The notes under the pieces are model-generated. The model saw only the letters and a list, made by a program, of their open reading frames with translations. It searched no databases and was not told the origin of the DNA. A stretch of DNA of 64,000 nucleotides from the NCBI RefSeq assembly GCF_002848345.1, contig NZ_CP025429.1, positions 5,074,982 through 5,138,981 on the forward strand. The letters run 5' to 3'. Position 1 is the first letter of the stretch; every line of letters starts with the position of its first letter. The DNA is from Chromobacterium sp. ATCC 53434 (GTDB lineage Bacteria > Pseudomonadota > Gammaproteobacteria > Burkholderiales > Chromobacteriaceae). Positions 1-64,000 of this stretch are shown piece after piece. The translations under genes were made by a program, and so were the position numbers.

Positions 1-120
1 GTGGTGCCGGAGTTCATGCCGGACCGGCATTACGCCTACGCGGTGCAGTGGCTGCTGCTGGGCGTCTGCCTGAGCGGTTTGTTCTGGCTGATGTGGAGAC
101 GACGCCATGAAATCCATTAG
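1..120 (+). CDS. SURF1-family cytochrome oxidase assembly protein, C-terminal end (partial)
   Basis: Only the last 39 codons lie in the window; the gene begins upstream. The visible peptide ends with a His-Tyr-Ala-Tyr-Ala-x-Gln-Trp stretch, a hydrophobic helix (LLLGVCLSGLFWLMW) and a basic tail. This is the usual C-terminal membrane segment of SURF1 proteins, which help insert heme into cytochrome oxidase subunit I. The stop lies 14 bases inside the next reading frame, so the genes are probably translationally coupled. The following heme A synthesis and SCO genes support the assignment. Confidence 0.75.
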   Translation: MVPEFMPDRHYAYAVQWLLLGVCLSGLFWLMWRRRHEIH

Positions 121-616
121 ACGCGGCCGGATGGCGCTGTTCGCGATGGCGCTGCTGTGCCTGGCGCCGGTGCTGGCGGCCTGGCTGGCCTACGCGCTGC
201 TGCCGCCCGGCGGCGGCGCCAGCTACGGCCAGTTGCTGCCGACCCAGCCGTTCGCCGCCGCCGCGCGGACCGACTGGCCGCGGGGCAAGTGGGTGCTGGC
301 CGCGGCCCAGGGCGCCGATTGCCAGAACCGTTGCCGTCAGCGCTGGTACGCGATGCAGCAGATCGAGAAGGCCCAGGGCGAGGCGGCCGGAAGGCTGACC
401 CGGGTGGCGTTGCTGGTGTCGGCCAGGCCGGCCGAGGTGGACGCGCCGCACCGGTTGTCCCATGCGCCGGAGCACGCGCTGCCGGCCGGCACCCAGGGTT
501 TTTATCTGGTCGATCCATTGGGCAACCAGGTGCTGTTTTACCGCGACGGCGCCGATCCGGGGCGGATCATAGACGAAGTCGCCAAGGTGCTGAAGGTGAA
601 CAACGGTTTGGGTTAG
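107..616 (+). CDS. membrane-anchored thioredoxin-like protein of the cytochrome oxidase assembly cluster
   Basis: A 169-residue protein with a basic N-terminus, one membrane segment (about residues 9-31) and a periplasmic domain. The domain has a Cys-x3-Cys pair (CQNRC, about residues 72-76) and ends in FYLVDPLGN..LFYRDGADP, which resembles the last strands of SCO/thioredoxin folds. Proteins of this type sit between SURF1 and CtaA in many betaproteobacteria and are annotated only as transmembrane proteins. A role in copper or heme delivery to oxidase is inferred from position. It overlaps the SURF1 gene by 14 bases. Confidence 0.7.
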   Translation: MKSIRRGRMALFAMALLCLAPVLAAWLAYALLPPGGGASYGQLLPTQPFAAAARTDWPRGKWVLAAAQGADCQNRCRQRWYAMQQIEKAQGEAAGRLTRVALLVSARPAEVDAPHRLSHAPEHALPAGTQGFYLVDPLGNQVLFYRDGADPGRIIDEVAKVLKVNNGLG

Positions 617-653
617 AGCCGATTCAACGCGTTGCAATGTGGGGGCGCTTGCC

Positions 654-1676
654 ATGCGAAAACTGATCTGGGCGGCCTTGTTGCTGGCCGTCGTCGTGGT
701 GCCGTTCGGCGCCTATGTCCGATTGTCCCATGCCGGGCTGGGTTGCCCGGACTGGCCAGGCTGTTACGGCCAGATCTCGCCGGCGCACGCCGCCGACAGC
801 ATAGCGCAGGCGCAGTCGCTGGCGCCGGACGGGCCGGTCAGCCTGGGCAAGGCCTGGCGCGAGATGGCGCACCGCTATCTGGCCGGCAGCCTGGGCCTGC
901 TGATCCTGCTGATAGGCTGGCGCGCCTGGCGCGAGAAGCGGCAGCGGCTGCCGGCCGGCCTGCTGCTGGCGACGGTGGCCCTGCAGGGCACGCTGGGCAT
1001 GCTGACCGTGACGCTGGTGTTGAAGCCGGTCATCGTCACCTCCCACCTGCTTGGCGGCATGGCGGTGCTGCAGATTCTGGCGTGGATGGCGCTGGCGCCG
1101 GGCCTGACGCCGGTCCGCGCCTCGGCGGCGCTGCCGCGGCTGGCCGGGCTGCTGGCGTCGGCGCTGGTGCTGCAACTGGCCCTGGGCGGCTGGGTGTCCA
1201 GCAATTACGCCGCGCTGGCCTGTCAGGGCTTCCCGGCCTGCAATGGCCAGTCCTGGCCCGAGCTGCGCTTCGACCGCGCCTTTCACCTGCTGCGCGAGCT
1301 GGGCGAGTCGCCGGACGGCGGCCTGCTCGATTTCGCCAGCCTGGTGACCATACACTGGCTGCACCGGCTGGGCGCGCTGGCGGTGTCGCTGCTGCTGTGC
1401 TCGGTGCTGTGGCTGGGCTGGCGCGAGGCGGCGCTGCGGCCGCATCTGGGCTGTCTGGCCGCTGCCTGGCTGCTGCAGATCGGCCTCGGCGTCGCCAATG
1501 TGCTGCTGCAGCTGCCTTTGCCGCTGGCGGTGGCCCACAATGCCGGCGCCGCGCTGTTGCTGATGACGGCCTTGCTGCTGCGCTCGCGCCTGCGGGCGCC
1601 GGCCGCCGCGCGTCGGCGGGCGGCGTTGCCGGCGCCGCCGCTGGGGCCGTGGGGCCGGCCGGGAGCGGAGCGATGA
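654..1676 (+). CDS. ctaA: heme A synthase (COX15/CtaA family)
   Basis: A 340-residue polytopic inner-membrane protein that oxidises heme O to heme A. Visible marks are the N-terminal membrane helix followed by [17 protein letters not shown] (the conserved GxGCPDWPxC region), [13 protein letters not shown] in the second half, and histidines in [13 protein letters not shown] and VAHN that fit the heme ligands of the two homologous four-helix halves. I chose the ATG at 654; a GTG 15 bases upstream is also open. The 3' end overlaps ctaB by 4 bases (ATGA). Confidence 0.92.
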
Positions 1677-2572
1677 GCGCGCTCGGTCTGCCGCTGTGGC
1701 GCCAGCACGCGCAGGCGCTGTGGCAATTGTCCAAGCCGCGGGTGGTGGCGCTGATCGTGTTCTGCGCGGTGATCGGCATGTTCCTGGCCAGTCCCGGCCT
1801 GCCGGCGGCGACGGTGGTGGTGCCGGCGACGCTGGGCATCGCGCTGGTGGCCGGCGCGGCGGCGATGATCAATTGCCTGGTCGAGCGCGGCGTCGACGCC
1901 CGGATGCGGCGCACCGCCTGGCGCGCGACCGCCACCGGCGACGTCGGGACGTGGGAGACGCTGCTGGTGGCGCTGTCGGTCGGCGGCGCCGGCCTGGCGC
2001 TGTTGTGGGCGTGCTGCAACGCGCTGACAGCCTGGCTGACGCTGGGCACCTTCGTCGGCTACGCCATCGTCTACACGCTGCTATTGAAACCGAACACGCC
2101 GCAAAACATCGTCATCGGCGGCGCCAGCGGCGCGATGCCGCCGGTGCTGGGCTGGGCGGCGGTCAGCGGCGAGATCAGCGCCTTCGCGCTGGTGCTGTTC
2201 CTGATCATCTACGCCTGGACGCCGCCGCATTTCTGGGCGCTGGCGCTGTACCGGCGCGACGACTACGCCCGCGCCGGCCTGCCCATGCTGCCGCTGACCC
2301 ACGGCCAGCGCTACACCACCTTGTCCATCGTGCTGTACAGCGTGCTGCTGTGCGCGATCACGCTGTTGCCGGCGGCGCTGGCGACGGTCGGATGGATCTA
2401 TCTGGCGGCGGCGCTGGCGCTGGACGCCAGGCTGTTGTTCCTTGCCGTGCGCCTGCATCGACAGTATGCTGACGCTCTGGCGCGTCGCGTTTTCGCCTGG
2501 TCGATCTGGTATCTGACCCTGCTGTTCGCGGCCTTGTTGTTAGACCATTACTGGCTGATTCCGCTTTCCTGA
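1673..2572 (+). CDS. ctaB: protoheme IX farnesyltransferase (heme O synthase)
   Basis: A 299-residue UbiA-family prenyltransferase that attaches a farnesyl group to heme B in the inner membrane. The first Asp-rich motif is seen as [15 protein letters not shown], followed by [11 protein letters not shown], and the second as [10 protein letters not shown] after [11 protein letters not shown]. About nine hydrophobic helices are present. The start overlaps the ctaA stop (ATGA) and the stop overlaps the next start (TGATG), so ctaA-ctaB-sco is one translationally coupled unit supplying heme A and copper to cytochrome oxidase. Confidence 0.92.
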
Positions 2573-3153
2573 TGTCCAAATTCCTGCATTTCCTGTCCGG
2601 ACTCCTGATCGTGCTGGCGCTGAGCGCCTGCGCACCGCCCGTCGTCGATTTCAAGGGCACGTCGATAGACGACGACGCCATGGGCGGCGCCTTCACGTTG
2701 ATAGACTACAACGGCAAGCCGCGCAGTCTGGACCAGTTCCGCGGCAAGGTGGTGGCCCTGTTCTTCGGCTACACCAACTGCCCCGACGTCTGCCCGACGA
2801 CGATGCTGGAATACGGCTCGGTGATGAAGCAGCTGGGCGCCGACGCCGACAAGGTGCAGGTGCTGTTCGTCAGCGTCGACCCCGAGCGCGACACGCCGCG
2901 GGTGCTGGCGGGCTATGTGCCGCATTTCGACAAGCGCTTCATCGGCCTGACCGGCGGCGTCGACGCGATAGAGAAGGTGAAGAAGCAGTACAAGGTGGTG
3001 GCGCAGAAGGTGCCGACGCCCGGTGGAGGCTACAGCGTCGATCACAGCGCCGGCTCCTATCTGCTGGACCGGGACGGCAAGCTGAGGGTGTTTGAGGCCT
3101 ATGGCACGCCGGCGTCCAACCTTGCTTATGATATCAAGCAGTTGTTACGCTAA
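2572..3153 (+). CDS. SCO1/SenC-family copper chaperone lipoprotein
   Basis: A 193-residue protein with a lipoprotein signal (LALSAC, Cys at residue 20) and a thioredoxin-like SCO domain. The copper-binding Cys-x3-Cys is seen in GYTNCPDVCPTT, and the distal ligand His in YSVDHSAGSYLLD. SCO proteins deliver copper to the CuA centre of oxidase subunit II or reduce its thiols. It closes the oxidase assembly cluster, starting one base inside the ctaB stop. Confidence 0.9.
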   Translation: MSKFLHFLSGLLIVLALSACAPPVVDFKGTSIDDDAMGGAFTLIDYNGKPRSLDQFRGKVVALFFGYTNCPDVCPTTMLEYGSVMKQLGADADKVQVLFVSVDPERDTPRVLAGYVPHFDKRFIGLTGGVDAIEKVKKQYKVVAQKVPTPGGGYSVDHSAGSYLLDRDGKLRVFEAYGTPASNLAYDIKQLLR

Positions 3154-3198
3154 ACTTGGCGTATCACTCCACCCCCGAGACATGAAAGTCGGCATATC

Positions 3199-3963
3199 GT
3201 GAGCAACGACCCCACTCCCGTCAATCCGGCCGGTCAGCACCAGTCCCTGGACCTGGCCAGATTCACGCTGGCCTCGCCGGCGGAGATTGCCCAGCATCTG
3301 TCTGGTATCGCCAAGCACGGTCACATGGTGACGGTTTTCGCCAACAAGGGGAAAAACTTCATCCTGACCCGCCTGCTGGGGGTCGACTACCAGTCTGGCG
3401 TGTTCACTTTCGACTGGGGCGCCGACGAGGATACCAACCAGCAGGTGCTGAACAGCGAGCGCAATGTTTTCGTCTGCTCGCCGGAAGGCGTGAAGACCCA
3501 GTTCGTCGCCGGCCAGATCAGCCGGGTGATGGTGGACGACAGGCCGGCCTTCCAGTGCCAGCTGCCGGAGCAGGTGATCAAGCTGCAACGGCGCGAGTTC
3601 TTCCGCATCCAGACGCCGCTCGGCACGCCGGTATTCTGCCATGTCGGCGATTTCAACCAGCGCGCGATCGATCTGGCGCTGTTCGACATCAGCCTGGGCG
3701 GCATGAGCTTGTGGCTGCCCGGCGTCGACACGCCCGGCTTCGACCTCGGCCAGCAGTATCTGCAGTGCTCGATAGAGCTGAAGCCGCTGGGCGTGCTGAC
3801 GCTGGGCATCGAGGTGCGCCACCGGCTGACCGCGCGGATGCGCAACGGCAACGAGGCGATGCGGGTCGGCTGTTCCTATCTGAATCTGACGCCGCCGATG
3901 GAGACGCTGATCCAGCGCTATGTCGGTCTGCTCGAACGCGAGCGCCGCGCGCTGGTCGGCTGA
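3199..3963 (+). CDS. YcgR-like flagellar brake protein, c-di-GMP-binding PilZ domain
   Basis: A 254-residue protein with an N-terminal YcgR domain (about residues 25-125) and a C-terminal PilZ domain. The PilZ signature is present as RREFFR (the RxxxR loop) and, about 45 residues later, DISLGG (the D/NxSxxG motif). When c-di-GMP is bound, YcgR proteins slow the flagellar motor. The start is a GTG at 3199; no stronger start is in frame. Only 36 bases separate it from hisG, so some his transcription may read through from here. Confidence 0.85.
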   Translation: MSNDPTPVNPAGQHQSLDLARFTLASPAEIAQHLSGIAKHGHMVTVFANKGKNFILTRLLGVDYQSGVFTFDWGADEDTNQQVLNSERNVFVCSPEGVKTQFVAGQISRVMVDDRPAFQCQLPEQVIKLQRREFFRIQTPLGTPVFCHVGDFNQRAIDLALFDISLGGMSLWLPGVDTPGFDLGQQYLQCSIELKPLGVLTLGIEVRHRLTARMRNGNEAMRVGCSYLNLTPPMETLIQRYVGLLERERRALVG

Positions 3964-3999
3964 CGCCGATCTACCCATTCACTTTCGCAGTAGAAGACC

Positions 4000-4641
4000 A
4001 TGAAGCTGACCATCGCCCTGTCCAAGGGCCGAATTTTTGAAGAAACGCTGCCGCTGCTGGCGGCGGCCGGCATCGTGCCGGCGGAAAACCCGGAATCGTC
4101 GCGCAAGCTGATCATAGCCACCAATCACCCGGAGGTGCAGCTGGTGATCGTGCGCGCGTCCGACGTGCCGACCTATGTGCAGTACGGCGCGGCCGACCTC
4201 GGCATCGCCGGGCGCGACGTGCTGATCGAGCACGGCGGCGCCGGCCTGTACCAGCCGCTGGACCTGAACATCGCCAAGTGCAAGATGATGGTGGCGGTGC
4301 AGGAGGGCTACGATTACGACGCCGCGGTGCGCCAGGGCGCGCGGTTGAAGATCGCCACCAAATACCCGCTGATCGCCCGCGAGCACTTCGCGAAGAAGGG
4401 CGTGCACGTCGACATCATCAAGCTGTACGGCTCGATGGAGCTGGCGCCGCTGGTCGGCCTGGCCGACGCCATCGTCGACCTGGTGTCCACCGGCGGCACG
4501 CTGCGCGCCAACAAGCTGGTGGCGGTCGAGCACATCATCGACATCAGCTCGCGGCTGGTGGTCAACCAGGCCGCCTTGAAGCTGAAGTACGACGCGATCC
4601 AGCCGGTGCTGGACGCTTTCGCCGGCGCCGTGCCGGCCTGA
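4000..4641 (+). CDS. hisG: ATP phosphoribosyltransferase, short form (HisG)
   Basis: A 213-residue enzyme for the first committed step of histidine synthesis (ATP + PRPP to phosphoribosyl-ATP). It begins [16 protein letters not shown] and has the PRPP loop [13 protein letters not shown]. The length identifies the short form, which lacks the C-terminal regulatory ACT-like domain and needs HisZ for activity and feedback control; no hisZ is present in this window. It is the first gene of the his operon. Confidence 0.95.
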
Positions 4642-4729
4642 TCGATACGCATGCCGGGCGGGTAGCGGTCAACCGATAGGCTCGGCCGGCGTTGGCCATT
4701 GTTCAGGCTATAAGCATCAGAGAATCATT

Positions 4730-6022
4730 ATGTTGAAACTGTCATCCTCCCAGCCCGACTTCGCCGAGCGCCTGCAGGCGCTGCTGGCCTTTGAAACCGC
4801 GCAGGACCCGGCGGTGGACGCCGCCGTCGCGGCGATCTGCGCCGACGTCCATCATCGCGGCGACGCGGCGCTGGTGGAGTACACCAACCGTTTCGACCGC
4901 ATGCAGGCGGCGAGCATCGCCGACCTGACGCTGAGCCGCGAGCAACTGGAGGCCGCCTGGGGGCGGCTGCGGGCCGACGTGCGCGACGCGCTGTCAGCCG
5001 CCGCCGACCGGGTGCGCCGCTATCACGAGAAGCAGCTGGCGCACTCCTGGAGCTACGAGGACGAGGACGGCACGCTGTTGGGCCAGCAGGTGACGCCGCT
5101 GGATCGCGTCGGCATCTATGTGCCGGGCGGCAAGGCCGCCTATCCGAGTTCGGTGCTGATGAACGCGCTGCCGGCCAAGGTGGCCGGCGTCGGCGAGATC
5201 GTCATGGTGGTGCCGACGCCGGGCGGCGAACGCAACGACCTGGTGCTGGCCGCGGCCTATATCGCCGGTGTCGACAAGGTGTTCACCGTCGGCGGCGCCC
5301 AGGCGGTGGCCGCGCTGGCCTACGGCACCGCCACCATTCCGCAGGTGGACAAGATCACCGGCCCCGGCAACGCCTACGTCGCCGCCGCCAAGCGCCGGGT
5401 GTTCGGCGTGGTCGGCATCGACATGGTGGCCGGCCCGTCCGAGATCCTGGTGATCTGCGACGGCGACACCGACCCGGACTGGGTGGCGATGGACCTGTTC
5501 AGCCAGGCCGAGCACGACGAGATCGCCCAGGCCATCCTGCTGTGCCCGTCGGCCGACTACATCGCCCAGGTCGAGGCCAGCATCGCCAGGCTGCTGCCGG
5601 CCATGCCGCGCCGCGCCATCATCGAGGCCAGCCTGGGCAACCGCGGCGCGCTGATCGAAGTGCGCGACCTGGCCGAAGCCTGCGAGATAAGCAACTACAT
5701 CGCGCCGGAGCATCTGGAGCTGTCGGTGGCCGATCCGGACGCGCTGCTGCCGCTGCTGCGCCACGCCGGCGCCATCTTCATGGGCCGCTTCACCTCGGAG
5801 AGCCTCGGCGATTATTGCGCCGGGCCCAACCACGTGTTGCCGACCAGCCGCACCGCGCGCTTCGCCAGCCCGCTGGGCGTCTACGACTTCCAGAAGCGCA
5901 GCAGCCTGATCCGCGTGTCGCAGGCCGGCGCGCAGAAGCTGGGCCGCATCGCCAGCCTGCTGGCGCATGGCGAGGGCCTGACCGCGCACGCCCGCGCGGC
6001 CGAGTTGAGACTCGATAAATAA
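4730..6022 (+). CDS. hisD: histidinol dehydrogenase
   Basis: A 430-residue zinc enzyme that oxidises L-histidinol to L-histidine in two NAD-dependent steps. Visible signatures are [57 protein letters not shown] and the catalytic region [10 protein letters not shown] with the downstream GPNHVLPT (zinc and base residues). Full family length. It lies 88 bases after hisG and is followed by a GC-rich hairpin spacer before hisC. Confidence 0.96.
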
Positions 6023-6032
6023 GTCCGCCGTA

Positions 6033-6091
6033 GCCGCGCCGCAACAGGCGCGGCCCGTCGGGCGCGCGGCGGTGGTCCGCCGCGCCCGGAC
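6033..6091 (+). repeat. two GC-rich hairpins in the hisD-hisC spacer
   Basis: An 8-bp perfect stem GCCGCGCC/GGCGCGGC (6033-6054, loop gcaaca) is followed by a longer imperfect stem (about 6059-6088) around the loop TGGT. Neither is followed directly by a T-run, so they look like intercistronic mRNA structures or REP-like elements, not a clean terminator. A TTTTTT stretch does occur at 6103-6108. Confidence 0.5.
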
Positions 6092-6154
6092 GCGTTACGA
6101 TGCTTTTTTGCCCGTTCGCGGGACGATGACGGCGCTAGGCGCCGCAGATACACG

Positions 6155-7231
6155 ATGACGACCAAACTGAGCACCAAGCAACTCGTCCGCGACGAGATCG
6201 CCGCGATCAAGGCCTACCACGTGGCGCCGGCCGCGGGCTTCATCAAGCTGGACGCGATGGAGAATCCGTGGCCGCTGCCGGTGGCCTTGCAGCACGCGCT
6301 GGCCGTCGAGCTGGCCCAGGTGGCGCTGAACCGCTATCCGGACGCCAACGGCGGCGGCCTGAAGGACGATCTGCGCGCCGCCTTCGCCATTCCGGCCGCG
6401 GCCGACATCGTGCTCGGCAACGGCTCGGACGAGCTGATCACGCTGGTGACGCAGGCGCTGGCGCGCCCCGGCGCCAAATTGCTGGCGCTGGAGCCGTCCT
6501 TCGTGATGTACAAGATGAACGCGCTGTTCTCCGGCCTGCAATACGTCGGCGTGCCGCTGCGCGATGATTTCACGCTGGATCTGCCGGCCACGCTGGCCGC
6601 CATCGAGCGCGAACGGCCGGCGGTGGTCTTCGTGTCCTATCCGAACAATCCGACCGGTCCGCGCTACGCCCGCGACGAGGTGATGGCGATCTGCCGCGCC
6701 GCGCCGGGTCTGGTGGTGGTCGACGAGGCCTATCAGAGCTTCGCCTCCGACAGCTTCATGGACCTGGCCGGCGAGCTGGACAATCTGTTGGTGATGCGCA
6801 CGCTGTCCAAGCTGGGCCTGGCCGGCATCCGCCTGGGCTACGCCGCGGCCAGCCCGGAGTGGATAGCCGAGCTGGACAAGGTGCGGCCGCCGTACAACGT
6901 CAATGTGCTGACGCTGGCCGCCGCCCGCTTCGCGCTGCAATACCTGGACGTGTTCAACCGCCAGGCGGCCGAGCTGCGCGCCGAGCGCGCCAAACTGTTC
7001 GACGCGCTGGCCGCGCTGCCCCGGCTGACGGCGTTTCCGTCCGAGGCCAACTTCGTCACCGTCCGCGCGCCGGACGCGCCGGCGCTGTTCCAGCATCTGA
7101 AGGCGTCCGGCATTCTGATCAAGCAGCTGCACGGCAGCCATCCGCTGCTGGAGAACTGCCTGCGCCTGACCGTCGGCAGCCCGGACGAGAACGCCGCGCT
7201 GCTGTCCGCCATACAACGTTTTTTCGCCTGA
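6155..7231 (+). CDS. hisC: histidinol-phosphate aminotransferase
   Basis: A 358-residue fold-type I PLP aminotransferase converting imidazole-acetol phosphate to histidinol phosphate. It has [15 protein letters not shown] near the N-terminus, GNGSDELI (phosphate-binding loop), [18 protein letters not shown] and the PLP-lysine region [14 protein letters not shown]. The C-terminal [11 protein letters not shown] is typical. Full length. The spacing to hisB is 7 bases. Confidence 0.95.
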
Positions 7232-7238
7232 AGCCGCA

Positions 7239-7832
7239 ATGAGAACCGCTACCGTCACCCGCAACACGCTGGAAACCCAGATCACCGTCACGCTGAATCT
7301 GGACGGCACAGGCCAGGGCCGCTTCGAGACCGGCGTGCCCTTCCTCGACCACATGATGGACCAGATTGCCCGCCACGGGCTGATCGATCTGGACGTCAAG
7401 GCGGTCGGCGACCTGCACATCGACGCCCACCACACGGTGGAGGATATCGGCATCACGCTGGGCCAGGCCTTCGCCCGCGCCATCGGCGACAAGAAGGGCA
7501 TACGCCGCTACGGCCACGCCTATGTGCCGCTGGACGAGGCCTTGAGCCGCGTGGTGATCGACCTGTCCGGCCGTCCCGGCCTGGTTTACGACGTCGATTA
7601 CACCCGCGCCAGCATCGGCCAGTTCGACGTCGACCTGTTCTCCGAATTCTTCCATGGCTTCGTCAACCACAGCATGGTCACGCTGCATATCGACAATCTG
7701 CGCGGCCACAACAGCCACCACCAGGCCGAGACCATCTTCAAGGCCTTCGGCCGCGCGCTGCGCATGGCCTGTGAGCACGACGAACGGATGGCGGGCATCA
7801 CGCCGTCGACCAAGGGGACGCTGTCGGCATGA
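7239..7832 (+). CDS. hisB: imidazoleglycerol-phosphate dehydratase
   Basis: A 197-residue monofunctional dehydratase (no histidinol-phosphatase domain, unlike enterobacterial HisB). Metal ligands are visible in the repeated motifs [34 protein letters not shown] and NSHHQAE. It forms a Mn-dependent 24-mer in the family. The stop overlaps the hisH start by 4 bases (ATGA). Confidence 0.96.
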
Positions 7833-8467
7833 AAGTCGCAGTCATCGATTACGGCATGGGCAATCTGCACTCGGTGCTGAAGTCCCTGCAGGCGGTCAAC
7901 GAGATCGGCGCCGACATTTTCCTGACGCGCGATCCGGAGGCGGTGCTCAAGGCCGACAAGGTGGTTTTCCCCGGTCAGGGGGCGATGCCGGACTGCATGC
8001 GCGAATTGAACCGCCACGGTCTGGCCGACGCCGTCGGTGAAACTACGTGGAACAAGCCGTTTTTTGGTATCTGCGTCGGCGCGCAGCTATTGTTCGATCA
8101 TAGCGAGGAAGGCGATACCGCCGGGCTGGGGCTGTTTCCCGGCAGGGTGCTGCGTTTCGCCGACGATCTCGTCGCCAACGGCGAGCGGCTGAAGGTGCCG
8201 CACATGGGCTGGAACCAGGTTTATCAGACCCGGCCCCATCCGATGTTCGCCGGCATCGCCGACGGCGAGCGCTTCTATTTCGTGCACAGCTACCATTTTG
8301 CGCCGGCCGACGCGGCGCTGACGCTGGCGGAGAGTGATTATCCGCAGCGGTTTGCCAGTATCGTCGGGCGTGGCAATATATTCGCCACGCAGTTTCACAC
8401 CGAAAAGAGCCACCGGGCCGGCCTTCAGATGATGAAGAACTTCCTGGCCTGGGACGGCAATGTTTAA
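7829..8467 (+). CDS. hisH: imidazole glycerol phosphate synthase, glutaminase subunit
   Basis: A 212-residue class I glutamine amidotransferase that supplies ammonia to HisF. The start [14 protein letters not shown] is typical; the nucleophile Cys is in [12 protein letters not shown] (the usual order is GICLGMQ), and the catalytic His is in [13 protein letters not shown]. Pairs with hisF three genes downstream. Confidence 0.95.
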
Positions 8468-8488
8468 CTCACGTTTCGACTTAGCACC

Positions 8489-9229
8489 ATGCTGCTGATA
8501 CCCGCGATAGACCTGAAAGACGGTCAATGCGTGCGCCTGAGACAGGGCGCGATGGACGATGCCACCATCTTTTCCGACGATCCGGTCAAGGTTGCCGCCC
8601 ACTGGCGCGACCAGGGCGCCAGACGATTGCATCTGGTCGACCTGAACGGCGCCTTCGCCGGCAAACCGAAGAATCTGGCGGTGATCCGCGATATTCTCGG
8701 CGAAGTCGGCGAAGACATGCCGGTGCAACTGGGTGGCGGCATCCGCGACCTGGACACGATAGAGGCCTACCTCGACATGGGCCTGGCCTATGTGATCATC
8801 GGCACCGCCGCGGTCAAGACGCCGGGCTTCCTGCACGACGCCTGCGACGCCTTCCCCGGCCAGGTCATCGTCGGCCTCGATGCCAAGGACGGCATGGTGG
8901 CCATCGACGGCTGGGCCAAGATCACCAATCACAATGTGATCGATCTGGCCAAGCGCTTCGAGGACTACGGCGTCAACTCGGTGATCTATACCGACATCGG
9001 CCGCGACGGCATGATGACCGGCGTCAACATCGAGGCCACCGTCAAGCTGGCGCAGGCGCTGACCATCCCGGTGATCGCCTCCGGCGGCCTGACCAATCTC
9101 GACGACATCCGCGCCTTGTGCGCGGTGGAGGACGAGGGGGTCGAGGGCGCCGTCACCGGCCGGGCGATCTACGAGGGCAGCATAGACTTCGCCGCCGCGC
9201 AGACGCTGGCCGACGAACTGGCCGGCTGA
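8489..9229 (+). CDS. hisA: phosphoribosylformimino-5-aminoimidazole carboxamide ribotide isomerase
   Basis: A 246-residue (beta/alpha)8 barrel that performs an Amadori rearrangement of ProFAR. The catalytic Asp is in the first strand ([16 protein letters not shown]) and the second in [12 protein letters not shown]; the half-barrel phosphate loops are LGGGIRDLD and [10 protein letters not shown]. Full length. The stop codon TGA forms the loop of a GGCCGGC/GCCGGCC inverted repeat. Confidence 0.96.
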
Positions 9230-9240
9230 GCCGGCCGACC

Positions 9241-9275
9241 ACGCCGGCGGCGGGCTCGTCCCGCCGCTTCGGCGT
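9241..9275 (+). repeat. large stem-loop in the hisA-hisF spacer
   Basis: ACGCCG pairs with CGGCGT and inside it GCGGCGGG pairs with CCCGCCGC around the loop ctcgt, giving 14 base pairs with a two-base bulge. No T-run follows, so it is not a simple terminator. It may protect or process the his mRNA, or it may be a REP-like unit. Confidence 0.55.
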
Positions 9276-9299
9276 GCCTGAAGCTTTCTGGAAACGCAC

Positions 9300-10064
9300 A
9301 TGCTTGCCAAACGCATCATCCCCTGCCTGGACGTGACCGCCGGCCGCGTGGTCAAGGGCGTCAACTTCCTGGGCCTGCGCGACGCCGGCGACCCGGTGGA
9401 GATCGCCCGCCGTTACAACGAGCAGGGCGCCGACGAGCTGACCTTCCTCGACATCACCGCAAGCTCCGACCAGCGCGACATCATCCTGCACGTCATCGAA
9501 GCGGTGGCCGAGCAGGTGTTCATTCCGCTGACCGTCGGCGGCGGCGTGCGCAGCGTCGCCGACATCCGCCGGCTGTTGAACGCCGGCGCCGACAAGGTCA
9601 GCATCAATACCGCCGCCGTCACCGATCCGGACTTCGTCCGCGAGGCGTCCGAGCACTTCGGCAACCAGTGCATCGTCGTCGCGCTGGACGCCAAAGCGGT
9701 GACGCCGGAAAACGACCGCTGGGAGATCTTCACCCACGGCGGCCGCAAGCCGACCGGCCTCGACGCCGTCGAATGGGCGCGCAAGATGCAGGCGCTGGGC
9801 GCCGGCGAAATCCTGCTGACCAGCATGGACCGCGACGGCACCAAGGTCGGCTTCAATCTGCCGCTGACGCGCGCGGTGTCCGACGCGGTGAACATTCCCG
9901 TCATCGCCTCCGGCGGCGTCGGCAATCTGCAGCACCTGGTCGACGGGGTCAGGGACGGCCACGCCGACGCGGTGCTGGCCGCCAGCATCTTCCACTTCGG
10001 CGAATACACGGTGGATCAGGCCAAGCAGGCGATGCGCGCCGCCGGCATCAAGGTCAGGCTGTGA
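9300..10064 (+). CDS. hisF: imidazole glycerol phosphate synthase, cyclase subunit
   Basis: A 254-residue (beta/alpha)8 barrel that joins ammonia from HisH to PRFAR, producing imidazole glycerol phosphate and AICAR. The catalytic Asp residues are in [15 protein letters not shown] and [14 protein letters not shown]; the phosphate loops are TVGGGVRSV and [10 protein letters not shown]. It is homologous to HisA. The stop overlaps the GTG start of the small secreted protein. Confidence 0.96.
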
Positions 10065-10471
10065 AAACCCTGGCCGCGTCTCTGCTCGCCTTGTCCGTCG
10101 GGACGACGGCGGCGGCGGACGCTTCGAGGCTGGCCGCCGGACTTTGGCAGATCGACGTGACCAGCGGCGACATGCAGTCCGGAAGCGGGACGCTGTGCGA
10201 GAAAGCGCCGATGACGGTGCTGGAGATGGCGGCCCAGGTGGTCGGGGTGCCGGCCGGCGCGGAATGCGCGCTCTCCGGCGCGGTGGAGGCGCCGGGCATC
10301 AGCCGTTACCGCTGCAAGCTGAAGGACGGACTGGAGATGGAAACGGTGTTTTTCTGGCAACGGCTGCAAGCGGACGAATGGACCGCCGGCAGCGTGGTCA
10401 AGTTGCGGCCGGCCAATCAGGAGGCCGCCGCGTTGCAATTGCGGCTGCGCCGCGTGGGAGAATGCAAGTGA
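10061..10471 (+). CDS. small secreted protein of unknown function inserted in the his operon
   Basis: A 136-residue protein starting at a GTG that overlaps the hisF stop by 4 bases. It has a signal peptide ([18 protein letters not shown]) and a mature domain beginning [18 protein letters not shown], with Cys at CEK, AECALSG, RYRC and GEC. The GLWQID opening and the spaced cysteines recall DUF3617 proteins, but this resemblance is weak. A histidine-pathway role is not apparent; its place between hisF and hisI suggests co-expression only. Its stop overlaps the hisI GTG start. Confidence 0.7.
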
Positions 10472-10866
10472 GCAGTGTGAGCGCGTCCTGGCTGGACGAA
10501 GTGAAGTGGGACGACAAGGGCCTGGTCACCGCCATCGCCCAGGATGCCGCCAGCGGCCGGGTGCTGATGGTGGCGTGGATGAACCGCGAAAGCCTGCAGC
10601 TGACCGCCGACACCGGCATCGCCCACTACTGGAGCCGCTCGCGGCAAAAGCTGTGGAAGAAGGGCGAGGAGTCCGGCCATCTGCAGACGGTCAAGGAGCT
10701 GCGCCTCGATTGCGACGGCGACGTGATCGTGATGCAGATCGAACAAATCGGCGGCATCGCCTGTCACACCGGACGGGAGAGCTGTTTTTACCGTCGTTTC
10801 GACAACGGCGGCTGGACGACGGTGGACGCCGTGCTGAAAGATCCGCACGCGATCTACCACCGCTGA
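10468..10866 (+). CDS. hisI: phosphoribosyl-AMP cyclohydrolase
   Basis: A 132-residue monofunctional cyclohydrolase that opens the adenine ring of PR-AMP. Visible motifs are [41 protein letters not shown] and [15 protein letters not shown], which contain the Zn and Mg ligands. I chose the GTG at 10468 because GGGAG at 10456-10460 is ideally spaced for it and too close to the ATG at 10462. Confidence 0.94.
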
Positions 10867-10980
10867 ATTGCTGCCGGTCAACGCTGGCGGCGCCGGCCGG
10901 GTTACAATGGGCCGGTTTTGTCAGAATGTCATGCCCGCGCCGTATACTGTCAGGTCGGCGGGCTCAAAGGATCGCACGAT

Positions 10981-11307
10981 ATGACCCCGGATGTGTTGAA
11001 AAGCATCGCCGACACGCTGGAAGCCCGGCGCGAGGCCAATTCCCAGTCTTCCTACGTGGCCTCGCTGTTTCACAAGGGCGAGGACGCCATCCTGAAGAAG
11101 GTGGCGGAGGAGGCGGCCGAGACGCTGATGGCGTCGAAGGACAAGGACAAGCTGCACCTGGTGCGCGAAGTGGCCGATCTGTGGTTTCACACGATGGTGC
11201 TATTGGCATATCATGGCCTGCGGCCGGAAGACGTTGTAATGGAGTTGCATAGGCGCGAGGGCATTTCCGGCCTGGACGAGAAAGCCTCGCGCAAACCCAC
11301 AGTCTGA
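10981..11307 (+). CDS. hisE: phosphoribosyl-ATP pyrophosphatase
   Basis: A 108-residue helical pyrophosphohydrolase (PR-ATP to PR-AMP). It has the MazG-like metal motif [13 protein letters not shown] and [16 protein letters not shown]. The ATG at 10981 is preceded by AAAGGA; the open frame extends upstream to 10918 but that part does not fit the family. Last his gene, 12 bases before the HIT gene. Confidence 0.93.
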
Positions 11308-11319
11308 ACGACGGAACAC

Positions 11320-11646
11320 ATGATGAGCGACTGCCTTTTCTGCAAGATCGTGGCGGGCCAGATTCCCGCCAGCAAGGTTTACGAAGACGACGACGTGCTG
11401 GCCTTTCACGACATCCGGCCGATCGCGCCGGTGCATTTCATGATCATTCCGAAGCGGCACGTCGACTCGCTGGCCCACTGCGGCCCGGAGCATGAGGCGG
11501 TGCTGGGCAAGATCCTGACGCTGGCGCCGAAACTGGCCAGGGAGCAGGGCCTGGAGTCCGGCTTCAAGACCGGCATCAACACCGGCCGCGGCGGCGGCCA
11601 GGAAGTGTTCCATCTGCACGTGCACGTGTTCGGCCACAAGGGCTGA
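11320..11646 (+). CDS. HIT-family (HINT-like) nucleotide hydrolase
   Basis: A 108-residue histidine-triad protein. The catalytic triad motif is HLHVHVFG near the C-terminus, and the N-terminus [20 protein letters not shown] is typical of bacterial HinT, which hydrolyses purine phosphoramidates. Bacterial hisE is often followed by this gene and then tatABC, as here. Confidence 0.92.
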
Positions 11647-11683
11647 GACGGCACCCGTTTTTCGAAACCGAGGAAGAGTCACA

Positions 11684-11890
11684 ATGGGTTCTCTGAGCAT
11701 CTGGCATTGGTTGATCGTGCTGTTGATCGTGGTCTTGGTGTTCGGCACCAGGAAGCTGCCCGGCATAGGCAAGGATCTGGGCAACGCGGTCAAGGGCTTC
11801 AAGGAAGGCATGGCCGAGGGCGGCAAGGATGCCCAGCCGCCGGCCAAGGACGCCGGCCGCATCATAGACGGCGAAGCCGACAAGAAATAA
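11684..11890 (+). CDS. tatA: Sec-independent protein translocase subunit TatA
   Basis: A 68-residue protein with one N-terminal membrane helix ([16 protein letters not shown]), a Gly-Thr-Arg-Lys-Leu-Pro hinge and an amphipathic helix containing the conserved Phe ([11 protein letters not shown]). It forms the size-variable pore for folded proteins bearing twin-arginine signals. Confidence 0.95.
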
Positions 11891-11909
11891 CCACGGACGG
11901 TGACGCGGC

Positions 11910-12425
11910 GTGCTTGACATCAGTTTCGGCGAATTCGTCCTGATAGGCGTGGTGGCGCTGGTCGTGCTCGGCCCGGAGCGGCTGCCGACGGTGGCGCGCA
12001 CCGTCGGCGCGCTGGTGGCGCGGGCGCAGCGTTTCGTCGCCACCGTCAAGGCCGATATCCAGCAACAGACCAATCTGCAGGAGCTGGACAGCCTGCGTCA
12101 GAACCTGCAGGACGCGGCCCACAGCTTCCGCGGCCAGCTGGAGGCCGAGGTGCAGCAGGCGCGCGACGCCGTCGGCCAGCACGCGGCCGAGGCGCGCGAG
12201 CTGGCCGAGCAGGCGGCCCAGCCGTTCGACGAGGCCGGCCGCACGATACACGGCGGCCTATCGCCGGACGCCGCGCCGCTGTTTGCCGAAGAGGCGGCGC
12301 CTGTGCCGGAGGATCCGGCGGCGCAGGCCGACGTTCCGCCGCGCGACGACAGCCAGCTCGACCTGTTTGACGATCCGCCGCCGCATCGGCCGGCCCCCCA
12401 ACCCGCATCCGTACCACGCGAATGA
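11910..12425 (+). CDS. tatB: Sec-independent protein translocase subunit TatB
   Basis: A 171-residue protein that starts with GTG. The N-terminus LDISFGEFVLIGVVALVVLGPERLP carries the Glu and GPERLP hinge that distinguish TatB from TatA. A long amphipathic and coiled region (about residues 25-110) and an acidic, Pro-rich tail follow. With TatC it recognises twin-arginine signal peptides. The stop overlaps tatC by 4 bases. Confidence 0.94.
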   Translation: MLDISFGEFVLIGVVALVVLGPERLPTVARTVGALVARAQRFVATVKADIQQQTNLQELDSLRQNLQDAAHSFRGQLEAEVQQARDAVGQHAAEARELAEQAAQPFDEAGRTIHGGLSPDAAPLFAEEAAPVPEDPAAQADVPPRDDSQLDLFDDPPPHRPAPQPASVPRE

Positions 12426-13174
12426 ACGAACAACCGCTGCTCGCGCACCTGATCGAGCTGCGCACCCGGCTGGTGCGCGCGCTCCTGGGCATCGCCCTGA
12501 CCTTTCTGTGCCTGTTCCACTGGTCTTCCGATATCTACCACCTGCTGGCCAAGCCGCTGCTCGACGCCTTGCCGCAGGGCGGCAGCATGATCGCCACCGA
12601 GGTGACGTCGACCTTCTTCGTGCCGATGAAGGTGACGATGCTGGTGGCCTTCCTGATCTCGCTGCCGAACACGCTGTACCAGGTCTGGGCCTTCGTCGCG
12701 CCCGGTCTGTACAGCCATGAGAAGAAGCTGATCATCCCGCTGCTGCTGTCCAGCCTGCTGCTGTTCCTGACCGGCATGGCCTTCGCCTACTTCCTGGTGT
12801 TCCCGGTGGTGTTCCACTTCATGTCGGCGGTGACGCCGGCCGGCGTCAGCATGATGACGGACATCGACAAATACCTGTCCTTCGTCCTCGGCATGTTCCT
12901 GGCCTTCGGCGCCACCTTCGAGGTGCCGGTGGTGGTGGTGCTGCTGACGCGGATGGGTGTGGTGTCGGTGGCCAAGCTGCGCGAGGGGCGGCCGTACGTG
13001 ATCGTCGGCGCCTTCGTCATCGCCGCCATCGTCACCCCGCCGGACGTGTTGTCGCAGACGATGCTGGCGGTGCCGCTGTGGCTGTTGTACGAGGCCGGGG
13101 TCGTGGTGGCGGCGTTGTTGGAGCGCAAGGCCAGGGCCCGTCAGCAGACGGAGTCCGCGGAGTCTGCGCCATGA
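12422..13174 (+). CDS. tatC: Sec-independent protein translocase subunit TatC
   Basis: A 250-residue protein with six predicted membrane helices. Family signatures are HLIELRTRLVRALLG at the N-terminus, the periplasmic region ending FVAPGLYSHEKK, and FGATFEVPVVVVLLTRMGVV. TatC binds the twin-arginine signal peptide. The stop overlaps the DUF2069 gene by 4 bases (ATGA). Confidence 0.95.
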   Translation: MNEQPLLAHLIELRTRLVRALLGIALTFLCLFHWSSDIYHLLAKPLLDALPQGGSMIATEVTSTFFVPMKVTMLVAFLISLPNTLYQVWAFVAPGLYSHEKKLIIPLLLSSLLLFLTGMAFAYFLVFPVVFHFMSAVTPAGVSMMTDIDKYLSFVLGMFLAFGATFEVPVVVVLLTRMGVVSVAKLREGRPYVIVGAFVIAAIVTPPDVLSQTMLAVPLWLLYEAGVVVAALLERKARARQQTESAESAP

Positions 13175-13515
13175 GCCGCGACGGTTTCCGCAGCGGCGCG
13201 GCGGCGTCGCTGATCGCCCTGATCGCGCTGACGCTGGCCTGGGAGCTGTGGCTGGCGCCGCTGCGTCCCGGCGGCTCCTTCCTCGCCTTCAAGGCGCTGT
13301 TCCTGCTGTTGCCGCTGCGCGGCATCCTGGCCGGCAAACTCTACACCTACCAGTGGTCCAGCATGTTCATCCTGGCCTTTTTCACCGAGGGCGTGATGCG
13401 GGGCTGGGCCGACCAGGGCCTGGCGCAGCGGATGGCCTGGTGTGAAGTGGCGATCAGTACACTATTCTTTATCTGTGTATTGGGATTTGCCAGGAGCTTC
13501 AAGCGCCGCGTTTGA
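13171..13515 (+). CDS. DUF2069-type inner-membrane protein
   Basis: A 114-residue protein with about four hydrophobic helices. WELWLAPLRPGGSFLAFKALFLLLPLRGILAGKLYTYQWSSM is the conserved core of DUF2069 proteins, whose function is unknown. It is translationally coupled to tatC and is followed at once by a terminator, so it ends the long his-tat transcription unit. Confidence 0.8.
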   Translation: MSRDGFRSGAAASLIALIALTLAWELWLAPLRPGGSFLAFKALFLLLPLRGILAGKLYTYQWSSMFILAFFTEGVMRGWADQGLAQRMAWCEVAISTLFFICVLGFARSFKRRV

Positions 13516-13537
13516 GTTTGACTCCGCGAGCTTGCCG

Positions 13538-13567
13538 ACCGGTGGCCAATGCCGCCGGTTTTTTTTT
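13538..13567 (+). terminator. rho-independent terminator after the his-tat block
   Basis: ACCGGTGGC pairs with GCCGCCGGT (one G-T pair) around a CAAT loop, and nine T residues follow. It lies 22 bases after the DUF2069 stop. Confidence 0.85.
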
Positions 13568-13738
13568 GAGTTTTTTGATATTGCTTTCGCGTGAATTCAG
13601 CCATTCCGAATGTTCGTGCTGGCTGCTCGCCGCGGCGGTCTACTAGAATCGCAGCATAGGAGCCTGTTCGAAAGGCGCTGACAACGGATCGGACTCAGTC
13701 CGGCCAAGTTTCAATAACATCGGGTGTGGGGAAGGATA

Positions 13739-15370
13739 ATGCGGAATTTGTCTATCGCGGCAAGGATTACTCTCGGCTTCGCGCTGCTGTTGGCGGCGCT
13801 CATTCTGACCGGGCTGCTGACGCAGCTCGGACTCGGCAAGATTTCCCAACGGGTGGCGGAAGTCAGCTCGCACGAACTGGTGTTCTACACCGACATCGTC
13901 GAGCTGCAGCGCGACATGGGCAATCTGCGCCGTTTCGAGAAGGACTATTTCATCAATATCGCCGACGACGCCAAGCGGGCAGATTACCTCGGCAAGTGGA
14001 AGGCGACGCAGGAGCATGCGCAGAAGGCGATCAGCCAGGCGGCTTCCCGCCCGCTGAACGATCAGGCGGCGCAGCAGCTGACCAAGCTGTCCACGCTGCT
14101 GTCCGGCTACGCCGACGGCGTCGGCAAGGTGTCGGCGCAGGTGGAGGGCAAGCACATCACCGCCACCGCCGACGCCAACAAGGAGCTGGACAAGTACAAG
14201 GACAACATTCATCAGATGGAGGGCGTCAGCGCCGATCTGGGCAAGGCCGCCGCCGATGCAGTGGGCCTGTTGGACGAGCAGATCGACGCGACAGCCTCCT
14301 CGGTGGGCAAGCAGTTGCTGACCGAGATCCTGATCGCGCTGGCGGCCGGCGTCCTGGTGGCCTGGTTCATCATCACGTCGATACGCCGACCGTTGCTCAG
14401 CATGCGCGACGCCAGCCACGAACTGGCCGATCAGCGCAACCTCAGGCTGCAATTGCCGGACTTCGGCCAGAACGAGCTGGGCAGCGTCGCCGGCTCGCTG
14501 GCCAAGCTGGTCGACAGCGTCCGCACCGTGGTGGTCGAGTCGCAGGGCCATTCCACCCAGCTGGCGCAGGCGGCCGGCAAGCTGTCCGGCGTCAGCGAGC
14601 ATGTGTCGTCGGCGGCGCAGCAGCAGTCGGAAGCGGCGGCCAGCGGCGCGGCGGCGATAGAGCAGATGTCGGTCAGCATCAATCTGGTGGCCGACAGCAC
14701 CAAGGACGTCGAGCGCCAGGCGCGGCTGACGATGGAGCAGGCGGCCTCCGGCAGCGACCTGGCGCAGCAGGCCGCCGGCGAGATTCGCCAGGTCGCCAGC
14801 AGCATCACCGACACCGCCACGGTGATGGATGGCCTGAACCGGCGTTCGGCCGACATCGGCGACATCGTCCGGGTGATCCACGACATCGCCGACCAGACCA
14901 ATCTATTGGCGCTGAACGCGGCGATCGAGGCGGCGCGCGCCGGCGAGATGGGCCGCGGTTTCGCCGTCGTCGCCGACGAGGTGCGCAAGCTGGCCGAGCG
15001 CACCAGCCAGGCCACCACCGAAATCTCCAGCCATATCGACGGCGTGCTGGCCGACACCCAGCGCGCCTACCAGAGCATGCAGCAGGCCAATAGCCGCATC
15101 GAGACCGGCGTGGTCAGCGCGTCCAGCGTCGCCGACGCGCTGGGGCAGATCCGCGAGTTGGCCGAGCAGTCGGTGGAGCGCATCACCGACATCGCCAACG
15201 CCATCACCGAGCAGAGCCACGCCAGCCAGGAAGTGGCGCGCAATGTCGAGCAGATCGCGCAGATGAACGGCCAGACCAATCAGGCGGCCGGCGAGGCCAG
15301 CGCGCTGGCCGGCGAGTTGCGCGGGCTGTCCCACCAGCTGGACGACTGCCTGCAGCGCTTCCGCACTTGA
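13739..15370 (+). CDS. methyl-accepting chemotaxis protein
   Basis: A 543-residue receptor. It has an N-terminal membrane helix (about residues 11-30), a helical periplasmic sensor of helical-bimodular type ([17 protein letters not shown]), a second membrane helix near residues 200-222, a HAMP domain and a long cytoplasmic signalling domain. The highly conserved CheA/CheW contact tip [24 protein letters not shown] is present, followed by [18 protein letters not shown]. The ligand is not predictable. The start ATG at 13739 has GGAAGGA just upstream; an upstream GTG at 13724 is less likely. Confidence 0.93.
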
Positions 15371-15390
15371 GCGCGACGGCGTCGCAAACG

Positions 15391-15418
15391 AAAAGCCCCG
15401 GTTCTCCGGGGCTTTTTT
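15391..15418. terminator. bidirectional terminator between the chemoreceptor gene and tatD
   Basis: AAGCCCCGG pairs with CCGGGGCTT around TTCT, flanked by A residues on the left and six T residues on the right. It can therefore stop both the rightward chemoreceptor gene and the leftward tatD gene. Confidence 0.88.
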
Positions 15419-15430
15419 CTTGGAGCGGGC

Positions 15431-16231
15431 TCAGTCCAGCGCCAGCGCCGCCAGTGTGTTGGCGTGCAGCGCCTGCCGCAGCGTCTCTTCCGCGACGCCG
15501 CGCAGCCCGGCCAGGATCCCGACGAAGCGGGCCAGCTGCGCGGGCTCGTTGGGCACGTCCTGCGCGTATTCCGGCCGGATGTCCGGCGCGTCGGTTTCCA
15601 GCACCAGGCTGGGGAGCGGCAGCGTCGCCGCCAGCGCCCGGATGCGGCGCGAGCCGCTGTAGCTCATCGCGCCGCCGAAGCCCAGCTTGAAGCCCTGGCC
15701 GATGAAGGCCCGAGCCTGCTGCTCGCTGCCGTTGAAGGCGTGGGCGATGCCGCGCTCGATTTTCTGCTCGCGCAAATGCTTCAGCACCCGGTCCACCGAG
15801 CGGCGCACGTGCAGCACCACCGGCAGGCCGTGCTTGCGGGCCAGCTTCAGCTGTTCGACCAGCAGCGCCTCCTGCCGCGCGGGGTCCAGTTCCGGCAGGT
15901 AGAAGTCCAGGCCGATTTCGCCGACGGCGACCGGCGCGTGCGCGGCCAGCGCCGCGTCCAGCAGCGCCAGGTGTTCGTCCAGATGCCGGTCCAGGTAGAT
16001 GGGGTGCAGGCCGAAGGCGATCCAGCAGCCGTAGCGCTCGCGCATCGCCAGCACATCGTCGAAGTTGCCGGCCGTCACCGCCGGCAGCAGGAGCTGGCCG
16101 ACGCCGGCCGCCTGCGCGCGCGCGACGACGCCGTCTACGTCGGCGCGCAGTTCGGGCGCGTCCAGATGGCAGTGGCTGTCTATCAGGCAGCCGGCAGCCG
16201 GCCGGAAGTCGAAGCGGCTCACAGCTTCCAC
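15431..16231 (-). CDS. TatD-family metal-dependent DNase
   Basis: A 266-residue TIM-barrel hydrolase. The metal-binding HxH is in LIDSHCHLDAPEL; other family motifs are GLHPIYLD, VAVGEIGLDFY, VVLHVRR, IAHAFNGS and LVLETDAPDI. TatD proteins act on DNA ends and are not Tat secretion components. The start is uncertain: a GTG at 16231 (used here) or a GTG at 16222 that overlaps the stop of the upstream gene as GTGA. Confidence 0.88.
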   Translation of the reverse strand: MEAVSRFDFRPAAGCLIDSHCHLDAPELRADVDGVVARAQAAGVGQLLLPAVTAGNFDDVLAMRERYGCWIAFGLHPIYLDRHLDEHLALLDAALAAHAPVAVGEIGLDFYLPELDPARQEALLVEQLKLARKHGLPVVLHVRRSVDRVLKHLREQKIERGIAHAFNGSEQQARAFIGQGFKLGFGGAMSYSGSRRIRALAATLPLPSLVLETDAPDIRPEYAQDVPNEPAQLARFVGILAGLRGVAEETLRQALHANTLAALALD

Positions 16232-16896
16232 GTGAATCCCAGCAGCGTCTGCCAGCCGGCGTCGCGCCCGCCCAGCTCGGCGCCCCAGCGGCTGCCGGCG
16301 CCCAGGTCCAGCGTCCAGTGGCGGCCCATCGGATGCGACATCACCAGCAGCAGATTGCTCTGCTCCAGCCGCCAGCCGGAGCCGTTGTCGTCGTGGTTCA
16401 GCGATACGCGGCGGGTGTGGTCGGACAGGCTGGCCCAGCCGAGCAGGCCGAAGCGCTGGCCGCGCCAGTCGAACAGCGGGGCGTCCAGGCTGGCCACCAG
16501 CAGGCGGCCGCGGTTATGGTCGCCGATGCGGTCGGCGTAGCCGAAGGACAGGCTGCCGTCCCTGGGCAGATCGATGCCGTAGCGCGCCACCGACATGCTC
16601 TGCGACACGCCGCCGCCCAGGCTCCAGACCGGTTCGCTGGCGACGCCCAGCGACACCCAGCCGCCCGGCGCCGGCAGCGCCCAGCCGCCTTCGCCGTCCT
16701 GGATGTACAACGCGCCGAAACGGGTGCGGTATTGCAGGTCGACGCTGGGTTGCAGCCGCGACGAGCTGCCGTAGGCGGTCTGTCGGGTCATCAGCTCGGT
16801 GCTGATCGACAGGTCGAGGTCCTTGCCGTCGTCGGCGCGGCAGGGCAGGGCGGCCAGCAGGCAGAGCAGGCTGGCGAGAGCGGGTAGGCGGAACAT
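16219..16896 (-). CDS. MipA/OmpV-like outer-membrane protein
   Basis: A 225-residue protein with a signal peptide (FRLPALASLLCLLAALPCRA). The mature part is rich in alternating beta-strand patterns and ends LLGFTWKL with a terminal hydrophobic strand, as in outer-membrane barrels. An early YGSSSRLQPSVDLQYRTRFGALYI stretch resembles the opening of MipA/OmpV proteins. The function is unknown; the family name is a moderate-confidence match. It is upstream of and overlaps tatD. Confidence 0.65.
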   Translation of the reverse strand: MFRLPALASLLCLLAALPCRADDGKDLDLSISTELMTRQTAYGSSSRLQPSVDLQYRTRFGALYIQDGEGGWALPAPGGWVSLGVASEPVWSLGGGVSQSMSVARYGIDLPRDGSLSFGYADRIGDHNRGRLLVASLDAPLFDWRGQRFGLLGWASLSDHTRRVSLNHDDNGSGWRLEQSNLLLVMSHPMGRHWTLDLGAGSRWGAELGGRDAGWQTLLGFTWKL

Positions 16897-17008
16897 CGCG
16901 ACTCCGGTGTTTGCGGGGAGGGGCCTGGCTCGGCGTTCACCGCGGCAGTTTACGACGATATCGGCCGCTTCGCGCTGTTGATGGCGAACGCCGGCCTCAT
17001 CGCGCCGC

Positions 17009-18775
17009 TCACGCCTCCTCCGCCTCGTCGGCCTGCAGCTGTTGCAGCAGATAGAGCCGCTGGTAGATGCCGCCCTGGCGCATCAACGCGTCGTGGGTGC
17101 CGGTTTCGGCGATGCGGCCGTGGTTCAGCACCACGATGGCGTCGGCGTCGCGTATCGTCGACAGCCGGTGGGCGATCGAGATCAGCGTGATCTTGCCGGC
17201 CAGCCGCGCCAGCGCCTGCTGCACCAGCTGCTCGGTCTCACTGTCTATCCGCGAGGTGGCCTCGTCCAGCAGCAGGATGCGCGGCTTGCCGGCCAGCGCG
17301 CGGGCGATGGCGACCAGCTGCTTCTGTCCGCTGGACAGCCGCGCGCCGCTTTCGCCCATCTCGCTGTCGTAGCCGTTTTCCAGCGACAGGATCAGCTCGT
17401 GCACGCCGGCGGCGCGGGCGGCCGCCTCGATCTCGCCCTGCGGCAGGCCGCGGCCCATGTCTATGTTTTCGCGGGCGCTGGCGGCCAGCAGGAACGGGTC
17501 CTGCGGCACCAGGCCGACGCCGGCGCGGAAGGCGGCGTCGCCTATTGCGTCCAGCGGCTGGCCGTCGACCAGGATCTGGCCTTGTTGCGGACGATAGAAG
17601 CGCAGCAGCAGCGACAGCAGCGTCGATTTGCCGCTGCCGGTATGGCCGACGATGCCGATGAAGGCGCCGGCCGGAATGTCCAGGCTCAGATCGTGCAGCA
17701 CCGGATGCGCCGGCTGGTAGCCGAAGCGCAGGTCGCGGAAGCTGACCGCGCCGTCGCCGATGCTGCCCTGTTCGGCCGGCCGCGGCGCTGTCTCTTCGTC
17801 CAGCAGCTGGCCGACGCGGCCGGCTGCCACCAGCGCCTGCTGCAACTGGCCGAACTGCAGCGTGATCTGGATCAGCGGCTCCACGACCCGGCCGATATAG
17901 CCGACGAAGGCGTACAGCACGCCGATCTCGACGACGCCCAGGCCGCGCTGGCCGTAGCTGTGTATCACCGCGACCAGGAGCAGCACGTTCAACAGGTCCA
18001 GCGCCGGGCGCAGCAGCCAGGCGTTGGCTTGCAGCTCGCGCCGCCGGGCCTGATAGTAGCGCTGATTGGTGTCGTCGAAGCGGGCGATGAAACGGCCTTC
18101 GGCATTGCTGGCCTGCAGCACGGCGATGCCGGAGATCGACTCCGCCATCTGTGCGTTGATGTCGCTGCGCAGCGCGCGGGAGCGGGCCACCGACGGCGCG
18201 CTGAGCCGCTGGTACAGCCAGACGATGCCGATGGTGGCCGGGAACAGCAGCAGCGTCACCAGCATCAGCCGCCAGTCCAGCCAGGCCATCGCCGCCAGCG
18301 CGCCCAGCACCACGATGCTGCTGTTGAGGATGACGAACAGTGCCTGCACGTACAAGGCCTTGACCGACTCGGTGTCGTTGGTGACGCGGCTGACCAGCTG
18401 GCCGGTGATGGCCTGGTCGAAAAAGGCCATCGGCAGCCGGATCACGTGGCGGTAGACCCGTTCGCGCAATCGCAGCACCGAACGCATCGCGACGCCGGCC
18501 AGCCGCACCAGCTGCCGGTAGCGCAGCAGGGCGGCGGTCAGGCCCAAGAGCAGGCTGGCGGCCAAGAGACCGGAGATGGCGGGCCAGTCGGCCCGGTGCG
18601 GCAGCAGATAGCTGTCGATGAAGATCTTGCCCAATAGCGGCGCGGCGGCCTCCAGCAAGGCCGCCAGCATCAGCCACAGCGCGCCGCGCACGAACTGGCC
18701 GCGGTCGGGGCGGGCGGCGTCGGCCAGCAGCGCGGCGGCCTGGCGTATCGGTGTGCGGCGGGTGTCAGATTGCAT
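17009..18775 (-). CDS. ABC exporter half-transporter (MdlB-like), canonical ATPase site
   Basis: A 588-residue protein with a six-helix membrane domain and a C-terminal ATPase domain. Walker A is GHTGSGKST, the signature is LSSGQKQL and Walker B ends ILLLDEATSRID with the catalytic Glu intact. It pairs with the upstream half-transporter, with an 11-base gene overlap, as in MdlA/MdlB (SmdAB) heterodimers. The substrate is unknown, but multidrug or lipid-like compounds are typical. The ATG at 18775 is used; the longer open frame upstream lies inside the partner gene. Confidence 0.87.
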   Translation of the reverse strand: MQSDTRRTPIRQAAALLADAARPDRGQFVRGALWLMLAALLEAAAPLLGKIFIDSYLLPHRADWPAISGLLAASLLLGLTAALLRYRQLVRLAGVAMRSVLRLRERVYRHVIRLPMAFFDQAITGQLVSRVTNDTESVKALYVQALFVILNSSIVVLGALAAMAWLDWRLMLVTLLLFPATIGIVWLYQRLSAPSVARSRALRSDINAQMAESISGIAVLQASNAEGRFIARFDDTNQRYYQARRRELQANAWLLRPALDLLNVLLLVAVIHSYGQRGLGVVEIGVLYAFVGYIGRVVEPLIQITLQFGQLQQALVAAGRVGQLLDEETAPRPAEQGSIGDGAVSFRDLRFGYQPAHPVLHDLSLDIPAGAFIGIVGHTGSGKSTLLSLLLRFYRPQQGQILVDGQPLDAIGDAAFRAGVGLVPQDPFLLAASARENIDMGRGLPQGEIEAAARAAGVHELILSLENGYDSEMGESGARLSSGQKQLVAIARALAGKPRILLLDEATSRIDSETEQLVQQALARLAGKITLISIAHRLSTIRDADAIVVLNHGRIAETGTHDALMRQGGIYQRLYLLQQLQADEAEEA

Positions 18776-20507
18776 CGAGGCTGGCCTCCAGTTGCTGATA
18801 GCGCCATTGGCCGGCATACCAGCCGGCCTGTCGCAGCAGTTGTTCGTGGCTGCCCTGCTCGACGATGCGGCCATGCTGCAGCACTACGATGTGATCGGCG
18901 TCGGCGACCGCCGACAGCCGGTGGCTGACGATGACCACGCTGCGGCCCTGCCGCGTCGCGCGCAGATGCTCGAGGATGCGGGTTTCGGTCTCGGTGTCCA
19001 CCGCCGACAGCGCGTCGTCCAGCAGCAGCAGCGGCGCTTCGGCCAGCAGCGCGCGGGCGATGGCCAGCCGCTGGCGCTGGCCGCCGGACAGCGTGACGCC
19101 CTTTTCTCCTACCGGCGTGGCGTAGCCCTGCGGCAGCCGCAGGATGTCGTCGTGCACGGCGGCCTGCCGCGTGACCCGCTCGATGTCCTGCTGGCTGGCC
19201 TCCGGGCGGGCCAGCGCGATGTTTTCCGCCACCGTCGCCGAGAACAAAAAGGCTTCCTGCGGCACCCAGCTGATCGCGCCGCGCAGCGTGGCCAGCCGGT
19301 AGTCGGCGATGTCGGCGCCGTTCCAGCGTATCGCGCCCTGCTGCAGCGGGTATTGCCGCATCAGCAGCTTCAGCAGCGTGGACTTGCCGCTGCCGGTCGG
19401 GCCGACCACGCCCAGCGTGCTGCCGGCCGGCAGCTGGATGCCGACCTGCTGCAGCGAGGCCGGGGCGTCGGCGGCGTAATGGAAGGTCAGTTCCTCGACC
19501 GTCAGCGCGCCGGGAACCAGCGTGTCCAGCGCGCCGTCGTCGGCCACCTGCGGCGCCTCGTCCAGCACCGGCTGCAGCCGCAGCCAGGCGGCGGCGCCGC
19601 GCTGCAGCAGCGACAGCACCCAGCCGGCGGCGAACATCGGCCAGATCAATTGCACCAGATACATATTGAAGCTGGTCAGCGCGCCTATGGTCAGCTGGCC
19701 CTGCCACACCAGGTAGCCGCCGACCGTCAGCGTGATCAGCGTGGCGAACACCAGGGTGGCGCCGACCACCGGCTCGAAGGCGGCCTCCCAGCGCTGCGCC
19801 TCGAAGCTGCTGTCGGAGGCGGCGGCGGCCAGCCGCGACAGCTCGGCGTCGTTGCGCGCCTCCAGCCCCAGCGCCCTCAACGTGCGGACGCCGGACAGCG
19901 TCTCCTGCACATGGTCGTTGAGCTGGCCGAAACGGGACAGCGCCTCGCCCCATTCGCGGTGGATGTGATTGGAGATGCGGGAGAAGGCCAGGGCCATCAG
20001 CGGGAACGGCAGCAGCGCCGCCAGCGCCAGCCGCCAGTCGACGCCCAGCGTCATCATCGCCAGCACCAGCACCAGGGTCAGCATGCCGTCGAAGCCGGCC
20101 AGCATCGCCTCGCCGGCGGCCATTTCCACCGAGTCGATGTCATTGGTGGCGCGCGCCATCAGGTCGCCGGTGCGCTGGCGCTGGAAGAAGGCCGGCCCGT
20201 GGGCGGCCAGCTGCCGGTACAGGCGGGTGCGCAATTCCACGCCCAGCCGGTAGGAGGCGGAGAACAGCTGCAAACGCCAGCCCACGCGCAGGAAATAGAT
20301 CGCCAGCCCCATCGCCAGCAGCTTGGCCAGCTCGGTCAGCAGCGCGTCGCCGGCCAGCCGGTTCGCCACCAGCGCGTCGACGATGCGGCCGACCTGGCGC
20401 GGGATCAGCACGGTCAGCACCGCCACCGCCGCCAGCATCAGGGCGGCCAGGATATAGGATCGCCAATGGCGCAGGACGAAGCTGGACAGCAGGCGGGACA
20501 AAGTCAT
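18765..20507 (-). CDS. ABC exporter half-transporter (MdlA-like), degenerate ATPase site
   Basis: A 580-residue half-transporter with an N-terminal membrane domain (about residues 1-310) and ATPase domain. Walker A is GPTGSGKST and the signature is LSGGQRQRL. Walker B reads LLLLDDALSAVD, with Asp in place of the catalytic Glu, which is the usual degenerate site of heterodimeric exporters such as MdlA. The partner gene downstream keeps the Glu. The two should form one heterodimeric pump in the inner membrane. Confidence 0.87.
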   Translation of the reverse strand: MTLSRLLSSFVLRHWRSYILAALMLAAVAVLTVLIPRQVGRIVDALVANRLAGDALLTELAKLLAMGLAIYFLRVGWRLQLFSASYRLGVELRTRLYRQLAAHGPAFFQRQRTGDLMARATNDIDSVEMAAGEAMLAGFDGMLTLVLVLAMMTLGVDWRLALAALLPFPLMALAFSRISNHIHREWGEALSRFGQLNDHVQETLSGVRTLRALGLEARNDAELSRLAAAASDSSFEAQRWEAAFEPVVGATLVFATLITLTVGGYLVWQGQLTIGALTSFNMYLVQLIWPMFAAGWVLSLLQRGAAAWLRLQPVLDEAPQVADDGALDTLVPGALTVEELTFHYAADAPASLQQVGIQLPAGSTLGVVGPTGSGKSTLLKLLMRQYPLQQGAIRWNGADIADYRLATLRGAISWVPQEAFLFSATVAENIALARPEASQQDIERVTRQAAVHDDILRLPQGYATPVGEKGVTLSGGQRQRLAIARALLAEAPLLLLDDALSAVDTETETRILEHLRATRQGRSVVIVSHRLSAVADADHIVVLQHGRIVEQGSHEQLLRQAGWYAGQWRYQQLEASLDAI

Positions 20508-20626
20508 CGGGCGGCGGCGATTGGTTCGGGACGGTCCATTCTATGCAAAGCCAATTGTCATGACTAGCGCGCTTTTGTTTCACTCGCGCGGCCCGGTCGG
20601 CAGGAAAACCTGCCGCGAACGGACTT

Positions 20627-21544
20627 TCAGTACTGGTAGACGCCGAGGCGCGGTGGCGGTTCAATCTCCAGCGGCAGGCCCTGCATCTCGCGCAGCGACG
20701 ATTCTATCGTATGGCACAGCGTCGACAGCGGCAGATCGTTGCCCTCGGTGCCGAACGGCTCCTCCAGCTCCTCGGCGATCTGTTCCAGCGCGAAATAGGT
20801 GTAGGCGATGAAGACCGCGATCGGCGGCGTCAGCCAGCCTATGCTGCTGGCCAGCCCGGCCGGCAGCAGCAGGCAATAGATGGTCACCGTGCGGTTCAGC
20901 AGCACGCGGTAGGTGAACGGCATCGGCGTGGTGGCGATGCGTTCGCAGCCGCCGAGGATTTCCGACAGCGTGTTCAGATTGCGGTCCATCGCGTGCCACT
21001 GCAGCTCGCTGAGCCGGCCCGCGCGCTGCAGCCGCTGCGTCTCGCCGCCCAGCCAGGCCAGGATCAGCGCCGGGCGGAAGCGGCCGGCCATGATGCGCTC
21101 GCGCGCTTCCGCCGGCAGCAGCCGCCGCAGATGGTCGTCGGCGTCGTCGCCGCGCAGCTGGGCCTTCAGCGCGTAGGCGAAGGTGCACATCGCGTCGAGC
21201 AAGCGGCGGCTGTCGGCGTCGTCGCCGAGCGCGGCCAGCGTCTGCCGGCCCAGCGAACGGCTGACGATCAGCAGGCTGCCCCACAGCTTGCGCGCCTCCC
21301 AGAAGCGCTCGTAGCTGACCGAGTTGCGGAAGCCGAGAAAGATCGCCAGCGACACGCCCAGCAGCGTGAAGGTGGGGATGCCCAGCGACGATTCGCGCAG
21401 GCTTTGCAGCCACCAGTGGCGGATGGCGGCGGCGACGACGGCGACCGTCAGCACCATCAGCAGCCGCGGCAGGATGCGCGGCAGCACCGAGCCGTGCCAG
21501 ACGAAGAGCAGACGGAACCAGGACGGGGTATTGCGGACTATCAT
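20627..21544 (-). CDS. bestrophin-like chloride channel / UPF0187 membrane protein
   Basis: A 305-residue protein with four hydrophobic regions. Bestrophin marks are FLGFRNSVSYERFWEARKLWG after the first helix and PMPFTYRVLLNRTVTIYCLLLP in the middle, and a conserved acidic EELEEPFGTEGNDLPL tail. Bacterial homologues (YneE) form pentameric ion channels. The ATG at 21544 is chosen; the open frame continues upstream into unrelated sequence. Confidence 0.85.
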   Translation of the reverse strand: MIVRNTPSWFRLLFVWHGSVLPRILPRLLMVLTVAVVAAAIRHWWLQSLRESSLGIPTFTLLGVSLAIFLGFRNSVSYERFWEARKLWGSLLIVSRSLGRQTLAALGDDADSRRLLDAMCTFAYALKAQLRGDDADDHLRRLLPAEARERIMAGRFRPALILAWLGGETQRLQRAGRLSELQWHAMDRNLNTLSEILGGCERIATTPMPFTYRVLLNRTVTIYCLLLPAGLASSIGWLTPPIAVFIAYTYFALEQIAEELEEPFGTEGNDLPLSTLCHTIESSLREMQGLPLEIEPPPRLGVYQY

Positions 21545-21855
21545 GGCGTGGCGATGCGGCGGGGTAAAATAGAATGTTACACAATTATCTGCATCGAAAT
21601 GGTGGCGATGTGATTGCCGGATGAGCCGGGTTCCGCCGGTGCCTGGCCTGCCGGCGAAAACCTGACATAAAGAACAGGTTTTGCCGATACCAATCGTTCT
21701 ATAACGAACGAATTGCGCAAAGGGGTTTGTCCGCGCGGCCGCGCCCATGGCCCGTCCGCGCGTCGTGCCGCAGCGTCGGCCGGCTTCGGACGACGGCCCC
21801 CGCCATCCTCCTGTCGTCGTCGCGGATGTTCCGTGTTCCCCCGACGGGAGGCATC
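21545..21855. other. intergenic region with a hexamer inverted repeat
   Basis: A 311-base gap between two divergent genes. An inverted repeat TCGTTC-TATAAC-GAACGA (21694-21711) encloses a -10-like TATAAC, so it could be an operator over the promoter of the rightward two-gene locus. No convincing -35 is seen. GGGAG before the ATG at 21856 is the ribosome binding site. Confidence 0.4.
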
Positions 21856-22500
21856 ATGAAGACCACCACCATCCAGCCGGTCAAGCCGGCGCAGAGCGCG
21901 CCGCTGGTTTTGCCGGCCGCGCAGCTGCGCAGCAATGCCCAGGCGCTGTTTGCCCAATTGAACAACGATGCGGCCGCGCGCACCGAATTCATTCACAACC
22001 CGGCCGGCGTGCTGGCGACCAAGGTCGGCCAGCGCCAGCTGCCGCCGCAGCAGGTCTCCGACGTCAACCGGCTGCTGTTCTCCATGCTGGCCAATGACGG
22101 TTTCCGCCAGTGGATGGACGATTACCAGGCCAGCCCGGGCGGCAAGCCGGTCGGCGAGGAGCAGTTCAGCAAGGATTTCGCCGCGGCGGTGCTGAAGTTC
22201 GCCGACGCCGACCTGATCCGGGCGATGTTCAAGCTGGCCAGCGACGGCTTTGGCCTGCCGGGCTTCGGCAATTCCGCAGAGCAATTGCTGATCGGCCCGG
22301 AAAAAAGCCTGGTCACGCCAGCGGCGACGCCGTCGACATCGGACCAGACGCTACGTTCCAGCCAGAACTTCAACGGCTTCGCCTCCGGCCTGTCGCTGGG
22401 CTTTGCCGGCGTGATCGACGCGGCGCTGTTGCGGACGGTGATCAGCCAGCTGGTCGATCAGGCCAAGCAGATGCAGGCCGCCGGCCAGCTCCGGGTTTGA
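21856..22500 (+). CDS. cysteine-free, leader-like protein paired with a radical SAM enzyme
   Basis: A 214-residue protein that I do not recognise by name. Residues 24-88 contain a pattern seen in leader-like domains of peptide natural-product precursors: LFAQLNNDAAARTEF..NPAGVL, then NRLLFSMLANDGFRQWMDDY. The middle is helical. The tail (about 165-214) is Ser/Thr/Gly-rich then hydrophobic (FNGFASGLSLGFAGVIDAALL). There is no signal peptide and no cysteine. Together with the adjacent radical SAM gene it suggests a substrate-maturase pair, but a precursor role is inference; a partner or scaffold role is equally open. Confidence 0.55.
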   Translation: MKTTTIQPVKPAQSAPLVLPAAQLRSNAQALFAQLNNDAAARTEFIHNPAGVLATKVGQRQLPPQQVSDVNRLLFSMLANDGFRQWMDDYQASPGGKPVGEEQFSKDFAAAVLKFADADLIRAMFKLASDGFGLPGFGNSAEQLLIGPEKSLVTPAATPSTSDQTLRSSQNFNGFASGLSLGFAGVIDAALLRTVISQLVDQAKQMQAAGQLRV

Positions 22501-22549
22501 ACTCGGGCCGCGGCGCGCATTGTCGGCGCGCCGCGGCGGGAGAGCGCAC

Positions 22550-23641
22550 ATGATTGCCGATATGCCGATCCCGGGTTTGTTCCGGGGGCCCAAGACCCTG
22601 TCCATCATGCCCACCTACGCCTGTCCGGCCGCCTGCGAGCATTGCGCGTCGATGAGCCATCCGAAGGCCAGGGAGAACCTGACATTGCAGACAATGTTGT
22701 CGGCGATAGACCAGGCCAGGGCGCTGGGCTTCTACAATGTGGTGTTCACCGGCGGCGAGGCCACGCTGCGCTGGCGCGATCTGCTGACCGCGATCCGCCA
22801 CGCTAGCGGGCTGGGCTTTCCGGTGCGGCTGGTCAGCAACGCCCACTGGGCGGTCAGCGCGAAAAGCGCCGACCGCCGGCTGGACGCGTTGCTGGAGGCC
22901 GGGCTGACCGAGATCAACTACAGCACCGGCGACGAGCACGCGCGTTTCGTGCCGCTGGAGCGGGTGGTGGAGGCTTGCCTGGCCGCGACGCGGCGCCGGC
23001 TCAAGGCCTGGGTGATGGTGGAATTGCGCGCGGCGCGCGCGGTGACCGCCGCCTCGGTCACCGGCCATCCGCGCATCGCCGCGCTGGAGCCGGAGGACAG
23101 GGCGCTGATCGAGATCGTCGAAAGCCCGTGGATGCCGCTGGACCCGGGCCAGGTGGAGGACTACCCGGCCGGCGTCGCCGCCGACAATCACAATCTCAAA
23201 TCCTTCCGGGTCTGCTCCAATGTGCTGCAGACCTACACGGTGCAGGCCGACGGCCGGGTAGGCGCCTGCTGCGGCATCGGCATGCGGCAGATTCCGGAAC
23301 TCAGCGTCGCCACCGTCGCGCAGCCGGATTTCCTGTCCCGTGCGGTGGAGGCGGCGGAGAGCGACTTCCTCAAACTGTGGCTGCATTACCTGGGGCCGGA
23401 GCGGGTGCTGGCCTGGGCCGCCGCCCGGGACCCCGGCATACGCTGGGAGGGCATGTACGCCCACCACTGTCAGGCTTGCGCCCGCATCTACCGCGACGAG
23501 GCGGTGCGCCGGCTGGTGCGCGAGCACTACGAGGAAATGATCGCCGAAGTGCTGCAGGCCGCCTGGCTGGACGAGCACCACGTGCCGGTCGAATCGCGCC
23601 GTGTCGCGGAGAACCGTTGCGCCTGCGAGCGGCAGGCGTGA
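22550..23641 (+). CDS. radical SAM protein with extra C-terminal cysteines
   Basis: A 363-residue enzyme. The [4Fe-4S] cluster motif C-x3-C-x2-C is at Cys25, Cys29 and Cys32, and the SAM-binding GGE is at residues 68-70. Additional cysteines (222, 240, 241, 307, 310 and a CxC near the end) could bind an auxiliary cluster, as in SPASM or twitch maturases. The ATG at 22550 follows GGGAGAG. It lies 49 bases after the leader-like gene, in the same direction. The reaction is not predictable from sequence alone. Confidence 0.8.
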   Translation: MIADMPIPGLFRGPKTLSIMPTYACPAACEHCASMSHPKARENLTLQTMLSAIDQARALGFYNVVFTGGEATLRWRDLLTAIRHASGLGFPVRLVSNAHWAVSAKSADRRLDALLEAGLTEINYSTGDEHARFVPLERVVEACLAATRRRLKAWVMVELRAARAVTAASVTGHPRIAALEPEDRALIEIVESPWMPLDPGQVEDYPAGVAADNHNLKSFRVCSNVLQTYTVQADGRVGACCGIGMRQIPELSVATVAQPDFLSRAVEAAESDFLKLWLHYLGPERVLAWAAARDPGIRWEGMYAHHCQACARIYRDEAVRRLVREHYEEMIAEVLQAAWLDEHHVPVESRRVAENRCACERQA

Positions 23642-24127
23642 CAGTGTCCCGCGGGCATATGACTAGGCCATCCGTTGCGGGATGGCCTGGTGTCTGGCAT
23701 GGTCGGCCCGGAGGGGCGACCATCCGGTGCGGGAGTCCAGGCGGGTCGCTGGCAGCTTGACCGACGCCGGGGGACAGGGCTCCTGGCCTGCGTGGCATGG
23801 TCTGGTGAGGGCTGCTTGGACTGGCCGGACTCTGGCGCCGGATAGGAAAATCTGGCTGAAAGGGTGTCCGTGTGCGCCGCTATCTTGCTCTCCGTGGTGA
23901 GACTATCGGGACTACTGACCTTAATATCGGCCGATCTCGTAGAAATTAAATCCTTGTCTAAGTTACGATTTGTCTCCGTTTGTAGCGGCTTGCGCGGCCA
24001 GGGTGGGCTCGCCATCCGGACGGGGACTTGTCGGCGGGAGATGAGCCGGGGAGGAGCCGTGCCTGCAGTCGGTTCTACCCCGTTCGCGCATGGCCGGCCA
24101 GGAGTGGCGGGGGCCGCCCCTAGCCGT
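23642..24127. other. 486-base gap without a convincing gene
   Basis: A perfect 9-bp hairpin AGGCCATCC/GGATGGCCT (23665-23688) follows the radical SAM gene but has no T-run. The stretch 23905-23980 is clearly lower in GC than the surroundings. Short open frames on both strands lack a ribosome binding site and look random. Confidence 0.5.
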
Positions 24128-27004
24128 TCAGCGGGAAACCGTCATCGCTTCCTCGTTCACTATTCTCATGAAGTCGCGGCTGGGGGAGAGCAGGGTCCGG
24201 CCCTGCCGGCTGATCTCGTAATAGACCCGGAATATCGAGTAATGGTACAGCGTGTGCGCCGTCTTCAGCGCGAAGTTCGGTTCCAGCGCGGGGGTGGCGA
24301 AGCGCAACTGTCCTTCGCCGGAGCCGGTGTAGCTTTGTGCGGCGACGATGGGTTTTTGTCCTAGCAACGCCCAGTGCAACGTGACCTGATCGCCGGCCTG
24401 CAAATTGCCGACCTGGACGCCGTTCTTGAAGTCGCTCGGCTCGGGGAAACTGTCATTGGACACGGTGACGGGAAGTAGGCCCGGCGCCGGCATCCGGCCG
24501 ATGATGGGATAGCTTTCCGTCCGGGAATGCTTGTCGCCTATCGTGTAGGACAGCCGCAGCAGCTTGCCGGAATACGGGCCGATATGGACATAGGGAATAT
24601 CGACCGGAAAGGCGTAGGGCGGGACGTCGGGGCTGTGTTCCCGACGGAATGCGGCACGGTACTGGTGCAGGACCTGCCGGGTTTGCGGATCGACGATTTC
24701 CAGCAGCAGCTCGCCTGTCGTCGGCGGTCCTCCCGGGCTGCCGTTATCCGCTACCCTGACGGGAATCAGTCCATTGGGATTGATGTAGTTGCCGACATCG
24801 ACGGCGAAGCGGCCGACGAAGTCGCTGGGATTCACATAGGCGGACGGCAGGCTCTTGCCCTCCGGGCACAGCACCAGAGGCCGACTGGCCGTTTTCCTGT
24901 CGCCCCGGCTATAGCTGATCAGAATCTTGTTGCCGGGACCGACGATGCCCGGCAGCGGCATCGGATTCCAGCTGACCCTGCCGTGCGCCAGCGCCGGCCA
25001 GCCTACCATGCCGGCCGGGCCGCCGAGCTGGCCGTCGACGTTGCTCCAGCTGAGCTCGAAGCGCAGGTCCTTGCCGTCGTCGCCGTCTTTCAACGGCAAG
25101 CTGACCAGCCAGTGCGGATCGGCTTGGTCCAGATCCAGCCGGTAATCGCAGCCGATTTGCTGACCGGGCGTCGCGCCGCTGATTTCCGGCGGCGGCAAGT
25201 CGCGCGCCAGCTGGTAGTTGCAGCTTTCATTGTAGGCGTGCCAGATCTTGTCCAGCTGTTCAGGCGCGTAATGCAGAGCCGTCGCCGCGGTCAGGACCGC
25301 CTGGGCCGCCTGGTTCTGCTGAGCCTGCCGTCCCAGCATGGCCAGGCCCAGCAGCATGGCTTTGTCCATCGCCGCTCCGCCTATCGCGTCGCGCGCCACC
25401 ATATTGCACGAGCTCCAGTACTGGCCGGCAAGATGGGGATCGAAGCCGCGGACGGGGGCGATAGCGTCGCGCTTCACATCGCCCGGATAGCGGCGGCCGA
25501 CATTCCAGTCTATGGCGCGCTGAAAGCCTGCTTGCTTGGCGGCGCTCCAGAAAAACAGGCGATGGTATTCGGGATCGCCGGACCGCCAGTGGCCGTGGTC
25601 GCGCACATAGCCGGCGGCGAAGTAATCGCCTACGCCTTCGTTCAGGCCCTCCTGATCCGAGGCATTGCCGTGGGACGCCCAGTCAAACAGGCCGTGGCCC
25701 AGCTCATGGATGATGAATAGACCGTCTTCGCCGAAATCCGGCAGGTCTGGAAGGTTGCTGATGGCGTCGTGGGCGGTGCCGCCGCCGAATTTGATCCTGC
25801 CATCGGTTCCGCCAAGATAGGCGGCGTTGGCCGAGGTGTGGATCTTGCCGTCCTTGGGACTGATGTCGCGCCAGCCGTGCGGGTCGTACTGGACGCCGCC
25901 GGCGTACTGGTAGGGGCGGATGGCCAGGCCCAGCGTCTGATTGATGTAGCGCATCATTCTGTCGATGTGGAAATAGACATTGACGGCCTCGAAGGCGGGA
26001 TTGTCGCGGGTGTATTCGAACACCGGCGCGGCCTCGTGCGGGCAGCTGTCGTAATCGGTGATCGCGACGCAGTGCGCCCAGGGGCCGACCAGCTGGTATT
26101 TGCCGTTGATGTCCTTGCCCAGTCCGGGCAGCGGCACCTGGACGCGGGCGGCCTTCAACTGCGGCGAGTCCTGGTCGTGGTTGTTGACGTAGCCGGGGGC
26201 GCCGTAATGGGACCGCGTCGATGACAGCGGGTCCGGGTCGAAGACATAGCCGCGTCCGGTGGCCTGATCGTCGGCGCGGACGGCCGGCGTCTGGGCGGGA
26301 GCGGCGTGGCCGGTGCCGCCGGTGCCTATGGCGTCGTTTTCCATTTTCTGCGCGCGCAGCACCTTGCCGTCGCGCTGATCGACCAGCAGCTGCCACCAGC
26401 GGCCGTCGTCGGCGCGGCCCTCCACCTGCCATGCCCGCGACGGGGCTTGCCCGGCCGGGACGTACACCGTCTCCTCGAAGCGCGGCGACAGCAGTTGCGC
26501 GGTCTGCAGATGGCGCCGGGCCGCCGTCAGCGCCTGGGCCTGGCTAAGTTGCGGCTGGGCGATGCGCCAGAGGGGCTGATGCTCGGGCAGCGGCGAGGTC
26601 TGGTTGCTGACGTAGACGACATTGCCGTCGTCGGTCATCGACACGGCGATGTCGGAGCCGAAGACCGGCAGGCCGGCATAGCGCTGCTGCAGGCGGACGA
26701 CGGTGACGGCGGCCAGCCGATTGACGGCGGTGACTTGCAGCAGCTGCGCCTGGGCGGCGGACAGGCCCAGGGCGGCAAGGTGGTGCTCGACGTATTCGCG
26801 GGCCATCGCCTCGGGCGTGGCTTTGGCGGCGCGGTAGGCCGGCGCGTGCAGCTGGGTGGCGACGCCGTCGGGCCGATACCAGCCGTCGGCGCGCTGGCGC
26901 TGCGTCGGTGGCGCCTCGCGCAGCGATTTGTCGGAAACGGATGGCGCGGCGGCGCAGGCGATAGCCGGCGCCAGTAGGATCGAAGCGAGGAATTTTTTCA
27001 TCAT
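24128..27004 (-). CDS. secreted gluzincin metallopeptidase with propeptide (thermolysin/fungalysin-like)
   Basis: A 958-residue exported protein. It has a signal peptide (MMKKFLASILLAPAIACAA), a propeptide with FTP/PepSY-like character (about residues 60-225), and a catalytic region with the zinc motif HELGH at 433-437 and the third ligand Glu456 in NEGVGDYFAAGY. About 400 residues of C-terminal beta-rich domains follow, including FxVDVGNYINPNG and GQKPIV units. It is likely to be secreted and autoprocessed. AGGAG precedes the start at 27004. It is the downstream member of a tandem pair. Confidence 0.85.
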   Translation of the reverse strand: MMKKFLASILLAPAIACAAAPSVSDKSLREAPPTQRQRADGWYRPDGVATQLHAPAYRAAKATPEAMAREYVEHHLAALGLSAAQAQLLQVTAVNRLAAVTVVRLQQRYAGLPVFGSDIAVSMTDDGNVVYVSNQTSPLPEHQPLWRIAQPQLSQAQALTAARRHLQTAQLLSPRFEETVYVPAGQAPSRAWQVEGRADDGRWWQLLVDQRDGKVLRAQKMENDAIGTGGTGHAAPAQTPAVRADDQATGRGYVFDPDPLSSTRSHYGAPGYVNNHDQDSPQLKAARVQVPLPGLGKDINGKYQLVGPWAHCVAITDYDSCPHEAAPVFEYTRDNPAFEAVNVYFHIDRMMRYINQTLGLAIRPYQYAGGVQYDPHGWRDISPKDGKIHTSANAAYLGGTDGRIKFGGGTAHDAISNLPDLPDFGEDGLFIIHELGHGLFDWASHGNASDQEGLNEGVGDYFAAGYVRDHGHWRSGDPEYHRLFFWSAAKQAGFQRAIDWNVGRRYPGDVKRDAIAPVRGFDPHLAGQYWSSCNMVARDAIGGAAMDKAMLLGLAMLGRQAQQNQAAQAVLTAATALHYAPEQLDKIWHAYNESCNYQLARDLPPPEISGATPGQQIGCDYRLDLDQADPHWLVSLPLKDGDDGKDLRFELSWSNVDGQLGGPAGMVGWPALAHGRVSWNPMPLPGIVGPGNKILISYSRGDRKTASRPLVLCPEGKSLPSAYVNPSDFVGRFAVDVGNYINPNGLIPVRVADNGSPGGPPTTGELLLEIVDPQTRQVLHQYRAAFRREHSPDVPPYAFPVDIPYVHIGPYSGKLLRLSYTIGDKHSRTESYPIIGRMPAPGLLPVTVSNDSFPEPSDFKNGVQVGNLQAGDQVTLHWALLGQKPIVAAQSYTGSGEGQLRFATPALEPNFALKTAHTLYHYSIFRVYYEISRQGRTLLSPSRDFMRIVNEEAMTVSR

Positions 27005-27110
27005 TCAAGCTCCTGGGCAAGAGCCTGCACTGTGGTGCGATTGGCATCGCGCGACGGGCAGGCAGTCCGGAATTAGGCGGAATCCGATTCGCGGCGGCCG
27101 TGGCTGGGCA

Positions 27111-29339
27111 TCATGGCGATTGCCGCGATGTCGTCACCGGCACCCTGTCGATCAATACCATCAGGTCCTGGCTGGGTGACAGCAAGGTCCGGCCCTGCCG
27201 GCGGATCTCGTAATAGGTCCGGAGCCTCGAATAGGCGTAGACGGCGCGGTCCCATCGCGTGACGTGGTTTTTCGTCAGCGACGGCGCGGCGAATCGCAAT
27301 TGCCCGCCGGCGGGACCGGAGTAGGTCTGCGTCATCACGATCGGTTTTTGCCCGACGATTTCCCAGTGCAGGGCCACCTCGTCGCCGGGCTGCAAGCGAT
27401 CGATCTTCGCGCCGGCGCTGATCTCCCCGGCGTCGGGATGGTCGATGTTGGCGAACGTCGGCGGCGGCAGGTCCGGCGACGCCATCCGCCCGATGATCGG
27501 ATAGGTCGCCACCGGCGAGCGCGCCTCGCCGATGCGATAGGAGAGCTGCAGCAGCTTGCCCGAGTAAGGGCCGATATCGGCATAGGGGATGTCGATGCGG
27601 AAGACCGGCACCGTCAGGCCGGGCACCTTGCGATCCTGGCGGAAGTTCGCATGATATTGGTGCATGGTCTGGCGGCTTTGCGGATCGACGATCGCCAGTT
27701 GCAGTTCGCCGGCGGCCGACGGCTCGCCGGGCAGGCGATTGTCCTCCAGCTGGACGCGCAGCGTCCCGCTGGCATTGATGTAGTTGCCGACATCGACAGC
27801 CAGGCGTCCGACGAAGGGGCTGGCCGCGAAGTAGGCGGCCGGCAGCGAATGCGTCTTGCCTTCCAGGCACAGGGCGAGCGGCTGGCTGCGCACCCGCCCG
27901 TCGTCCCGGGTATAGCTCAGGATGAGCTTGCGCCCGGCGCCGGCGATTTTCGCCAACGGCGTCAGGTCCCAGCTGGCCTTGCCGGGAGACAGCTGCGGCC
28001 AGGCCATTTCGATGGCCGGGCCGCCTAGCCGCAGGCGGGACAGCGGGGTCCAGTCCAGTTCAAGGCGCAGGTCCTGGCCGGCGTCGCTGTCTTGCAGCGG
28101 CACGCTGGCCGTCCACTGCGGGTCGGCGGCGTCCAGGTCCAGCAGATAGTCGCAGCCCGTTTGCCGGCCGGGCGCCGCGCCGCCGATCTTGGCCGGCGGC
28201 GGCCATCCGGCGACGCCGTAGCTGCAGCTCTCGGTATAGGCGCGCCGGATCCCGTCCAGCTGCGCCGCCGTGTAATGCAGCGCCTCGGCCGCTTTCAGCA
28301 CCGCCTGCGCCGCCTGGTCCTGCCGGGTGTGCCTGCCCGTCATCGCCAGGCCCACCAGCATCGCCCTGTCCATTGCCGGACCACCTATCGCGTCGCGCGC
28401 GACCATATTGCACGAGCTCCAGTACTGGCCGGCGATATGGGCCTCGTTGCCGGCGTTGACGACGTCGGCCGGATAATGGCGGCCGATATGCCAGTTGCTG
28501 GCGCGTTTTTCGCCGGCCCACACCGCGACTTGATGGTATTCGGGATCGCCGGGCCGCCAGCGGCCGTGGTCGCGCGCGTAGCCGGCGGCGAAATAATCGC
28601 CTACGCCTTCGCCCAGTCCCTCGTATTCGTAATCGGCCGGAGCGCCATGCGTCACCCAGTCGTGCAGGCCGTGGCCCAGCTCGTGAATGACCACCAGGCC
28701 GTCCTCGGCGAAGTCCGGCGAGTCCGGCTCGTCGCTGACGGCGCCGTGCGCGCTGCCGCCGCCGAACTGGATTCGACCGTCCTCCCGGGCATATCTCGCA
28801 TTGGCTTCGGTGCGGGTCTTGCCGTCTTTCGGATCGACGACGCGCAGGCCGTGCGGGTCGTAGCGGACGCCGCCGGCGTACTGGAAGGGATGGATGGCCA
28901 GGCCCAGCGTCTGGTTGACGTAGCGCATCATCCTGTCGATGTGGAAATAGGCGTTGACGGCCTCGAAGGCCGGATTGTCGCGGGTGTATTCGAACACCGG
29001 GGCCGTCTCGTGCGGGCAGCTGTCGTAATCGGTGATCGCGACGCAGTGCGCCCACGGACCGACCAGCTGGTATTTGCCGTTGATGTCCTTGCCCAGTCCG
29101 GGCAGCGGCACCTGGACGCGGGCGGCCTTCAACTGCGGGGAGTCCTGGTCGTGGTTGTTGACGTAGCCGGGGTCGCCGTAATGGGCGCGCGTCGACGACA
29201 GCGGGTCCGGATCGAAGACATAGCCGCGGCCGGTGGCCTGGTCTTCGGCGCGCTGGTGTTGAACCAGAGGCTCGGCAATGGCGGCGGGCGGCGACAAGGC
29301 AAGCAGGCAGGCTGCGGCGAGCAGGGTTTTTATTGCCAT
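27111..29339 (-). CDS. secreted gluzincin metallopeptidase paralogue lacking the propeptide
   Basis: A 742-residue paralogue of the downstream enzyme. It has its own signal peptide (IKTLLAAACLLALSPPAAIA) but enters the conserved DQATGRGYVFDPDP segment by residue 32, so the roughly 210-residue propeptide is missing. The zinc motif HELGH is at 219-223 and the third ligand is in GEGVGDYFAAGY. The C-terminal domains align throughout. The N-terminal catalytic part is nearly identical in DNA sequence to its neighbour. Activity without the propeptide chaperone is uncertain. Confidence 0.83.
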   Translation of the reverse strand: MAIKTLLAAACLLALSPPAAIAEPLVQHQRAEDQATGRGYVFDPDPLSSTRAHYGDPGYVNNHDQDSPQLKAARVQVPLPGLGKDINGKYQLVGPWAHCVAITDYDSCPHETAPVFEYTRDNPAFEAVNAYFHIDRMMRYVNQTLGLAIHPFQYAGGVRYDPHGLRVVDPKDGKTRTEANARYAREDGRIQFGGGSAHGAVSDEPDSPDFAEDGLVVIHELGHGLHDWVTHGAPADYEYEGLGEGVGDYFAAGYARDHGRWRPGDPEYHQVAVWAGEKRASNWHIGRHYPADVVNAGNEAHIAGQYWSSCNMVARDAIGGPAMDRAMLVGLAMTGRHTRQDQAAQAVLKAAEALHYTAAQLDGIRRAYTESCSYGVAGWPPPAKIGGAAPGRQTGCDYLLDLDAADPQWTASVPLQDSDAGQDLRLELDWTPLSRLRLGGPAIEMAWPQLSPGKASWDLTPLAKIAGAGRKLILSYTRDDGRVRSQPLALCLEGKTHSLPAAYFAASPFVGRLAVDVGNYINASGTLRVQLEDNRLPGEPSAAGELQLAIVDPQSRQTMHQYHANFRQDRKVPGLTVPVFRIDIPYADIGPYSGKLLQLSYRIGEARSPVATYPIIGRMASPDLPPPTFANIDHPDAGEISAGAKIDRLQPGDEVALHWEIVGQKPIVMTQTYSGPAGGQLRFAAPSLTKNHVTRWDRAVYAYSRLRTYYEIRRQGRTLLSPSQDLMVLIDRVPVTTSRQSP

Positions 29340-29465
29340 TTTTTCCAGGATTTCCGGCGTCAGGCGGACGGTCGTGATCGACGGGGGCGAAGCGATTAAG
29401 CAACGGGGATGGGAAGGAGGGCCGCCGCCAGCGCTTGCGGCAGTTCCTCCGCCGGATTCAACCGG

Positions 29466-29747
29466 CTAGCTGTGGTGACATATCGTCAGACGGCGGTGCA
29501 GGACACCGAGCGGATCCCGCGGCGATCGCGTGCAATGGATGCCGCCGCTCGGATGCAGCACGCCGCCCGGACGGTGCGTGCCGAGCGGATAACGCCAGCG
29601 GCCGCTCAAGGCGGCCCGCACCAGCCCGGCACGGGGCGCTTGGTTCGCGTAGGCGTGCATCGTCTGGCCGCCCGTTTGCGCAACGGACGTTTCCGCAAAT
29701 GCAAGGCACGGCAGCAGGGCCAGTAGGCAAAGTAGACTCTTTTTCAT
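29466..29747 (-). CDS. small secreted protein of unknown function
   Basis: A 93-residue frame with a textbook ribosome binding site (AAGGAG, 7 bases before ATG) and a signal peptide (KKSLLCLLALLPCLAFA). The mature part is Arg/His/Gly-rich with two cysteines and matches nothing I know. It could be a short peptide or the start of a decayed gene. It lies upstream of the two metallopeptidases, on the same strand. Confidence 0.5.
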   Translation of the reverse strand: MKKSLLCLLALLPCLAFAETSVAQTGGQTMHAYANQAPRAGLVRAALSGRWRYPLGTHRPGGVLHPSGGIHCTRSPRDPLGVLHRRLTICHHS

Positions 29748-30008
29748 CTCGATTCTCCTTCAGGTTCAAGGAGTCTTGACTATCATGCGCTTGCCATCCG
29801 ATTGCTGGAGGCGGGCGGAAAATTAAGCCGAATCCGAACAAATGCCATTCATCTGCAATGCAATGGATTTCCTGCGTTCTGGGGATGATTCGGCGGCAGG
29901 AGCATCGCCGGAGGCAAGGACCGTGTCTATCTGCGGGGTATTGGGGGGCGAGTCTGGTACATGGCCGCGAAGGATGCGGCGGCAGGGCGAGCCCGCGATC
30001 CGGGCAAG

Positions 30009-30043
30009 AAAAAACCCGCAGAGCCAGGGCTGTGCGGGTGTTT
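30009..30043. repeat. left attachment-like repeat (terminator hairpin)
   Basis: AAAAAACCCGCA (30009-30020) and GCTGTGCGGGT (30029-30039) recur in the same order and direction at 41000-41011 and 41021-41031. The sequence is also a hairpin with flanking A and T runs, so it can be both a terminator and an attachment core. Confidence 0.55.
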
Positions 30044-30131
30044 CGCGTTGCGGAAGCGGGTGGCAGAGTAACTATCGAAATAAACATGTAAGTCATTGTT
30101 ATTTAATTATTTTTATTGATGTGAAAAATTC

Positions 30132-30154
30132 ATCTATACACAAAAATATACACG
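30132..30154. repeat. integrase arm-type site, left end
   Basis: ATCTATACACA (30132-30142), followed by a partial copy ATATACAC (30147-30154), matches the repeated motif next to the integrase gene at 40840-40954. Such arm sites are bound by the N-terminal domain of tyrosine integrases. Confidence 0.6.
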
Positions 30155-30215
30155 CTACTTTGTAGTTGAACGAGTTGGTGGCATTATCTGCCTAATGCTC
30201 ATAGGTTTTTCAGCC

Positions 30216-30749
30216 TCAGTGAATTTTATGGAGTGCTCTTGCTAAATTCGTAATTTCATAACCATTTTTCGCAGGAATTGCATCTAATCCATAACTCTCA
30301 TCTGTGTGGATGAATTTTCCTGATATTTTATATATGGTGTAGATATTACTAGAGTCCCATTTTTTATCTGTCTTGAAAATAACCATCATACTATCCTGAC
30401 TGTTATAGAGCATGATGGGTGGTATTTTTTCAGCAAAATCAATTCTTCCCATTCTGTTTAGTGCAAATCCCTTCATGTAATTTGATGTGAATTCCCCTAG
30501 CAGGATGGCAGCCTTCGATTTTATCCCCGCACAGACGGCTTTCACGTTGCTGCCTCTTGATTCGTCTTCAGTACCAAAAGCTGGCCTCGGAATGCTATTC
30601 CCGGACTGAATAAAATACACGTATGTATCTGCGATCTTATTATTGCGCGTAATGGTTACTGTCTCAGTGGGAGTCAATTTGCAAGTGGTAACGATTTCCG
30701 CTTGTGCAGTGAAAGGAAGCAGGAGGATTGCAAGAATAATCTTTTTCAT
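30216..30749 (-). CDS. periplasmic protein, candidate immunity protein for the transglycosylase
   Basis: A 177-residue protein with a clear signal peptide (KKIILAILLLPFTAQA) and two cysteines in the mature part. Base composition is AT-rich, unlike the chromosome. I do not recognise the family. Its start overlaps the stop of the transglycosylase-like gene by 4 bases (ATGA), the coupling typical of effector-immunity pairs, and a periplasmic location is what immunity to a wall-degrading enzyme requires. The immunity role is inference. Confidence 0.6.
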   Translation of the reverse strand: MKKIILAILLLPFTAQAEIVTTCKLTPTETVTITRNNKIADTYVYFIQSGNSIPRPAFGTEDESRGSNVKAVCAGIKSKAAILLGEFTSNYMKGFALNRMGRIDFAEKIPPIMLYNSQDSMMVIFKTDKKWDSSNIYTIYKISGKFIHTDESYGLDAIPAKNGYEITNLARALHKIH

Positions 30750-31327
30750 TTCACGCCGTCTCGTAATACTTGCATAGAGTCAGGATTGCCTTTTAGGTTA
30801 TCTGCCATTGATTTAATCTTTTTGTAGTATATGCCGTTTCTTACGCCTCGGTAATCCTTGTATGCTTCAGCAATAGGGTCTGCGGCACCTTTTCTTTTCT
30901 CATTGTCAATCAGGAGTTGTAGGTATTTCGTCCCTGTTTGAATATTTATTGCCTCGTCAATAAGGGATGGGCCGTTATGGAATGCATCTGCCTTTTGGAA
31001 AACTTGCGCATCTGGTAATCGTTCAGATTTTGGCTTTTTCATATTTTCAAGCCGATACATTTCACGGATTGGAGCTTTTAATAGCTGCATCAATCCTTTT
31101 GCTGAACTACCTGCTGCGTGAGGATTTGAGTCAAATCTAGACTCCATATAGATGTGGCAAATAATAACATCAGTTGGCATGGACGATTGATTGTTCTCCT
31201 CCACAAGTTTTCTAATCTCCTTCAGCCTGGCTGAGTCATCTACCTGAACCTTTTCAGGAGAAGTTTCAGATTTTGGTGTGAGCTTTCCATTGTGGCTATG
31301 AATTTTCTTCTTATTTGCAACAGCCAT
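30746..31327 (-). CDS. lytic transglycosylase-like protein, candidate type VI effector
   Basis: A 193-residue protein with no signal peptide. Its SLT-type lysozyme fold is seen in VIICHIYMESRFDSNPHA (catalytic Glu62), SSAKGLMQLL (78-82) and TGTKYLQLLID. The N-terminal 45 residues are charged and probably flexible. A cytosolic peptidoglycan lyase directly downstream of a PAAR gene and coupled to a periplasmic protein fits a type VI effector cassette. It starts two bases after the PAAR stop. Confidence 0.72.
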   Translation of the reverse strand: MAVANKKKIHSHNGKLTPKSETSPEKVQVDDSARLKEIRKLVEENNQSSMPTDVIICHIYMESRFDSNPHAAGSSAKGLMQLLKAPIREMYRLENMKKPKSERLPDAQVFQKADAFHNGPSLIDEAINIQTGTKYLQLLIDNEKRKGAADPIAEAYKDYRGVRNGIYYKKIKSMADNLKGNPDSMQVLRDGVK

Positions 31328-31329
31328 TG

Positions 31330-31881
31330 TTATTGATCCCAGGATGGATTGATCGGGGTTGGCTCAGGCTCGTATACGTGAAGCGTCGCAGTGTCAGCAG
31401 TATCGGAGGACACTTTCATTGTTTTTCCTTCTTTATCGGTCTTTCCGTTGATCTTCTGCCCGTTGGGAAGCTCTATTGTGTAAGGCCAGTCAGCAAGGGG
31501 TTTTCCATCCATGCCATGGATGATGAAATGCTGATCGAACAGTCTGGGGACTGTGCTGGCTGTGCTCAGGGCAGAGGCGGCTATCGATGTCGGAGACGTG
31601 CCTGCCGCACCAGATGCGACATCTATTGTGGCCTGTCCTTGGGATGCAATGAGAGTGGCCCCACATGAAGTTTTCATGCCTTCTACGGCAACATTCTTGC
31701 CCATGAAAATGGTGCTTGAAGTGCCTTCGACAATGACGAATGTCCCTTTGCATTTAGGACAACTAACTTTATGGCCAATACCTGCAGCGTTCTTACCATA
31801 GACACTAAGCGTAGGGAACGCCTCCAGAACCGTGCCCCCGTGAGAGGTTGAATCTCCCTCACGGATGATGGCCTTACCCAT
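31330..31881 (-). CDS. PAAR-domain protein (type VI spike tip) with C-terminal extension
   Basis: A 183-residue protein. The PAAR domain spans about residues 1-95: REGDSTSHGGTVL, a Cys pair in VSCPKCKGTF, DGK-like MGKNVAVEGMKTSCGATLI. A linker and a small beta domain (FDQHFIIHGMDGKPLADWPYTIEL) of the type often fused to VgrG or PAAR proteins follow. The ATG at 31881 is preferred because GAGG is 9 bases upstream; an ATG at 31890 is also open. It overlaps the upstream gene by 8 bases. Confidence 0.82.
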   Translation of the reverse strand: MGKAIIREGDSTSHGGTVLEAFPTLSVYGKNAAGIGHKVSCPKCKGTFVIVEGTSSTIFMGKNVAVEGMKTSCGATLIASQGQATIDVASGAAGTSPTSIAASALSTASTVPRLFDQHFIIHGMDGKPLADWPYTIELPNGQKINGKTDKEGKTMKVSSDTADTATLHVYEPEPTPINPSWDQ

Positions 31882-32557
31882 GTTGTCCATCCTCGTACAG
31901 CTTTGGCATATAAGCAGGGTCGAGCAGCCCTTCAATTGGCGGTTCGTCCGCAAACTGGGTGATGGTGGAATCGTTATGGATGGGGCCAATGATTCGATCT
32001 CCGTTGTCCAGTTCACTGCCCACGATAGCCATAGGTCGGTCCCATACGAGGCCGGCGACACCTGCGCCGCTAATGATCTTGGCTTCGGTCCCATCAGAGT
32101 AGCGCACGATGTCGCCAACCATGGCAATGCGTTCTTCCCGCAGATATATCGGAGATGAAGCAATTACCTTGCCGCCACGCACGGTGATGGAAGCATCGGT
32201 GGCCACGGGGTAGACCGCCTTGATGGGCCTTGCTGCTACTTTGGCCATAAACTCGGTGACCAAGCGTTGCCCTTCGTTGACTGTGTTTTGCATAAACTTC
32301 CCTTCCGATTGTGTTGAATGCTTCGCCAACGTCGCGGCGATATCGACAAGTGAATCCAACGAGAAGCGCCCTGTATTGCCACGCCATAAATCGCTGATGC
32401 GGGGCTGTGTTAGCCCACATAAATGCGCTGCTTCGCTTTGCGTCCAATCATTGGACGCAAGCAACGACCTGATCTTCTCTAGGACCATCATGCGGATGCT
32501 GTGACTTGGGAGCTCTTCGAGCTTAATAGCATTTTTACCGATGTCATTTTTTGCCAT
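31874..32557 (-). CDS. XRE-family regulator fused to a PAAR-adjacent domain
   Basis: A 227-residue protein. Residues 20-85 are an XRE/HigA-type helix-turn-helix (WTQSEAAHLCGLTQPRISDLWRG). From residue 89 it is a separate domain (MQNTVNEGQRLVTEFMAKVAARP..) of the kind encoded as a stand-alone protein beside PAAR genes. Met89 is itself preceded by GGAAGGGAAG, so the second domain may also be made alone. No HigB/RelE toxin is present upstream. The protein may regulate the cargo operon and also help load the PAAR spike; both roles are inferred. Confidence 0.7.
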   Translation of the reverse strand: MAKNDIGKNAIKLEELPSHSIRMMVLEKIRSLLASNDWTQSEAAHLCGLTQPRISDLWRGNTGRFSLDSLVDIAATLAKHSTQSEGKFMQNTVNEGQRLVTEFMAKVAARPIKAVYPVATDASITVRGGKVIASSPIYLREERIAMVGDIVRYSDGTEAKIISGAGVAGLVWDRPMAIVGSELDNGDRIIGPIHNDSTITQFADEPPIEGLLDPAYMPKLYEDGQHG

Positions 32558-32564
32558 ATGGATA

Positions 32565-32584
32565 TTATGCCATAAAAAGCATAA
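32565..32584. promoter_or_regulatory. palindromic operator upstream of the XRE-PAAR operon
   Basis: TTATG-C-CATAA (32565-32575) is a perfect palindrome, and TTATGC/GCATAA (32565-32584) forms a second overlapping one. On the minus strand GGCATAAT is a plausible -10, so a protein bound here would block the operon. HigA-type repressors commonly control their own promoters through such sites. Confidence 0.55.
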
Positions 32585-32702
32585 GCGGGAAGGATCTGGT
32601 ATCCAGACTGTTCATTGCTGAGGTGCGTCTCGTTTTATTTTAAATAGAACATTGACTGACTTTAAAGCGTTCTTCTTTTTCTTACGTATGTAGCAAAAAC
32701 CA

Positions 32703-32945
32703 CTGCCAACGCTGCCAACACTGCCAACTCGTCTGTAAGTGTCTGATTGGTATGGGTTTAGTTGTTGGCAGTGGCGGCTAAAGCACTGCCAACAGGAGGG
32801 GGCAAACTGCCAACTGGGCGGGATGGGGTGGATTCACTGCCAATTGACTGCCAACACTGCCAACACTGCCAACTCACTGCCAACAGATAAAGCTATATAA
32901 ATCAGTCTATTGGAGAGGTGTTGGCAGAGTTGGCAGTGTTGGCAG
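32703..32945. repeat. iteron-like array, candidate replication origin of the satellite
   Basis: Fourteen copies of the octamer CTGCCAAC (one with a final T) occur in 243 bases. Ten are on the plus strand (starts 32703, 32712, 32721, 32786, 32807, 32837, 32848, 32857, 32866, 32877) and four inverted (32764, 32920, 32929, 32938). Many are spaced 9 bases apart. An AT-rich segment (32885-32915) lies between the last forward group and the inverted group. The array abuts the 3' end of the helicase gene, as crr does in P4. Confidence 0.7.
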
Positions 32946-32976
32946 TGGGTTTGGCCTCACGTGAGAAATTTTTCGC

Positions 32977-34731
32977 TTACTCTTCCGCTTCGCCGTCGTG
33001 CGGATGCAACTGCATGCGGTAGACCTGGCCCACGCCTTTGCCGCCATGCACGGTCCAACCGGCGCGACCCTTTGGCCGTTGCAGCATCCCCGCCCGGTAC
33101 AGCACTTCGCAGGCATGCCGCACTTCATAGCCGGCGATGACTTCGCCCTTGAACGCGCCCGGCGTCACCAGAAACACCGCTTCGCCTTCCAGCGTGTAGC
33201 GCTTGTAGCCCATCAGATTGGGAACCAGCGGGTCGCTGTCATTCATCGGCAGCAACACGAAGCGGGCGTACTGGCTGGCCTGCAGCACGGCGGCGGCCTG
33301 GTCGATCAAGCGGGCGTCGTCGCGGTCTTCGATGCCGAAAGCCTGCATCCAGCGCTGCCAGGTGGTTTCCACGCCTTGAATCGCCTGTTCCAGCGTCCAC
33401 CCGGTCAGGCCGGCATGGCTGGCCATCTCGGCCGCCGCCGACAGGATGGCGAATTTGCGCGTCGCGCGTCTGACCGTGGGTGCGGCGCCCTCGGGCACGG
33501 CCGCCAGCATGCGCTGTTGCGACCGCTCCACCCACTGCACCGCCGCCGCCCGGTTGTCCTGCAGCCAAGCGACGAAGGCGCGGCCGACGGTGCCGTAATG
33601 GCTGCGTGCATGCCGGGTCAGCTCGTCGGCAAACACTTCGCCATTGCTGCGGCCGTGGATGTGGTCGAAGGCGCGATAGGGGCCGGTGTCGGCCGGAATG
33701 TCGAGCAAGCGGATTTCCTGGCCGCCGCGCGGGGTCTGGCCGCCTTCGGTCAGGTACTGGCTCATTGCCACTTCGCCGGTAGAAATCATGGTCAGCTTCC
33801 ACGAACGGGCGGCGCGGTTGCCGCCTTCCTTCGCGCCTTGCAGTTTGGACACGCCGTTGAGCATGCTGTAGATGGCCGGGCCGATCTTGCGGGCGTCGCC
33901 GGAACCGACTTCATCCAGATAGATCATCATGTCATTGCTGGCTTCGGCCTCGTTGCTCAGGCCCAAAGAGGTGCCGGACCACGTGTGCAAGGTGCGCTGC
34001 GGGTCGCCCCACACGCTGGCGGCGGTATCGGCGCAGGTGCTCTTGCCGGACGAGGAATTGGTGTACAGGTGCAGGCCGATGCCATCCCGCGCCCCGCACA
34101 AGGCCAGCAGCGGGCCGGCCAGCGCGCAAGCGATGGTGGTCATCGCCAGCGGGTTGCCCAGCGCCAGCGCGCCGACCGTGCTTTGCCAGTCGGCCAGGCT
34201 GCCGGCCGGATGGTAGGCGCTGGCGTCCTTGGGGCGGCCGTTGAAATGCATCTTGCGGTTGGGGGTGCCGATGATGTCGCCGTTGGGCAGCACGAACGCG
34301 CCATGCTGCCAGCCGGACATGTTGACGATGTCGTGCCACTCGGTGGAGCCTTCGCGCTGCAACCAGTGGGCCAGCCGCGCCTGGCCGCCGCGGTCGGTGG
34401 TCAGCGTCAGGCCGCCCTTGCGCAGCAGCGCCCAGCCGGCGCGCTCGCCGATGTCGGCGCTGGGCAAGGCGCTGGTCATCACCTCGCCATTGCCCTGGCG
34501 CTGCCATTTGACGATGCGGTGATGGTTGCCGTCGGCATCCATGCCGCAGCCCAACAGCTCCATCTTGTCGCTCAGCCATTCCGGTGGCTGCTCCAACAGC
34601 TCGCCGGTATCGCGGTCGCGTTTGACGGCGATGTAATGCACGCCGTCGCGGTTCACTTCATAACGCGGGCCGGCGGCATACACCGGGGCGGCGGCCGCCA
34701 TCTTCAATACTGTCTTGTCAGCGCTGCCCAT
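32977..34731 (-). CDS. DUF927-domain helicase-like ATPase
   Basis: A 584-residue protein with a DUF927 domain. Walker A is seen in LYTNSSSGKST and an acidic Walker B in MMIYLDEVGSG. The N-terminal part has a small beta domain and the C-terminal part is helical. DUF927 proteins act as replicative helicases of phages and islands. The ATG at 34731 is chosen because AAGGAG lies 6 bases upstream; it overlaps the primase gene by 14 bases. Together the two genes correspond to the single alpha protein of phage P4. Confidence 0.82.
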   Translation of the reverse strand: MGSADKTVLKMAAAAPVYAAGPRYEVNRDGVHYIAVKRDRDTGELLEQPPEWLSDKMELLGCGMDADGNHHRIVKWQRQGNGEVMTSALPSADIGERAGWALLRKGGLTLTTDRGGQARLAHWLQREGSTEWHDIVNMSGWQHGAFVLPNGDIIGTPNRKMHFNGRPKDASAYHPAGSLADWQSTVGALALGNPLAMTTIACALAGPLLALCGARDGIGLHLYTNSSSGKSTCADTAASVWGDPQRTLHTWSGTSLGLSNEAEASNDMMIYLDEVGSGDARKIGPAIYSMLNGVSKLQGAKEGGNRAARSWKLTMISTGEVAMSQYLTEGGQTPRGGQEIRLLDIPADTGPYRAFDHIHGRSNGEVFADELTRHARSHYGTVGRAFVAWLQDNRAAAVQWVERSQQRMLAAVPEGAAPTVRRATRKFAILSAAAEMASHAGLTGWTLEQAIQGVETTWQRWMQAFGIEDRDDARLIDQAAAVLQASQYARFVLLPMNDSDPLVPNLMGYKRYTLEGEAVFLVTPGAFKGEVIAGYEVRHACEVLYRAGMLQRPKGRAGWTVHGGKGVGQVYRMQLHPHDGEAEE

Positions 34732-35737
34732 CGGCTTCTCCTTGTTCATTCAGTACATCCAGCCAATCGCTGTCCCGTCGCTCGGGAATCAGCAGATGGA
34801 CGGCTTTGTCGTCGGCCTGCATCTGGCGGACCAGCCGCCGGGCGGCGTTCTGGCCGGCCTGGTTGGCGTCGTTGTCGGCCATCACAAACAGCGCGCTCAC
34901 TTCATCCGGCAACACCGCATGCGACAGCCCCCAGGCCGACAGCGCCGCCCAGCACGGCAGGCCGCTGCCCTCGCGCACCGCCAGCGCGGTCTCGATACCT
35001 TCGGCCAGCGCCAGGCGGCCGTCTTCAGGCGGATACAGCCGGATCGCCGCGCCGGACAGGTCGCCGGAACGGCCCAGGGCCAGTTTCTTCACCGGCAGCG
35101 GCTCGCCGCTCACCGGGTGGACCAGCGCGGCCTTGTGGCCGTCAAAGGTCAGCCAGGTGCGATGCAAGCCCACATTGATGCCCTGCGGCGATGTCACCAG
35201 CGCCAGCATCGCCGGGAAGTGGCCCAGCAGCTGCGGCCGGCCGTGCAAGGTGATCCAGTAGGCCAAGGCCGGGTGATAGCGCAGCGCGCGGGGGTAAGTC
35301 GTCAGGCTCAAGCCTCGGCGCGTCAGATAGCGGCCCACCGGGTTATCGGCCGTCACCGGCCGGGCGGTGCGCCACAGCTGGGCCAGGCGTCCGCGCTGGT
35401 CGCGTTGCGGGTGCGGCGTAGGTGCGGCAGCCACCCGCGCCGGCTCCCCCTTCGCCCCGTCCAACACCCTGGCCACCGCCTGCGCCGCATGGAAGAAGTC
35501 GCCGCCTAGCCAATGCTGGGCCAGCACGAAGCCGTCGCCGCCCAGGCTGTCCAGCGCGCGGCAGACGAAGCGGCCGCTGCCCTTGTCGATCCATTCGAAA
35601 CGGTCGCTGCCGCCGCAGGCCGGGCAAGGCTGATTGCGGCGCTGGGTAAAGACCTCGGCCGGAATGCCCAAGGCCATCAGGATGTCCGGCCAGCGGTCGC
35701 GGGCCTGCTGGCGCAATTGTGCGAGATTGAGCCTCAT
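34718..35737 (-). CDS. P4-type primase with zinc ribbon and Toprim domain
   Basis: A 339-residue protein. The N-terminal zinc ribbon is seen as CPACGGSDRFEW (Cys38, Cys41) and FVCRALDSLGGDGF; the expected fourth Cys is missing. The Toprim domain has LALAEGIETALA (acidic Glu) and FVMADNDANQAG (DxD). It makes RNA primers for the satellite's own replication. The ATG at 35737 follows GGGAGG and overlaps the stop of a 27-codon frame as ATGA. Confidence 0.85.
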   Translation of the reverse strand: MRLNLAQLRQQARDRWPDILMALGIPAEVFTQRRNQPCPACGGSDRFEWIDKGSGRFVCRALDSLGGDGFVLAQHWLGGDFFHAAQAVARVLDGAKGEPARVAAAPTPHPQRDQRGRLAQLWRTARPVTADNPVGRYLTRRGLSLTTYPRALRYHPALAYWITLHGRPQLLGHFPAMLALVTSPQGINVGLHRTWLTFDGHKAALVHPVSGEPLPVKKLALGRSGDLSGAAIRLYPPEDGRLALAEGIETALAVREGSGLPCWAALSAWGLSHAVLPDEVSALFVMADNDANQAGQNAARRLVRQMQADDKAVHLLIPERRDSDWLDVLNEQGEADGQR

Positions 35738-35817
35738 GGTTGGGCCTCCCACTGGATGACGCCAGACAAGCCGAGGGCGTCTCGCCCGGTGCGCGGGAGA
35801 GGGTTTCTTGCGTTCAT
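35734..35817 (-). CDS. 27-residue ORF coupled to the primase gene
   Basis: This frame encodes 27 residues (starts NARNPLPRTGRDALGLSG). It has an excellent ribosome binding site (AAGGAG, 6 bases before ATG) and its stop overlaps the primase start as ATGA. It is probably translated, either as a small protein or as a leader that sets primase translation. Confidence 0.55.
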   Translation of the reverse strand: MNARNPLPRTGRDALGLSGVIQWEAQP

Positions 35818-35827
35818 GGGTGGCTCC

Positions 35828-36154
35828 TTAGAGCAGTTGGCCGATGTCGGCGCTGGCGTCGATGACTTGCTGCTGCAGCGGGGCGAGCAGCCCGGCCAGG
35901 CGCTGCGCCGGCAACGGTTGACCCTCGGCGCAATCCAGCAGCTCGACCAGTCCTTGCAGGCCGTCGCCGGTACGCGCCAGGCGCGACACGCCGGCGCTGA
36001 CGGTGTGTTCGATGCCACGGCACAAGCTGGCCAGCTGGCTCAAGGGTTCGCGCAGGGCGGCATGTTCGGGCGAGTTGGCCAGCAATTGCAGCTGGGCCAA
36101 TTGGTGATGAACGGCGGACAGCGCCAACGGGGCAATCAGCGGCAGGGCGTTCAT
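35828..36154 (-). CDS. small helical protein of the satellite early operon
   Basis: A 108-residue, Leu/Ala-rich helical protein, not recognised. It has GGAGG 7 bases before ATG and overlaps the upstream 58-residue gene by 4 bases (ATGA). Its position before the primase corresponds to the small kil/eta genes of P4, but no sequence match is claimed. Confidence 0.65.
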   Translation of the reverse strand: MNALPLIAPLALSAVHHQLAQLQLLANSPEHAALREPLSQLASLCRGIEHTVSAGVSRLARTGDGLQGLVELLDCAEGQPLPAQRLAGLLAPLQQQVIDASADIGQLL

Positions 36155-36327
36155 GCGATCACCTCCACGGCGAAGCCAGCGGGAGTGCGATGGAACACGG
36201 CGCGTTGACCCTGAGCCACCAGCAAAGCGGCGAGCGCGCGCGCTTCGGCCTCGTTGGGCAATGTGGAAATCGGGCGGGTAGTGTGCGGAAATAGGGCGCG
36301 GAGAGCGCGCAAGGTGATGCCAGGCAT
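36151..36327 (-). CDS. 58-residue protein, first gene of the satellite replication operon
   Basis: A small protein starting PGITLRALRALFPHTTRPISTLPNEAEARALAALLVAQGQRAVFHRTPAG. It has a near-perfect ribosome binding site (AAGGAGG, 5 bases before ATG), so translation is likely. A role like P4 Kil is possible by position only. It is downstream of the antisense-RNA region. Confidence 0.65.
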   Translation of the reverse strand: MPGITLRALRALFPHTTRPISTLPNEAEARALAALLVAQGQRAVFHRTPAGFAVEVIA

Positions 36328-36342
36328 GGTGACCTCCTTCGT

Positions 36343-36355
36343 AAGCGTTACGCTT
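36343..36355. promoter_or_regulatory. 13-base palindrome before the replication operon
   Basis: AAGCGT-T-ACGCTT is perfectly symmetrical around one base and lies just upstream of the ribosome binding site of the 58-residue gene. It could be a protein operator or an RNA hairpin. Confidence 0.45.
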
Positions 36356-36363
36356 GCCATCCC

Positions 36364-36373
36364 GAGACCAATC
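36364..36373 (-). promoter_or_regulatory. seqC-like antisense target in the operon leader
   Basis: On the minus strand this reads GATTGGTCTC, the same 10 bases as the upstream copy at 36533-36542. Both are complementary to the seqB-like stretch at 36395-36404. It lies about 37 bases before the first operon start codon, so pairing here could affect translation or termination. Confidence 0.65.
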
Positions 36374-36384
36374 GGGGGTGGCAG

Positions 36385-36490
36385 GCACATGGCAGGATTG
36401 GTCTACCGGTACGAAGGAACCGGCGCGTGCAAGCACGCTCCCACCAAGGCCCGCCATAGAAAGAGACGCACCAATGGTGTGAAACGGACG
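36385..36490 (-). ncRNA. candidate CI/C4-type antisense immunity RNA
   Basis: Approximate ends. The minus-strand sequence contains a GCGTGC/GCACGC hairpin (36424-36437), a CCGGT/ACCGG hairpin (36405-36422) and then the single-stranded AGACCAATCC (36404-36395). This last piece is complementary to copies upstream and downstream of it. The seqA-RNA(seqB)-seqC order is that of phage P4 CI RNA and P1 C4 RNA, which silence the replication operon of an incoming or resident element. The transcript itself is inferred. Confidence 0.62.
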
Positions 36491-36491
36491 T

Positions 36492-36513
36492 AAAAAATGC
36501 CGCAATAGGCGGC
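36492..36513 (-). terminator. early terminator in the satellite operon leader
   Basis: On the minus strand GCCGC pairs with GCGGC around CTATT, followed after one base by six T residues. An overlapping competing stem (AGGCGG/CCGCCT) precedes it. In P4, CI RNA pairing with seqA favours early transcription termination; the seqA copy lies just upstream of this hairpin. Confidence 0.65.
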
Positions 36514-36532
36514 TATCCGCCTTCGTAATCAG

Positions 36533-36543
36533 GAGACCAATCC
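36533..36543 (-). promoter_or_regulatory. seqA-like antisense target
   Basis: The minus strand reads GGATTGGTCTC. Ten of these bases (GGATTGGTCT) are exactly complementary to AGACCAATCC in the candidate antisense RNA. It lies about 25-30 bases into the predicted leader transcript and upstream of the early terminator. Confidence 0.65.
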
Positions 36544-36571
36544 CGGTCGCGCTATTGAACACGACGGGGTA

Positions 36572-36600
36572 ATGGTGCGGGAATCGGGCGGGGCTGTCAA
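36572..36600 (-). promoter_or_regulatory. leftward promoter of the satellite replication operon
   Basis: A perfect -35 TTGACA (36600-36595) is followed after 17 bases by the weaker -10 CACCAT. A start near 36565 would give a leader containing seqA, the early terminator, the antisense RNA and seqC before the first gene. Confidence 0.6.
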
Positions 36601-36602
36601 GC

Positions 36603-36615
36603 ATGTGATTCACAT
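36603..36615. promoter_or_regulatory. shared palindromic operator between divergent promoters
   Basis: ATGTGA-T-TCACAT is a perfect 13-base palindrome. It sits directly beside the leftward -35 (36595-36600) and 8 bases from the rightward -35 (36623-36628), so one regulator could control both. Confidence 0.6.
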
Positions 36616-36622
36616 ATTGGAT

Positions 36623-36651
36623 TTGAGCGGTGCATTTCATACGGATATAAT
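36623..36651 (+). promoter_or_regulatory. rightward promoter toward the Ogr/Delta-like gene
   Basis: TTGAGC and a perfect -10 TATAAT are separated by 17 bases. A start near 36658 is expected. Confidence 0.75.
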
Positions 36652-36686
36652 GGGCGTTAGATGGTTTGAATTATGGCGATGGAATC

Positions 36687-36709
36687 AAGGCCCTGGCAGG
36701 GGCCTTTTT
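36687..36709 (+). terminator. terminator hairpin in the 5' leader of the Ogr/Delta-like gene
   Basis: AAGGCCC pairs with GGGCCTT, followed by a T-run ending at 36709. It lies only about 30-50 bases after the predicted start, so most transcripts could end as a short RNA unless the hairpin is relieved. Confidence 0.65.
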
Positions 36710-36722
36710 ATTTGAGGGTTTT

Positions 36723-37118
36723 ATGTTTGGCGATTTTGGTTGTCCCAAATGCAATAGCAAAGGCACTATAAAGGTTCGGACTAGCCGTAAAGTTACTAAT
36801 AAATATACCGAATATTATGTGAGGTGCAAAAATTGCGGCGATAAGGGTAAAGCGGTTTTTTCTATCGAATCTTCAGTTTGGCCAAGTAATTTTTGGACTG
36901 AAGAAGATATTCGACGGGAATTTAAGCCGTGGCAGGTTGTGGAGCATATATTCGAGATTAAATCCATATATGAAGAACGATCTGAGGGCACAAAGGCTAA
37001 AATTGCAAGGCTAAATGCGGAACTTAAGGCGGCAAAGGCAGAGGCCATAAAAATAGAACGAACCTATGATTTGTTGCTGGATATTGCCCATGAAGCCAGT
37101 GCCAAACAGAGAATCTGA
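36723..37118 (+). CDS. Ogr/Delta-like zinc-finger protein with helical tail
   Basis: A 131-residue protein. The zinc finger uses Cys7, Cys10, Cys35 and Cys38 (GCPKCNS .. VRCKNCGD) around VRTSRKVTNKY, the layout of Ogr/Delta activators of P2 and P4 late genes. Residues 60-131 form a charged coiled-coil-like tail, unlike the short Ogr proteins. The ATG at 36723 follows GAGGG; an upstream ATG at 36666 lies inside the terminator region and is less likely. Codon use is AT-rich. It is the only rightward gene of the island. Confidence 0.65.
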   Translation: MFGDFGCPKCNSKGTIKVRTSRKVTNKYTEYYVRCKNCGDKGKAVFSIESSVWPSNFWTEEDIRREFKPWQVVEHIFEIKSIYEERSEGTKAKIARLNAELKAAKAEAIKIERTYDLLLDIAHEASAKQRI

Positions 37119-37156
37119 AGCGTCAAAACGGCCCGCCCTAAAGCGGGCCATTTCTT

Positions 37157-37435
37157 TTACTTCAGCACGGTATGGCGGATGCGCCCCTGGCCAGTGGTCA
37201 GCGCCAGGGCGGGCGCATTGGCCAGCCCCGGCAACTGGCGCAGCTGCTCCAGCGGAATCGCCATCCCGCCCTTGATCGGCTGCGCCAAGGTGCGCGGGTC
37301 GCCCTCCAGGGTCTTGTACTGGTGGCAGCAGTCGTCGTTGCTGCAGTTGTAGTAAATCTCCTTGCTGGTGGCGCTCATCATCCGGCTGGTGCGGACCCGC
37401 GACATAGCGCCGCACAGGGGGCAGGGGAAAGCCAT
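37157..37435 (-). CDS. Ogr/Delta-family late-gene activator
   Basis: A 92-residue protein. The N-terminal zinc finger has FPCPLCG (Cys5, Cys8), RVRTSRMMSATSKEIYYNC and Cys31-x4-Cys36, the exact Ogr/Delta pattern. In P4, Delta turns on helper phage late genes and P4 late genes. The C-terminal 50 residues are an extension. It lies 10 bases downstream of a truncated gene, in the same direction. Confidence 0.8.
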   Translation of the reverse strand: MAFPCPLCGAMSRVRTSRMMSATSKEIYYNCSNDDCCHQYKTLEGDPRTLAQPIKGGMAIPLEQLRQLPGLANAPALALTTGQGRIRHTVLK

Positions 37436-37445
37436 CTCGCGTCCT

Positions 37446-37774
37446 TTAGCAATCGGTGTGTTGGGGAATGTCGCTCAGCGTGCGCTTGCGGTGGCTGAAG
37501 CCCGGCTGGTCGCGCTCGGCGTTGCCGCAGCCCTCGCAGACTTTGCCGGTGTTGCGCTCCACCCGCACCGCCTTGTCGTCCCAAAGCTCGATCATGTCGC
37601 GGTCTTTGAGGTGGGTGACTTCCAGGCCGGCCAGGCCGTTGCGGCTCAGCCAATCCTTGACCTTGCCGATCTGGTTCGGGTCGGCGGCGCGGGCGGTAAA
37701 AATCCGCACCTCGTAATCCCCCTCATTCAGCCAGGCTTTGACCCGGTTCATCATCGCTTCCACCGGCCGGCCTA
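37446..37774 (-). pseudogene. HAD-like phage hydrolase, N-terminus lost at the IS630 junction
   Basis: About 109 codons remain, from GRPVEAMMNRVKAWLNEGDYEVRIFTAR through MIELWDDKAVRVERNTGKVCEGCGN. This is the C-terminal half of a HAD-superfamily protein common in phages; the expected N-terminal DFDGT motif is missing. The frame runs straight into the IS630 end at 37775. It is probably inactive. Confidence 0.7.
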
Positions 37775-38896
37775 TTAATCCGGCAGTCAAATACCGTACA
37801 GAAAGCTCATGCCGCGTAGCGGATTTTTTCATGCCGGAAGTACGACCGGATTCTGGCCGGCTGCTTCTGCAATGAGCGTAAATGGGACAGCACTTTCCCT
37901 TGAAGTTGACCGTCTGATCGAACCGGCTCACCTGCGCTCATTCTGGCCTTCAGGTCGCCGTTCAAGTATTCATCCGGGTTCAGTTCCGGTGAGTAGCTGG
38001 GCAGGAAGAACAACTCAATCGCCTTCTTGTTCTCTTCCTCCTCCAACCATGCTTGCACCAGCTTGCTGTGATGCACGCGCAAGTTGTCGAGGATCAAGAA
38101 CACCTTCTTGCCGCCAGCATCACGGATCAGCCGCATCAGAAACTTGATCAGCACCCGGGCCGTCAAGGTCTCCCGGTACAGCATGAAGCGCATCTTGCCT
38201 TGGTTGGTAATGGCCGAAATCAAGTTGATGCGCGCTCTTTTCGATTGGGATAACACCAGAACTGGGGTTTGGCCTTTTGGGGCGTAGCCACGCGGAAAGT
38301 GCTCAACACTCGACACCGCCGATTCGTCGCCCCAGCTGATTTCAGCCATTTCCGCTTTGGCACGCGCGACGATAGCCGGGTATTCCTCCTTGAGCCATTT
38401 CTCGACTGCTGCCGGTCGCTGCTCATAAGCGCGTTTGAGCGGGCGCTGCGGCGTAAAGCCCCAGCGGGCCAAGTACAGACGGACAGTACGGATCGGCAGA
38501 TCGATCAGAAACATCTGCTTGATTACAGCCTTGACCGCCTGAGCACTCCACAGGGCAAACCTCAGCTTCATCTGGTCTGGCGTGCGATCCACGATGTCCT
38601 GCTTGATCCGGGCTTCCTGCGCCTCGGTCAGCCGACGGCCGGTGCCTTCGGCGCGACCGCGCTTCTGTTCTTTGAATCCCTGCGCACCTAGTGCTGCCTC
38701 ACGCACCACCCAGGCGGAAATGGTGGGGCGGCGCAGCCCGAGTTCTTCGGCAATACTGGCTTGAGACCGGCCTCGCTTGTACATCCGGATAGCGGTACGC
38801 CTCAGCTGCTCACGGGCGGCCAGTTCAAGCTTGCGCACATCGATTTTTTCCATGCCGGAAGTATACAATCTGTACGGATTATTACTGCCGGATTAA
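37775..38896 (-). mobile_element. IS630-family insertion sequence
   Basis: A 1,122-bp element. The ends are inverted repeats beginning TTAATCCGGCAG and continuing imperfectly for about 27 bases (TACCGTACAGA on one side, ATCCGTACAGA on the other). TA lies on both outer sides (37773-37774 and 38897-38898), the target duplication of the family. Confidence 0.88.
37807..38853 (-). CDS. IS630-family transposase
   Basis: A 348-residue transposase with an N-terminal helix-turn-helix (GRSQASIAEELGLRRPTISAWVVR) and a DDE catalytic domain: EISWGDESAV (first Asp), VFLILDNLRVHHS (second Asp) and PSYSPELNPDEYLNGDLK (final acidic residue). The ATG at 38853 is preferred to a TTG at 38868. It appears intact, so the element may still be active. 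Confidence 0.9.
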   Translation of the reverse strand: MEKIDVRKLELAAREQLRRTAIRMYKRGRSQASIAEELGLRRPTISAWVVREAALGAQGFKEQKRGRAEGTGRRLTEAQEARIKQDIVDRTPDQMKLRFALWSAQAVKAVIKQMFLIDLPIRTVRLYLARWGFTPQRPLKRAYEQRPAAVEKWLKEEYPAIVARAKAEMAEISWGDESAVSSVEHFPRGYAPKGQTPVLVLSQSKRARINLISAITNQGKMRFMLYRETLTARVLIKFLMRLIRDAGGKKVFLILDNLRVHHSKLVQAWLEEEENKKAIELFFLPSYSPELNPDEYLNGDLKARMSAGEPVRSDGQLQGKVLSHLRSLQKQPARIRSYFRHEKIRYAA

Positions 38897-38898
38897 TA

Positions 38899-39326
38899 GT
38901 TTCCAATACTACGCCACAAATGACGGCAGCTGGCATCCGATATCCTGCAGCAAGAAGCTCGCGGGCCTGTTCAAGTTCGGTTGAGAAAACCTCAGCTTGA
39001 ACAAGGTGGCGGATTGACGAAAGGTATCCACCTTCAAAGTCTTCTTTGGCTGCAAGGAAAATGGCTCGAAGACGGCTTAGTATTGTCGGATTTTCCTCGT
39101 AGGGACGCGGTTTCTCAGCATTTAAGAATGCGTTGAAATGCTCTGAGTCACGGCCGCATGCACTTACTAGAAGGTTGCGTACTTTTATGCGCCAGCCCAA
39201 AAATAGATCGGAATCAACATGGTCATAGTAGCCCATGATAGGACTATGTTTTTTCTGTTTTGTTGCAGCGACGGTGTCGGCTTGGGAAAGTAATTCTTCA
39301 AAGCGTTTTTTTAAATGTTTAGTCAC
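38899..39326 (-). pseudogene. unrecognised island gene, C-terminus lost at the IS630 junction
   Basis: About 142 codons remain (TKHLKKRFEELLSQADTVAATKQ .. AGYRMPAAVICGVVLE). The end has the form seen in HEPN/DUF4145-like proteins, where a C-terminal helix would follow. The frame passes into the IS and would end there. Composition is AT-rich. The missing part is not found beyond the IS. Confidence 0.6.
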
Positions 39327-39638
39327 TAATTGCTCCGAAAAATGAGATGTGGCGGCTATTAATCAGACTCGAAAAATTTGTATGTGAGTTAATGCTCATG
39401 CAAGTATGATTCCCGTGGAATTGCTTGCCCGGAAATCCACTTGGCTTGGCTGGGCTGTGTAATAATTCAATTAATGTGGTTATCAAGAGACGCGCTGGAA
39501 CGTCTACTAATTGAGGTCCATCAATAATGGAAAGTCATAGTAGGGAGCTACCGTCTCCTGCTAATTAATTCTATAGCATATCCCGCTGCTCGTCTGCGGT
39601 TTGCGAAAATTGGCATAAGCCACTTTCTTTCCAAGCGG
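39327..39638. other. gene-free AT-rich spacer next to the integrase
   Basis: A 312-base stretch with several TAATTAAT-like runs. No frame with a ribosome binding site, tRNA or clear terminator was seen. Confidence 0.5.
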
Positions 39639-40832
39639 CTAGGCGATGCAGTCTTCTTTATGCCAGCCTAAGAATTCGGCGTACCACTGCATCATCTTCC
39701 GCCGCTCTTCCAGATACTCTGCCCTGTGATATGCAGCCCTAACCTTATTGCGTTCTGCGTGGGCCAGCTGCTTCTCTATGATATCTGGATCGAAGCCTTC
39801 TTCGTTAAGAACTGTCGAAGCCAGCGCGCGGAAGCCGTGAGGGGTCGCCGTGCCTTTATAGCCCATGCGGCCCATGGCATAGCCCAGCGTGTTCTCGGAC
39901 ATCGGCTTTTTGAGGTCTGTCACGGCAGGGAAGAGCAAGGCGCTTCTGCCGGTTAACGGTCGCAATTCCTTCAGCAGCTCCAGAGCCTGGCGTGATAGCG
40001 GTACAAGGTGAGGCTCGCGCATCTTCATGCGCTCGGCCGGGATGCGCCATTCCGCGCGCTCTTCGTCAAATTCTTCCCAGCGCGCGGCGCGCAGTTCGCC
40101 AGGGCGAACGAAGGTCAGCATCAGTAGATGCATGGCAATGCGGGTCGGGGTATAGAGTTGTTCGGCCGCCAAACGGCGGTAGAACTCGCGCAGCTCGCCG
40201 CGCGGCAGTGCTGGGCGGTGTTCTACCTTCTTTGCGCGTATCGCCCCTACTAGGTTGACTGCAGGGTTATCCGTGGCCCTGCCGGTTTGGATGGCAAAGC
40301 GGATGATGGCGCTGATGCGCTGCAAAACCCGTTGCGCGGTTTCGACTGCGCCGCGCTTTTCGATTTTGAGGATGGTGTTCAGGATGAGAGGGGCGGTCAG
40401 ATCGGGTACGGGTAGCTTGCCCAGGTCGGGGAAGGCGTCAATTTCCAGCGAATCCAGCACCCGCCGCGCATGATCTGGCGTCCAGCGGTCGAGCTGCTTC
40501 TCATGCCATTCTCTGGCTACCAGCTCGAAAGCGTTGGTTGCCGCGATCTGGGCGACAACCTTGGCTTCTTTCTTGGCCTGGCTGGGATTGATGCCTTGGG
40601 CGAGCTGTACGCGCGCTTCATGGGCTTTCTGGCGCGCATCGCTCAGGCTGACGGCGGGGTATTTGCCCAGGGCGAGGATGCCGGCCTTGCCTTGAAAGCG
40701 GAAACGGAAGCGCCAGAGCTTGCCCCCGGATGGGGACACTTCGAGATAGAGGCTTTCGCCGTCGGCGAGTTGGTAGGGCTTGTCTTGGGGCTTGGCTTGC
40801 CGGATGGCAAGGTCGGTCAGGGCCATGTGCAT
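39639..40832 (-). CDS. int: tyrosine recombinase, P4-type integrase
   Basis: A 397-residue integrase. The N-terminal arm-binding domain (DUF4102-like, LTDLAIRQAKPQDKPYQLADGESLYLEV) is followed by a core-binding domain and the catalytic domain with Arg243 (FVRPGELR), His332 and Arg335 (HGFRALAS), His358 and Tyr368 (AAYHRAEYLEERR). The ATG at 40832 has AGGA upstream. It is read away from tRNA-Leu, the usual position for islands integrated at tRNA genes. Confidence 0.92.
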   Translation of the reverse strand: MHMALTDLAIRQAKPQDKPYQLADGESLYLEVSPSGGKLWRFRFRFQGKAGILALGKYPAVSLSDARQKAHEARVQLAQGINPSQAKKEAKVVAQIAATNAFELVAREWHEKQLDRWTPDHARRVLDSLEIDAFPDLGKLPVPDLTAPLILNTILKIEKRGAVETAQRVLQRISAIIRFAIQTGRATDNPAVNLVGAIRAKKVEHRPALPRGELREFYRRLAAEQLYTPTRIAMHLLMLTFVRPGELRAARWEEFDEERAEWRIPAERMKMREPHLVPLSRQALELLKELRPLTGRSALLFPAVTDLKKPMSENTLGYAMGRMGYKGTATPHGFRALASTVLNEEGFDPDIIEKQLAHAERNKVRAAYHRAEYLEERRKMMQWYAEFLGWHKEDCIA

Positions 40833-40839
40833 AGATTCC

Positions 40840-40954
40840 TGTGTATAGATCGCTCTTGGTGGCGATGGGCGCGCAGCCTTGAGCTGCGGGCCTCTGAGGA
40901 GGGTGTGTATAGATTTTAGCCCTGAGTTGGCATCTATACACGGATCTATACACA
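40840..40954. repeat. integrase arm-type sites and int promoter region
   Basis: The motif ATCTATACAC(A) occurs four times here: inverted at 40840-40850 and 40904-40914, direct at 40932-40941 and 40944-40954. The left end of the element has further copies. The cluster lies directly upstream of int, so integrase binding could also repress its own gene. Confidence 0.75.
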
Positions 40955-40999
40955 AAAATGCTGGATCTGGCCGGATGAGTCCGGACGGAAATAGACAAC

Positions 41000-41031
41000 A
41001 AAAAACCCGCAAAGCCTTGTGCTGTGCGGGT
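41000..41031 (-). terminator. tRNA-Leu terminator and right attachment-like repeat
   Basis: On the minus strand ACCCGCACAGC .. TGCGGGT forms a hairpin followed by six T residues, 37 bases after the tRNA 3' end. The same two blocks (AAAAAACCCGCA and GCTGTGCGGGT) occur at 30009-30039. Confidence 0.7.
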
Positions 41032-41067
41032 TTCCTGGTACTTCTCGGACTCTCTCGGAGTGATCGC

Positions 41068-41152
41068 TGGTGCCCAGAGTCGGACTCGAACCGACACGCC
41101 TTGCGGCGGGGGATTTTGAATCCCCTGCGTCTACCAATTTCGCCATCCGGGC
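41068..41152 (-). tRNA. tRNA-Leu, anticodon CAA
   Basis: An 85-base gene that folds as a class II tRNA. The acceptor GCCCGG pairs with the CTGGGC end before encoded ACCA. The anticodon stem is GGGGA/TCCCC with loop TTCAAAA (anticodon CAA, codon UUG). The variable arm is long and the T-arm has GGTTCGAGTCC. Confidence 0.95.
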
Positions 41153-41221
41153 GGCATTAGCGCTTCTCGCTAGAGAGGAACAATCTTAACCTTGGTGGCC
41201 AGGTTTGTAAATGGCGGCCGT

Positions 41222-42118
41222 TCAGTCTTTCTTCATTTTCAACGCGTGGTCGTACAACTGCTTGCGATTGGCGCCGCTGATCTGGGCGGCCAGCGTGGCG
41301 GCCTGCTTGGTCGGCAGCTCGGCGGCCAGGATTTCCAGCGCGCGCAGCGCCTCCGGCGGCGGGGCCTTGTCGTCGGCTTCCGGCGGCGGCGCGGCGTCTA
41401 TGATCAGCGCGATCTCGCCGCGCTGCTGGTTGGCGTCGGCCTTGACCCAGGCCAGCAACTCGGCGGCGGGCAGCGTCTGGAAGGTTTCGAAGGTCTTGGT
41501 CAGTTCGCGGGCTATCATCACGCGGCGTTCGCCGCCGAGTTCGGCCACCAGGTCCTCCAGCGCGTCGACGATGCGGTGCGGCGCCTCGTAGCAGACGGTC
41601 AGATGGGGCGCCGCCAGCCATTGGCGCAGCGTCTTGCGGCGCTCGCCGCTCTTCGGCGGCAAAAAGCCGTGGAACAGGAAGGCGGAGGCGGTGAAGCCGC
41701 TGGCGGACAGCGCGGCGACGACGGCGCTGGCGCCGGGCAGCGGCCGTACCGGGTGGCCGGCGGCGCGCACCGCCTCGACCAGCCGCGCGCCGGGATCGGA
41801 CACCGCCGGCGTGCCGGCGTCGGAAACCTGGACCACGATCTGGCCCTCGGCCAGCCAGCGCACCACCTGTTCCGCCATCGCGCGCTCGTTGTGCTCGCGC
41901 AGGCTGACCAGCCGTTTGGCGCGGATGCCGTAGGCGGACAGCAGCTGGCCGGTGACGCGGGTGTCCTCGGCGCAGACGACGTCGGCCGCCTCGAACGCCG
42001 CCAGCGCGCGGGCGCTGATGTCGGCCAGATTTCCAATGGGCGTGGCCACCACATATAATGTGCCGTTATGGAAACTTTCCCTGGCGGCATCGATCAGGTG
42101 GGCGAACGAGGTATGCAA
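41222..42118 (-). CDS. rsmI: 16S rRNA (cytidine 1402-2'-O)-methyltransferase
   Basis: A methyltransferase of about 280-298 residues that 2'-O-methylates C1402 in the ribosomal P site. The family start TLYVVATPIGNLADIS, AEDTRVTGQLL, VSDAGTPAVSDPG, PLPGASAVVAALSASG and FHGFLPPKSGERR are all present. No ATG exists near the expected start. A TTG at 42118 gives the usual N-terminal length but overlaps the divergent gene by 6 bases; a GTG at 42052 would trim the first strand. Confidence 0.9.
   Translation of the reverse strand: MHTSFAHLIDAARESFHNGTLYVVATPIGNLADISARALAAFEAADVVCAEDTRVTGQLLSAYGIRAKRLVSLREHNERAMAEQVVRWLAEGQIVVQVSDAGTPAVSDPGARLVEAVRAAGHPVRPLPGASAVVAALSASGFTASAFLFHGFLPPKSGERRKTLRQWLAAPHLTVCYEAPHRIVDALEDLVAELGGERRVMIARELTKTFETFQTLPAAELLAWVKADANQQRGEIALIIDAAPPPEADDKAPPPEALRALEILAAELPTKQAATLAAQISGANRKQLYDHALKMKKD
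42031..42059 (+). promoter_or_regulatory. candidate promoter of the lpoA-yraN-diaA-dolP operon
   Basis: TTCCAA and a perfect TATAAT are separated by 17 bases. It lies inside the 5' part of the divergent rsmI gene. The -35 is weak. Confidence 0.45.
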
Positions 42119-43258
42119 AGACTGACTCCGCTGTTGTTGGTTGGCGTCCTGTTGACGTGGCTGACGCCGGCCATGGCGCAAACCCCAGACTATATCATCC
42201 AAAGCAACGGCGCGCCGATGCGGGCGCTGGAGCGGCCGCCGGGCCAGACGCCGCGCCTGGCCCCGGCCCGATCCGCGCCGGAGGCGGCGCCGCCGTCCCA
42301 GCCGGCCAGCGCGCCGGCCGCCCGGACCGGCGGTCGCGCCACGCTGCGCATAGGCGTGATCCTGCCGGTGGAGACGTCGGCCTTGGGCGAGGCGGCGGCG
42401 GTGGTGCGCAGCGGCGTCGAGGCCGCGGCCCAGGTCGATCAGAACGCCGAGCTCTACAGCGTGGACGCCAGCACCGACAACGTCGTGCAGCGCTACCGCG
42501 CCGCGGTGGCCGACGGCGTCAACGTGGTGATCGGCCCGCTGTCGCGCGAGGCCATCGCCCAGCTGGCGCCGGCGGTGACGGTGCCGACGCTGGCGCTGAA
42601 TTCGATAGGCCGCGAGGTGGCGCCGAATCCCAAGCTGTATTCGCTGTCGCTGATCGTCGAGGGCGAGGCGCGCCAGCTGGCGCAACTGATGCGCGACGAC
42701 GGCCGCGCGAGTCCGATGCTGGTAGTCGGCGCCGATGCGCTGTCGCAGCGGCTGGCCCGCGCCTTCGCCGATCAGTGGCGCAAGATCAGCGGCAAGGAGG
42801 TGTTGCAGCGGCCGTTCGACGGCAACGACCTGCCGGCGCTGCTGGCTGCCAGCGGCCAGGCTGACGCGCTGGCCCTGGCGCTGGACGCGTCGCAGGCCGC
42901 CCGGCTGAAGGCCGCGCTGACGCCGGACATGCCGGTGTACGGCACTTCGCAGCTGAATATCGGTGGCAACCAGCCCGAGCTGGCCGGCGTGCGCTTCATC
43001 GACATGCCGTGGTTCCTGATGCCGGATCACCCGGCGGTGAAGCGCTATCCGCGTCCGGCCACGGCCTTGACGCCGCAGACCGAGCGCTTGTACGCGCTGG
43101 GCATAGACGCCTACCGGCTGGCCGTGCTGCTGGCGACCGCCCGTCCGGGCGCGGCGGTGAAGCTGGACGGCGTCAGCGGCGATCTGAAGCTGGGCCGCGA
43201 CCGCGTGTTCGAGCGCCAGTTGCCGGCCGGGCTGATGGGCGGCAACGCGCTGCAATGA
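42113..43258 (+). CDS. LpoA/YraM-like penicillin-binding-protein activator
   Basis: A 381-residue exported protein. The signal peptide is [21 protein letters not shown]; a Pro/Ala-rich linker precedes a periplasmic-binding-protein fold ([54 protein letters not shown]). This is the C-terminal domain of E. coli LpoA, which activates PBP1a from the outer membrane; the N-terminal TPR domain is absent. The rsmI-lpoA-yraN-diaA-dolP order supports the call. The ATG at 42113 is preferred over 42068 because it starts the signal peptide. Confidence 0.8.
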
Positions 43259-43593
43259 ACCAGACCGGCCGCGACGCCGAGGACCGCGCGCTGGCGCTGC
43301 TGGAGGCCGCCGGCCTGCGGCTGGTGGCGCGCAACTGGCATTGTCGCGGCGGCGAGATCGATCTGATCATGCGCGACGGCGCCTCGCTGGTCTTCGTCGA
43401 GGTCCGCCATCGGGGCGGCAGCCGCTTCGGCGGCGCCGCCGACAGCATCACCGCGGCCAAGCAAAGGAAACTGACGCTGGCCGCGGAAGTCTATCTAAGC
43501 AGTCACCATCTCGACCTGCCCTGCCGCTTCGACGCGGTGGTCAGCGTCGGCGGCGCCGCGCCGCAGTGGCTGAAGAACGTGTTTACGCAGTAA
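43255..43593 (+). CDS. yraN: YraN/UPF0102 endonuclease-like protein
   Basis: A 112-residue protein with the restriction-endonuclease-like core seen in UPF0102: [37 protein letters not shown] and LVFVEVRHR (usually VEVK). Function is unknown. It starts inside the lpoA stop (ATGA). Confidence 0.88.
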
Positions 43594-43614
43594 CTCGATG
43601 AAGGGGATTCCCCA

Positions 43615-44205
43615 ATGGATTTGATCGACCGGGTGGCCAGCCACTTCCTGGAAAGCATCGCGGCCAAGCAGGAGGCGATGGAGCTGTTGTCGCCGGGCGT
43701 GGCGGCGGCGGCGGAGCGCATGGTGGCCTGCCTGATGAACGAGGGCAAGATTCTGGCCTGCGGCAACGGCGGCTCGGCCGCCGACGCCCAGCATTTCGCC
43801 GCCGAGATGGTGGGCCGTTTCGAGAAGGAGCGGCCCGGCCTGGCGGCGATTTCGCTGGCCACCGACACCTCGGGGCTGACCGCCATCGGCAACGACTACG
43901 ACTTCGACATGGTGTTCTCCAAGCAGGTCAGGGCGCTGGGCCATACCAACGACCTGTTGCTGGCGATCTCCACGTCGGGCAATTCCGCCAATGTGATCGA
44001 GGCGGTCTACGCCGCCCACGAGCGCGGCATGAGCGTGATCGCCCTGACCGGAAAGGACGGCGGCAAGATTACTGAAATACTGTCGCCGGAAGATATACAT
44101 CTGAACGTGCCGTCGCTGCGCACCTGCCGGATCCAGGAAGTCCACATCCTGCTGATCCACGCGCTATGCGACGCTATTGACTGCATGCTGTTGGGAGGGG
44201 AGTGA
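43615..44205 (+). CDS. diaA: SIS-domain protein, DiaA / phosphoheptose isomerase family
   Basis: A 196-residue sugar isomerase-domain protein. The SIS motifs are ILACGNGGSAADAQHFAAEMVGRF and LLAISTSGNSANVIEA, and it contains TGKDGGKI. DiaA stimulates DnaA assembly at the origin; GmhA makes ADP-heptose precursors. The yraN-dolP neighbourhood favours DiaA, but the catalytic residues of GmhA (such as the His in QEVHILLIH) are retained, so an isomerase function is also possible. Confidence 0.83.
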   Translation: MDLIDRVASHFLESIAAKQEAMELLSPGVAAAAERMVACLMNEGKILACGNGGSAADAQHFAAEMVGRFEKERPGLAAISLATDTSGLTAIGNDYDFDMVFSKQVRALGHTNDLLLAISTSGNSANVIEAVYAAHERGMSVIALTGKDGGKITEILSPEDIHLNVPSLRTCRIQEVHILLIHALCDAIDCMLLGGE

Positions 44206-44206
44206 T

Positions 44207-44794
44207 ATGAAACGTACCGTATTGACCTTGTTGCTGGCGGCGGGCGTCGCCAGCGCCTTGAGCGGCTGCGTCGGCCTGGTGGCCGCGGGCGCCGCCGGCG
44301 GCGCCTTGGTGGCGTCGGACCGCCGCACCAGCGGCGCCTATGTCGACGACCAGGCGATCGAGCTGAAGTCGGGTGAGCAGATCGCCAGCCGGCTGCCGTC
44401 GGCCCACGTCAACCGCACCAGCTTCAACCGAGCGGTGCTGCTGACCGGCGAAGTGCCGAACGAGGAGGCCCGCCAGCAGGCCGAGCTGATCGTGCGCGGC
44501 CTGCCCAATGTGCGCCGCGTGTACAACTACACGACGGTGAGCCCGGTGTCCGGCTTCTCCGAGCGCAGCAACGACACCTGGATCACCAGCAAGGCGCGGA
44601 CCCGGCTGCTGGACGGCAAGGGCGTCAATCCGAACAACATCAAGGTGGTGACCGAGCGCGGCGTGGTCTACTTGCTGGGCCTGGTGACCCAGGGCGAGGG
44701 CGCCGAGGCGGCCCGCGTCGTCAGCGAGACCGCCGGCGTGCAGAAGGTGGTGACGCTGTTCGAGTACATTCAGGATGTGACGCCGGCACAGTAG
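44207..44794 (+). CDS. dolP: BON-domain outer-membrane lipoprotein (DolP/YraP-like)
   Basis: A 195-residue lipoprotein with the signal TLLLAAGVASALSGC (lipidated Cys21). Two BON domains follow: AVLLTGEVPNEEARQQAELIVRGLPNVRRVYN and VVYLLGLVTQGEGAEAARVVSETAGVQKVVTLF. DolP maintains outer-membrane integrity in gammaproteobacteria. It is the last gene of its operon and a strong terminator follows. Confidence 0.88.
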   Translation: MKRTVLTLLLAAGVASALSGCVGLVAAGAAGGALVASDRRTSGAYVDDQAIELKSGEQIASRLPSAHVNRTSFNRAVLLTGEVPNEEARQQAELIVRGLPNVRRVYNYTTVSPVSGFSERSNDTWITSKARTRLLDGKGVNPNNIKVVTERGVVYLLGLVTQGEGAEAARVVSETAGVQKVVTLFEYIQDVTPAQ

Positions 44795-44803
44795 GCACGG
44801 CAA

Positions 44804-44836
44804 GCAAAAGCGGCCCGAAAGGGCCGCTTTTGCTTT
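44804..44836. terminator. terminator after dolP
   Basis: GCAAAAGCGGCCC pairs with GGGCCGCTTTTGC around GAAA, with a T-rich tail. The symmetrical A and T runs allow function in both directions. Confidence 0.85.
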
Positions 44837-44841
44837 GGTCG

Positions 44842-45345
44842 GGCGTGGGTTTGCGGGCGGAGCGTGACGGGTAGGGTGCGTCACCCCAACGGGGCGACGC
44901 ACCGCGTGTTTGCCGTTTGCTCGCGCGGTCGGGCGAGACGCGTTGGCGGTGCGCGGCTTTGTGGTGCGCGTGCTCTATGGCGTTGCCCAATGGTGCGTTG
45001 CTCAACGGTGCGTCGCCCATCGGTGCGTCGCCGCACCCTACCATGGGGTTGGCGGGGCGTGGGTTTGCGGGCGAGGCGTGACGGGTAGGGTGTGTCACCC
45101 CAACGGGGCGACGCACCGCGTGCTTGCCGTTTGCTTGCGCGGTCGGGCGAGACGCGTGGCGGTGCGCGGCTTTGTGGTGTGAGTGCTCTACGGCGTTGCC
45201 CAATGGTGCGTCGCTCAACGGTGCGTCGCCTATCGGTGCGTCGCCCCTTCGGGGTGACGCACCCTACCATGGGATTGGTGGGGCGTGGGTTTGCGGGCGG
45301 GGCGTGACGGGTAGGGTGCGTCACCCCAACGGGGCGACGCACCAG
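44842..45345. repeat. tandem array of a 214-226-base palindromic repeat
   Basis: Units start at 44842, 45056 and 45282 with GGCGTGGGTTTGCGGGCG. Each carries GGGTAGGGTGYGTCACCCC .. GGGGCGACGCACC, whose arms GGTGCGTC and GACGCACC form hairpins; the third unit is cut short at about 45345. Within units the shorter motif GGTGCGTYGC is itself repeated. The gap of 529 bases up to 45362 holds nothing else; open frames through it are artefacts of the repeats. Confidence 0.85.
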
Positions 45346-45362
45346 TCGACCTGCTTTCCCGC

Positions 45363-46565
45363 TCAGATGGTGTCGGTTTGCGGCACCAGCAGGTCGGCGC
45401 ACAGCACGTGCATGCACTCGTCTATCTCGATCGCCATCGACATCGTCACGCAGGAGCGCGGGTCGGTCATCGACAGATAGGGTTCGCTCATGTACAGCAC
45501 GCCGGGCTGGTCGACCGCGTGCTGGAAGTAGCTGCGGCGCGACCACACCGCGCCGGTGGTGTCGGCCAGCGGCGCGAAGCGCGGGTCCAGGCTGTTCGAC
45601 GACTGCCGGCTGCTGAGGTTGCGGCCTATCTGCCGGCCCTCGCTGTCCAGCAGGAAGCAGCGGATCACGTCCGGCAGCGACAGCATCGGTTTGGCGGCGA
45701 GGTCGAACGGCGTGCCCTGCATCAGCGAGATCGCGCTCTGGACGAAGCATTGCCGCGCCAGCTCGATCTGGCGGCGGGTCAGCTTGCGCTTCAGCAGCGC
45801 GTGCGCCATCAGTTCGTCCCAGCGCTCGTCCAGCTTCGGCGTGATGATGTCGTCGCCTTCCGGCACTTCGGCCGGGTGGGCGATGAAATAGCCCTGGATC
45901 AGGTCGCAGCCGGAATCCATCGCGATCAGCACGTCGCGCTCGGTTTCTATGCCTTCGACCACGACCAGCGCACCGATTTCGTGCATCAGCCGCACCAGCC
46001 GCGTCAACAGGCTGCGGCTGCGCGGCTGCATGATGGCGTTGCGCAGCAGCTGGCGGTCGAATTTGACCAGTCCCGGCTCCAGCTGGCAGACCCGCTCCAG
46101 ATTGGAATGGCCGACGCCGAAGTCGTCGATGGCGATCATGAAGCCGTTGTTCTTCAGGATGTTGACGCCCTCGATCAGCGCCTCGTCCACCTCCAGCACG
46201 TGCTCCAGCACTTCCAGCACCACCGAGTGCGGTTGCAGGCCGGCCTGGCGGATATTGTTGACCAGCGCCATCGCCCGGTCGGGCCGCGACAGCGAGGCGG
46301 CGTCGATATTGAGGAACAGCCAGCGCGGCTTGTCCGACTGCAGCGCGTTGAAGCGTTGGATATGGGCCTGGCACACCGCCAGGTCCAGCTGGTGGCGGCG
46401 TTCCGGCGATACGGCGGTGTAGAAGGCCTCGGCCGGGCTGAGCGCGGTATTGCCCTGCTCGGCGCGCAGCAAGGCCTCCACGCCTATGCTGCGCCGGTGC
46501 GCCAGGCTGTAGACCGGTTGGAAGTGGCTGCCGAGTTTCAGGCCGGCGTGCTCGAAAACTGTCAT
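45363..46565 (-). CDS. EAL-domain c-di-GMP phosphodiesterase with C-terminal sensor domain
   Basis: A 400-residue protein. The EAL domain (about residues 1-245) keeps the catalytic motifs: GVEALLR, LFLNID, VLEVLEH, IDDFGVGHSNLE, VKFDRQL, VVVEGIET and QGYFIAHP. The C-terminal 150 residues look like the PAS/Cache-like sensor domain of B. subtilis YkuI. It probably breaks down c-di-GMP in response to an intracellular signal. The ATG at 46565 fits the domain start; GGAGG is 10 bases upstream. Confidence 0.88.
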   Translation of the reverse strand: MTVFEHAGLKLGSHFQPVYSLAHRRSIGVEALLRAEQGNTALSPAEAFYTAVSPERRHQLDLAVCQAHIQRFNALQSDKPRWLFLNIDAASLSRPDRAMALVNNIRQAGLQPHSVVLEVLEHVLEVDEALIEGVNILKNNGFMIAIDDFGVGHSNLERVCQLEPGLVKFDRQLLRNAIMQPRSRSLLTRLVRLMHEIGALVVVEGIETERDVLIAMDSGCDLIQGYFIAHPAEVPEGDDIITPKLDERWDELMAHALLKRKLTRRQIELARQCFVQSAISLMQGTPFDLAAKPMLSLPDVIRCFLLDSEGRQIGRNLSSRQSSNSLDPRFAPLADTTGAVWSRRSYFQHAVDQPGVLYMSEPYLSMTDPRSCVTMSMAIEIDECMHVLCADLLVPQTDTI

Positions 46566-46665
46566 CGGGATGCTGCCTCCATGTGGTCGGGCTCTGTCGT
46601 TTGGCCCGTCTATGCGCACAAGCAATCGGCATTCCAGTTTAGTGCATGGCTGTCGGAAATAAGAA

Positions 46666-46683
46666 ACGGGCCCGAAGGCCCGT
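46666..46683 (-). terminator. terminator after the Tim44-like gene
   Basis: ACGGGCC pairs with GGCCCGT around a four-base loop. On the minus strand TTTCTTATT follows. Confidence 0.65.
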
Positions 46684-46740
46684 CGTCAACGAGTGTTAAG
46701 TTCGCCCGGAACGCGACAGCGTCCGGGCGCGCGGCATCGC

Positions 46741-47709
46741 TCAGTCCTGCTGGATGCCGGCCACCAGCCAGCGGCCGCCGGTATTGCCGTCCTTGACGTA
46801 GTGCCAGGTTTCGCCGAAAGGCACCAGTGGCGCGTTCACTTCTTCGCTGACCTGGCCGGAGAAGCGCACGCTGGCCACATAGCCGCCGTTTTCGACGGTG
46901 GCGTCGACCAGCTGGCAGTCCAGCTGCGGGAAGTCGGCGACGCCGCTGTTGCCGGCGATGTCGTCGCGCAGCGCCGCGAACAGCTCCGGCGTCAGGTATT
47001 TGCGCACTTCCTCCAGGCTGTCGGGCGTGTTCAGGCTCTGCAGGTGCAGGAAGGTGGCCTTGGCCTGGCGCAGGAAGTTCGGCGTTTCGGTGCCGTCGGG
47101 CAGGCGGGCCGGCGCGCTGCTCGGCGCCGGGGCGCCGCCGCCGAAGCCGTTGCCGCCGAGGCCGGAGCCGATTTTCGGAATCGAATCGAAGCCGCCCGCT
47201 TGCTCCTGCACGCGGTTCATGCCCTGCGGCATGCCGGCCGGTTGCGGCGCGCCGGCATTGCCCGCCTTGCGGCGGAAGAACATCATGCCGCCGACCAGCA
47301 GCAGACCCAGCAGCGCCAGCAGGCCCCAGGGCATGCCGCCCTTTTCCTGCGGCGCGGCGGCCGGCTGTTGCTGCGCCTGCGAGGCGTTCGGCTGAGCGGC
47401 CGCGGCCTGCTTGTCGTTGCCGGACGAGCCTATCATGTAGCCTGCGGCGGCGCCGACGGCGCCAGCGGCCAGCGCGGTGCCGATGCCCGGGCCCTTTTTC
47501 TGCGGCTGGGCCTGGGCCGGCACGCCGCCTGCCTGCGGCGCGGCCATCGGCTGCGGAGCCGGCGTGCTCGGCTGGTAGCTGCGGGTGGGGGCGGAGCGCT
47601 GCATGCCCGCGCTCTTGCCCTTGCCGAGGCGGGCGGCCTCGGCGAACGGCGTGGCCAACACGGAAACCATGGTGAAGGCGAGTACGATCGTCTTCGCGCG
47701 AGTGGTCAT
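46741..47709 (-). CDS. Tim44-like domain membrane protein
   Basis: A 322-residue protein. It has a signal-like N-terminus (TIVLAFTMVSVLATPFAEA), a Gln/Pro/Ala-rich segment with a glycine-rich hydrophobic stretch, a membrane helix (GLLALLGLLLVGGMMFF) and a C-terminal Tim44-like domain (about residues 185-322; FLRQAKATFLHLQSLNTPDSLEEVRKYLTPELF). Bacterial Tim44-like proteins are of unknown function. Confidence 0.83.
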   Translation of the reverse strand: MTTRAKTIVLAFTMVSVLATPFAEAARLGKGKSAGMQRSAPTRSYQPSTPAPQPMAAPQAGGVPAQAQPQKKGPGIGTALAAGAVGAAAGYMIGSSGNDKQAAAAQPNASQAQQQPAAAPQEKGGMPWGLLALLGLLLVGGMMFFRRKAGNAGAPQPAGMPQGMNRVQEQAGGFDSIPKIGSGLGGNGFGGGAPAPSSAPARLPDGTETPNFLRQAKATFLHLQSLNTPDSLEEVRKYLTPELFAALRDDIAGNSGVADFPQLDCQLVDATVENGGYVASVRFSGQVSEEVNAPLVPFGETWHYVKDGNTGGRWLVAGIQQD

Positions 47710-47763
47710 GTTTTATTTTCCTGAGTGGTTTGAGTTGCCCCGGTAGGACCGGGAAGATGCGAT

Positions 47764-48459
47764 TTAGTTTTGGTCCGCATACAGAATTTCAAGCACGCGG
47801 GCGGTGCCGTCGGCAATGCCGAAGCGGACATTGTAGCAATACAGCGACACGCCGTAGACGCGTTCGGGATCGTCCTGGTAGGCCGGACGCGGGTCCTGCG
47901 CCAGCACCTGGTCCACCAGTCCGGCGAAGCCGGCCGGCGGCGTCAGCGCCGCCAGCTGCCGGCGGGCCTCGTCGCTCCAGGCCACGGCCAGCTGCGGCGG
48001 CGGGCCGTCGACGAAGCCGCCGCGCGCCTCGGGGCGGGACTCGACGAAGGGGATGTAGGGCTTGATGTCCAGCACCGGCGTGCCGTCCAATAGATCGGCG
48101 CCGGCCAGTTCCAGCGTCGCGCCGCCGTCGGTGTTCACCGAAACCAGCTCGACCAGCGACAGGCCCAGCGGATTCGGCCTGTGGGTGGCGCGGCTGGCGA
48201 ATACGCCGACCTTGGCGTTGCCGCCCAGCCTGGGTGGCCGCACCAGCGGCTGCCAGCCGCGCGCCAGCGTCTGGTGGAAGACGAAGTGGATCCAGACGTG
48301 GGAAAACGCTTCCAGGCCGCGCACGCAGTCCGGCTGGTTGTACGGCGGCAGCAGCTCCAGCGTGACGCGGGCGTCGACCAGCGACGGCTGGCGCGGGATG
48401 CCGAATTTTTCGCGATACGGCGAGCGGATCACGCCTATCGTTTCAAAGCTGTAGTTCAT
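47764..48459 (-). CDS. trmO: tRNA (N6-threonylcarbamoyladenosine37-N6)-methyltransferase
   Basis: A 231-residue protein of the TsaA/TrmO family, which methylates t6A37 in tRNA-Thr. It starts FETIGVIRSPYREKFGIPRQP and has FSHVWIHFVFH, VGVFASRATHRPNPLGLS and DGTPVLDIKPYIPFVES. A C-terminal extension (PERVYGVSLYCYNVRFGI) completes the fold. It is 40 bases after the upstream acyltransferase gene. Confidence 0.9.
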   Translation of the reverse strand: MNYSFETIGVIRSPYREKFGIPRQPSLVDARVTLELLPPYNQPDCVRGLEAFSHVWIHFVFHQTLARGWQPLVRPPRLGGNAKVGVFASRATHRPNPLGLSLVELVSVNTDGGATLELAGADLLDGTPVLDIKPYIPFVESRPEARGGFVDGPPPQLAVAWSDEARRQLAALTPPAGFAGLVDQVLAQDPRPAYQDDPERVYGVSLYCYNVRFGIADGTARVLEILYADQN

Positions 48460-48499
48460 GCCGGGATTGTAGCATCCCGGCCCGCGCCGCCCGCCTGAC

Positions 48500-49249
48500 T
48501 CAGCCGACGAAGTGCTTGTTGTAGCGCGCGCTGAGCCGGCTCATCGGCAGCAGCATGAAGAAGTCGGCGCAGTTGAAGTCCGGGTCCCAGGCCGGCTCGC
48601 CGCAGACATGGGCGCCGGCGCGCAGATAGCCCTTGATCAGCGGCGGCAGCGGCACCGGGGCGGTGTCGTCGGCGACGCGGTCCAGCGGCAGCGGCAGGTG
48701 GGGAAAGACGCGCCATTCGGCCGGCGCCAGATACTGGCCTTCCAGCTGGCGGTACAGGCTGACGGCCTGGTGGCCGCCGTCGGTCAGCGACACGCTGGCA
48801 CAGCCGGCCAGATAGGCGCCGCCCTGCTGCTGGACGTAGTCGGCCAGGCCGGACCACAGCAGCGCGATCACCGCGCCGGAGCGGAAGTCGCGGTGCACGC
48901 AGGAGCGGCCGACCTCGATCAGGCTGTCGCGCAGGTGGGAGAGGCGGGACAGGTCGAATTCGTGCTCGGAGTACAGGCTCTCGGCGCGGCGGGCGGCTGC
49001 GGGGGGCAGCATGCGGTAGGTGCCCACCACCATGCCGGTGTTGTGGTCCTCGACGATCAGGTGGTCGCACAGCTCGTCGTATTCGTCACGGTCTATGCCC
49101 AGCTCGGCGGAGGCCAGCTCGGCGCCCATCTCGCCGGCGAACACTTCGAAGCGCAGCTTCTGCGCGCGGCGGATATCGTCGGCACTGTTTGCCAGCCGCA
49201 CGGCGAGTTTCGCTTTGTTTCTGCTTGCAAGCTGTTCATTTAGCAGCAT
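48500..49249 (-). CDS. OlsB-like GNAT acyltransferase (ornithine-lipid type)
   Basis: A 249-residue protein with the acyltransferase core RRAQKLRFEVFAGEMGA, DEYDELCDHLIVEDHNTGMVVGTYRML, VGRSCVHRDFRSGAVIALLWSGLADYV and ADFFMLLPMSRLSARYNKHF. It matches the L-ornithine N-alpha-acyltransferase family, the first step of ornithine lipid synthesis; OlsA is not seen here. It leads a minus-strand run with trmO and the Tim44-like gene. Confidence 0.8.
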   Translation of the reverse strand: MLLNEQLASRNKAKLAVRLANSADDIRRAQKLRFEVFAGEMGAELASAELGIDRDEYDELCDHLIVEDHNTGMVVGTYRMLPPAAARRAESLYSEHEFDLSRLSHLRDSLIEVGRSCVHRDFRSGAVIALLWSGLADYVQQQGGAYLAGCASVSLTDGGHQAVSLYRQLEGQYLAPAEWRVFPHLPLPLDRVADDTAPVPLPPLIKGYLRAGAHVCGEPAWDPDFNCADFFMLLPMSRLSARYNKHFVG

Positions 49250-49379
49250 GTTTTGCCCCTCGTGGTGATGAGTCTCATGCTAGGGGGGCTGTTTGACGCG
49301 ACGATGTCCGTGCGATGACTATGTCGTGACGCGGTCTTGACGATGGTGTTACGGCGGCGGGGTTATTGAAATCAATGAC

Positions 49380-49408
49380 TTATCAGGCAAACGGTTTTGG
49401 CGTAGAAT
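49380..49408 (+). promoter_or_regulatory. promoter of the mnmG-rsmG-parAB unit
   Basis: TTATCA and TAGAAT are separated by 17 bases, 35 bases before the mnmG start. It is the only good promoter-like sequence in the 193-base gap from the divergent acyltransferase gene. Confidence 0.6.
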
Positions 49409-49442
49409 AGGCCGTTTTTCCGTTCGGTTTGCTCTTTCAGCC

Positions 49443-51341
49443 ATGATTTATCCGACAAGCTTCGACGTGATAGTGGTGGGCGGCGGTCACGCCGGCACCG
49501 AGGCCGCGCTGGCCGCCGCGCGCATGGGCTGCGCCACGCTCCTCCTGACGCACAACATCGAGACCCTGGGCCAGATGTCGTGCAATCCGTCGATCGGCGG
49601 CATCGGCAAGGGTCACCTGGTGAAAGAGGTGGACGCGCTGGGCGGCGCGATGGCGCTGGCCACCGACATCGGCGGCATACAGTTCCGCACGCTGAACGCG
49701 TCCAAGGGACCGGCGGTGCGCGCCACCCGCGCCCAGGCCGACCGCGTGCTGTACAAGGCGGCGATCCGCGAGATGCTGGAGAACCAGCCCAATCTGACGC
49801 TGTTCCAGCAGCCGGTGGACGATCTGTTGATCGAAGGCGACCGCGTCGTCGGCGCCATCACCGCGATAGGCATCACCTTCCGCGCCAAGACGGTGGTGCT
49901 GACCGCCGGCACCTTCCTGTCCGGCAAGATCCATGTCGGCATGGAAAACTACACCGGCGGCCGCGCCGGCGACCAGGCCGCGTCGACGCTGGGCGAGCGG
50001 CTGCGCGAGCTGGACTTGCCGGTGGGCCGGCTGAAGACCGGCACGCCGCCGCGCATCGACGGCCGCAGCGTCGATTTCTCGGTGATGGAAGAGCAGCCGG
50101 GCGACGTGCCCGAGCCGGTGTTCTCCTACCGCGGCGATCGCGCGATGCACCCGAAGCAACTGCCGTGCTGGATCACCCACACCAACGAGCGCACCCACGA
50201 CATCATCCGCAGCGGCTTCGACCGCAGCCCGATGTTCACCGGCGTGATCGAGGGCGTCGGCCCGCGCTACTGCCCGTCGATCGAGGACAAGATCAACCGC
50301 TTCGCCGACAAGGACAGCCACCAGGTCTTCCTGGAGCCGGAAGGCCTGACGACGCATGAATTCTATCCGAACGGCATTTCCACCAGCCTGCCGTTCGACA
50401 TCCAGCTGGCCGCGGTGCGCTCGATACGCGGCATGGAGAACGCCCACATCCTGCGCCCCGGCTACGCGATCGAATACGATTACTTCGACCCGCGCGGCCT
50501 GAAGGCCTCGCTGGAGACCAAGGCCATCCAGGGCCTGTTCTTCGCCGGCCAGATCAACGGCACCACCGGTTACGAGGAGGCGGCGGCCCAGGGCCTGCTG
50601 GCCGGCCTGAATGCCGGCCTGTTCGCCCGCGAGCAGGACGCCTGGTGTCCGCGCCGCGACGAGGCCTACCTCGGCGTGCTGGTCGACGATCTGATCACCA
50701 AGGGCGTGTCCGAGCCGTACCGGATGTTCACCAGCCGCGCCGAGTTCCGTCTCCAGTTGAGAGAGGACAACGCCGACCTGCGCCTGACCGAGGCCGGCCG
50801 CAAGCTGGGCCTGGTCGGCGACGCGCAATGGGACGCCTTCTGCCGCAAGCGCGACGCCGTCGACGCCGAGAAGGCGCGCCTGCAGGCCACCTGGCTGCAT
50901 CCGTCCAGACTGGCCGATCCGGCCGCGCTTGAGCGCGTGCTGGGCAAGCCGATAGAGCGCGAATACACTTTGCAGGACCTGCTGAAACGCCCCAATGTGC
51001 CGTACCGCGAGCTGATGACGGTGCCGGAAGCCACCGAAGGCGCGCCGGAACTGTCCGACGAGGTTGCCGAGCAGGTGGAAATTCAGGTCAAATACCAGGG
51101 ATACATCAATCGCCAGAACGAAGAACTGGCGCGCCGCGACAATCTGGAAGACATCCGTCTGCCGGGCGACATCGACTACAGCCTGGTCAAGGGCCTGTCC
51201 AAGGAAGTGCAACAGAGGCTGAATCAGCAGCGCCCGGAAACAATGGGCCAGGCTTCGCGCATCCAGGGCATCACCCCGGCCGCCGTCGCCCTGCTGCTGG
51301 TGCACCTGAAACGCGGCTTCACCGACGCTAAGATCGTATGA
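49443..51341 (+). CDS. mnmG: tRNA uridine-5-carboxymethylaminomethyl modification enzyme MnmG
   Basis: A 632-residue FAD protein that works with MnmE to modify wobble uridine-34. The FAD-binding motif is [19 protein letters not shown] at the N-terminus; [33 protein letters not shown] and [15 protein letters not shown] are typical. Full length. It overlaps rsmG by 4 bases. Confidence 0.96.
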
Positions 51342-51967
51342 CATTACATACCGCAGAATTACAACAAGGGCTGGCCCAACTGGCGCTGGATTTGACCGAA
51401 CCGCAGCTGACGCTGCTGGAGCGCTATCTGGCGCTGCTGGTCAAATGGAACCAGACCTACAATCTGACCGCGATTCGCCAGGAAGAGCGCATGGTCAGCT
51501 ATCATCTGCTGGACAGCCTGAGCCTGGTGCCGCACCTGACCGGCGGCACGCGCATGCTGGACGTCGGCTCCGGCGGCGGCATGCCCGGCATTCCGACCGC
51601 GATCGCGCGGCCGGATCTGCAGGTGGCGCTCTTGGATTCCAATCACAAGAAAACCACCTTCCTGCGCCAGGTGGTGGTGGAGCTGGGCCTGCCCAATGTG
51701 CAGGTGGTCACCGACCGCGTCGAGGCCTACCAGCCGGAGCAGAAGTTCGATCGCATCACCAGCCGCGCGTTCTCCGAGCTGTCCGAGTTCGTCAAGCTGA
51801 CCCGCCATCTGATGGCCGAAGACGGCCAGTACGTGGCGATGAAGGGCGTGTATCCGTATGAGGAAATCGCCTTGCTGCCGCAAGGCGTGGCGGTTTCGGA
51901 GGTGCTGCCGGTAACGGTGCCGGGGCTGGACGCCGAACGCCATCTGGTGAGGATGGTGCTGCAATGA
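51338..51967 (+). CDS. rsmG: 16S rRNA (guanine 527-N7)-methyltransferase
   Basis: A 209-residue SAM-dependent methyltransferase. The SAM motif is [46 protein letters not shown] is the conserved substrate region, and [10 protein letters not shown] follows. Loss of RsmG gives low-level streptomycin resistance in other bacteria. Overlaps parA (ATGA). Confidence 0.95.
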
Positions 51968-52755
51968 ATCCACGCGTGATCGCGGTGGCCAACCAGAAGG
52001 GCGGGGTGGGCAAGACCACCACCGTCGTCAATCTGGCGGCCGGTTTGGCCGAGCTGGGCCGGCGGGTGCTGATCGTCGATCTGGACCCGCAGGGCAACGC
52101 CACCATGGGCAGCGGCATCGCCAAGCAGTCGCTGGAGAAGTCCGGCTACGACGTGCTCTTGGGCGACGCCACCGTCGAGGAGGCGCGCCAGGACGCGAAG
52201 GCCGGCGGCTACCACGTGCTGCCGGCCAACCGCAATCTGGGCGGCGCCGAGCTGGAGCTGGTCAACGAGCTGGCGCGCGAGGCGCGGCTGAAGAACGCGC
52301 TGGCCGAGGTGGCCGGCCAGTACGACTACGTGCTGATCGACAGCCCGCCGTCGTTGAACCTGCTGACGCTGAACGGCCTGGTGGCCGCCGACTGCGTGCT
52401 GATTCCGATGGTGTGCGAATATTACGCGCTGGAGGGCCTGTCCGATCTGGTGGCCACGCTGCGCAAGGTGCGCGTCGCGGTCAATCCGAAGATCGAGATC
52501 ATGGGCTTGCTGCGCACGATGTTCGACGCCCGCAACAACCTGTCGCAACAGGTGTCGGAGCAGCTGGCGCGCCATTTCGGCGACAAGGTGTTCCAGACCG
52601 TGATTCCGCGCAATGTGCGCCTGGCGGAGGCGCCCAGCCATGGCCTGCCCGGCCTGGTCTACGACCGCAGCTCTCGCGGCGCCCAGGCTTATCTGGCGCT
52701 GGCGCAGGAGCTGGTCGAACGGCTCGAACCCGCAACCGCAACTCCCACCGTCTGA
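51964..52755 (+). CDS. parA: chromosome-partitioning ATPase ParA (Soj)
   Basis: A 263-residue deviant Walker ATPase. Walker A is [11 protein letters not shown] with the signature Lys, and [12 protein letters not shown] and [16 protein letters not shown] are Walker A' and B. It lacks an N-terminal DNA-binding domain, so it is the chromosomal type. It is next to parB, downstream of mnmG-rsmG, the usual origin-proximal context. Confidence 0.95.
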
Positions 52756-52759
52756 CAAT

Positions 52760-53617
52760 ATGGCCAAACTCAAAGGATTGGGGCGCGGTCTCGACGCGCT
52801 CCTGTCCACCGTTGACGCGGTGGACGACAGACTTTCCACGCTTCCGATAGACAGCATCCGTCCCGGCAAGTACCAGCCGCGCAGCTTCATGGACGAGGCG
52901 GCGCTGGACGAGCTGGCGGCCTCCATCCGCGCCCAGGGCATCATACAGCCGCTGATCGTGCGCGAGCTGGGCCTCGGCGACTACGAATTGATCGCCGGCG
53001 AGCGCCGCTGGCGCGCGTCGCGCAAGGCGGGGCTTGCCGAAGTGCCGGTGGTGATCAAGAGCGTGCCGGACGAGGCGGCGCTGGCGATGGCGCTGATCGA
53101 GAACATCCAGCGCCAGGAGCTGGACCCGATCGAGGAGGCGCAGGGCATCAAGCGCCTGATCGACGAGTTCGGCCTGACCCACGAGACCGCCGCCGACGCC
53201 GTCGGCCGTTCGCGCAGCGCGGTGTCCAACCTGCTGCGCCTGTTGGCCCTGCCGCAACCGCTGCAGCAGATGATGCACGAGGGGCATCTGGAGATGGGCC
53301 ACGCCCGCGCGCTGCTGAGCCTGCCGGCCGTCGCCCAGCTGGAGCTGGCGCAGGAAACGGTGCGCAAGGGCATGTCGGTGCGCGAGGTGGAGCGGCGAGT
53401 ACAACAGCATGCTGCGCAAAAAGCGACAGTTTCTCCGCAACAAAAGCGCGCCGATCCGGATGTGGCGAGGCTGGAGGAGCAGGTGTCCGAGGCGATAGGC
53501 GCCAGGGTCTCCATCCGCCACGCGGGCAGCGGCAATGGCAGGCTGGTCATAGAATATGCCAGTCTCGACGAACTGGATTCGCTGCTGGCCAAGCTGCAAA
53601 AAAATCCCCAAAAATGA
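52760..53617 (+). CDS. parB: chromosome-partitioning protein ParB (Spo0J)
   Basis: A 285-residue CTP-dependent clamp. It starts KGLGRGLDALL; the CTP-binding region has QPRSFMD, QPLIVR, YELIAGERRWRAS and ALIENIQRQELDPIEEA; a helix-turn-helix (ETAADAVGRSRSAVSNLLRLL) binds parS; the C-terminus dimerises. The ATG at 52760 is 4 bases after the parA stop. No parS-like palindrome was noticed in this window. Confidence 0.95.
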   Translation: MAKLKGLGRGLDALLSTVDAVDDRLSTLPIDSIRPGKYQPRSFMDEAALDELAASIRAQGIIQPLIVRELGLGDYELIAGERRWRASRKAGLAEVPVVIKSVPDEAALAMALIENIQRQELDPIEEAQGIKRLIDEFGLTHETAADAVGRSRSAVSNLLRLLALPQPLQQMMHEGHLEMGHARALLSLPAVAQLELAQETVRKGMSVREVERRVQQHAAQKATVSPQQKRADPDVARLEEQVSEAIGARVSIRHAGSGNGRLVIEYASLDELDSLLAKLQKNPQK

Positions 53618-53652
53618 GCTTGTTGCGCTGCAAAACCCCCAGATGGGCGAAG

Positions 53653-53682
53653 TTGACGCAACTGAAGCGCAAAGCCTATAAT
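53653..53682 (+). promoter_or_regulatory. promoter of the ATP synthase operon
   Basis: TTGACG and a perfect TATAAT are separated by 18 bases, in the gap between parB and atpI. The near-consensus match fits a strong constitutive operon. Confidence 0.82.
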
Positions 53683-53708
53683 CCAGCGGTTTTTTTGCAC
53701 TGGCGGCC

Positions 53709-54894
<1,186 letters not shown>

Positions 54895-54904
54895 TTTACC
54901 GTAG

Positions 54905-55246
<342 letters not shown>

Positions 55247-55304
55247 TCCGTTTCCGACGGACGCGTAGACGGTTGTTGTAGTCATACTCTGGAGGAAAAC
55301 AAGC

Positions 55305-55775
55305 GTGGAATTCAACGTAACACTACTGGGTCAGGCGATCACGTTCGCCATCCTGGTATGGTTCACCATGAAGTTTGTTTGGCCTCCGCTTACCAACATG
55401 ATGGATGAGCGGGCCAAGCGCATTGCTGATGGCTTGGCCGCAGCTGAGCGTGGCAAGCAGGATCTGGAAGCCGCTGAGAAGCGCGTTGCGGACGAACTCC
55501 GCAAGGCCAAGCAGCAGGCTACCGAGATCGTGGTCGCCGCCGAGAAGCGTGCCAGTCAGATCGTGGACGAAGCCAAGGAAGCGGCTCGCACCGAAGGTGC
55601 ACGCATCGTGGCCGACGCCAAGGCGGAAACCGACCAGGAAGTGCTGCGCGCGAAGGAATCGCTGCGCGCGCATGTCGCCGATCTGGCCGTTGCCGGCGCC
55701 GAGAAGATCCTGCGCAAGGAGATCGACGCCGCGAAACACGCCGACCTGCTTGCCTCCATCAAAGCGGAGTTTTAA
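55305..55775 (+). CDS. atpF: ATP synthase Fo subunit b
   Basis: A 156-residue stator protein. It has an N-terminal membrane helix ([24 protein letters not shown]) and a long charged coiled coil with the conserved hinge [17 protein letters not shown]. Two copies connect Fo to F1. Confidence 0.95.
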
Positions 55776-55782
55776 CTAACTC

Positions 55783-56319
55783 ATGGCAGAACTCATTACC
55801 GTCGCAAGGCCCTACGCCGAAGCGGTATACAGCCTCGCCACGGAACAGGGCAAGCTCGACCAGTGGTCGGATGCGCTGTCGTGGCTGGCTGCCATGGTGA
55901 ACAACCCGGATCTGGCCCAAGTCGTCACCAATCCGAAACATACCGCACAAGAGGTTGAGGCGCTGATGCTGGATGTGCTCGGCACGCGTGGCAACGAAGA
56001 CGTAAAACGCTTCATCGCCACGCTGATCGAGAACGCCCGTTTGACGCTGCTGCCCGAAATCGCCGCCCAGTTTGAATTGCTGAAGGCGCAATCGGAAAAC
56101 ATTGTGGACGCCCTGGTGGAGTCCGCTTTTGTTTTGTCCGATGAACAGAAGGCCGAACTGACCAACATGCTTTCCAAGAAGTACGGCAAGTCCGTACGTC
56201 TTGACGTGCGTGAGAACGCCGACCTGATAGGCGGCGTTCGCGTGTCGGTCGGCGACGATGTCATCGACGCTTCCGTGCGCGGCAAACTGCAGGCAATGGC
56301 AGCAAGCCTCAAGAATTAG
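55783..56319 (+). CDS. atpH: ATP synthase F1 subunit delta
   Basis: A 178-residue soluble stator subunit. It starts [14 protein letters not shown] and ends with the family motif [30 protein letters not shown]. It links subunit b to the F1 head. Confidence 0.95.
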
Positions 56320-56327
56320 GAGAGATC

Positions 56328-57872
56328 ATGCAGTTGAACCCCTCTGAAATCAGCGATCTGATCAAGGCCAAGATCCAGAATCTGGCTGAAGGCGCTGAAG
56401 TTCGCACCAAGGGCACGGTTATCTCCGTGACCGACGGTATCATCCGCATCCACGGCCTGGCCGACGTGATGCAGGGCGAAATGCTCGAATTCCCGGGCAA
56501 CACCTTTGGCCTCGCCATGAACCTGGAGCGTGACTCTGTCGGCGCCGTGGTGCTGGGCGAGTACGAGCACATCTCCGAAGGCGACGAAGTCAAGTGCACC
56601 GGTCGCATTCTGGAAGTGCCGGTTGGTCCGGAGCTGGTTGGCCGCGTGGTCAACGCCCTGGGTCAGCCTATCGACGGCAAAGGCCCGATCAACGCCACGA
56701 AATCGTCCCCGATCGAAAAGATCGCCCCGGGCGTGATCGCGCGTAAGTCGGTATCGCAGCCGATGCAGACCGGCCTGAAGTCGATCGACTCCATGGTTCC
56801 GGTTGGCCGCGGCCAGCGTGAGCTGATCATTGGCGACCGTCAGACCGGCAAGACCGCCGTCGCGCTGGACGCCATCATCAACCAGAAGGGCAATGGCGTC
56901 ATCTGCATCTACGTAGCCGTGGGTCAGAAGGCTTCCTCCATCGCCAACGTGGTTCGCAAGCTGGAAGAGCACGGCGCGATGGGTCACACCATCATCGTGG
57001 CCGCCACCGCTTCCGAAGCCGCCGCGCTGCAGTTCATCGCCCCGTACTCCGGTTGCGCGATGGGCGAATACTTCCGCGACATCGGCGAAGACGCGCTGAT
57101 CGTGTACGACGACCTGTCCAAGCAAGCCGTCGCCTACCGTCAGATCTCGCTGCTGCTGCGCCGTCCGCCGGGCCGCGAAGCCTACCCGGGCGACGTGTTC
57201 TATCTGCACTCCCGTCTGTTGGAGCGCGCTGCGCGCATCAACGAAGAGGAAGTGGAAAAGCTGACCGGCGGCGCCGTGAAGGGCAAGACCGGTTCGCTGA
57301 CCGCTCTGCCTATCATCGAAACCCAGGCCGGCGACGTGTCCGCCTTCGTTCCGACCAACGTGATCTCGATCACCGACGGCCAGATCTTCCTGGAGACCGA
57401 CCTGTTCAACGCGGGTATCCGTCCGGCCATCAACGCCGGTATCTCGGTATCTCGCGTCGGCGGCGCCGCTCAGACCAAGGTGATCAAGAAGCTCGGCGGC
57501 GGTATCCGTCTGGCGCTGGCCCAGTACCGTGAGCTGGCTGCGTTCGCGCAGTTCGCCTCCGATCTGGACGAAGCGACCCGCAAGCAGCTGTCCCACGGTG
57601 AAGTGGTGACCGAACTGATGAAGCAGAAGCAGTTCTCCACCCTGTCGACCGCGGAAATGGCGCTGACCCTGTGGGCGGTGAACAAGGGCAGCTACGAAGA
57701 CGTTCCGGTGAAGAAGGCCCTGGCCTTCGAAGCCGAGTTCCTGGCCAATGTGCGTGCGAACCACGCCGAAGTGCTGCAGGCCGTGAACGCCTCCGGTGAT
57801 CTGTCTGCCGACAACGAGAAGGTACTGGCCAAGGCGATGGAATCGTTCAAGGCCGGCTACAGCTTCAACTGA
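56328..57872 (+). CDS. atpA: ATP synthase F1 subunit alpha
   Basis: A 514-residue non-catalytic nucleotide-binding subunit. The P-loop is [10 protein letters not shown]; other marks are [17 protein letters not shown] and the signature [17 protein letters not shown]. Full length. GGAGAG precedes the ATG. Confidence 0.97.
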
Positions 57873-57911
57873 GCCTTCGACTCACGTCGTAGCTAGAGAA
57901 AGGTTCAGGAT

Positions 57912-58778
57912 ATGGCAGTCGGTAAAGAGATTCTCACCAAGATCCGAAGCGTGCAGAACACGCAGAAGATCACCCGCGCTATGCAGATGGTGTCGACCTC
58001 GAAGATGCGCAAAACGCAAGAGCGTATGCGCGCTGCCCGTCCTTACGCCGAGAAGGTGCGCACCGTAATGGCGCACCTCGCTCAGGCGAATGCGGAACTG
58101 AGTCACCCTCTGCTTGCCCGTCGCGAGACGATCAAGCGCGCCGGCATCATCCTGGTTTCCTCCGACAAGGGCCTTTGCGGCGGCTTGAACGTGAACTCGT
58201 TCAAGCGCTTCTTCGGCAAGGTCAAGGAGTTGCAGGATCAGGGCGTCGAAGTCGACGTCTGCTGCCTGGGCCAGAAAGGCCTGGGGGCTGCCCAGCGCGC
58301 CCGTCTGAACGTGGTGGCGAGCGCGGTCCATCTCGGCGACATGCCGAAGATGGAAAAACTGATTGGCCCGCTTACGGTTCTGTTCAAGCAGTACGCCGAA
58401 GGCGAACTGGATGCGGTTTACATCGTGTACTCCAGCTTCGTGAATACCATGAAGCAGGAGCCGGCACTGGAACAGCTGCTTCCGCTGACGCCGCACCACA
58501 TGGTGGTCGAGCATTCGCACTCGTGGGATTACCTGTACGAGCCGGATGCGCCGACGCTGATGGAATTCCTGGTGCGCCGTTATCTGGAATCGGTGGTGTA
58601 TCAGGTTCTGGCCGAGAACATGGCTTCCGAGCAGGCCGCGCGTATGGTGGCGATGAAAGCCGCCACCGACAACGCGGGCAACACCATCAAGCAGCTGCGC
58701 CTGGTGTACAACAAGGCGCGTCAAGCGGCGATTACGACCGAGCTGTCGGAAATCGTGGCAGGCGCCGCCGCGGTGTAG
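57912..58778 (+). CDS. atpG: ATP synthase F1 subunit gamma
   Basis: A 288-residue rotor shaft. The N-terminal coil has [30 protein letters not shown] and the C-terminal coil [47 protein letters not shown] is the conserved central strand. Confidence 0.96.
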
Positions 58779-58809
58779 CCCACTTGCGGAACACAAAGTT
58801 TATTTTTAG

Positions 58810-60216
<1,407 letters not shown>

Positions 60217-60227
60217 GGAGAGGGCGG

Positions 60228-60650
60228 ATGTCCAAGATGCGTGTGGAAGTGGTTAGCACCGAGCAACTCATCTTCTCCGGCGAGGCGGAATTCGTCGTCG
60301 CGCCGGCTACCGAAGGCGAGATCGGCGTCTACCCGCAACACGTGCCGCTCCTGACCCGTATCAAGCCCGGCGTGCTTCGTTTGAAGGTGCCGGGCAACAA
60401 GGAAGAAGTACTGGTGGCGGTGTCCGGCGGCATGATGGAAGTGCAGCCGACCCTGATCACCGTGCTCGCCGATACGGCGATCCGCGGCGAGGATCTCGAT
60501 GAGGCCCGCGCCAATGAGGCGAAACGCGCTGCCGAGGATGCCCTCAAGCGCGCGACCGACGACACGAGCACGGCCAAGGCCCACGCCGCACTGGCGGTGG
60601 CCATTGCCGAGCTCAAGACGCTGGACTACCTCAAGAGGCGCGCTCACTGA
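60228..60650 (+). CDS. atpC: ATP synthase F1 subunit epsilon
   Basis: A 140-residue protein with an N-terminal beta sandwich (VEVVSTEQLIFSGEAEFVVAPATEGEIGVYPQHVPLLT) and a C-terminal two-helix regulatory domain that can inhibit ATP hydrolysis. Last gene of the atp operon. Confidence 0.95.
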   Translation: MSKMRVEVVSTEQLIFSGEAEFVVAPATEGEIGVYPQHVPLLTRIKPGVLRLKVPGNKEEVLVAVSGGMMEVQPTLITVLADTAIRGEDLDEARANEAKRAAEDALKRATDDTSTAKAHAALAVAIAELKTLDYLKRRAH

Positions 60651-60679
60651 TTGCGCGAGACGTAATCGTGTATAGTGCT

Positions 60680-60707
60680 AGGCTGCCACGCAAGTGGCAG
60701 CCTTTTT
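60680..60707 (+). terminator. terminator of the atp operon
   Basis: AGGCTGCCAC pairs with GTGGCAGCCT around GCAA, with a run of five T residues. It lies 30 bases after the atpC stop. Confidence 0.9.
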
Positions 60708-60733
60708 CCGTTTTGGTGAAGCAGAAATAGATC

Positions 60734-62098
60734 ATGGACAGTCTCAGCATCGTCATTCTCGCTGCCGGCAAAGGCAAGCGCATGTATTCCTCCATGCCCA
60801 AGGTGCTGCATCCTATCGGCGGCGAACCGATGCTGGCGCGGGTGATCCGCACCGCTCGGACCTTGAACCCGTCCCGCCTGGTCGTGGTGTATGGTCACGG
60901 CGGCGAGCAGGTGCGCGCGAAGATTCAGGATGCCGACATCGTCTGGGCCGAGCAGGCCGAGCAACTGGGCACCGGCCACGCGCTGAAGATGGCGCTGGGG
61001 CACCTGCCGCGGGACGGCAAGACGCTGGTGCTGTACGGCGACGTGCCGCTGACCCGGGCGACCACGCTGCAACGGCTGGTGCAGGCCGCCGGCGACGGCA
61101 TGGCGGTGCTGACCGATGTGCTGGCCGACGCCAGCGGCTACGGCCGCATGGTGCGCGGCAAGGACGGCAAGCTGCAAGCCATCGTCGAGCACAAGGACTG
61201 CACGGCCGAGCAATTGAATATCCGCGAGATCAATACCGGCATGATGGCGCTGCCCAATGCGCGTCTGGCCGGCTGGCTCGCCGCCTTGAACAACGGCAAC
61301 GCCCAGGGCGAATACTATCTGACCGACGTGCTGGCGCTGGCGGTGAATGATGGCGTGGCAGTGGACAGCGCCAGCATCGACGCCAGTTGGGAGGCGGCCG
61401 GCGTCAACAACAAGCTGCAGCTCTCCGAGCTGGAGCGCATCCTGCAGCTGGGCCAGGCGCGAGCATTGCTGGAAGCCGGCGTCACGCTGGCCGACCCGGC
61501 GCGCATCGACATCCGCGGCGAGCTGAAGCACGGCATGGACGTGGCCATCGATGTGGGCTGCGTGTTCGAGGGCCGGGTGGAACTGGGCGACAATGTCGAA
61601 ATCGGCGCCCACTGCGTGCTGAAGAACGTTAGCGTCGCCGCCGGCAGCAAGATCGCGCCGTTCTCGCATCTGGAGGACGCCGTGGTCGGCGAGGCCTGCA
61701 GGATAGGTCCGTACGCTCGGTTGCGCCCGGGCGCGGAACTGGCCGGCCATGTCCATATCGGCAACTTCGTCGAAGTGAAGAAGAGCGTGATCGGCGAAGG
61801 CTCCAAGGTCAATCATCTGACGTATATCGGCGACGCCGAGATCGGCCGCAAGGTCAATATCGGCGCCGGCTCGGTCACCTGCAATTACGATGGCGTCAAC
61901 AAGTCGAGAACCGTGATAGGGGACAATGTCTTCGTCGGTTCCGGCACGCTGATGGTGGCGCCGGTGACGCTGGAGAGCGACGCCACGATAGGCGCCGGTT
62001 CGGTGATCAACAAGGACGCGCCGGCGGGCACGCTGACGGTGGCGCGCGCGCGCCAGGTGACGATCGCGGGCTGGAAGCGGCCGCAGAAGAAGTCCTGA
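60734..62098 (+). CDS. glmU: bifunctional UDP-N-acetylglucosamine pyrophosphorylase / glucosamine-1-phosphate acetyltransferase
   Basis: A 454-residue enzyme that makes UDP-GlcNAc for peptidoglycan and LPS. The N-terminal uridyltransferase domain has [23 protein letters not shown] and a Gln/Leu-rich EQLGTGHAL. The C-terminal left-handed beta helix has repeated hexapeptides ([22 protein letters not shown]) and the acetyl-transfer residues in NFVEVKKS and [10 protein letters not shown]. Full length, 27 bases after the atp terminator. Confidence 0.96.
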
Positions 62099-62124
62099 CG
62101 ATCCGGCCGATCCGGCAAGGCGAA

Positions 62125-62153
62125 ACGGCATCCGCACAGCGGATGCCGTTTTT
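62125..62153. terminator. terminator after glmU
   Basis: ACGGCATCCGC pairs with GCGGATGCCGT around ACA, with five T residues on the right and A residues on the left. It may also serve the leftward metzincin gene, which stops at 62168. Confidence 0.88.
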
Positions 62154-62167
62154 CATGGCGCTTTGAT

Positions 62168-64000
62168 TCACGCGCGGACATGCAATTCGCAAGTCTGCGC
62201 CGGCGCGCCGCCGTCGGCGTGCGCCGCGGCCACGGTGATCCTGGCGGTGCCGCCGGCGGTCGCCGCCGTGGTATGGATCGCCGCCTTGCCGTCGGCGTCG
62301 GTCGACACGCTGTCGGTCGGCAGCGTCAATCCCGTCGTCCCGGCGTCCAGCGTGAAGCGGAGCGGCACATGGCGGCCGAGATGGCCGTCGTCCTGCACCT
62401 GGACGCTCAGCCGCGCCGATTCGCCGATCTTGAGCCGGAGCAGCCGGGGCGCGATCTCCAGCGAGCGGTTCTCGACTCCCCAGACATCGAACAGCACCGG
62501 TTCGTGCGCGCCCTCGGCGGCCGCGCCGATGATGGCGTGTCCCGGGCGCCGGAGCTGGCCGCTCAGCTGGATGCTGGCCTCGCCCTGCTGGTTTGTCGTC
62601 GCATGGGTGTCGGGCAGCAGCAGTCCGGGACCGGCGGCGACCAGCACGAAGGTCACCTGGGCGCCGGCACCGACCGGCCGGCCCAGCTCGCGGATCTGGA
62701 CCCGCAGCGGCGTTGGCGTATCGCCGCTGAACAGCGACTGGTTGTTGCCGCCGGTGATGGCGAGGATACGGCTGGCGATCTCGAAATCGAACTGGACGGC
62801 TGCGCCGCCCGACAGCCGCGCGTCCACCTGCACCGCGCCCAGTTCGCTGCCGGTTTGCAGTATCGCGTGCGCGTAGCCTTCGGCGTCGGTCTGCGCGCGC
62901 GGCCCGCCTTCCAGCCGCGTTCCCTTCGGCGCACGGGACAGGCTGAATGCCACCCATTGATGCGGCAGCGGCAAACCGCTCTCCTTGTCGAGCGCGCGCA
63001 CCGTCAGCCGCCTCTCGCCGTTGGCCTCCAGGACCTTGTCCTCGCGGGGCCGGCTCAGGGTCCGCTTGTCCCGGAGTCGCGCCTCCAGGTGGTGGGTCCG
63101 CTCCATGCGCAGCGCAAGCGATGGTCCATCGCCGACAGGCTGTCCGTCCAGCCGCCATTGTTCCAGCGCATGGCCGGGCGCCAGCGATACCCATTCCACG
63201 TTGACCACCGTCCCCGGAAGATAGGCGGGGCCGGGCGGCGTCAGAACGATCAGGCCGCCGGCATCGGCGGGCTGCGGGGCGACCTCCAGCCGGCACCACT
63301 GGTCGCCGTCGACAAACACCGCCTCCAGTGCGTGCGCCTGCTCCATCGAGACCGTGATGTGCGGATCGGCGCCGGCATCCCGCCCATCCAGCATCCAGCG
63401 GGCGAAGCGGTAGCCGACGCGCGGCGTGGCGGCGACCGATACCAGGCTGCCTCGGGAATAGGGACCCAATATGCCGGGCACGGCGGCGCCGCCCAGCGCC
63501 GGGCTGACCGACAGTTCCAGCGCCACCACATCCCTTAGCGGCGCGTTCGCGCCGCGGTAGCGCGCGACCACCCGCGTGCTGAGACGGAAGAAACGGGCGG
63601 CGTCGGCGGCGTCGGGCTGGCCGAGCGGAATGCCCAGCGCCTTGCCGTTCCAGCTGCGGTCGGCGGCGGAGTAGGCCGGCACGCGGACCAGGCCCTCGCC
63701 CTCGTAGCCCATCACTGTGACGAAGGACTTGTCGGCCTGAACATAGCCCCGGACATAGTCGTATTGGGGAGAAAACGGCCCGCGGCCGGGCTGGGTCAGC
63801 CTGTCGTGCTTGCCGCCCAGCAAATGCCCGAGCTCGTGGCTGAAGGTGTAATGGCTGTCGCTGTCGACGACTATCGCGAACGTCGCGCGCAAGAGATCCG
63901 ACGCGTCCAGCCGCGGCGGCTCGGGAATGCTGGCGGCCTTGCCCATCACCAGGCCGAAATCGTTCGGCTTGGCCTGATCGGTCAGCAGCGCGACCACGGC
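62168..64000 (-). CDS. secreted metzincin metallopeptidase with InlB-like and Ig-like repeats (N-terminus outside window)
   Basis: At least 610 residues; the 5' end lies beyond the right edge, so the first in-frame Met near 63997 need not be the start. The zinc motif HELGHLLGGKHD is of the HExxHxxGxxH type, with a likely Met-turn in VTVMGYEG. After the protease come divergent InlB B-repeat-like units (GYRFARWMLDG .. HALEAVF, repeated as GHALEQWRLDG .. HHLEARL) and then at least two bacterial Ig-like (Big_1-type) domains with TDADGKAAI-like ends. It is probably exported and attached or secreted to act on host or matrix proteins. Confidence 0.8.
   Translation of the reverse strand, partial: AVVALLTDQAKPNDFGLVMGKAASIPEPPRLDASDLLRATFAIVVDSDSHYTFSHELGHLLGGKHDRLTQPGRGPFSPQYDYVRGYVQADKSFVTVMGYEGEGLVRVPAYSAADRSWNGKALGIPLGQPDAADAARFFRLSTRVVARYRGANAPLRDVVALELSVSPALGGAAVPGILGPYSRGSLVSVAATPRVGYRFARWMLDGRDAGADPHITVSMEQAHALEAVFVDGDQWCRLEVAPQPADAGGLIVLTPPGPAYLPGTVVNVEWVSLAPGHALEQWRLDGQPVGDGPSLALRMERTHHLEARLRDKRTLSRPREDKVLEANGERRLTVRALDKESGLPLPHQWVAFSLSRAPKGTRLEGGPRAQTDAEGYAHAILQTGSELGAVQVDARLSGGAAVQFDFEIASRILAITGGNNQSLFSGDTPTPLRVQIRELGRPVGAGAQVTFVLVAAGPGLLLPDTHATTNQQGEASIQLSGQLRRPGHAIIGAAAEGAHEPVLFDVWGVENRSLEIAPRLLRLKIGESARLSVQVQDDGHLGRHVPLRFTLDAGTTGLTLPTDSVSTDADGKAAIHTTAATAGGTARITVAAAHADGGAPAQTCELHVRA

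Follow-up and report, generated by a model that had tools for sequence, protein, structure and literature searches.

A C4-type antisense RNA in the predicted immunity region of a P4-like satellite integrated in Chromobacterium

The 64,000-nucleotide stretch of Chromobacterium sp. ATCC 53434 DNA analysed here (the window) contains, upstream of a replication operon on its minus strand, an antisense RNA of C4 type that very probably forms the core of an integrated P4-like satellite's immunity region. Homology to C4, the pairing blocks, their covariation and the gene order were all read directly by sequence analysis, and the Chromobacterium segment is a clear, fresh example of the known C4-type antisense switch. 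The features of the region, following the minus strand, are:

36572..36600, minus strand: predicted leader promoter, TTGACA-17-CACCAT, from sequence
36493..36565, minus strand: leader RNA with two hairpins, the a1/b1 targets and the early terminator; isrK-like (RF01394)
36534..36543, minus strand: a1 (seqA-like), GGATTGGTCT, within the second leader hairpin (sequence, fold, alignment)
36520..36527, minus strand: b1, TACGAAGG, immediately before the terminator region (sequence, alignment)
36492..36513, minus strand: early intrinsic terminator, GCCGC-CTATT-GCGGC and T-run (terminator scan)
36374..36461, minus strand: C4 antisense RNA (P4 CI-like), RF01695 match, fold z −4.16
36410..36419, minus strand: b' loop of the C4 RNA, TTCCTTCGTA, predicted to pair with b1 and b2 (covariation)
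36395..36404, minus strand: a' block (seqB-like), AGACCAATCC, predicted to pair with a1 and a2 (covariation)
36364..36373, minus strand: a2 (seqC-like), GATTGGTCTC (sequence, alignment)
36333..36343, minus strand: b2, TACGAAGGAGG, the Shine-Dalgarno region of ORF1 (sequence, alignment)
36151..36327, minus strand: ORF1, 58 aa, start at 36327

The Rfam scan placed a C4 antisense RNA (RF01695) at 36374-36461 on the minus strand with 65.8 bits against a cut-off of 45 (E 1.5e-10), the match covers the complete model (positions 1-87 of 87) and is one of two above-cut-off Rfam matches in the whole window, the other being a tRNA. Folded alone, the C4 segment reaches −43.3 kcal/mol, compared with −30.6 (sd 3.1) in shuffles, and none of 200 shuffles equalled it (z −4.16). 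A preliminary description of this DNA had read the region as being of the P4 CI / P1 C4 type and had proposed a search with the Rfam C4 model, folding, and a comparison of the blocks in relatives for compensating changes; the model was matched above its cut-off over its full length, the segment proved more stable than all 200 shuffles, and compensating changes are abundant at all blocks (see below), so that its observation is real and its interpretation supported. No DNA-level match of the region to phage records was found, and neither was a paper joining “C4 antisense” with “Chromobacterium”.

Targets for the C4 RNA lie on both sides of it, a1/b1 upstream and a2/b2 downstream, and all four are present. 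The coordinates given in the preliminary description for GGATTGGTCT, AGACCAATCC, GATTGGTCTC and the early terminator are all correct on the minus strand, and its pairing scheme holds for block a (a1, a', a2) but missed a second block, b (b1, b', b2), of which b' TTCCTTCGTA occupies the loop of the second C4 hairpin. Block b2 (TACGAAGGAGG, 36343-36333) precedes the ATG of ORF1 at 36327 and covers the ribosome-binding site, and translation is therefore a predicted target besides termination. That such repeats arose by chance in a GC-rich leader is a negligible prospect: triples of 7-mers do occur in 26 of 1000 dinucleotide shuffles of the 321-nt region and 8-mer triples in 2, but none of the 1000 yielded two direct copies of a 9-mer flanking their complement, the Rfam match stands against it as well, and the shuffles, the permutations and the covariation between loci together rule out a chance or simple-repeat origin.

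C4 matches were found in all 19 genomes of the genus and in 48 of 61 in the family (own genome included), and the higher-scoring part among the matches listed, 48 loci, was used for pairing tests. Parsed in register, these loci carry 14 a' strings, 32 b' strings and 33 a/b pairs, and leaving out the 15 that repeat an a/b pair gives 33 non-redundant loci. Pairing runs scoring at least 6.9 are present in 31 of the 33 for a'-a1, 31 for a'-a2, 30 for b'-b1 and 31 for b'-b2; when partners were swapped between loci the counts were 268/1042 (a'-a1), 207/1042 (a'-a2), 45/1054 (b'-b1) and 62/1054 (b'-b2), and for each of the four duplexes none of 2000 permutations reached the observed mean cognate pairing. 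The loop-cutting rule of the first 48-locus test left some loci out of register; repeated with loops parsed in register, the test again gave 0/2000 per duplex.

All four duplexes (a'-a1, a'-a2, b'-b1, b'-b2) covary. Of the 28 loci whose leader has a T-run, 25 were aligned (all but L018, L032 and L034). In this alignment the structure a1:a' + b1:b' has 90.0% of cells paired with 76 cells changed on both sides, and a':a2 + b':b2 has 90.1% paired with 80 cells changed on both sides, counts that kinship among the aligned sequences inflates. Covariation scores are 0.448 vs. 0.136 in shuffles for the first structure and 0.500 vs. 0.146 for the second, falling to at most 0.113 and 0.133, respectively, when partners were slid, an excess which is partly built in because the structure was taken from the focal sequence. 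For both structures none of 500 shuffles matched the percentage paired, the double-changed cells or the covariation score. The pair-count and pair-type measures are less extreme, shuffles reaching them 71 and 16 times of 500 in the first structure and 3 and 48 times of 500 in the second, and in the a duplexes an A-U pair of the focal locus fails to form in 16 of the 25 loci for a1:a' and in 15 for a':a2.

The leader upstream of C4 is less distinctive. It resembles isrK (RF01394) with 40.4 bits (E 2.7e-7), under the gathering score of 50, and c4-a1b1 (RF03163) with 14.7 bits, under the cut-off of 46.7, and its fold is less striking than that of C4 (z −2.12, equalled by 8 of 200 shuffles). The TTGACA of the promoter proposed in the preliminary description lies at 36600-36595 and is followed after a 17-nt spacer by CACCAT at 36577-36572 (minus strand), but the second hexamer is weak and a plain promoter scan did not list it; in 46 of the 48 loci the best promoter-like match (at least 8/12) lies 127-161 nt upstream of C4, a count made without a shuffled control. 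The terminator stem occupies 36513-36499 and its T-run extends to 36492, and a T-run of at least four is present upstream of C4 in 28 of the 48 loci.

For processing, pairing in trans, termination and immunity we reason from P1, P7 and P4. A single promoter would give the leader transcript, from which the C4 RNA would be excised, by RNase P if it follows its class, as a stable small RNA. This RNA would work in trans, b' loop and a' strand jointly contacting a1-b1 in the leader and a2-b2 further downstream. On a1-b1 it would favour a stop at the early terminator, and on a2-b2 it would mask the Shine-Dalgarno region of ORF1 and the operon would be silenced by polarity; both pairings would thus keep the primase and helicase genes off in a cell where the element already resides, and would likewise silence a newcomer that shares its a/b specificity. 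The link between C4 binding and termination may run through a GGCGG/CCGCC hairpin, as the last two bases of b1 are the opening GG of the GGCGG arm: this hairpin would exclude the terminator hairpin, and C4 binding to a1-b1 would free the terminator. The leader folded alone contains the GGCGG/CCGCC hairpin (single minimum-energy fold, frequency 0.18), and in the fold of a longer transcript a1-b1 is paired with b'-a' and the terminator hairpin is formed (single minimum-energy fold, frequency 0.008). Since each of the two is a lone minimum-energy structure with a low frequency, we infer this switch, which is our own proposal, rather than read it from the folds, and it is the least certain step.

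Pairing of a1-b1 with b'-a' in cis, as in the minimum-energy fold of the whole leader, is also what a cis-acting attenuator would predict, in which the C4 part pairs with a1-b1 of its own transcript and a free small RNA is irrelevant. We consider this highly improbable: passages of PMC4825925 and PMC5320573 present the C4 and CI RNAs of P1, P7 and P4 as antisense RNAs that undergo processing, the compact C4 fold is strongly favoured when the segment is folded alone (z −4.16), and a2-b2 would be left without a clear role. A C4 RNA excised from the leader and acting in trans is the reading we retain.

The genes and other features that surround the switch are:

32693..32955, both orientations: iterons CACTGCCAA, directly behind the DUF927 gene, candidate replication origin
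32977..34749, minus strand: DUF927 protein, 590 aa (PF06048, 163 bits; phrog_1139 DNA primase), probable replicative helicase/primase
34718..35752, minus strand: primase, 344 aa, with Zn ribbon, DUF7146 and Toprim_3 (domain search)
35828..36154, minus strand: ORF2, DUF1484 (PF07363, 48.4 bits, cut-off 21.2), 108 aa
36666..37118, plus strand: another Ogr/Delta-like gene, with a weaker match, facing away from the leader (PF04606, 27.2 bits, cut-off 26.3)
37157..37435, minus strand: Ogr/Delta-like zinc-finger regulator (PF04606, 65.3 bits)
37807..38868: IS630-type transposase, between the integrase and the Ogr gene, with copies 100% identical elsewhere in the same genome
39639..41012, minus strand: integrase (Arm-DNA-bind_3, Phage_int_M, Phage_integrase; domain search)
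41068..41152, minus strand: tRNA-Leu(CAA), adjoining the integrase

ORF1, which presumably occupies the place of P1 icd or P4 kil, has no Pfam or NCBIfam match, and the first ORF behind C4 is related to it in 19 of the 48 loci (focal included). A short ORF lies between the DUF1484 and primase genes. The switch had been described as lying upstream of a primase/helicase operon, and a replication operon is indeed present, but it comprises a Toprim primase and a DUF927 protein and not a single P4 alpha. Its assignment to a satellite agrees with the integrase at a tRNA and the Ogr/Delta genes, but two bounding att sites were not found. The tRNA-Leu(CAA) is the probable attachment gene: among eight related stretches scanned for tRNAs, five show a related integrase adjoining tRNA-Leu(CAA) (L099, L102, L103, L105, L106), and the other three have tRNA-Leu(TAA) among others, tRNA-Arg, and none. 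In one of the five (L103), a 19-nt repeat of the sequence behind tRNA-Leu occurs at 17559, 12.8 kb apart and next to a second integrase, perhaps reflecting tandem islands at one tRNA.

In the focal window a second att site or att repeat was sought and not found, no match to the P2-type capsid gene (PF05125) was found in the own genome, and the island ORFs that were scanned include none of the Psu/Sid families. Given the missing second att, the IS630-type element inside the island and the missing P2-type capsid family, the island may no longer be mobile. These same three points would fit a relic, in which the C4 region still folds and controls no working satellite as the island has decayed. This is unlikely, as all six pairing blocks are intact and the frames of ORF1, DUF1484, primase and DUF927 are open and 83-97% identical to those of L105. 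The two sister islands (L105 and L106) keep the order C4-ORF1-DUF1484-primase-DUF927, with ca. 97% identity to the focal island in the DUF927 protein and ca. 91% in the primase, and four further related loci (L098, L099, L102, L103) keep ORF1-DUF1484 and have no match to the focal primase or DUF927 protein.

Around these genes some minor features were seen. The ORFs at 37446-37931 and 38802-39326, beside the IS630-type transposase, are partly IS sequence. Next to the island, 30216-32557 holds a PAAR-motif protein with an overlapping HTH frame and an SLT-domain protein just under the cut-off, and at 24128-29339 there are two long, similar tandem ORFs of 958 and 742 aa that, judged by eye, carry a zinc-peptidase-like motif, HELGHGL.

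The closest comparison is with the CI immunity region of P4 (seqA - CI - seqC). The same three models occur in a common order in both, and in the P4 genome C4 scores 74.9, isrK 60.8 (passing its cut-off) and c4-a1b1 44.1 bits (missing 46.7), whereas both isrK and c4-a1b1 are sub-cut-off in the focal region. Read by eye, P4 also has a and b blocks with b2 at the Shine-Dalgarno region (b' TCCTGTGAA, b1 TTCACAGGCGA, b2 TTCACAGGAGG), and in both elements an early terminator lies between the leader target and the CI RNA, with a second target and the replication operon behind. Both place the switch upstream of a primase gene, carry an integrase and a Delta-type gene, and have repeats behind the primase gene, the focal iterons standing in place of P4 crr. 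However, C4 begins 31 nt behind the leader match here and 107 nt behind it in P4, the single 777-aa alpha primase-helicase of P4 is replaced by a 344-aa primase and a 590-aa DUF927 protein, an extra DUF1484 gene is present, the a/b sequences are others, and the isrK and c4-a1b1 scores are lower.

In P1, C4 controls an antirepressor operon, whereas the focal C4 precedes a replication operon. Another C4 of the window's own genome (L003) lies before a protein similar to Bro-N, by BLAST to the corresponding protein of L022, which is the member of this group tested by Pfam. In its passages on P1 and P7, PMC5320573 describes two pairing regions of C4, a' and b', with b' partly covering ribosome-binding sites, and the focal RNA shares with them the Rfam C4 model and a' and b' loops complementary to their targets. 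The focal leader also resembles the model of isrK (IsrK / STnc1160 of Gifsy-1), but stays under its cut-off, and the short IsrK is reported to activate a long mRNA, an activation that is not predicted for the focal leader. To the P4/P1 class of C4 immunity the focal locus contributes a satellite from the beta-proteobacteria whose replication module is of the DUF927 type.

Sorted by BLAST, the first ORFs behind C4 in the 48 loci comprise 19 ORF1-like, 8 Bro-N-like, 7 VioS-like DUF1484 and 5 of the “HYW” family of L013, with 9 unsorted. First ORFs of several families indicate that P4-like and P1-like uses of C4 coexist, even within the window's genome (L001, the focal locus, and L003). The three C4 RNAs of this genome are all distinct in both a and b. 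In rough duplex energies the focal C4 pairs with its own a1b1 at −38.8 vs. −20.6 and −17.2 with the co-resident a1b1 targets, whilst for a2b2 it shows no preference (own −29.9, co-resident −27.4 and −30.1). Two sister loci (L025 and L028) have all b blocks identical to the focal locus and differ from it in block a, where one and the same two-base change is seen in a', a1 and a2 alike; with their common b and changed a they are a natural test case of specificity change, and the 33 distinct a/b pairs in 48 loci are a start for predicting mutual exclusion among satellites and prophages.

Four genomes of the genus contain 30-39 C4 matches each (35, 37, 39 and 30 in the genus search); G012 is one of them, and the others are G001, G004 and G005. 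In G012 (loci L050-L095), a single contig, 31 C4 matches were listed and 30 examined; 12 of the 31 pass the C4 cut-off and the rest score 28.5-44.8 bits. All 30 have different b' loops, and runs of at least 6.9 were found for a1 in 25 of the 30, b1 in 24, a2 in 7 and b2 in 9, with a loop-cutting rule that put the loop in the wrong place in at least L081 and L092; in each of the four pairings the observed mean lay beyond all of 2000 permutations. Passages of PMC5320573 report many C4-like “Group 1” sRNAs with variable a' in one Acinetobacter baumannii chromosome, a multicopy state like that of G012, whereas most G012 copies keep their own cis leader targets, on which those passages make no statement. 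A first ORF was called in 27 of the 30 (46-174 aa, by a simple rule, some perhaps in the wrong frame), and at least 13 of the 27 belong to one unnamed family with an HYW motif (like YPHYWQMP). Compared with 15 focal-island proteins, 18 stretches of 4-6 kb that surround 19 G012 matches gave no hit at 1e-4, and eight neighbouring proteins from seven loci, picked because they looked host-like, belong to ordinary host families. PF07363 finds three places in G012. The identification of small G012 genes as DUF1484 did not hold for the two tested, of which one scored 16.5 bits (cut-off 21.2) and the other had no match.

DUF1484 also occurs in VioS, a repressor of violacein synthesis of 138 aa with DUF1484 at 32-138, its own regulation being called open in the passages of PMC5339254 that describe it. 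G018 encodes, at 1.10 Mb, a 138-aa DUF1484 protein (residues 33-137) that is likely to be VioS; its DUF1484 match is strong (2.6e-54) and that given for VioS in the same passages of PMC5339254 is weak (8.35e-03), values that come from different tools. Proteins ca. 90% identical to it are encoded behind a C4 switch in L008, L023 (= L118), L024 (= L117) and L026, and no C4 lies directly upstream of the VioS-like gene in G018, C. subtsugae, C. sinusclupearum and C. sphagni. C4 control of all VioS-like genes was thus rejected, since of eight at ≥89% identity four follow C4 and four (L112, L119, L120, L122) do not. The VioS-like DUF1484 gene is possibly identical with the known violacein repressor, and its position behind C4 in some species and without it in others suggests that this quorum-sensing regulator may be a captured satellite gene.

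It is a real possibility, though one we lean slightly against, that in some Chromobacterium genomes the C4 switch has escaped from mobile elements and now spreads as a regulatory cassette of its own; its odds are lowered because the small G012 genes called DUF1484-like miss the Pfam cut-off. If true, dozens of mutually distinct antisense circuits would be held in one chromosome, and the multicopy genomes raise the testable question of why ca. 30 distinct antisense switches are kept per chromosome. Across the order, 35 of 250 genomes have any C4 match; G157, which belongs to a different family, has 16.
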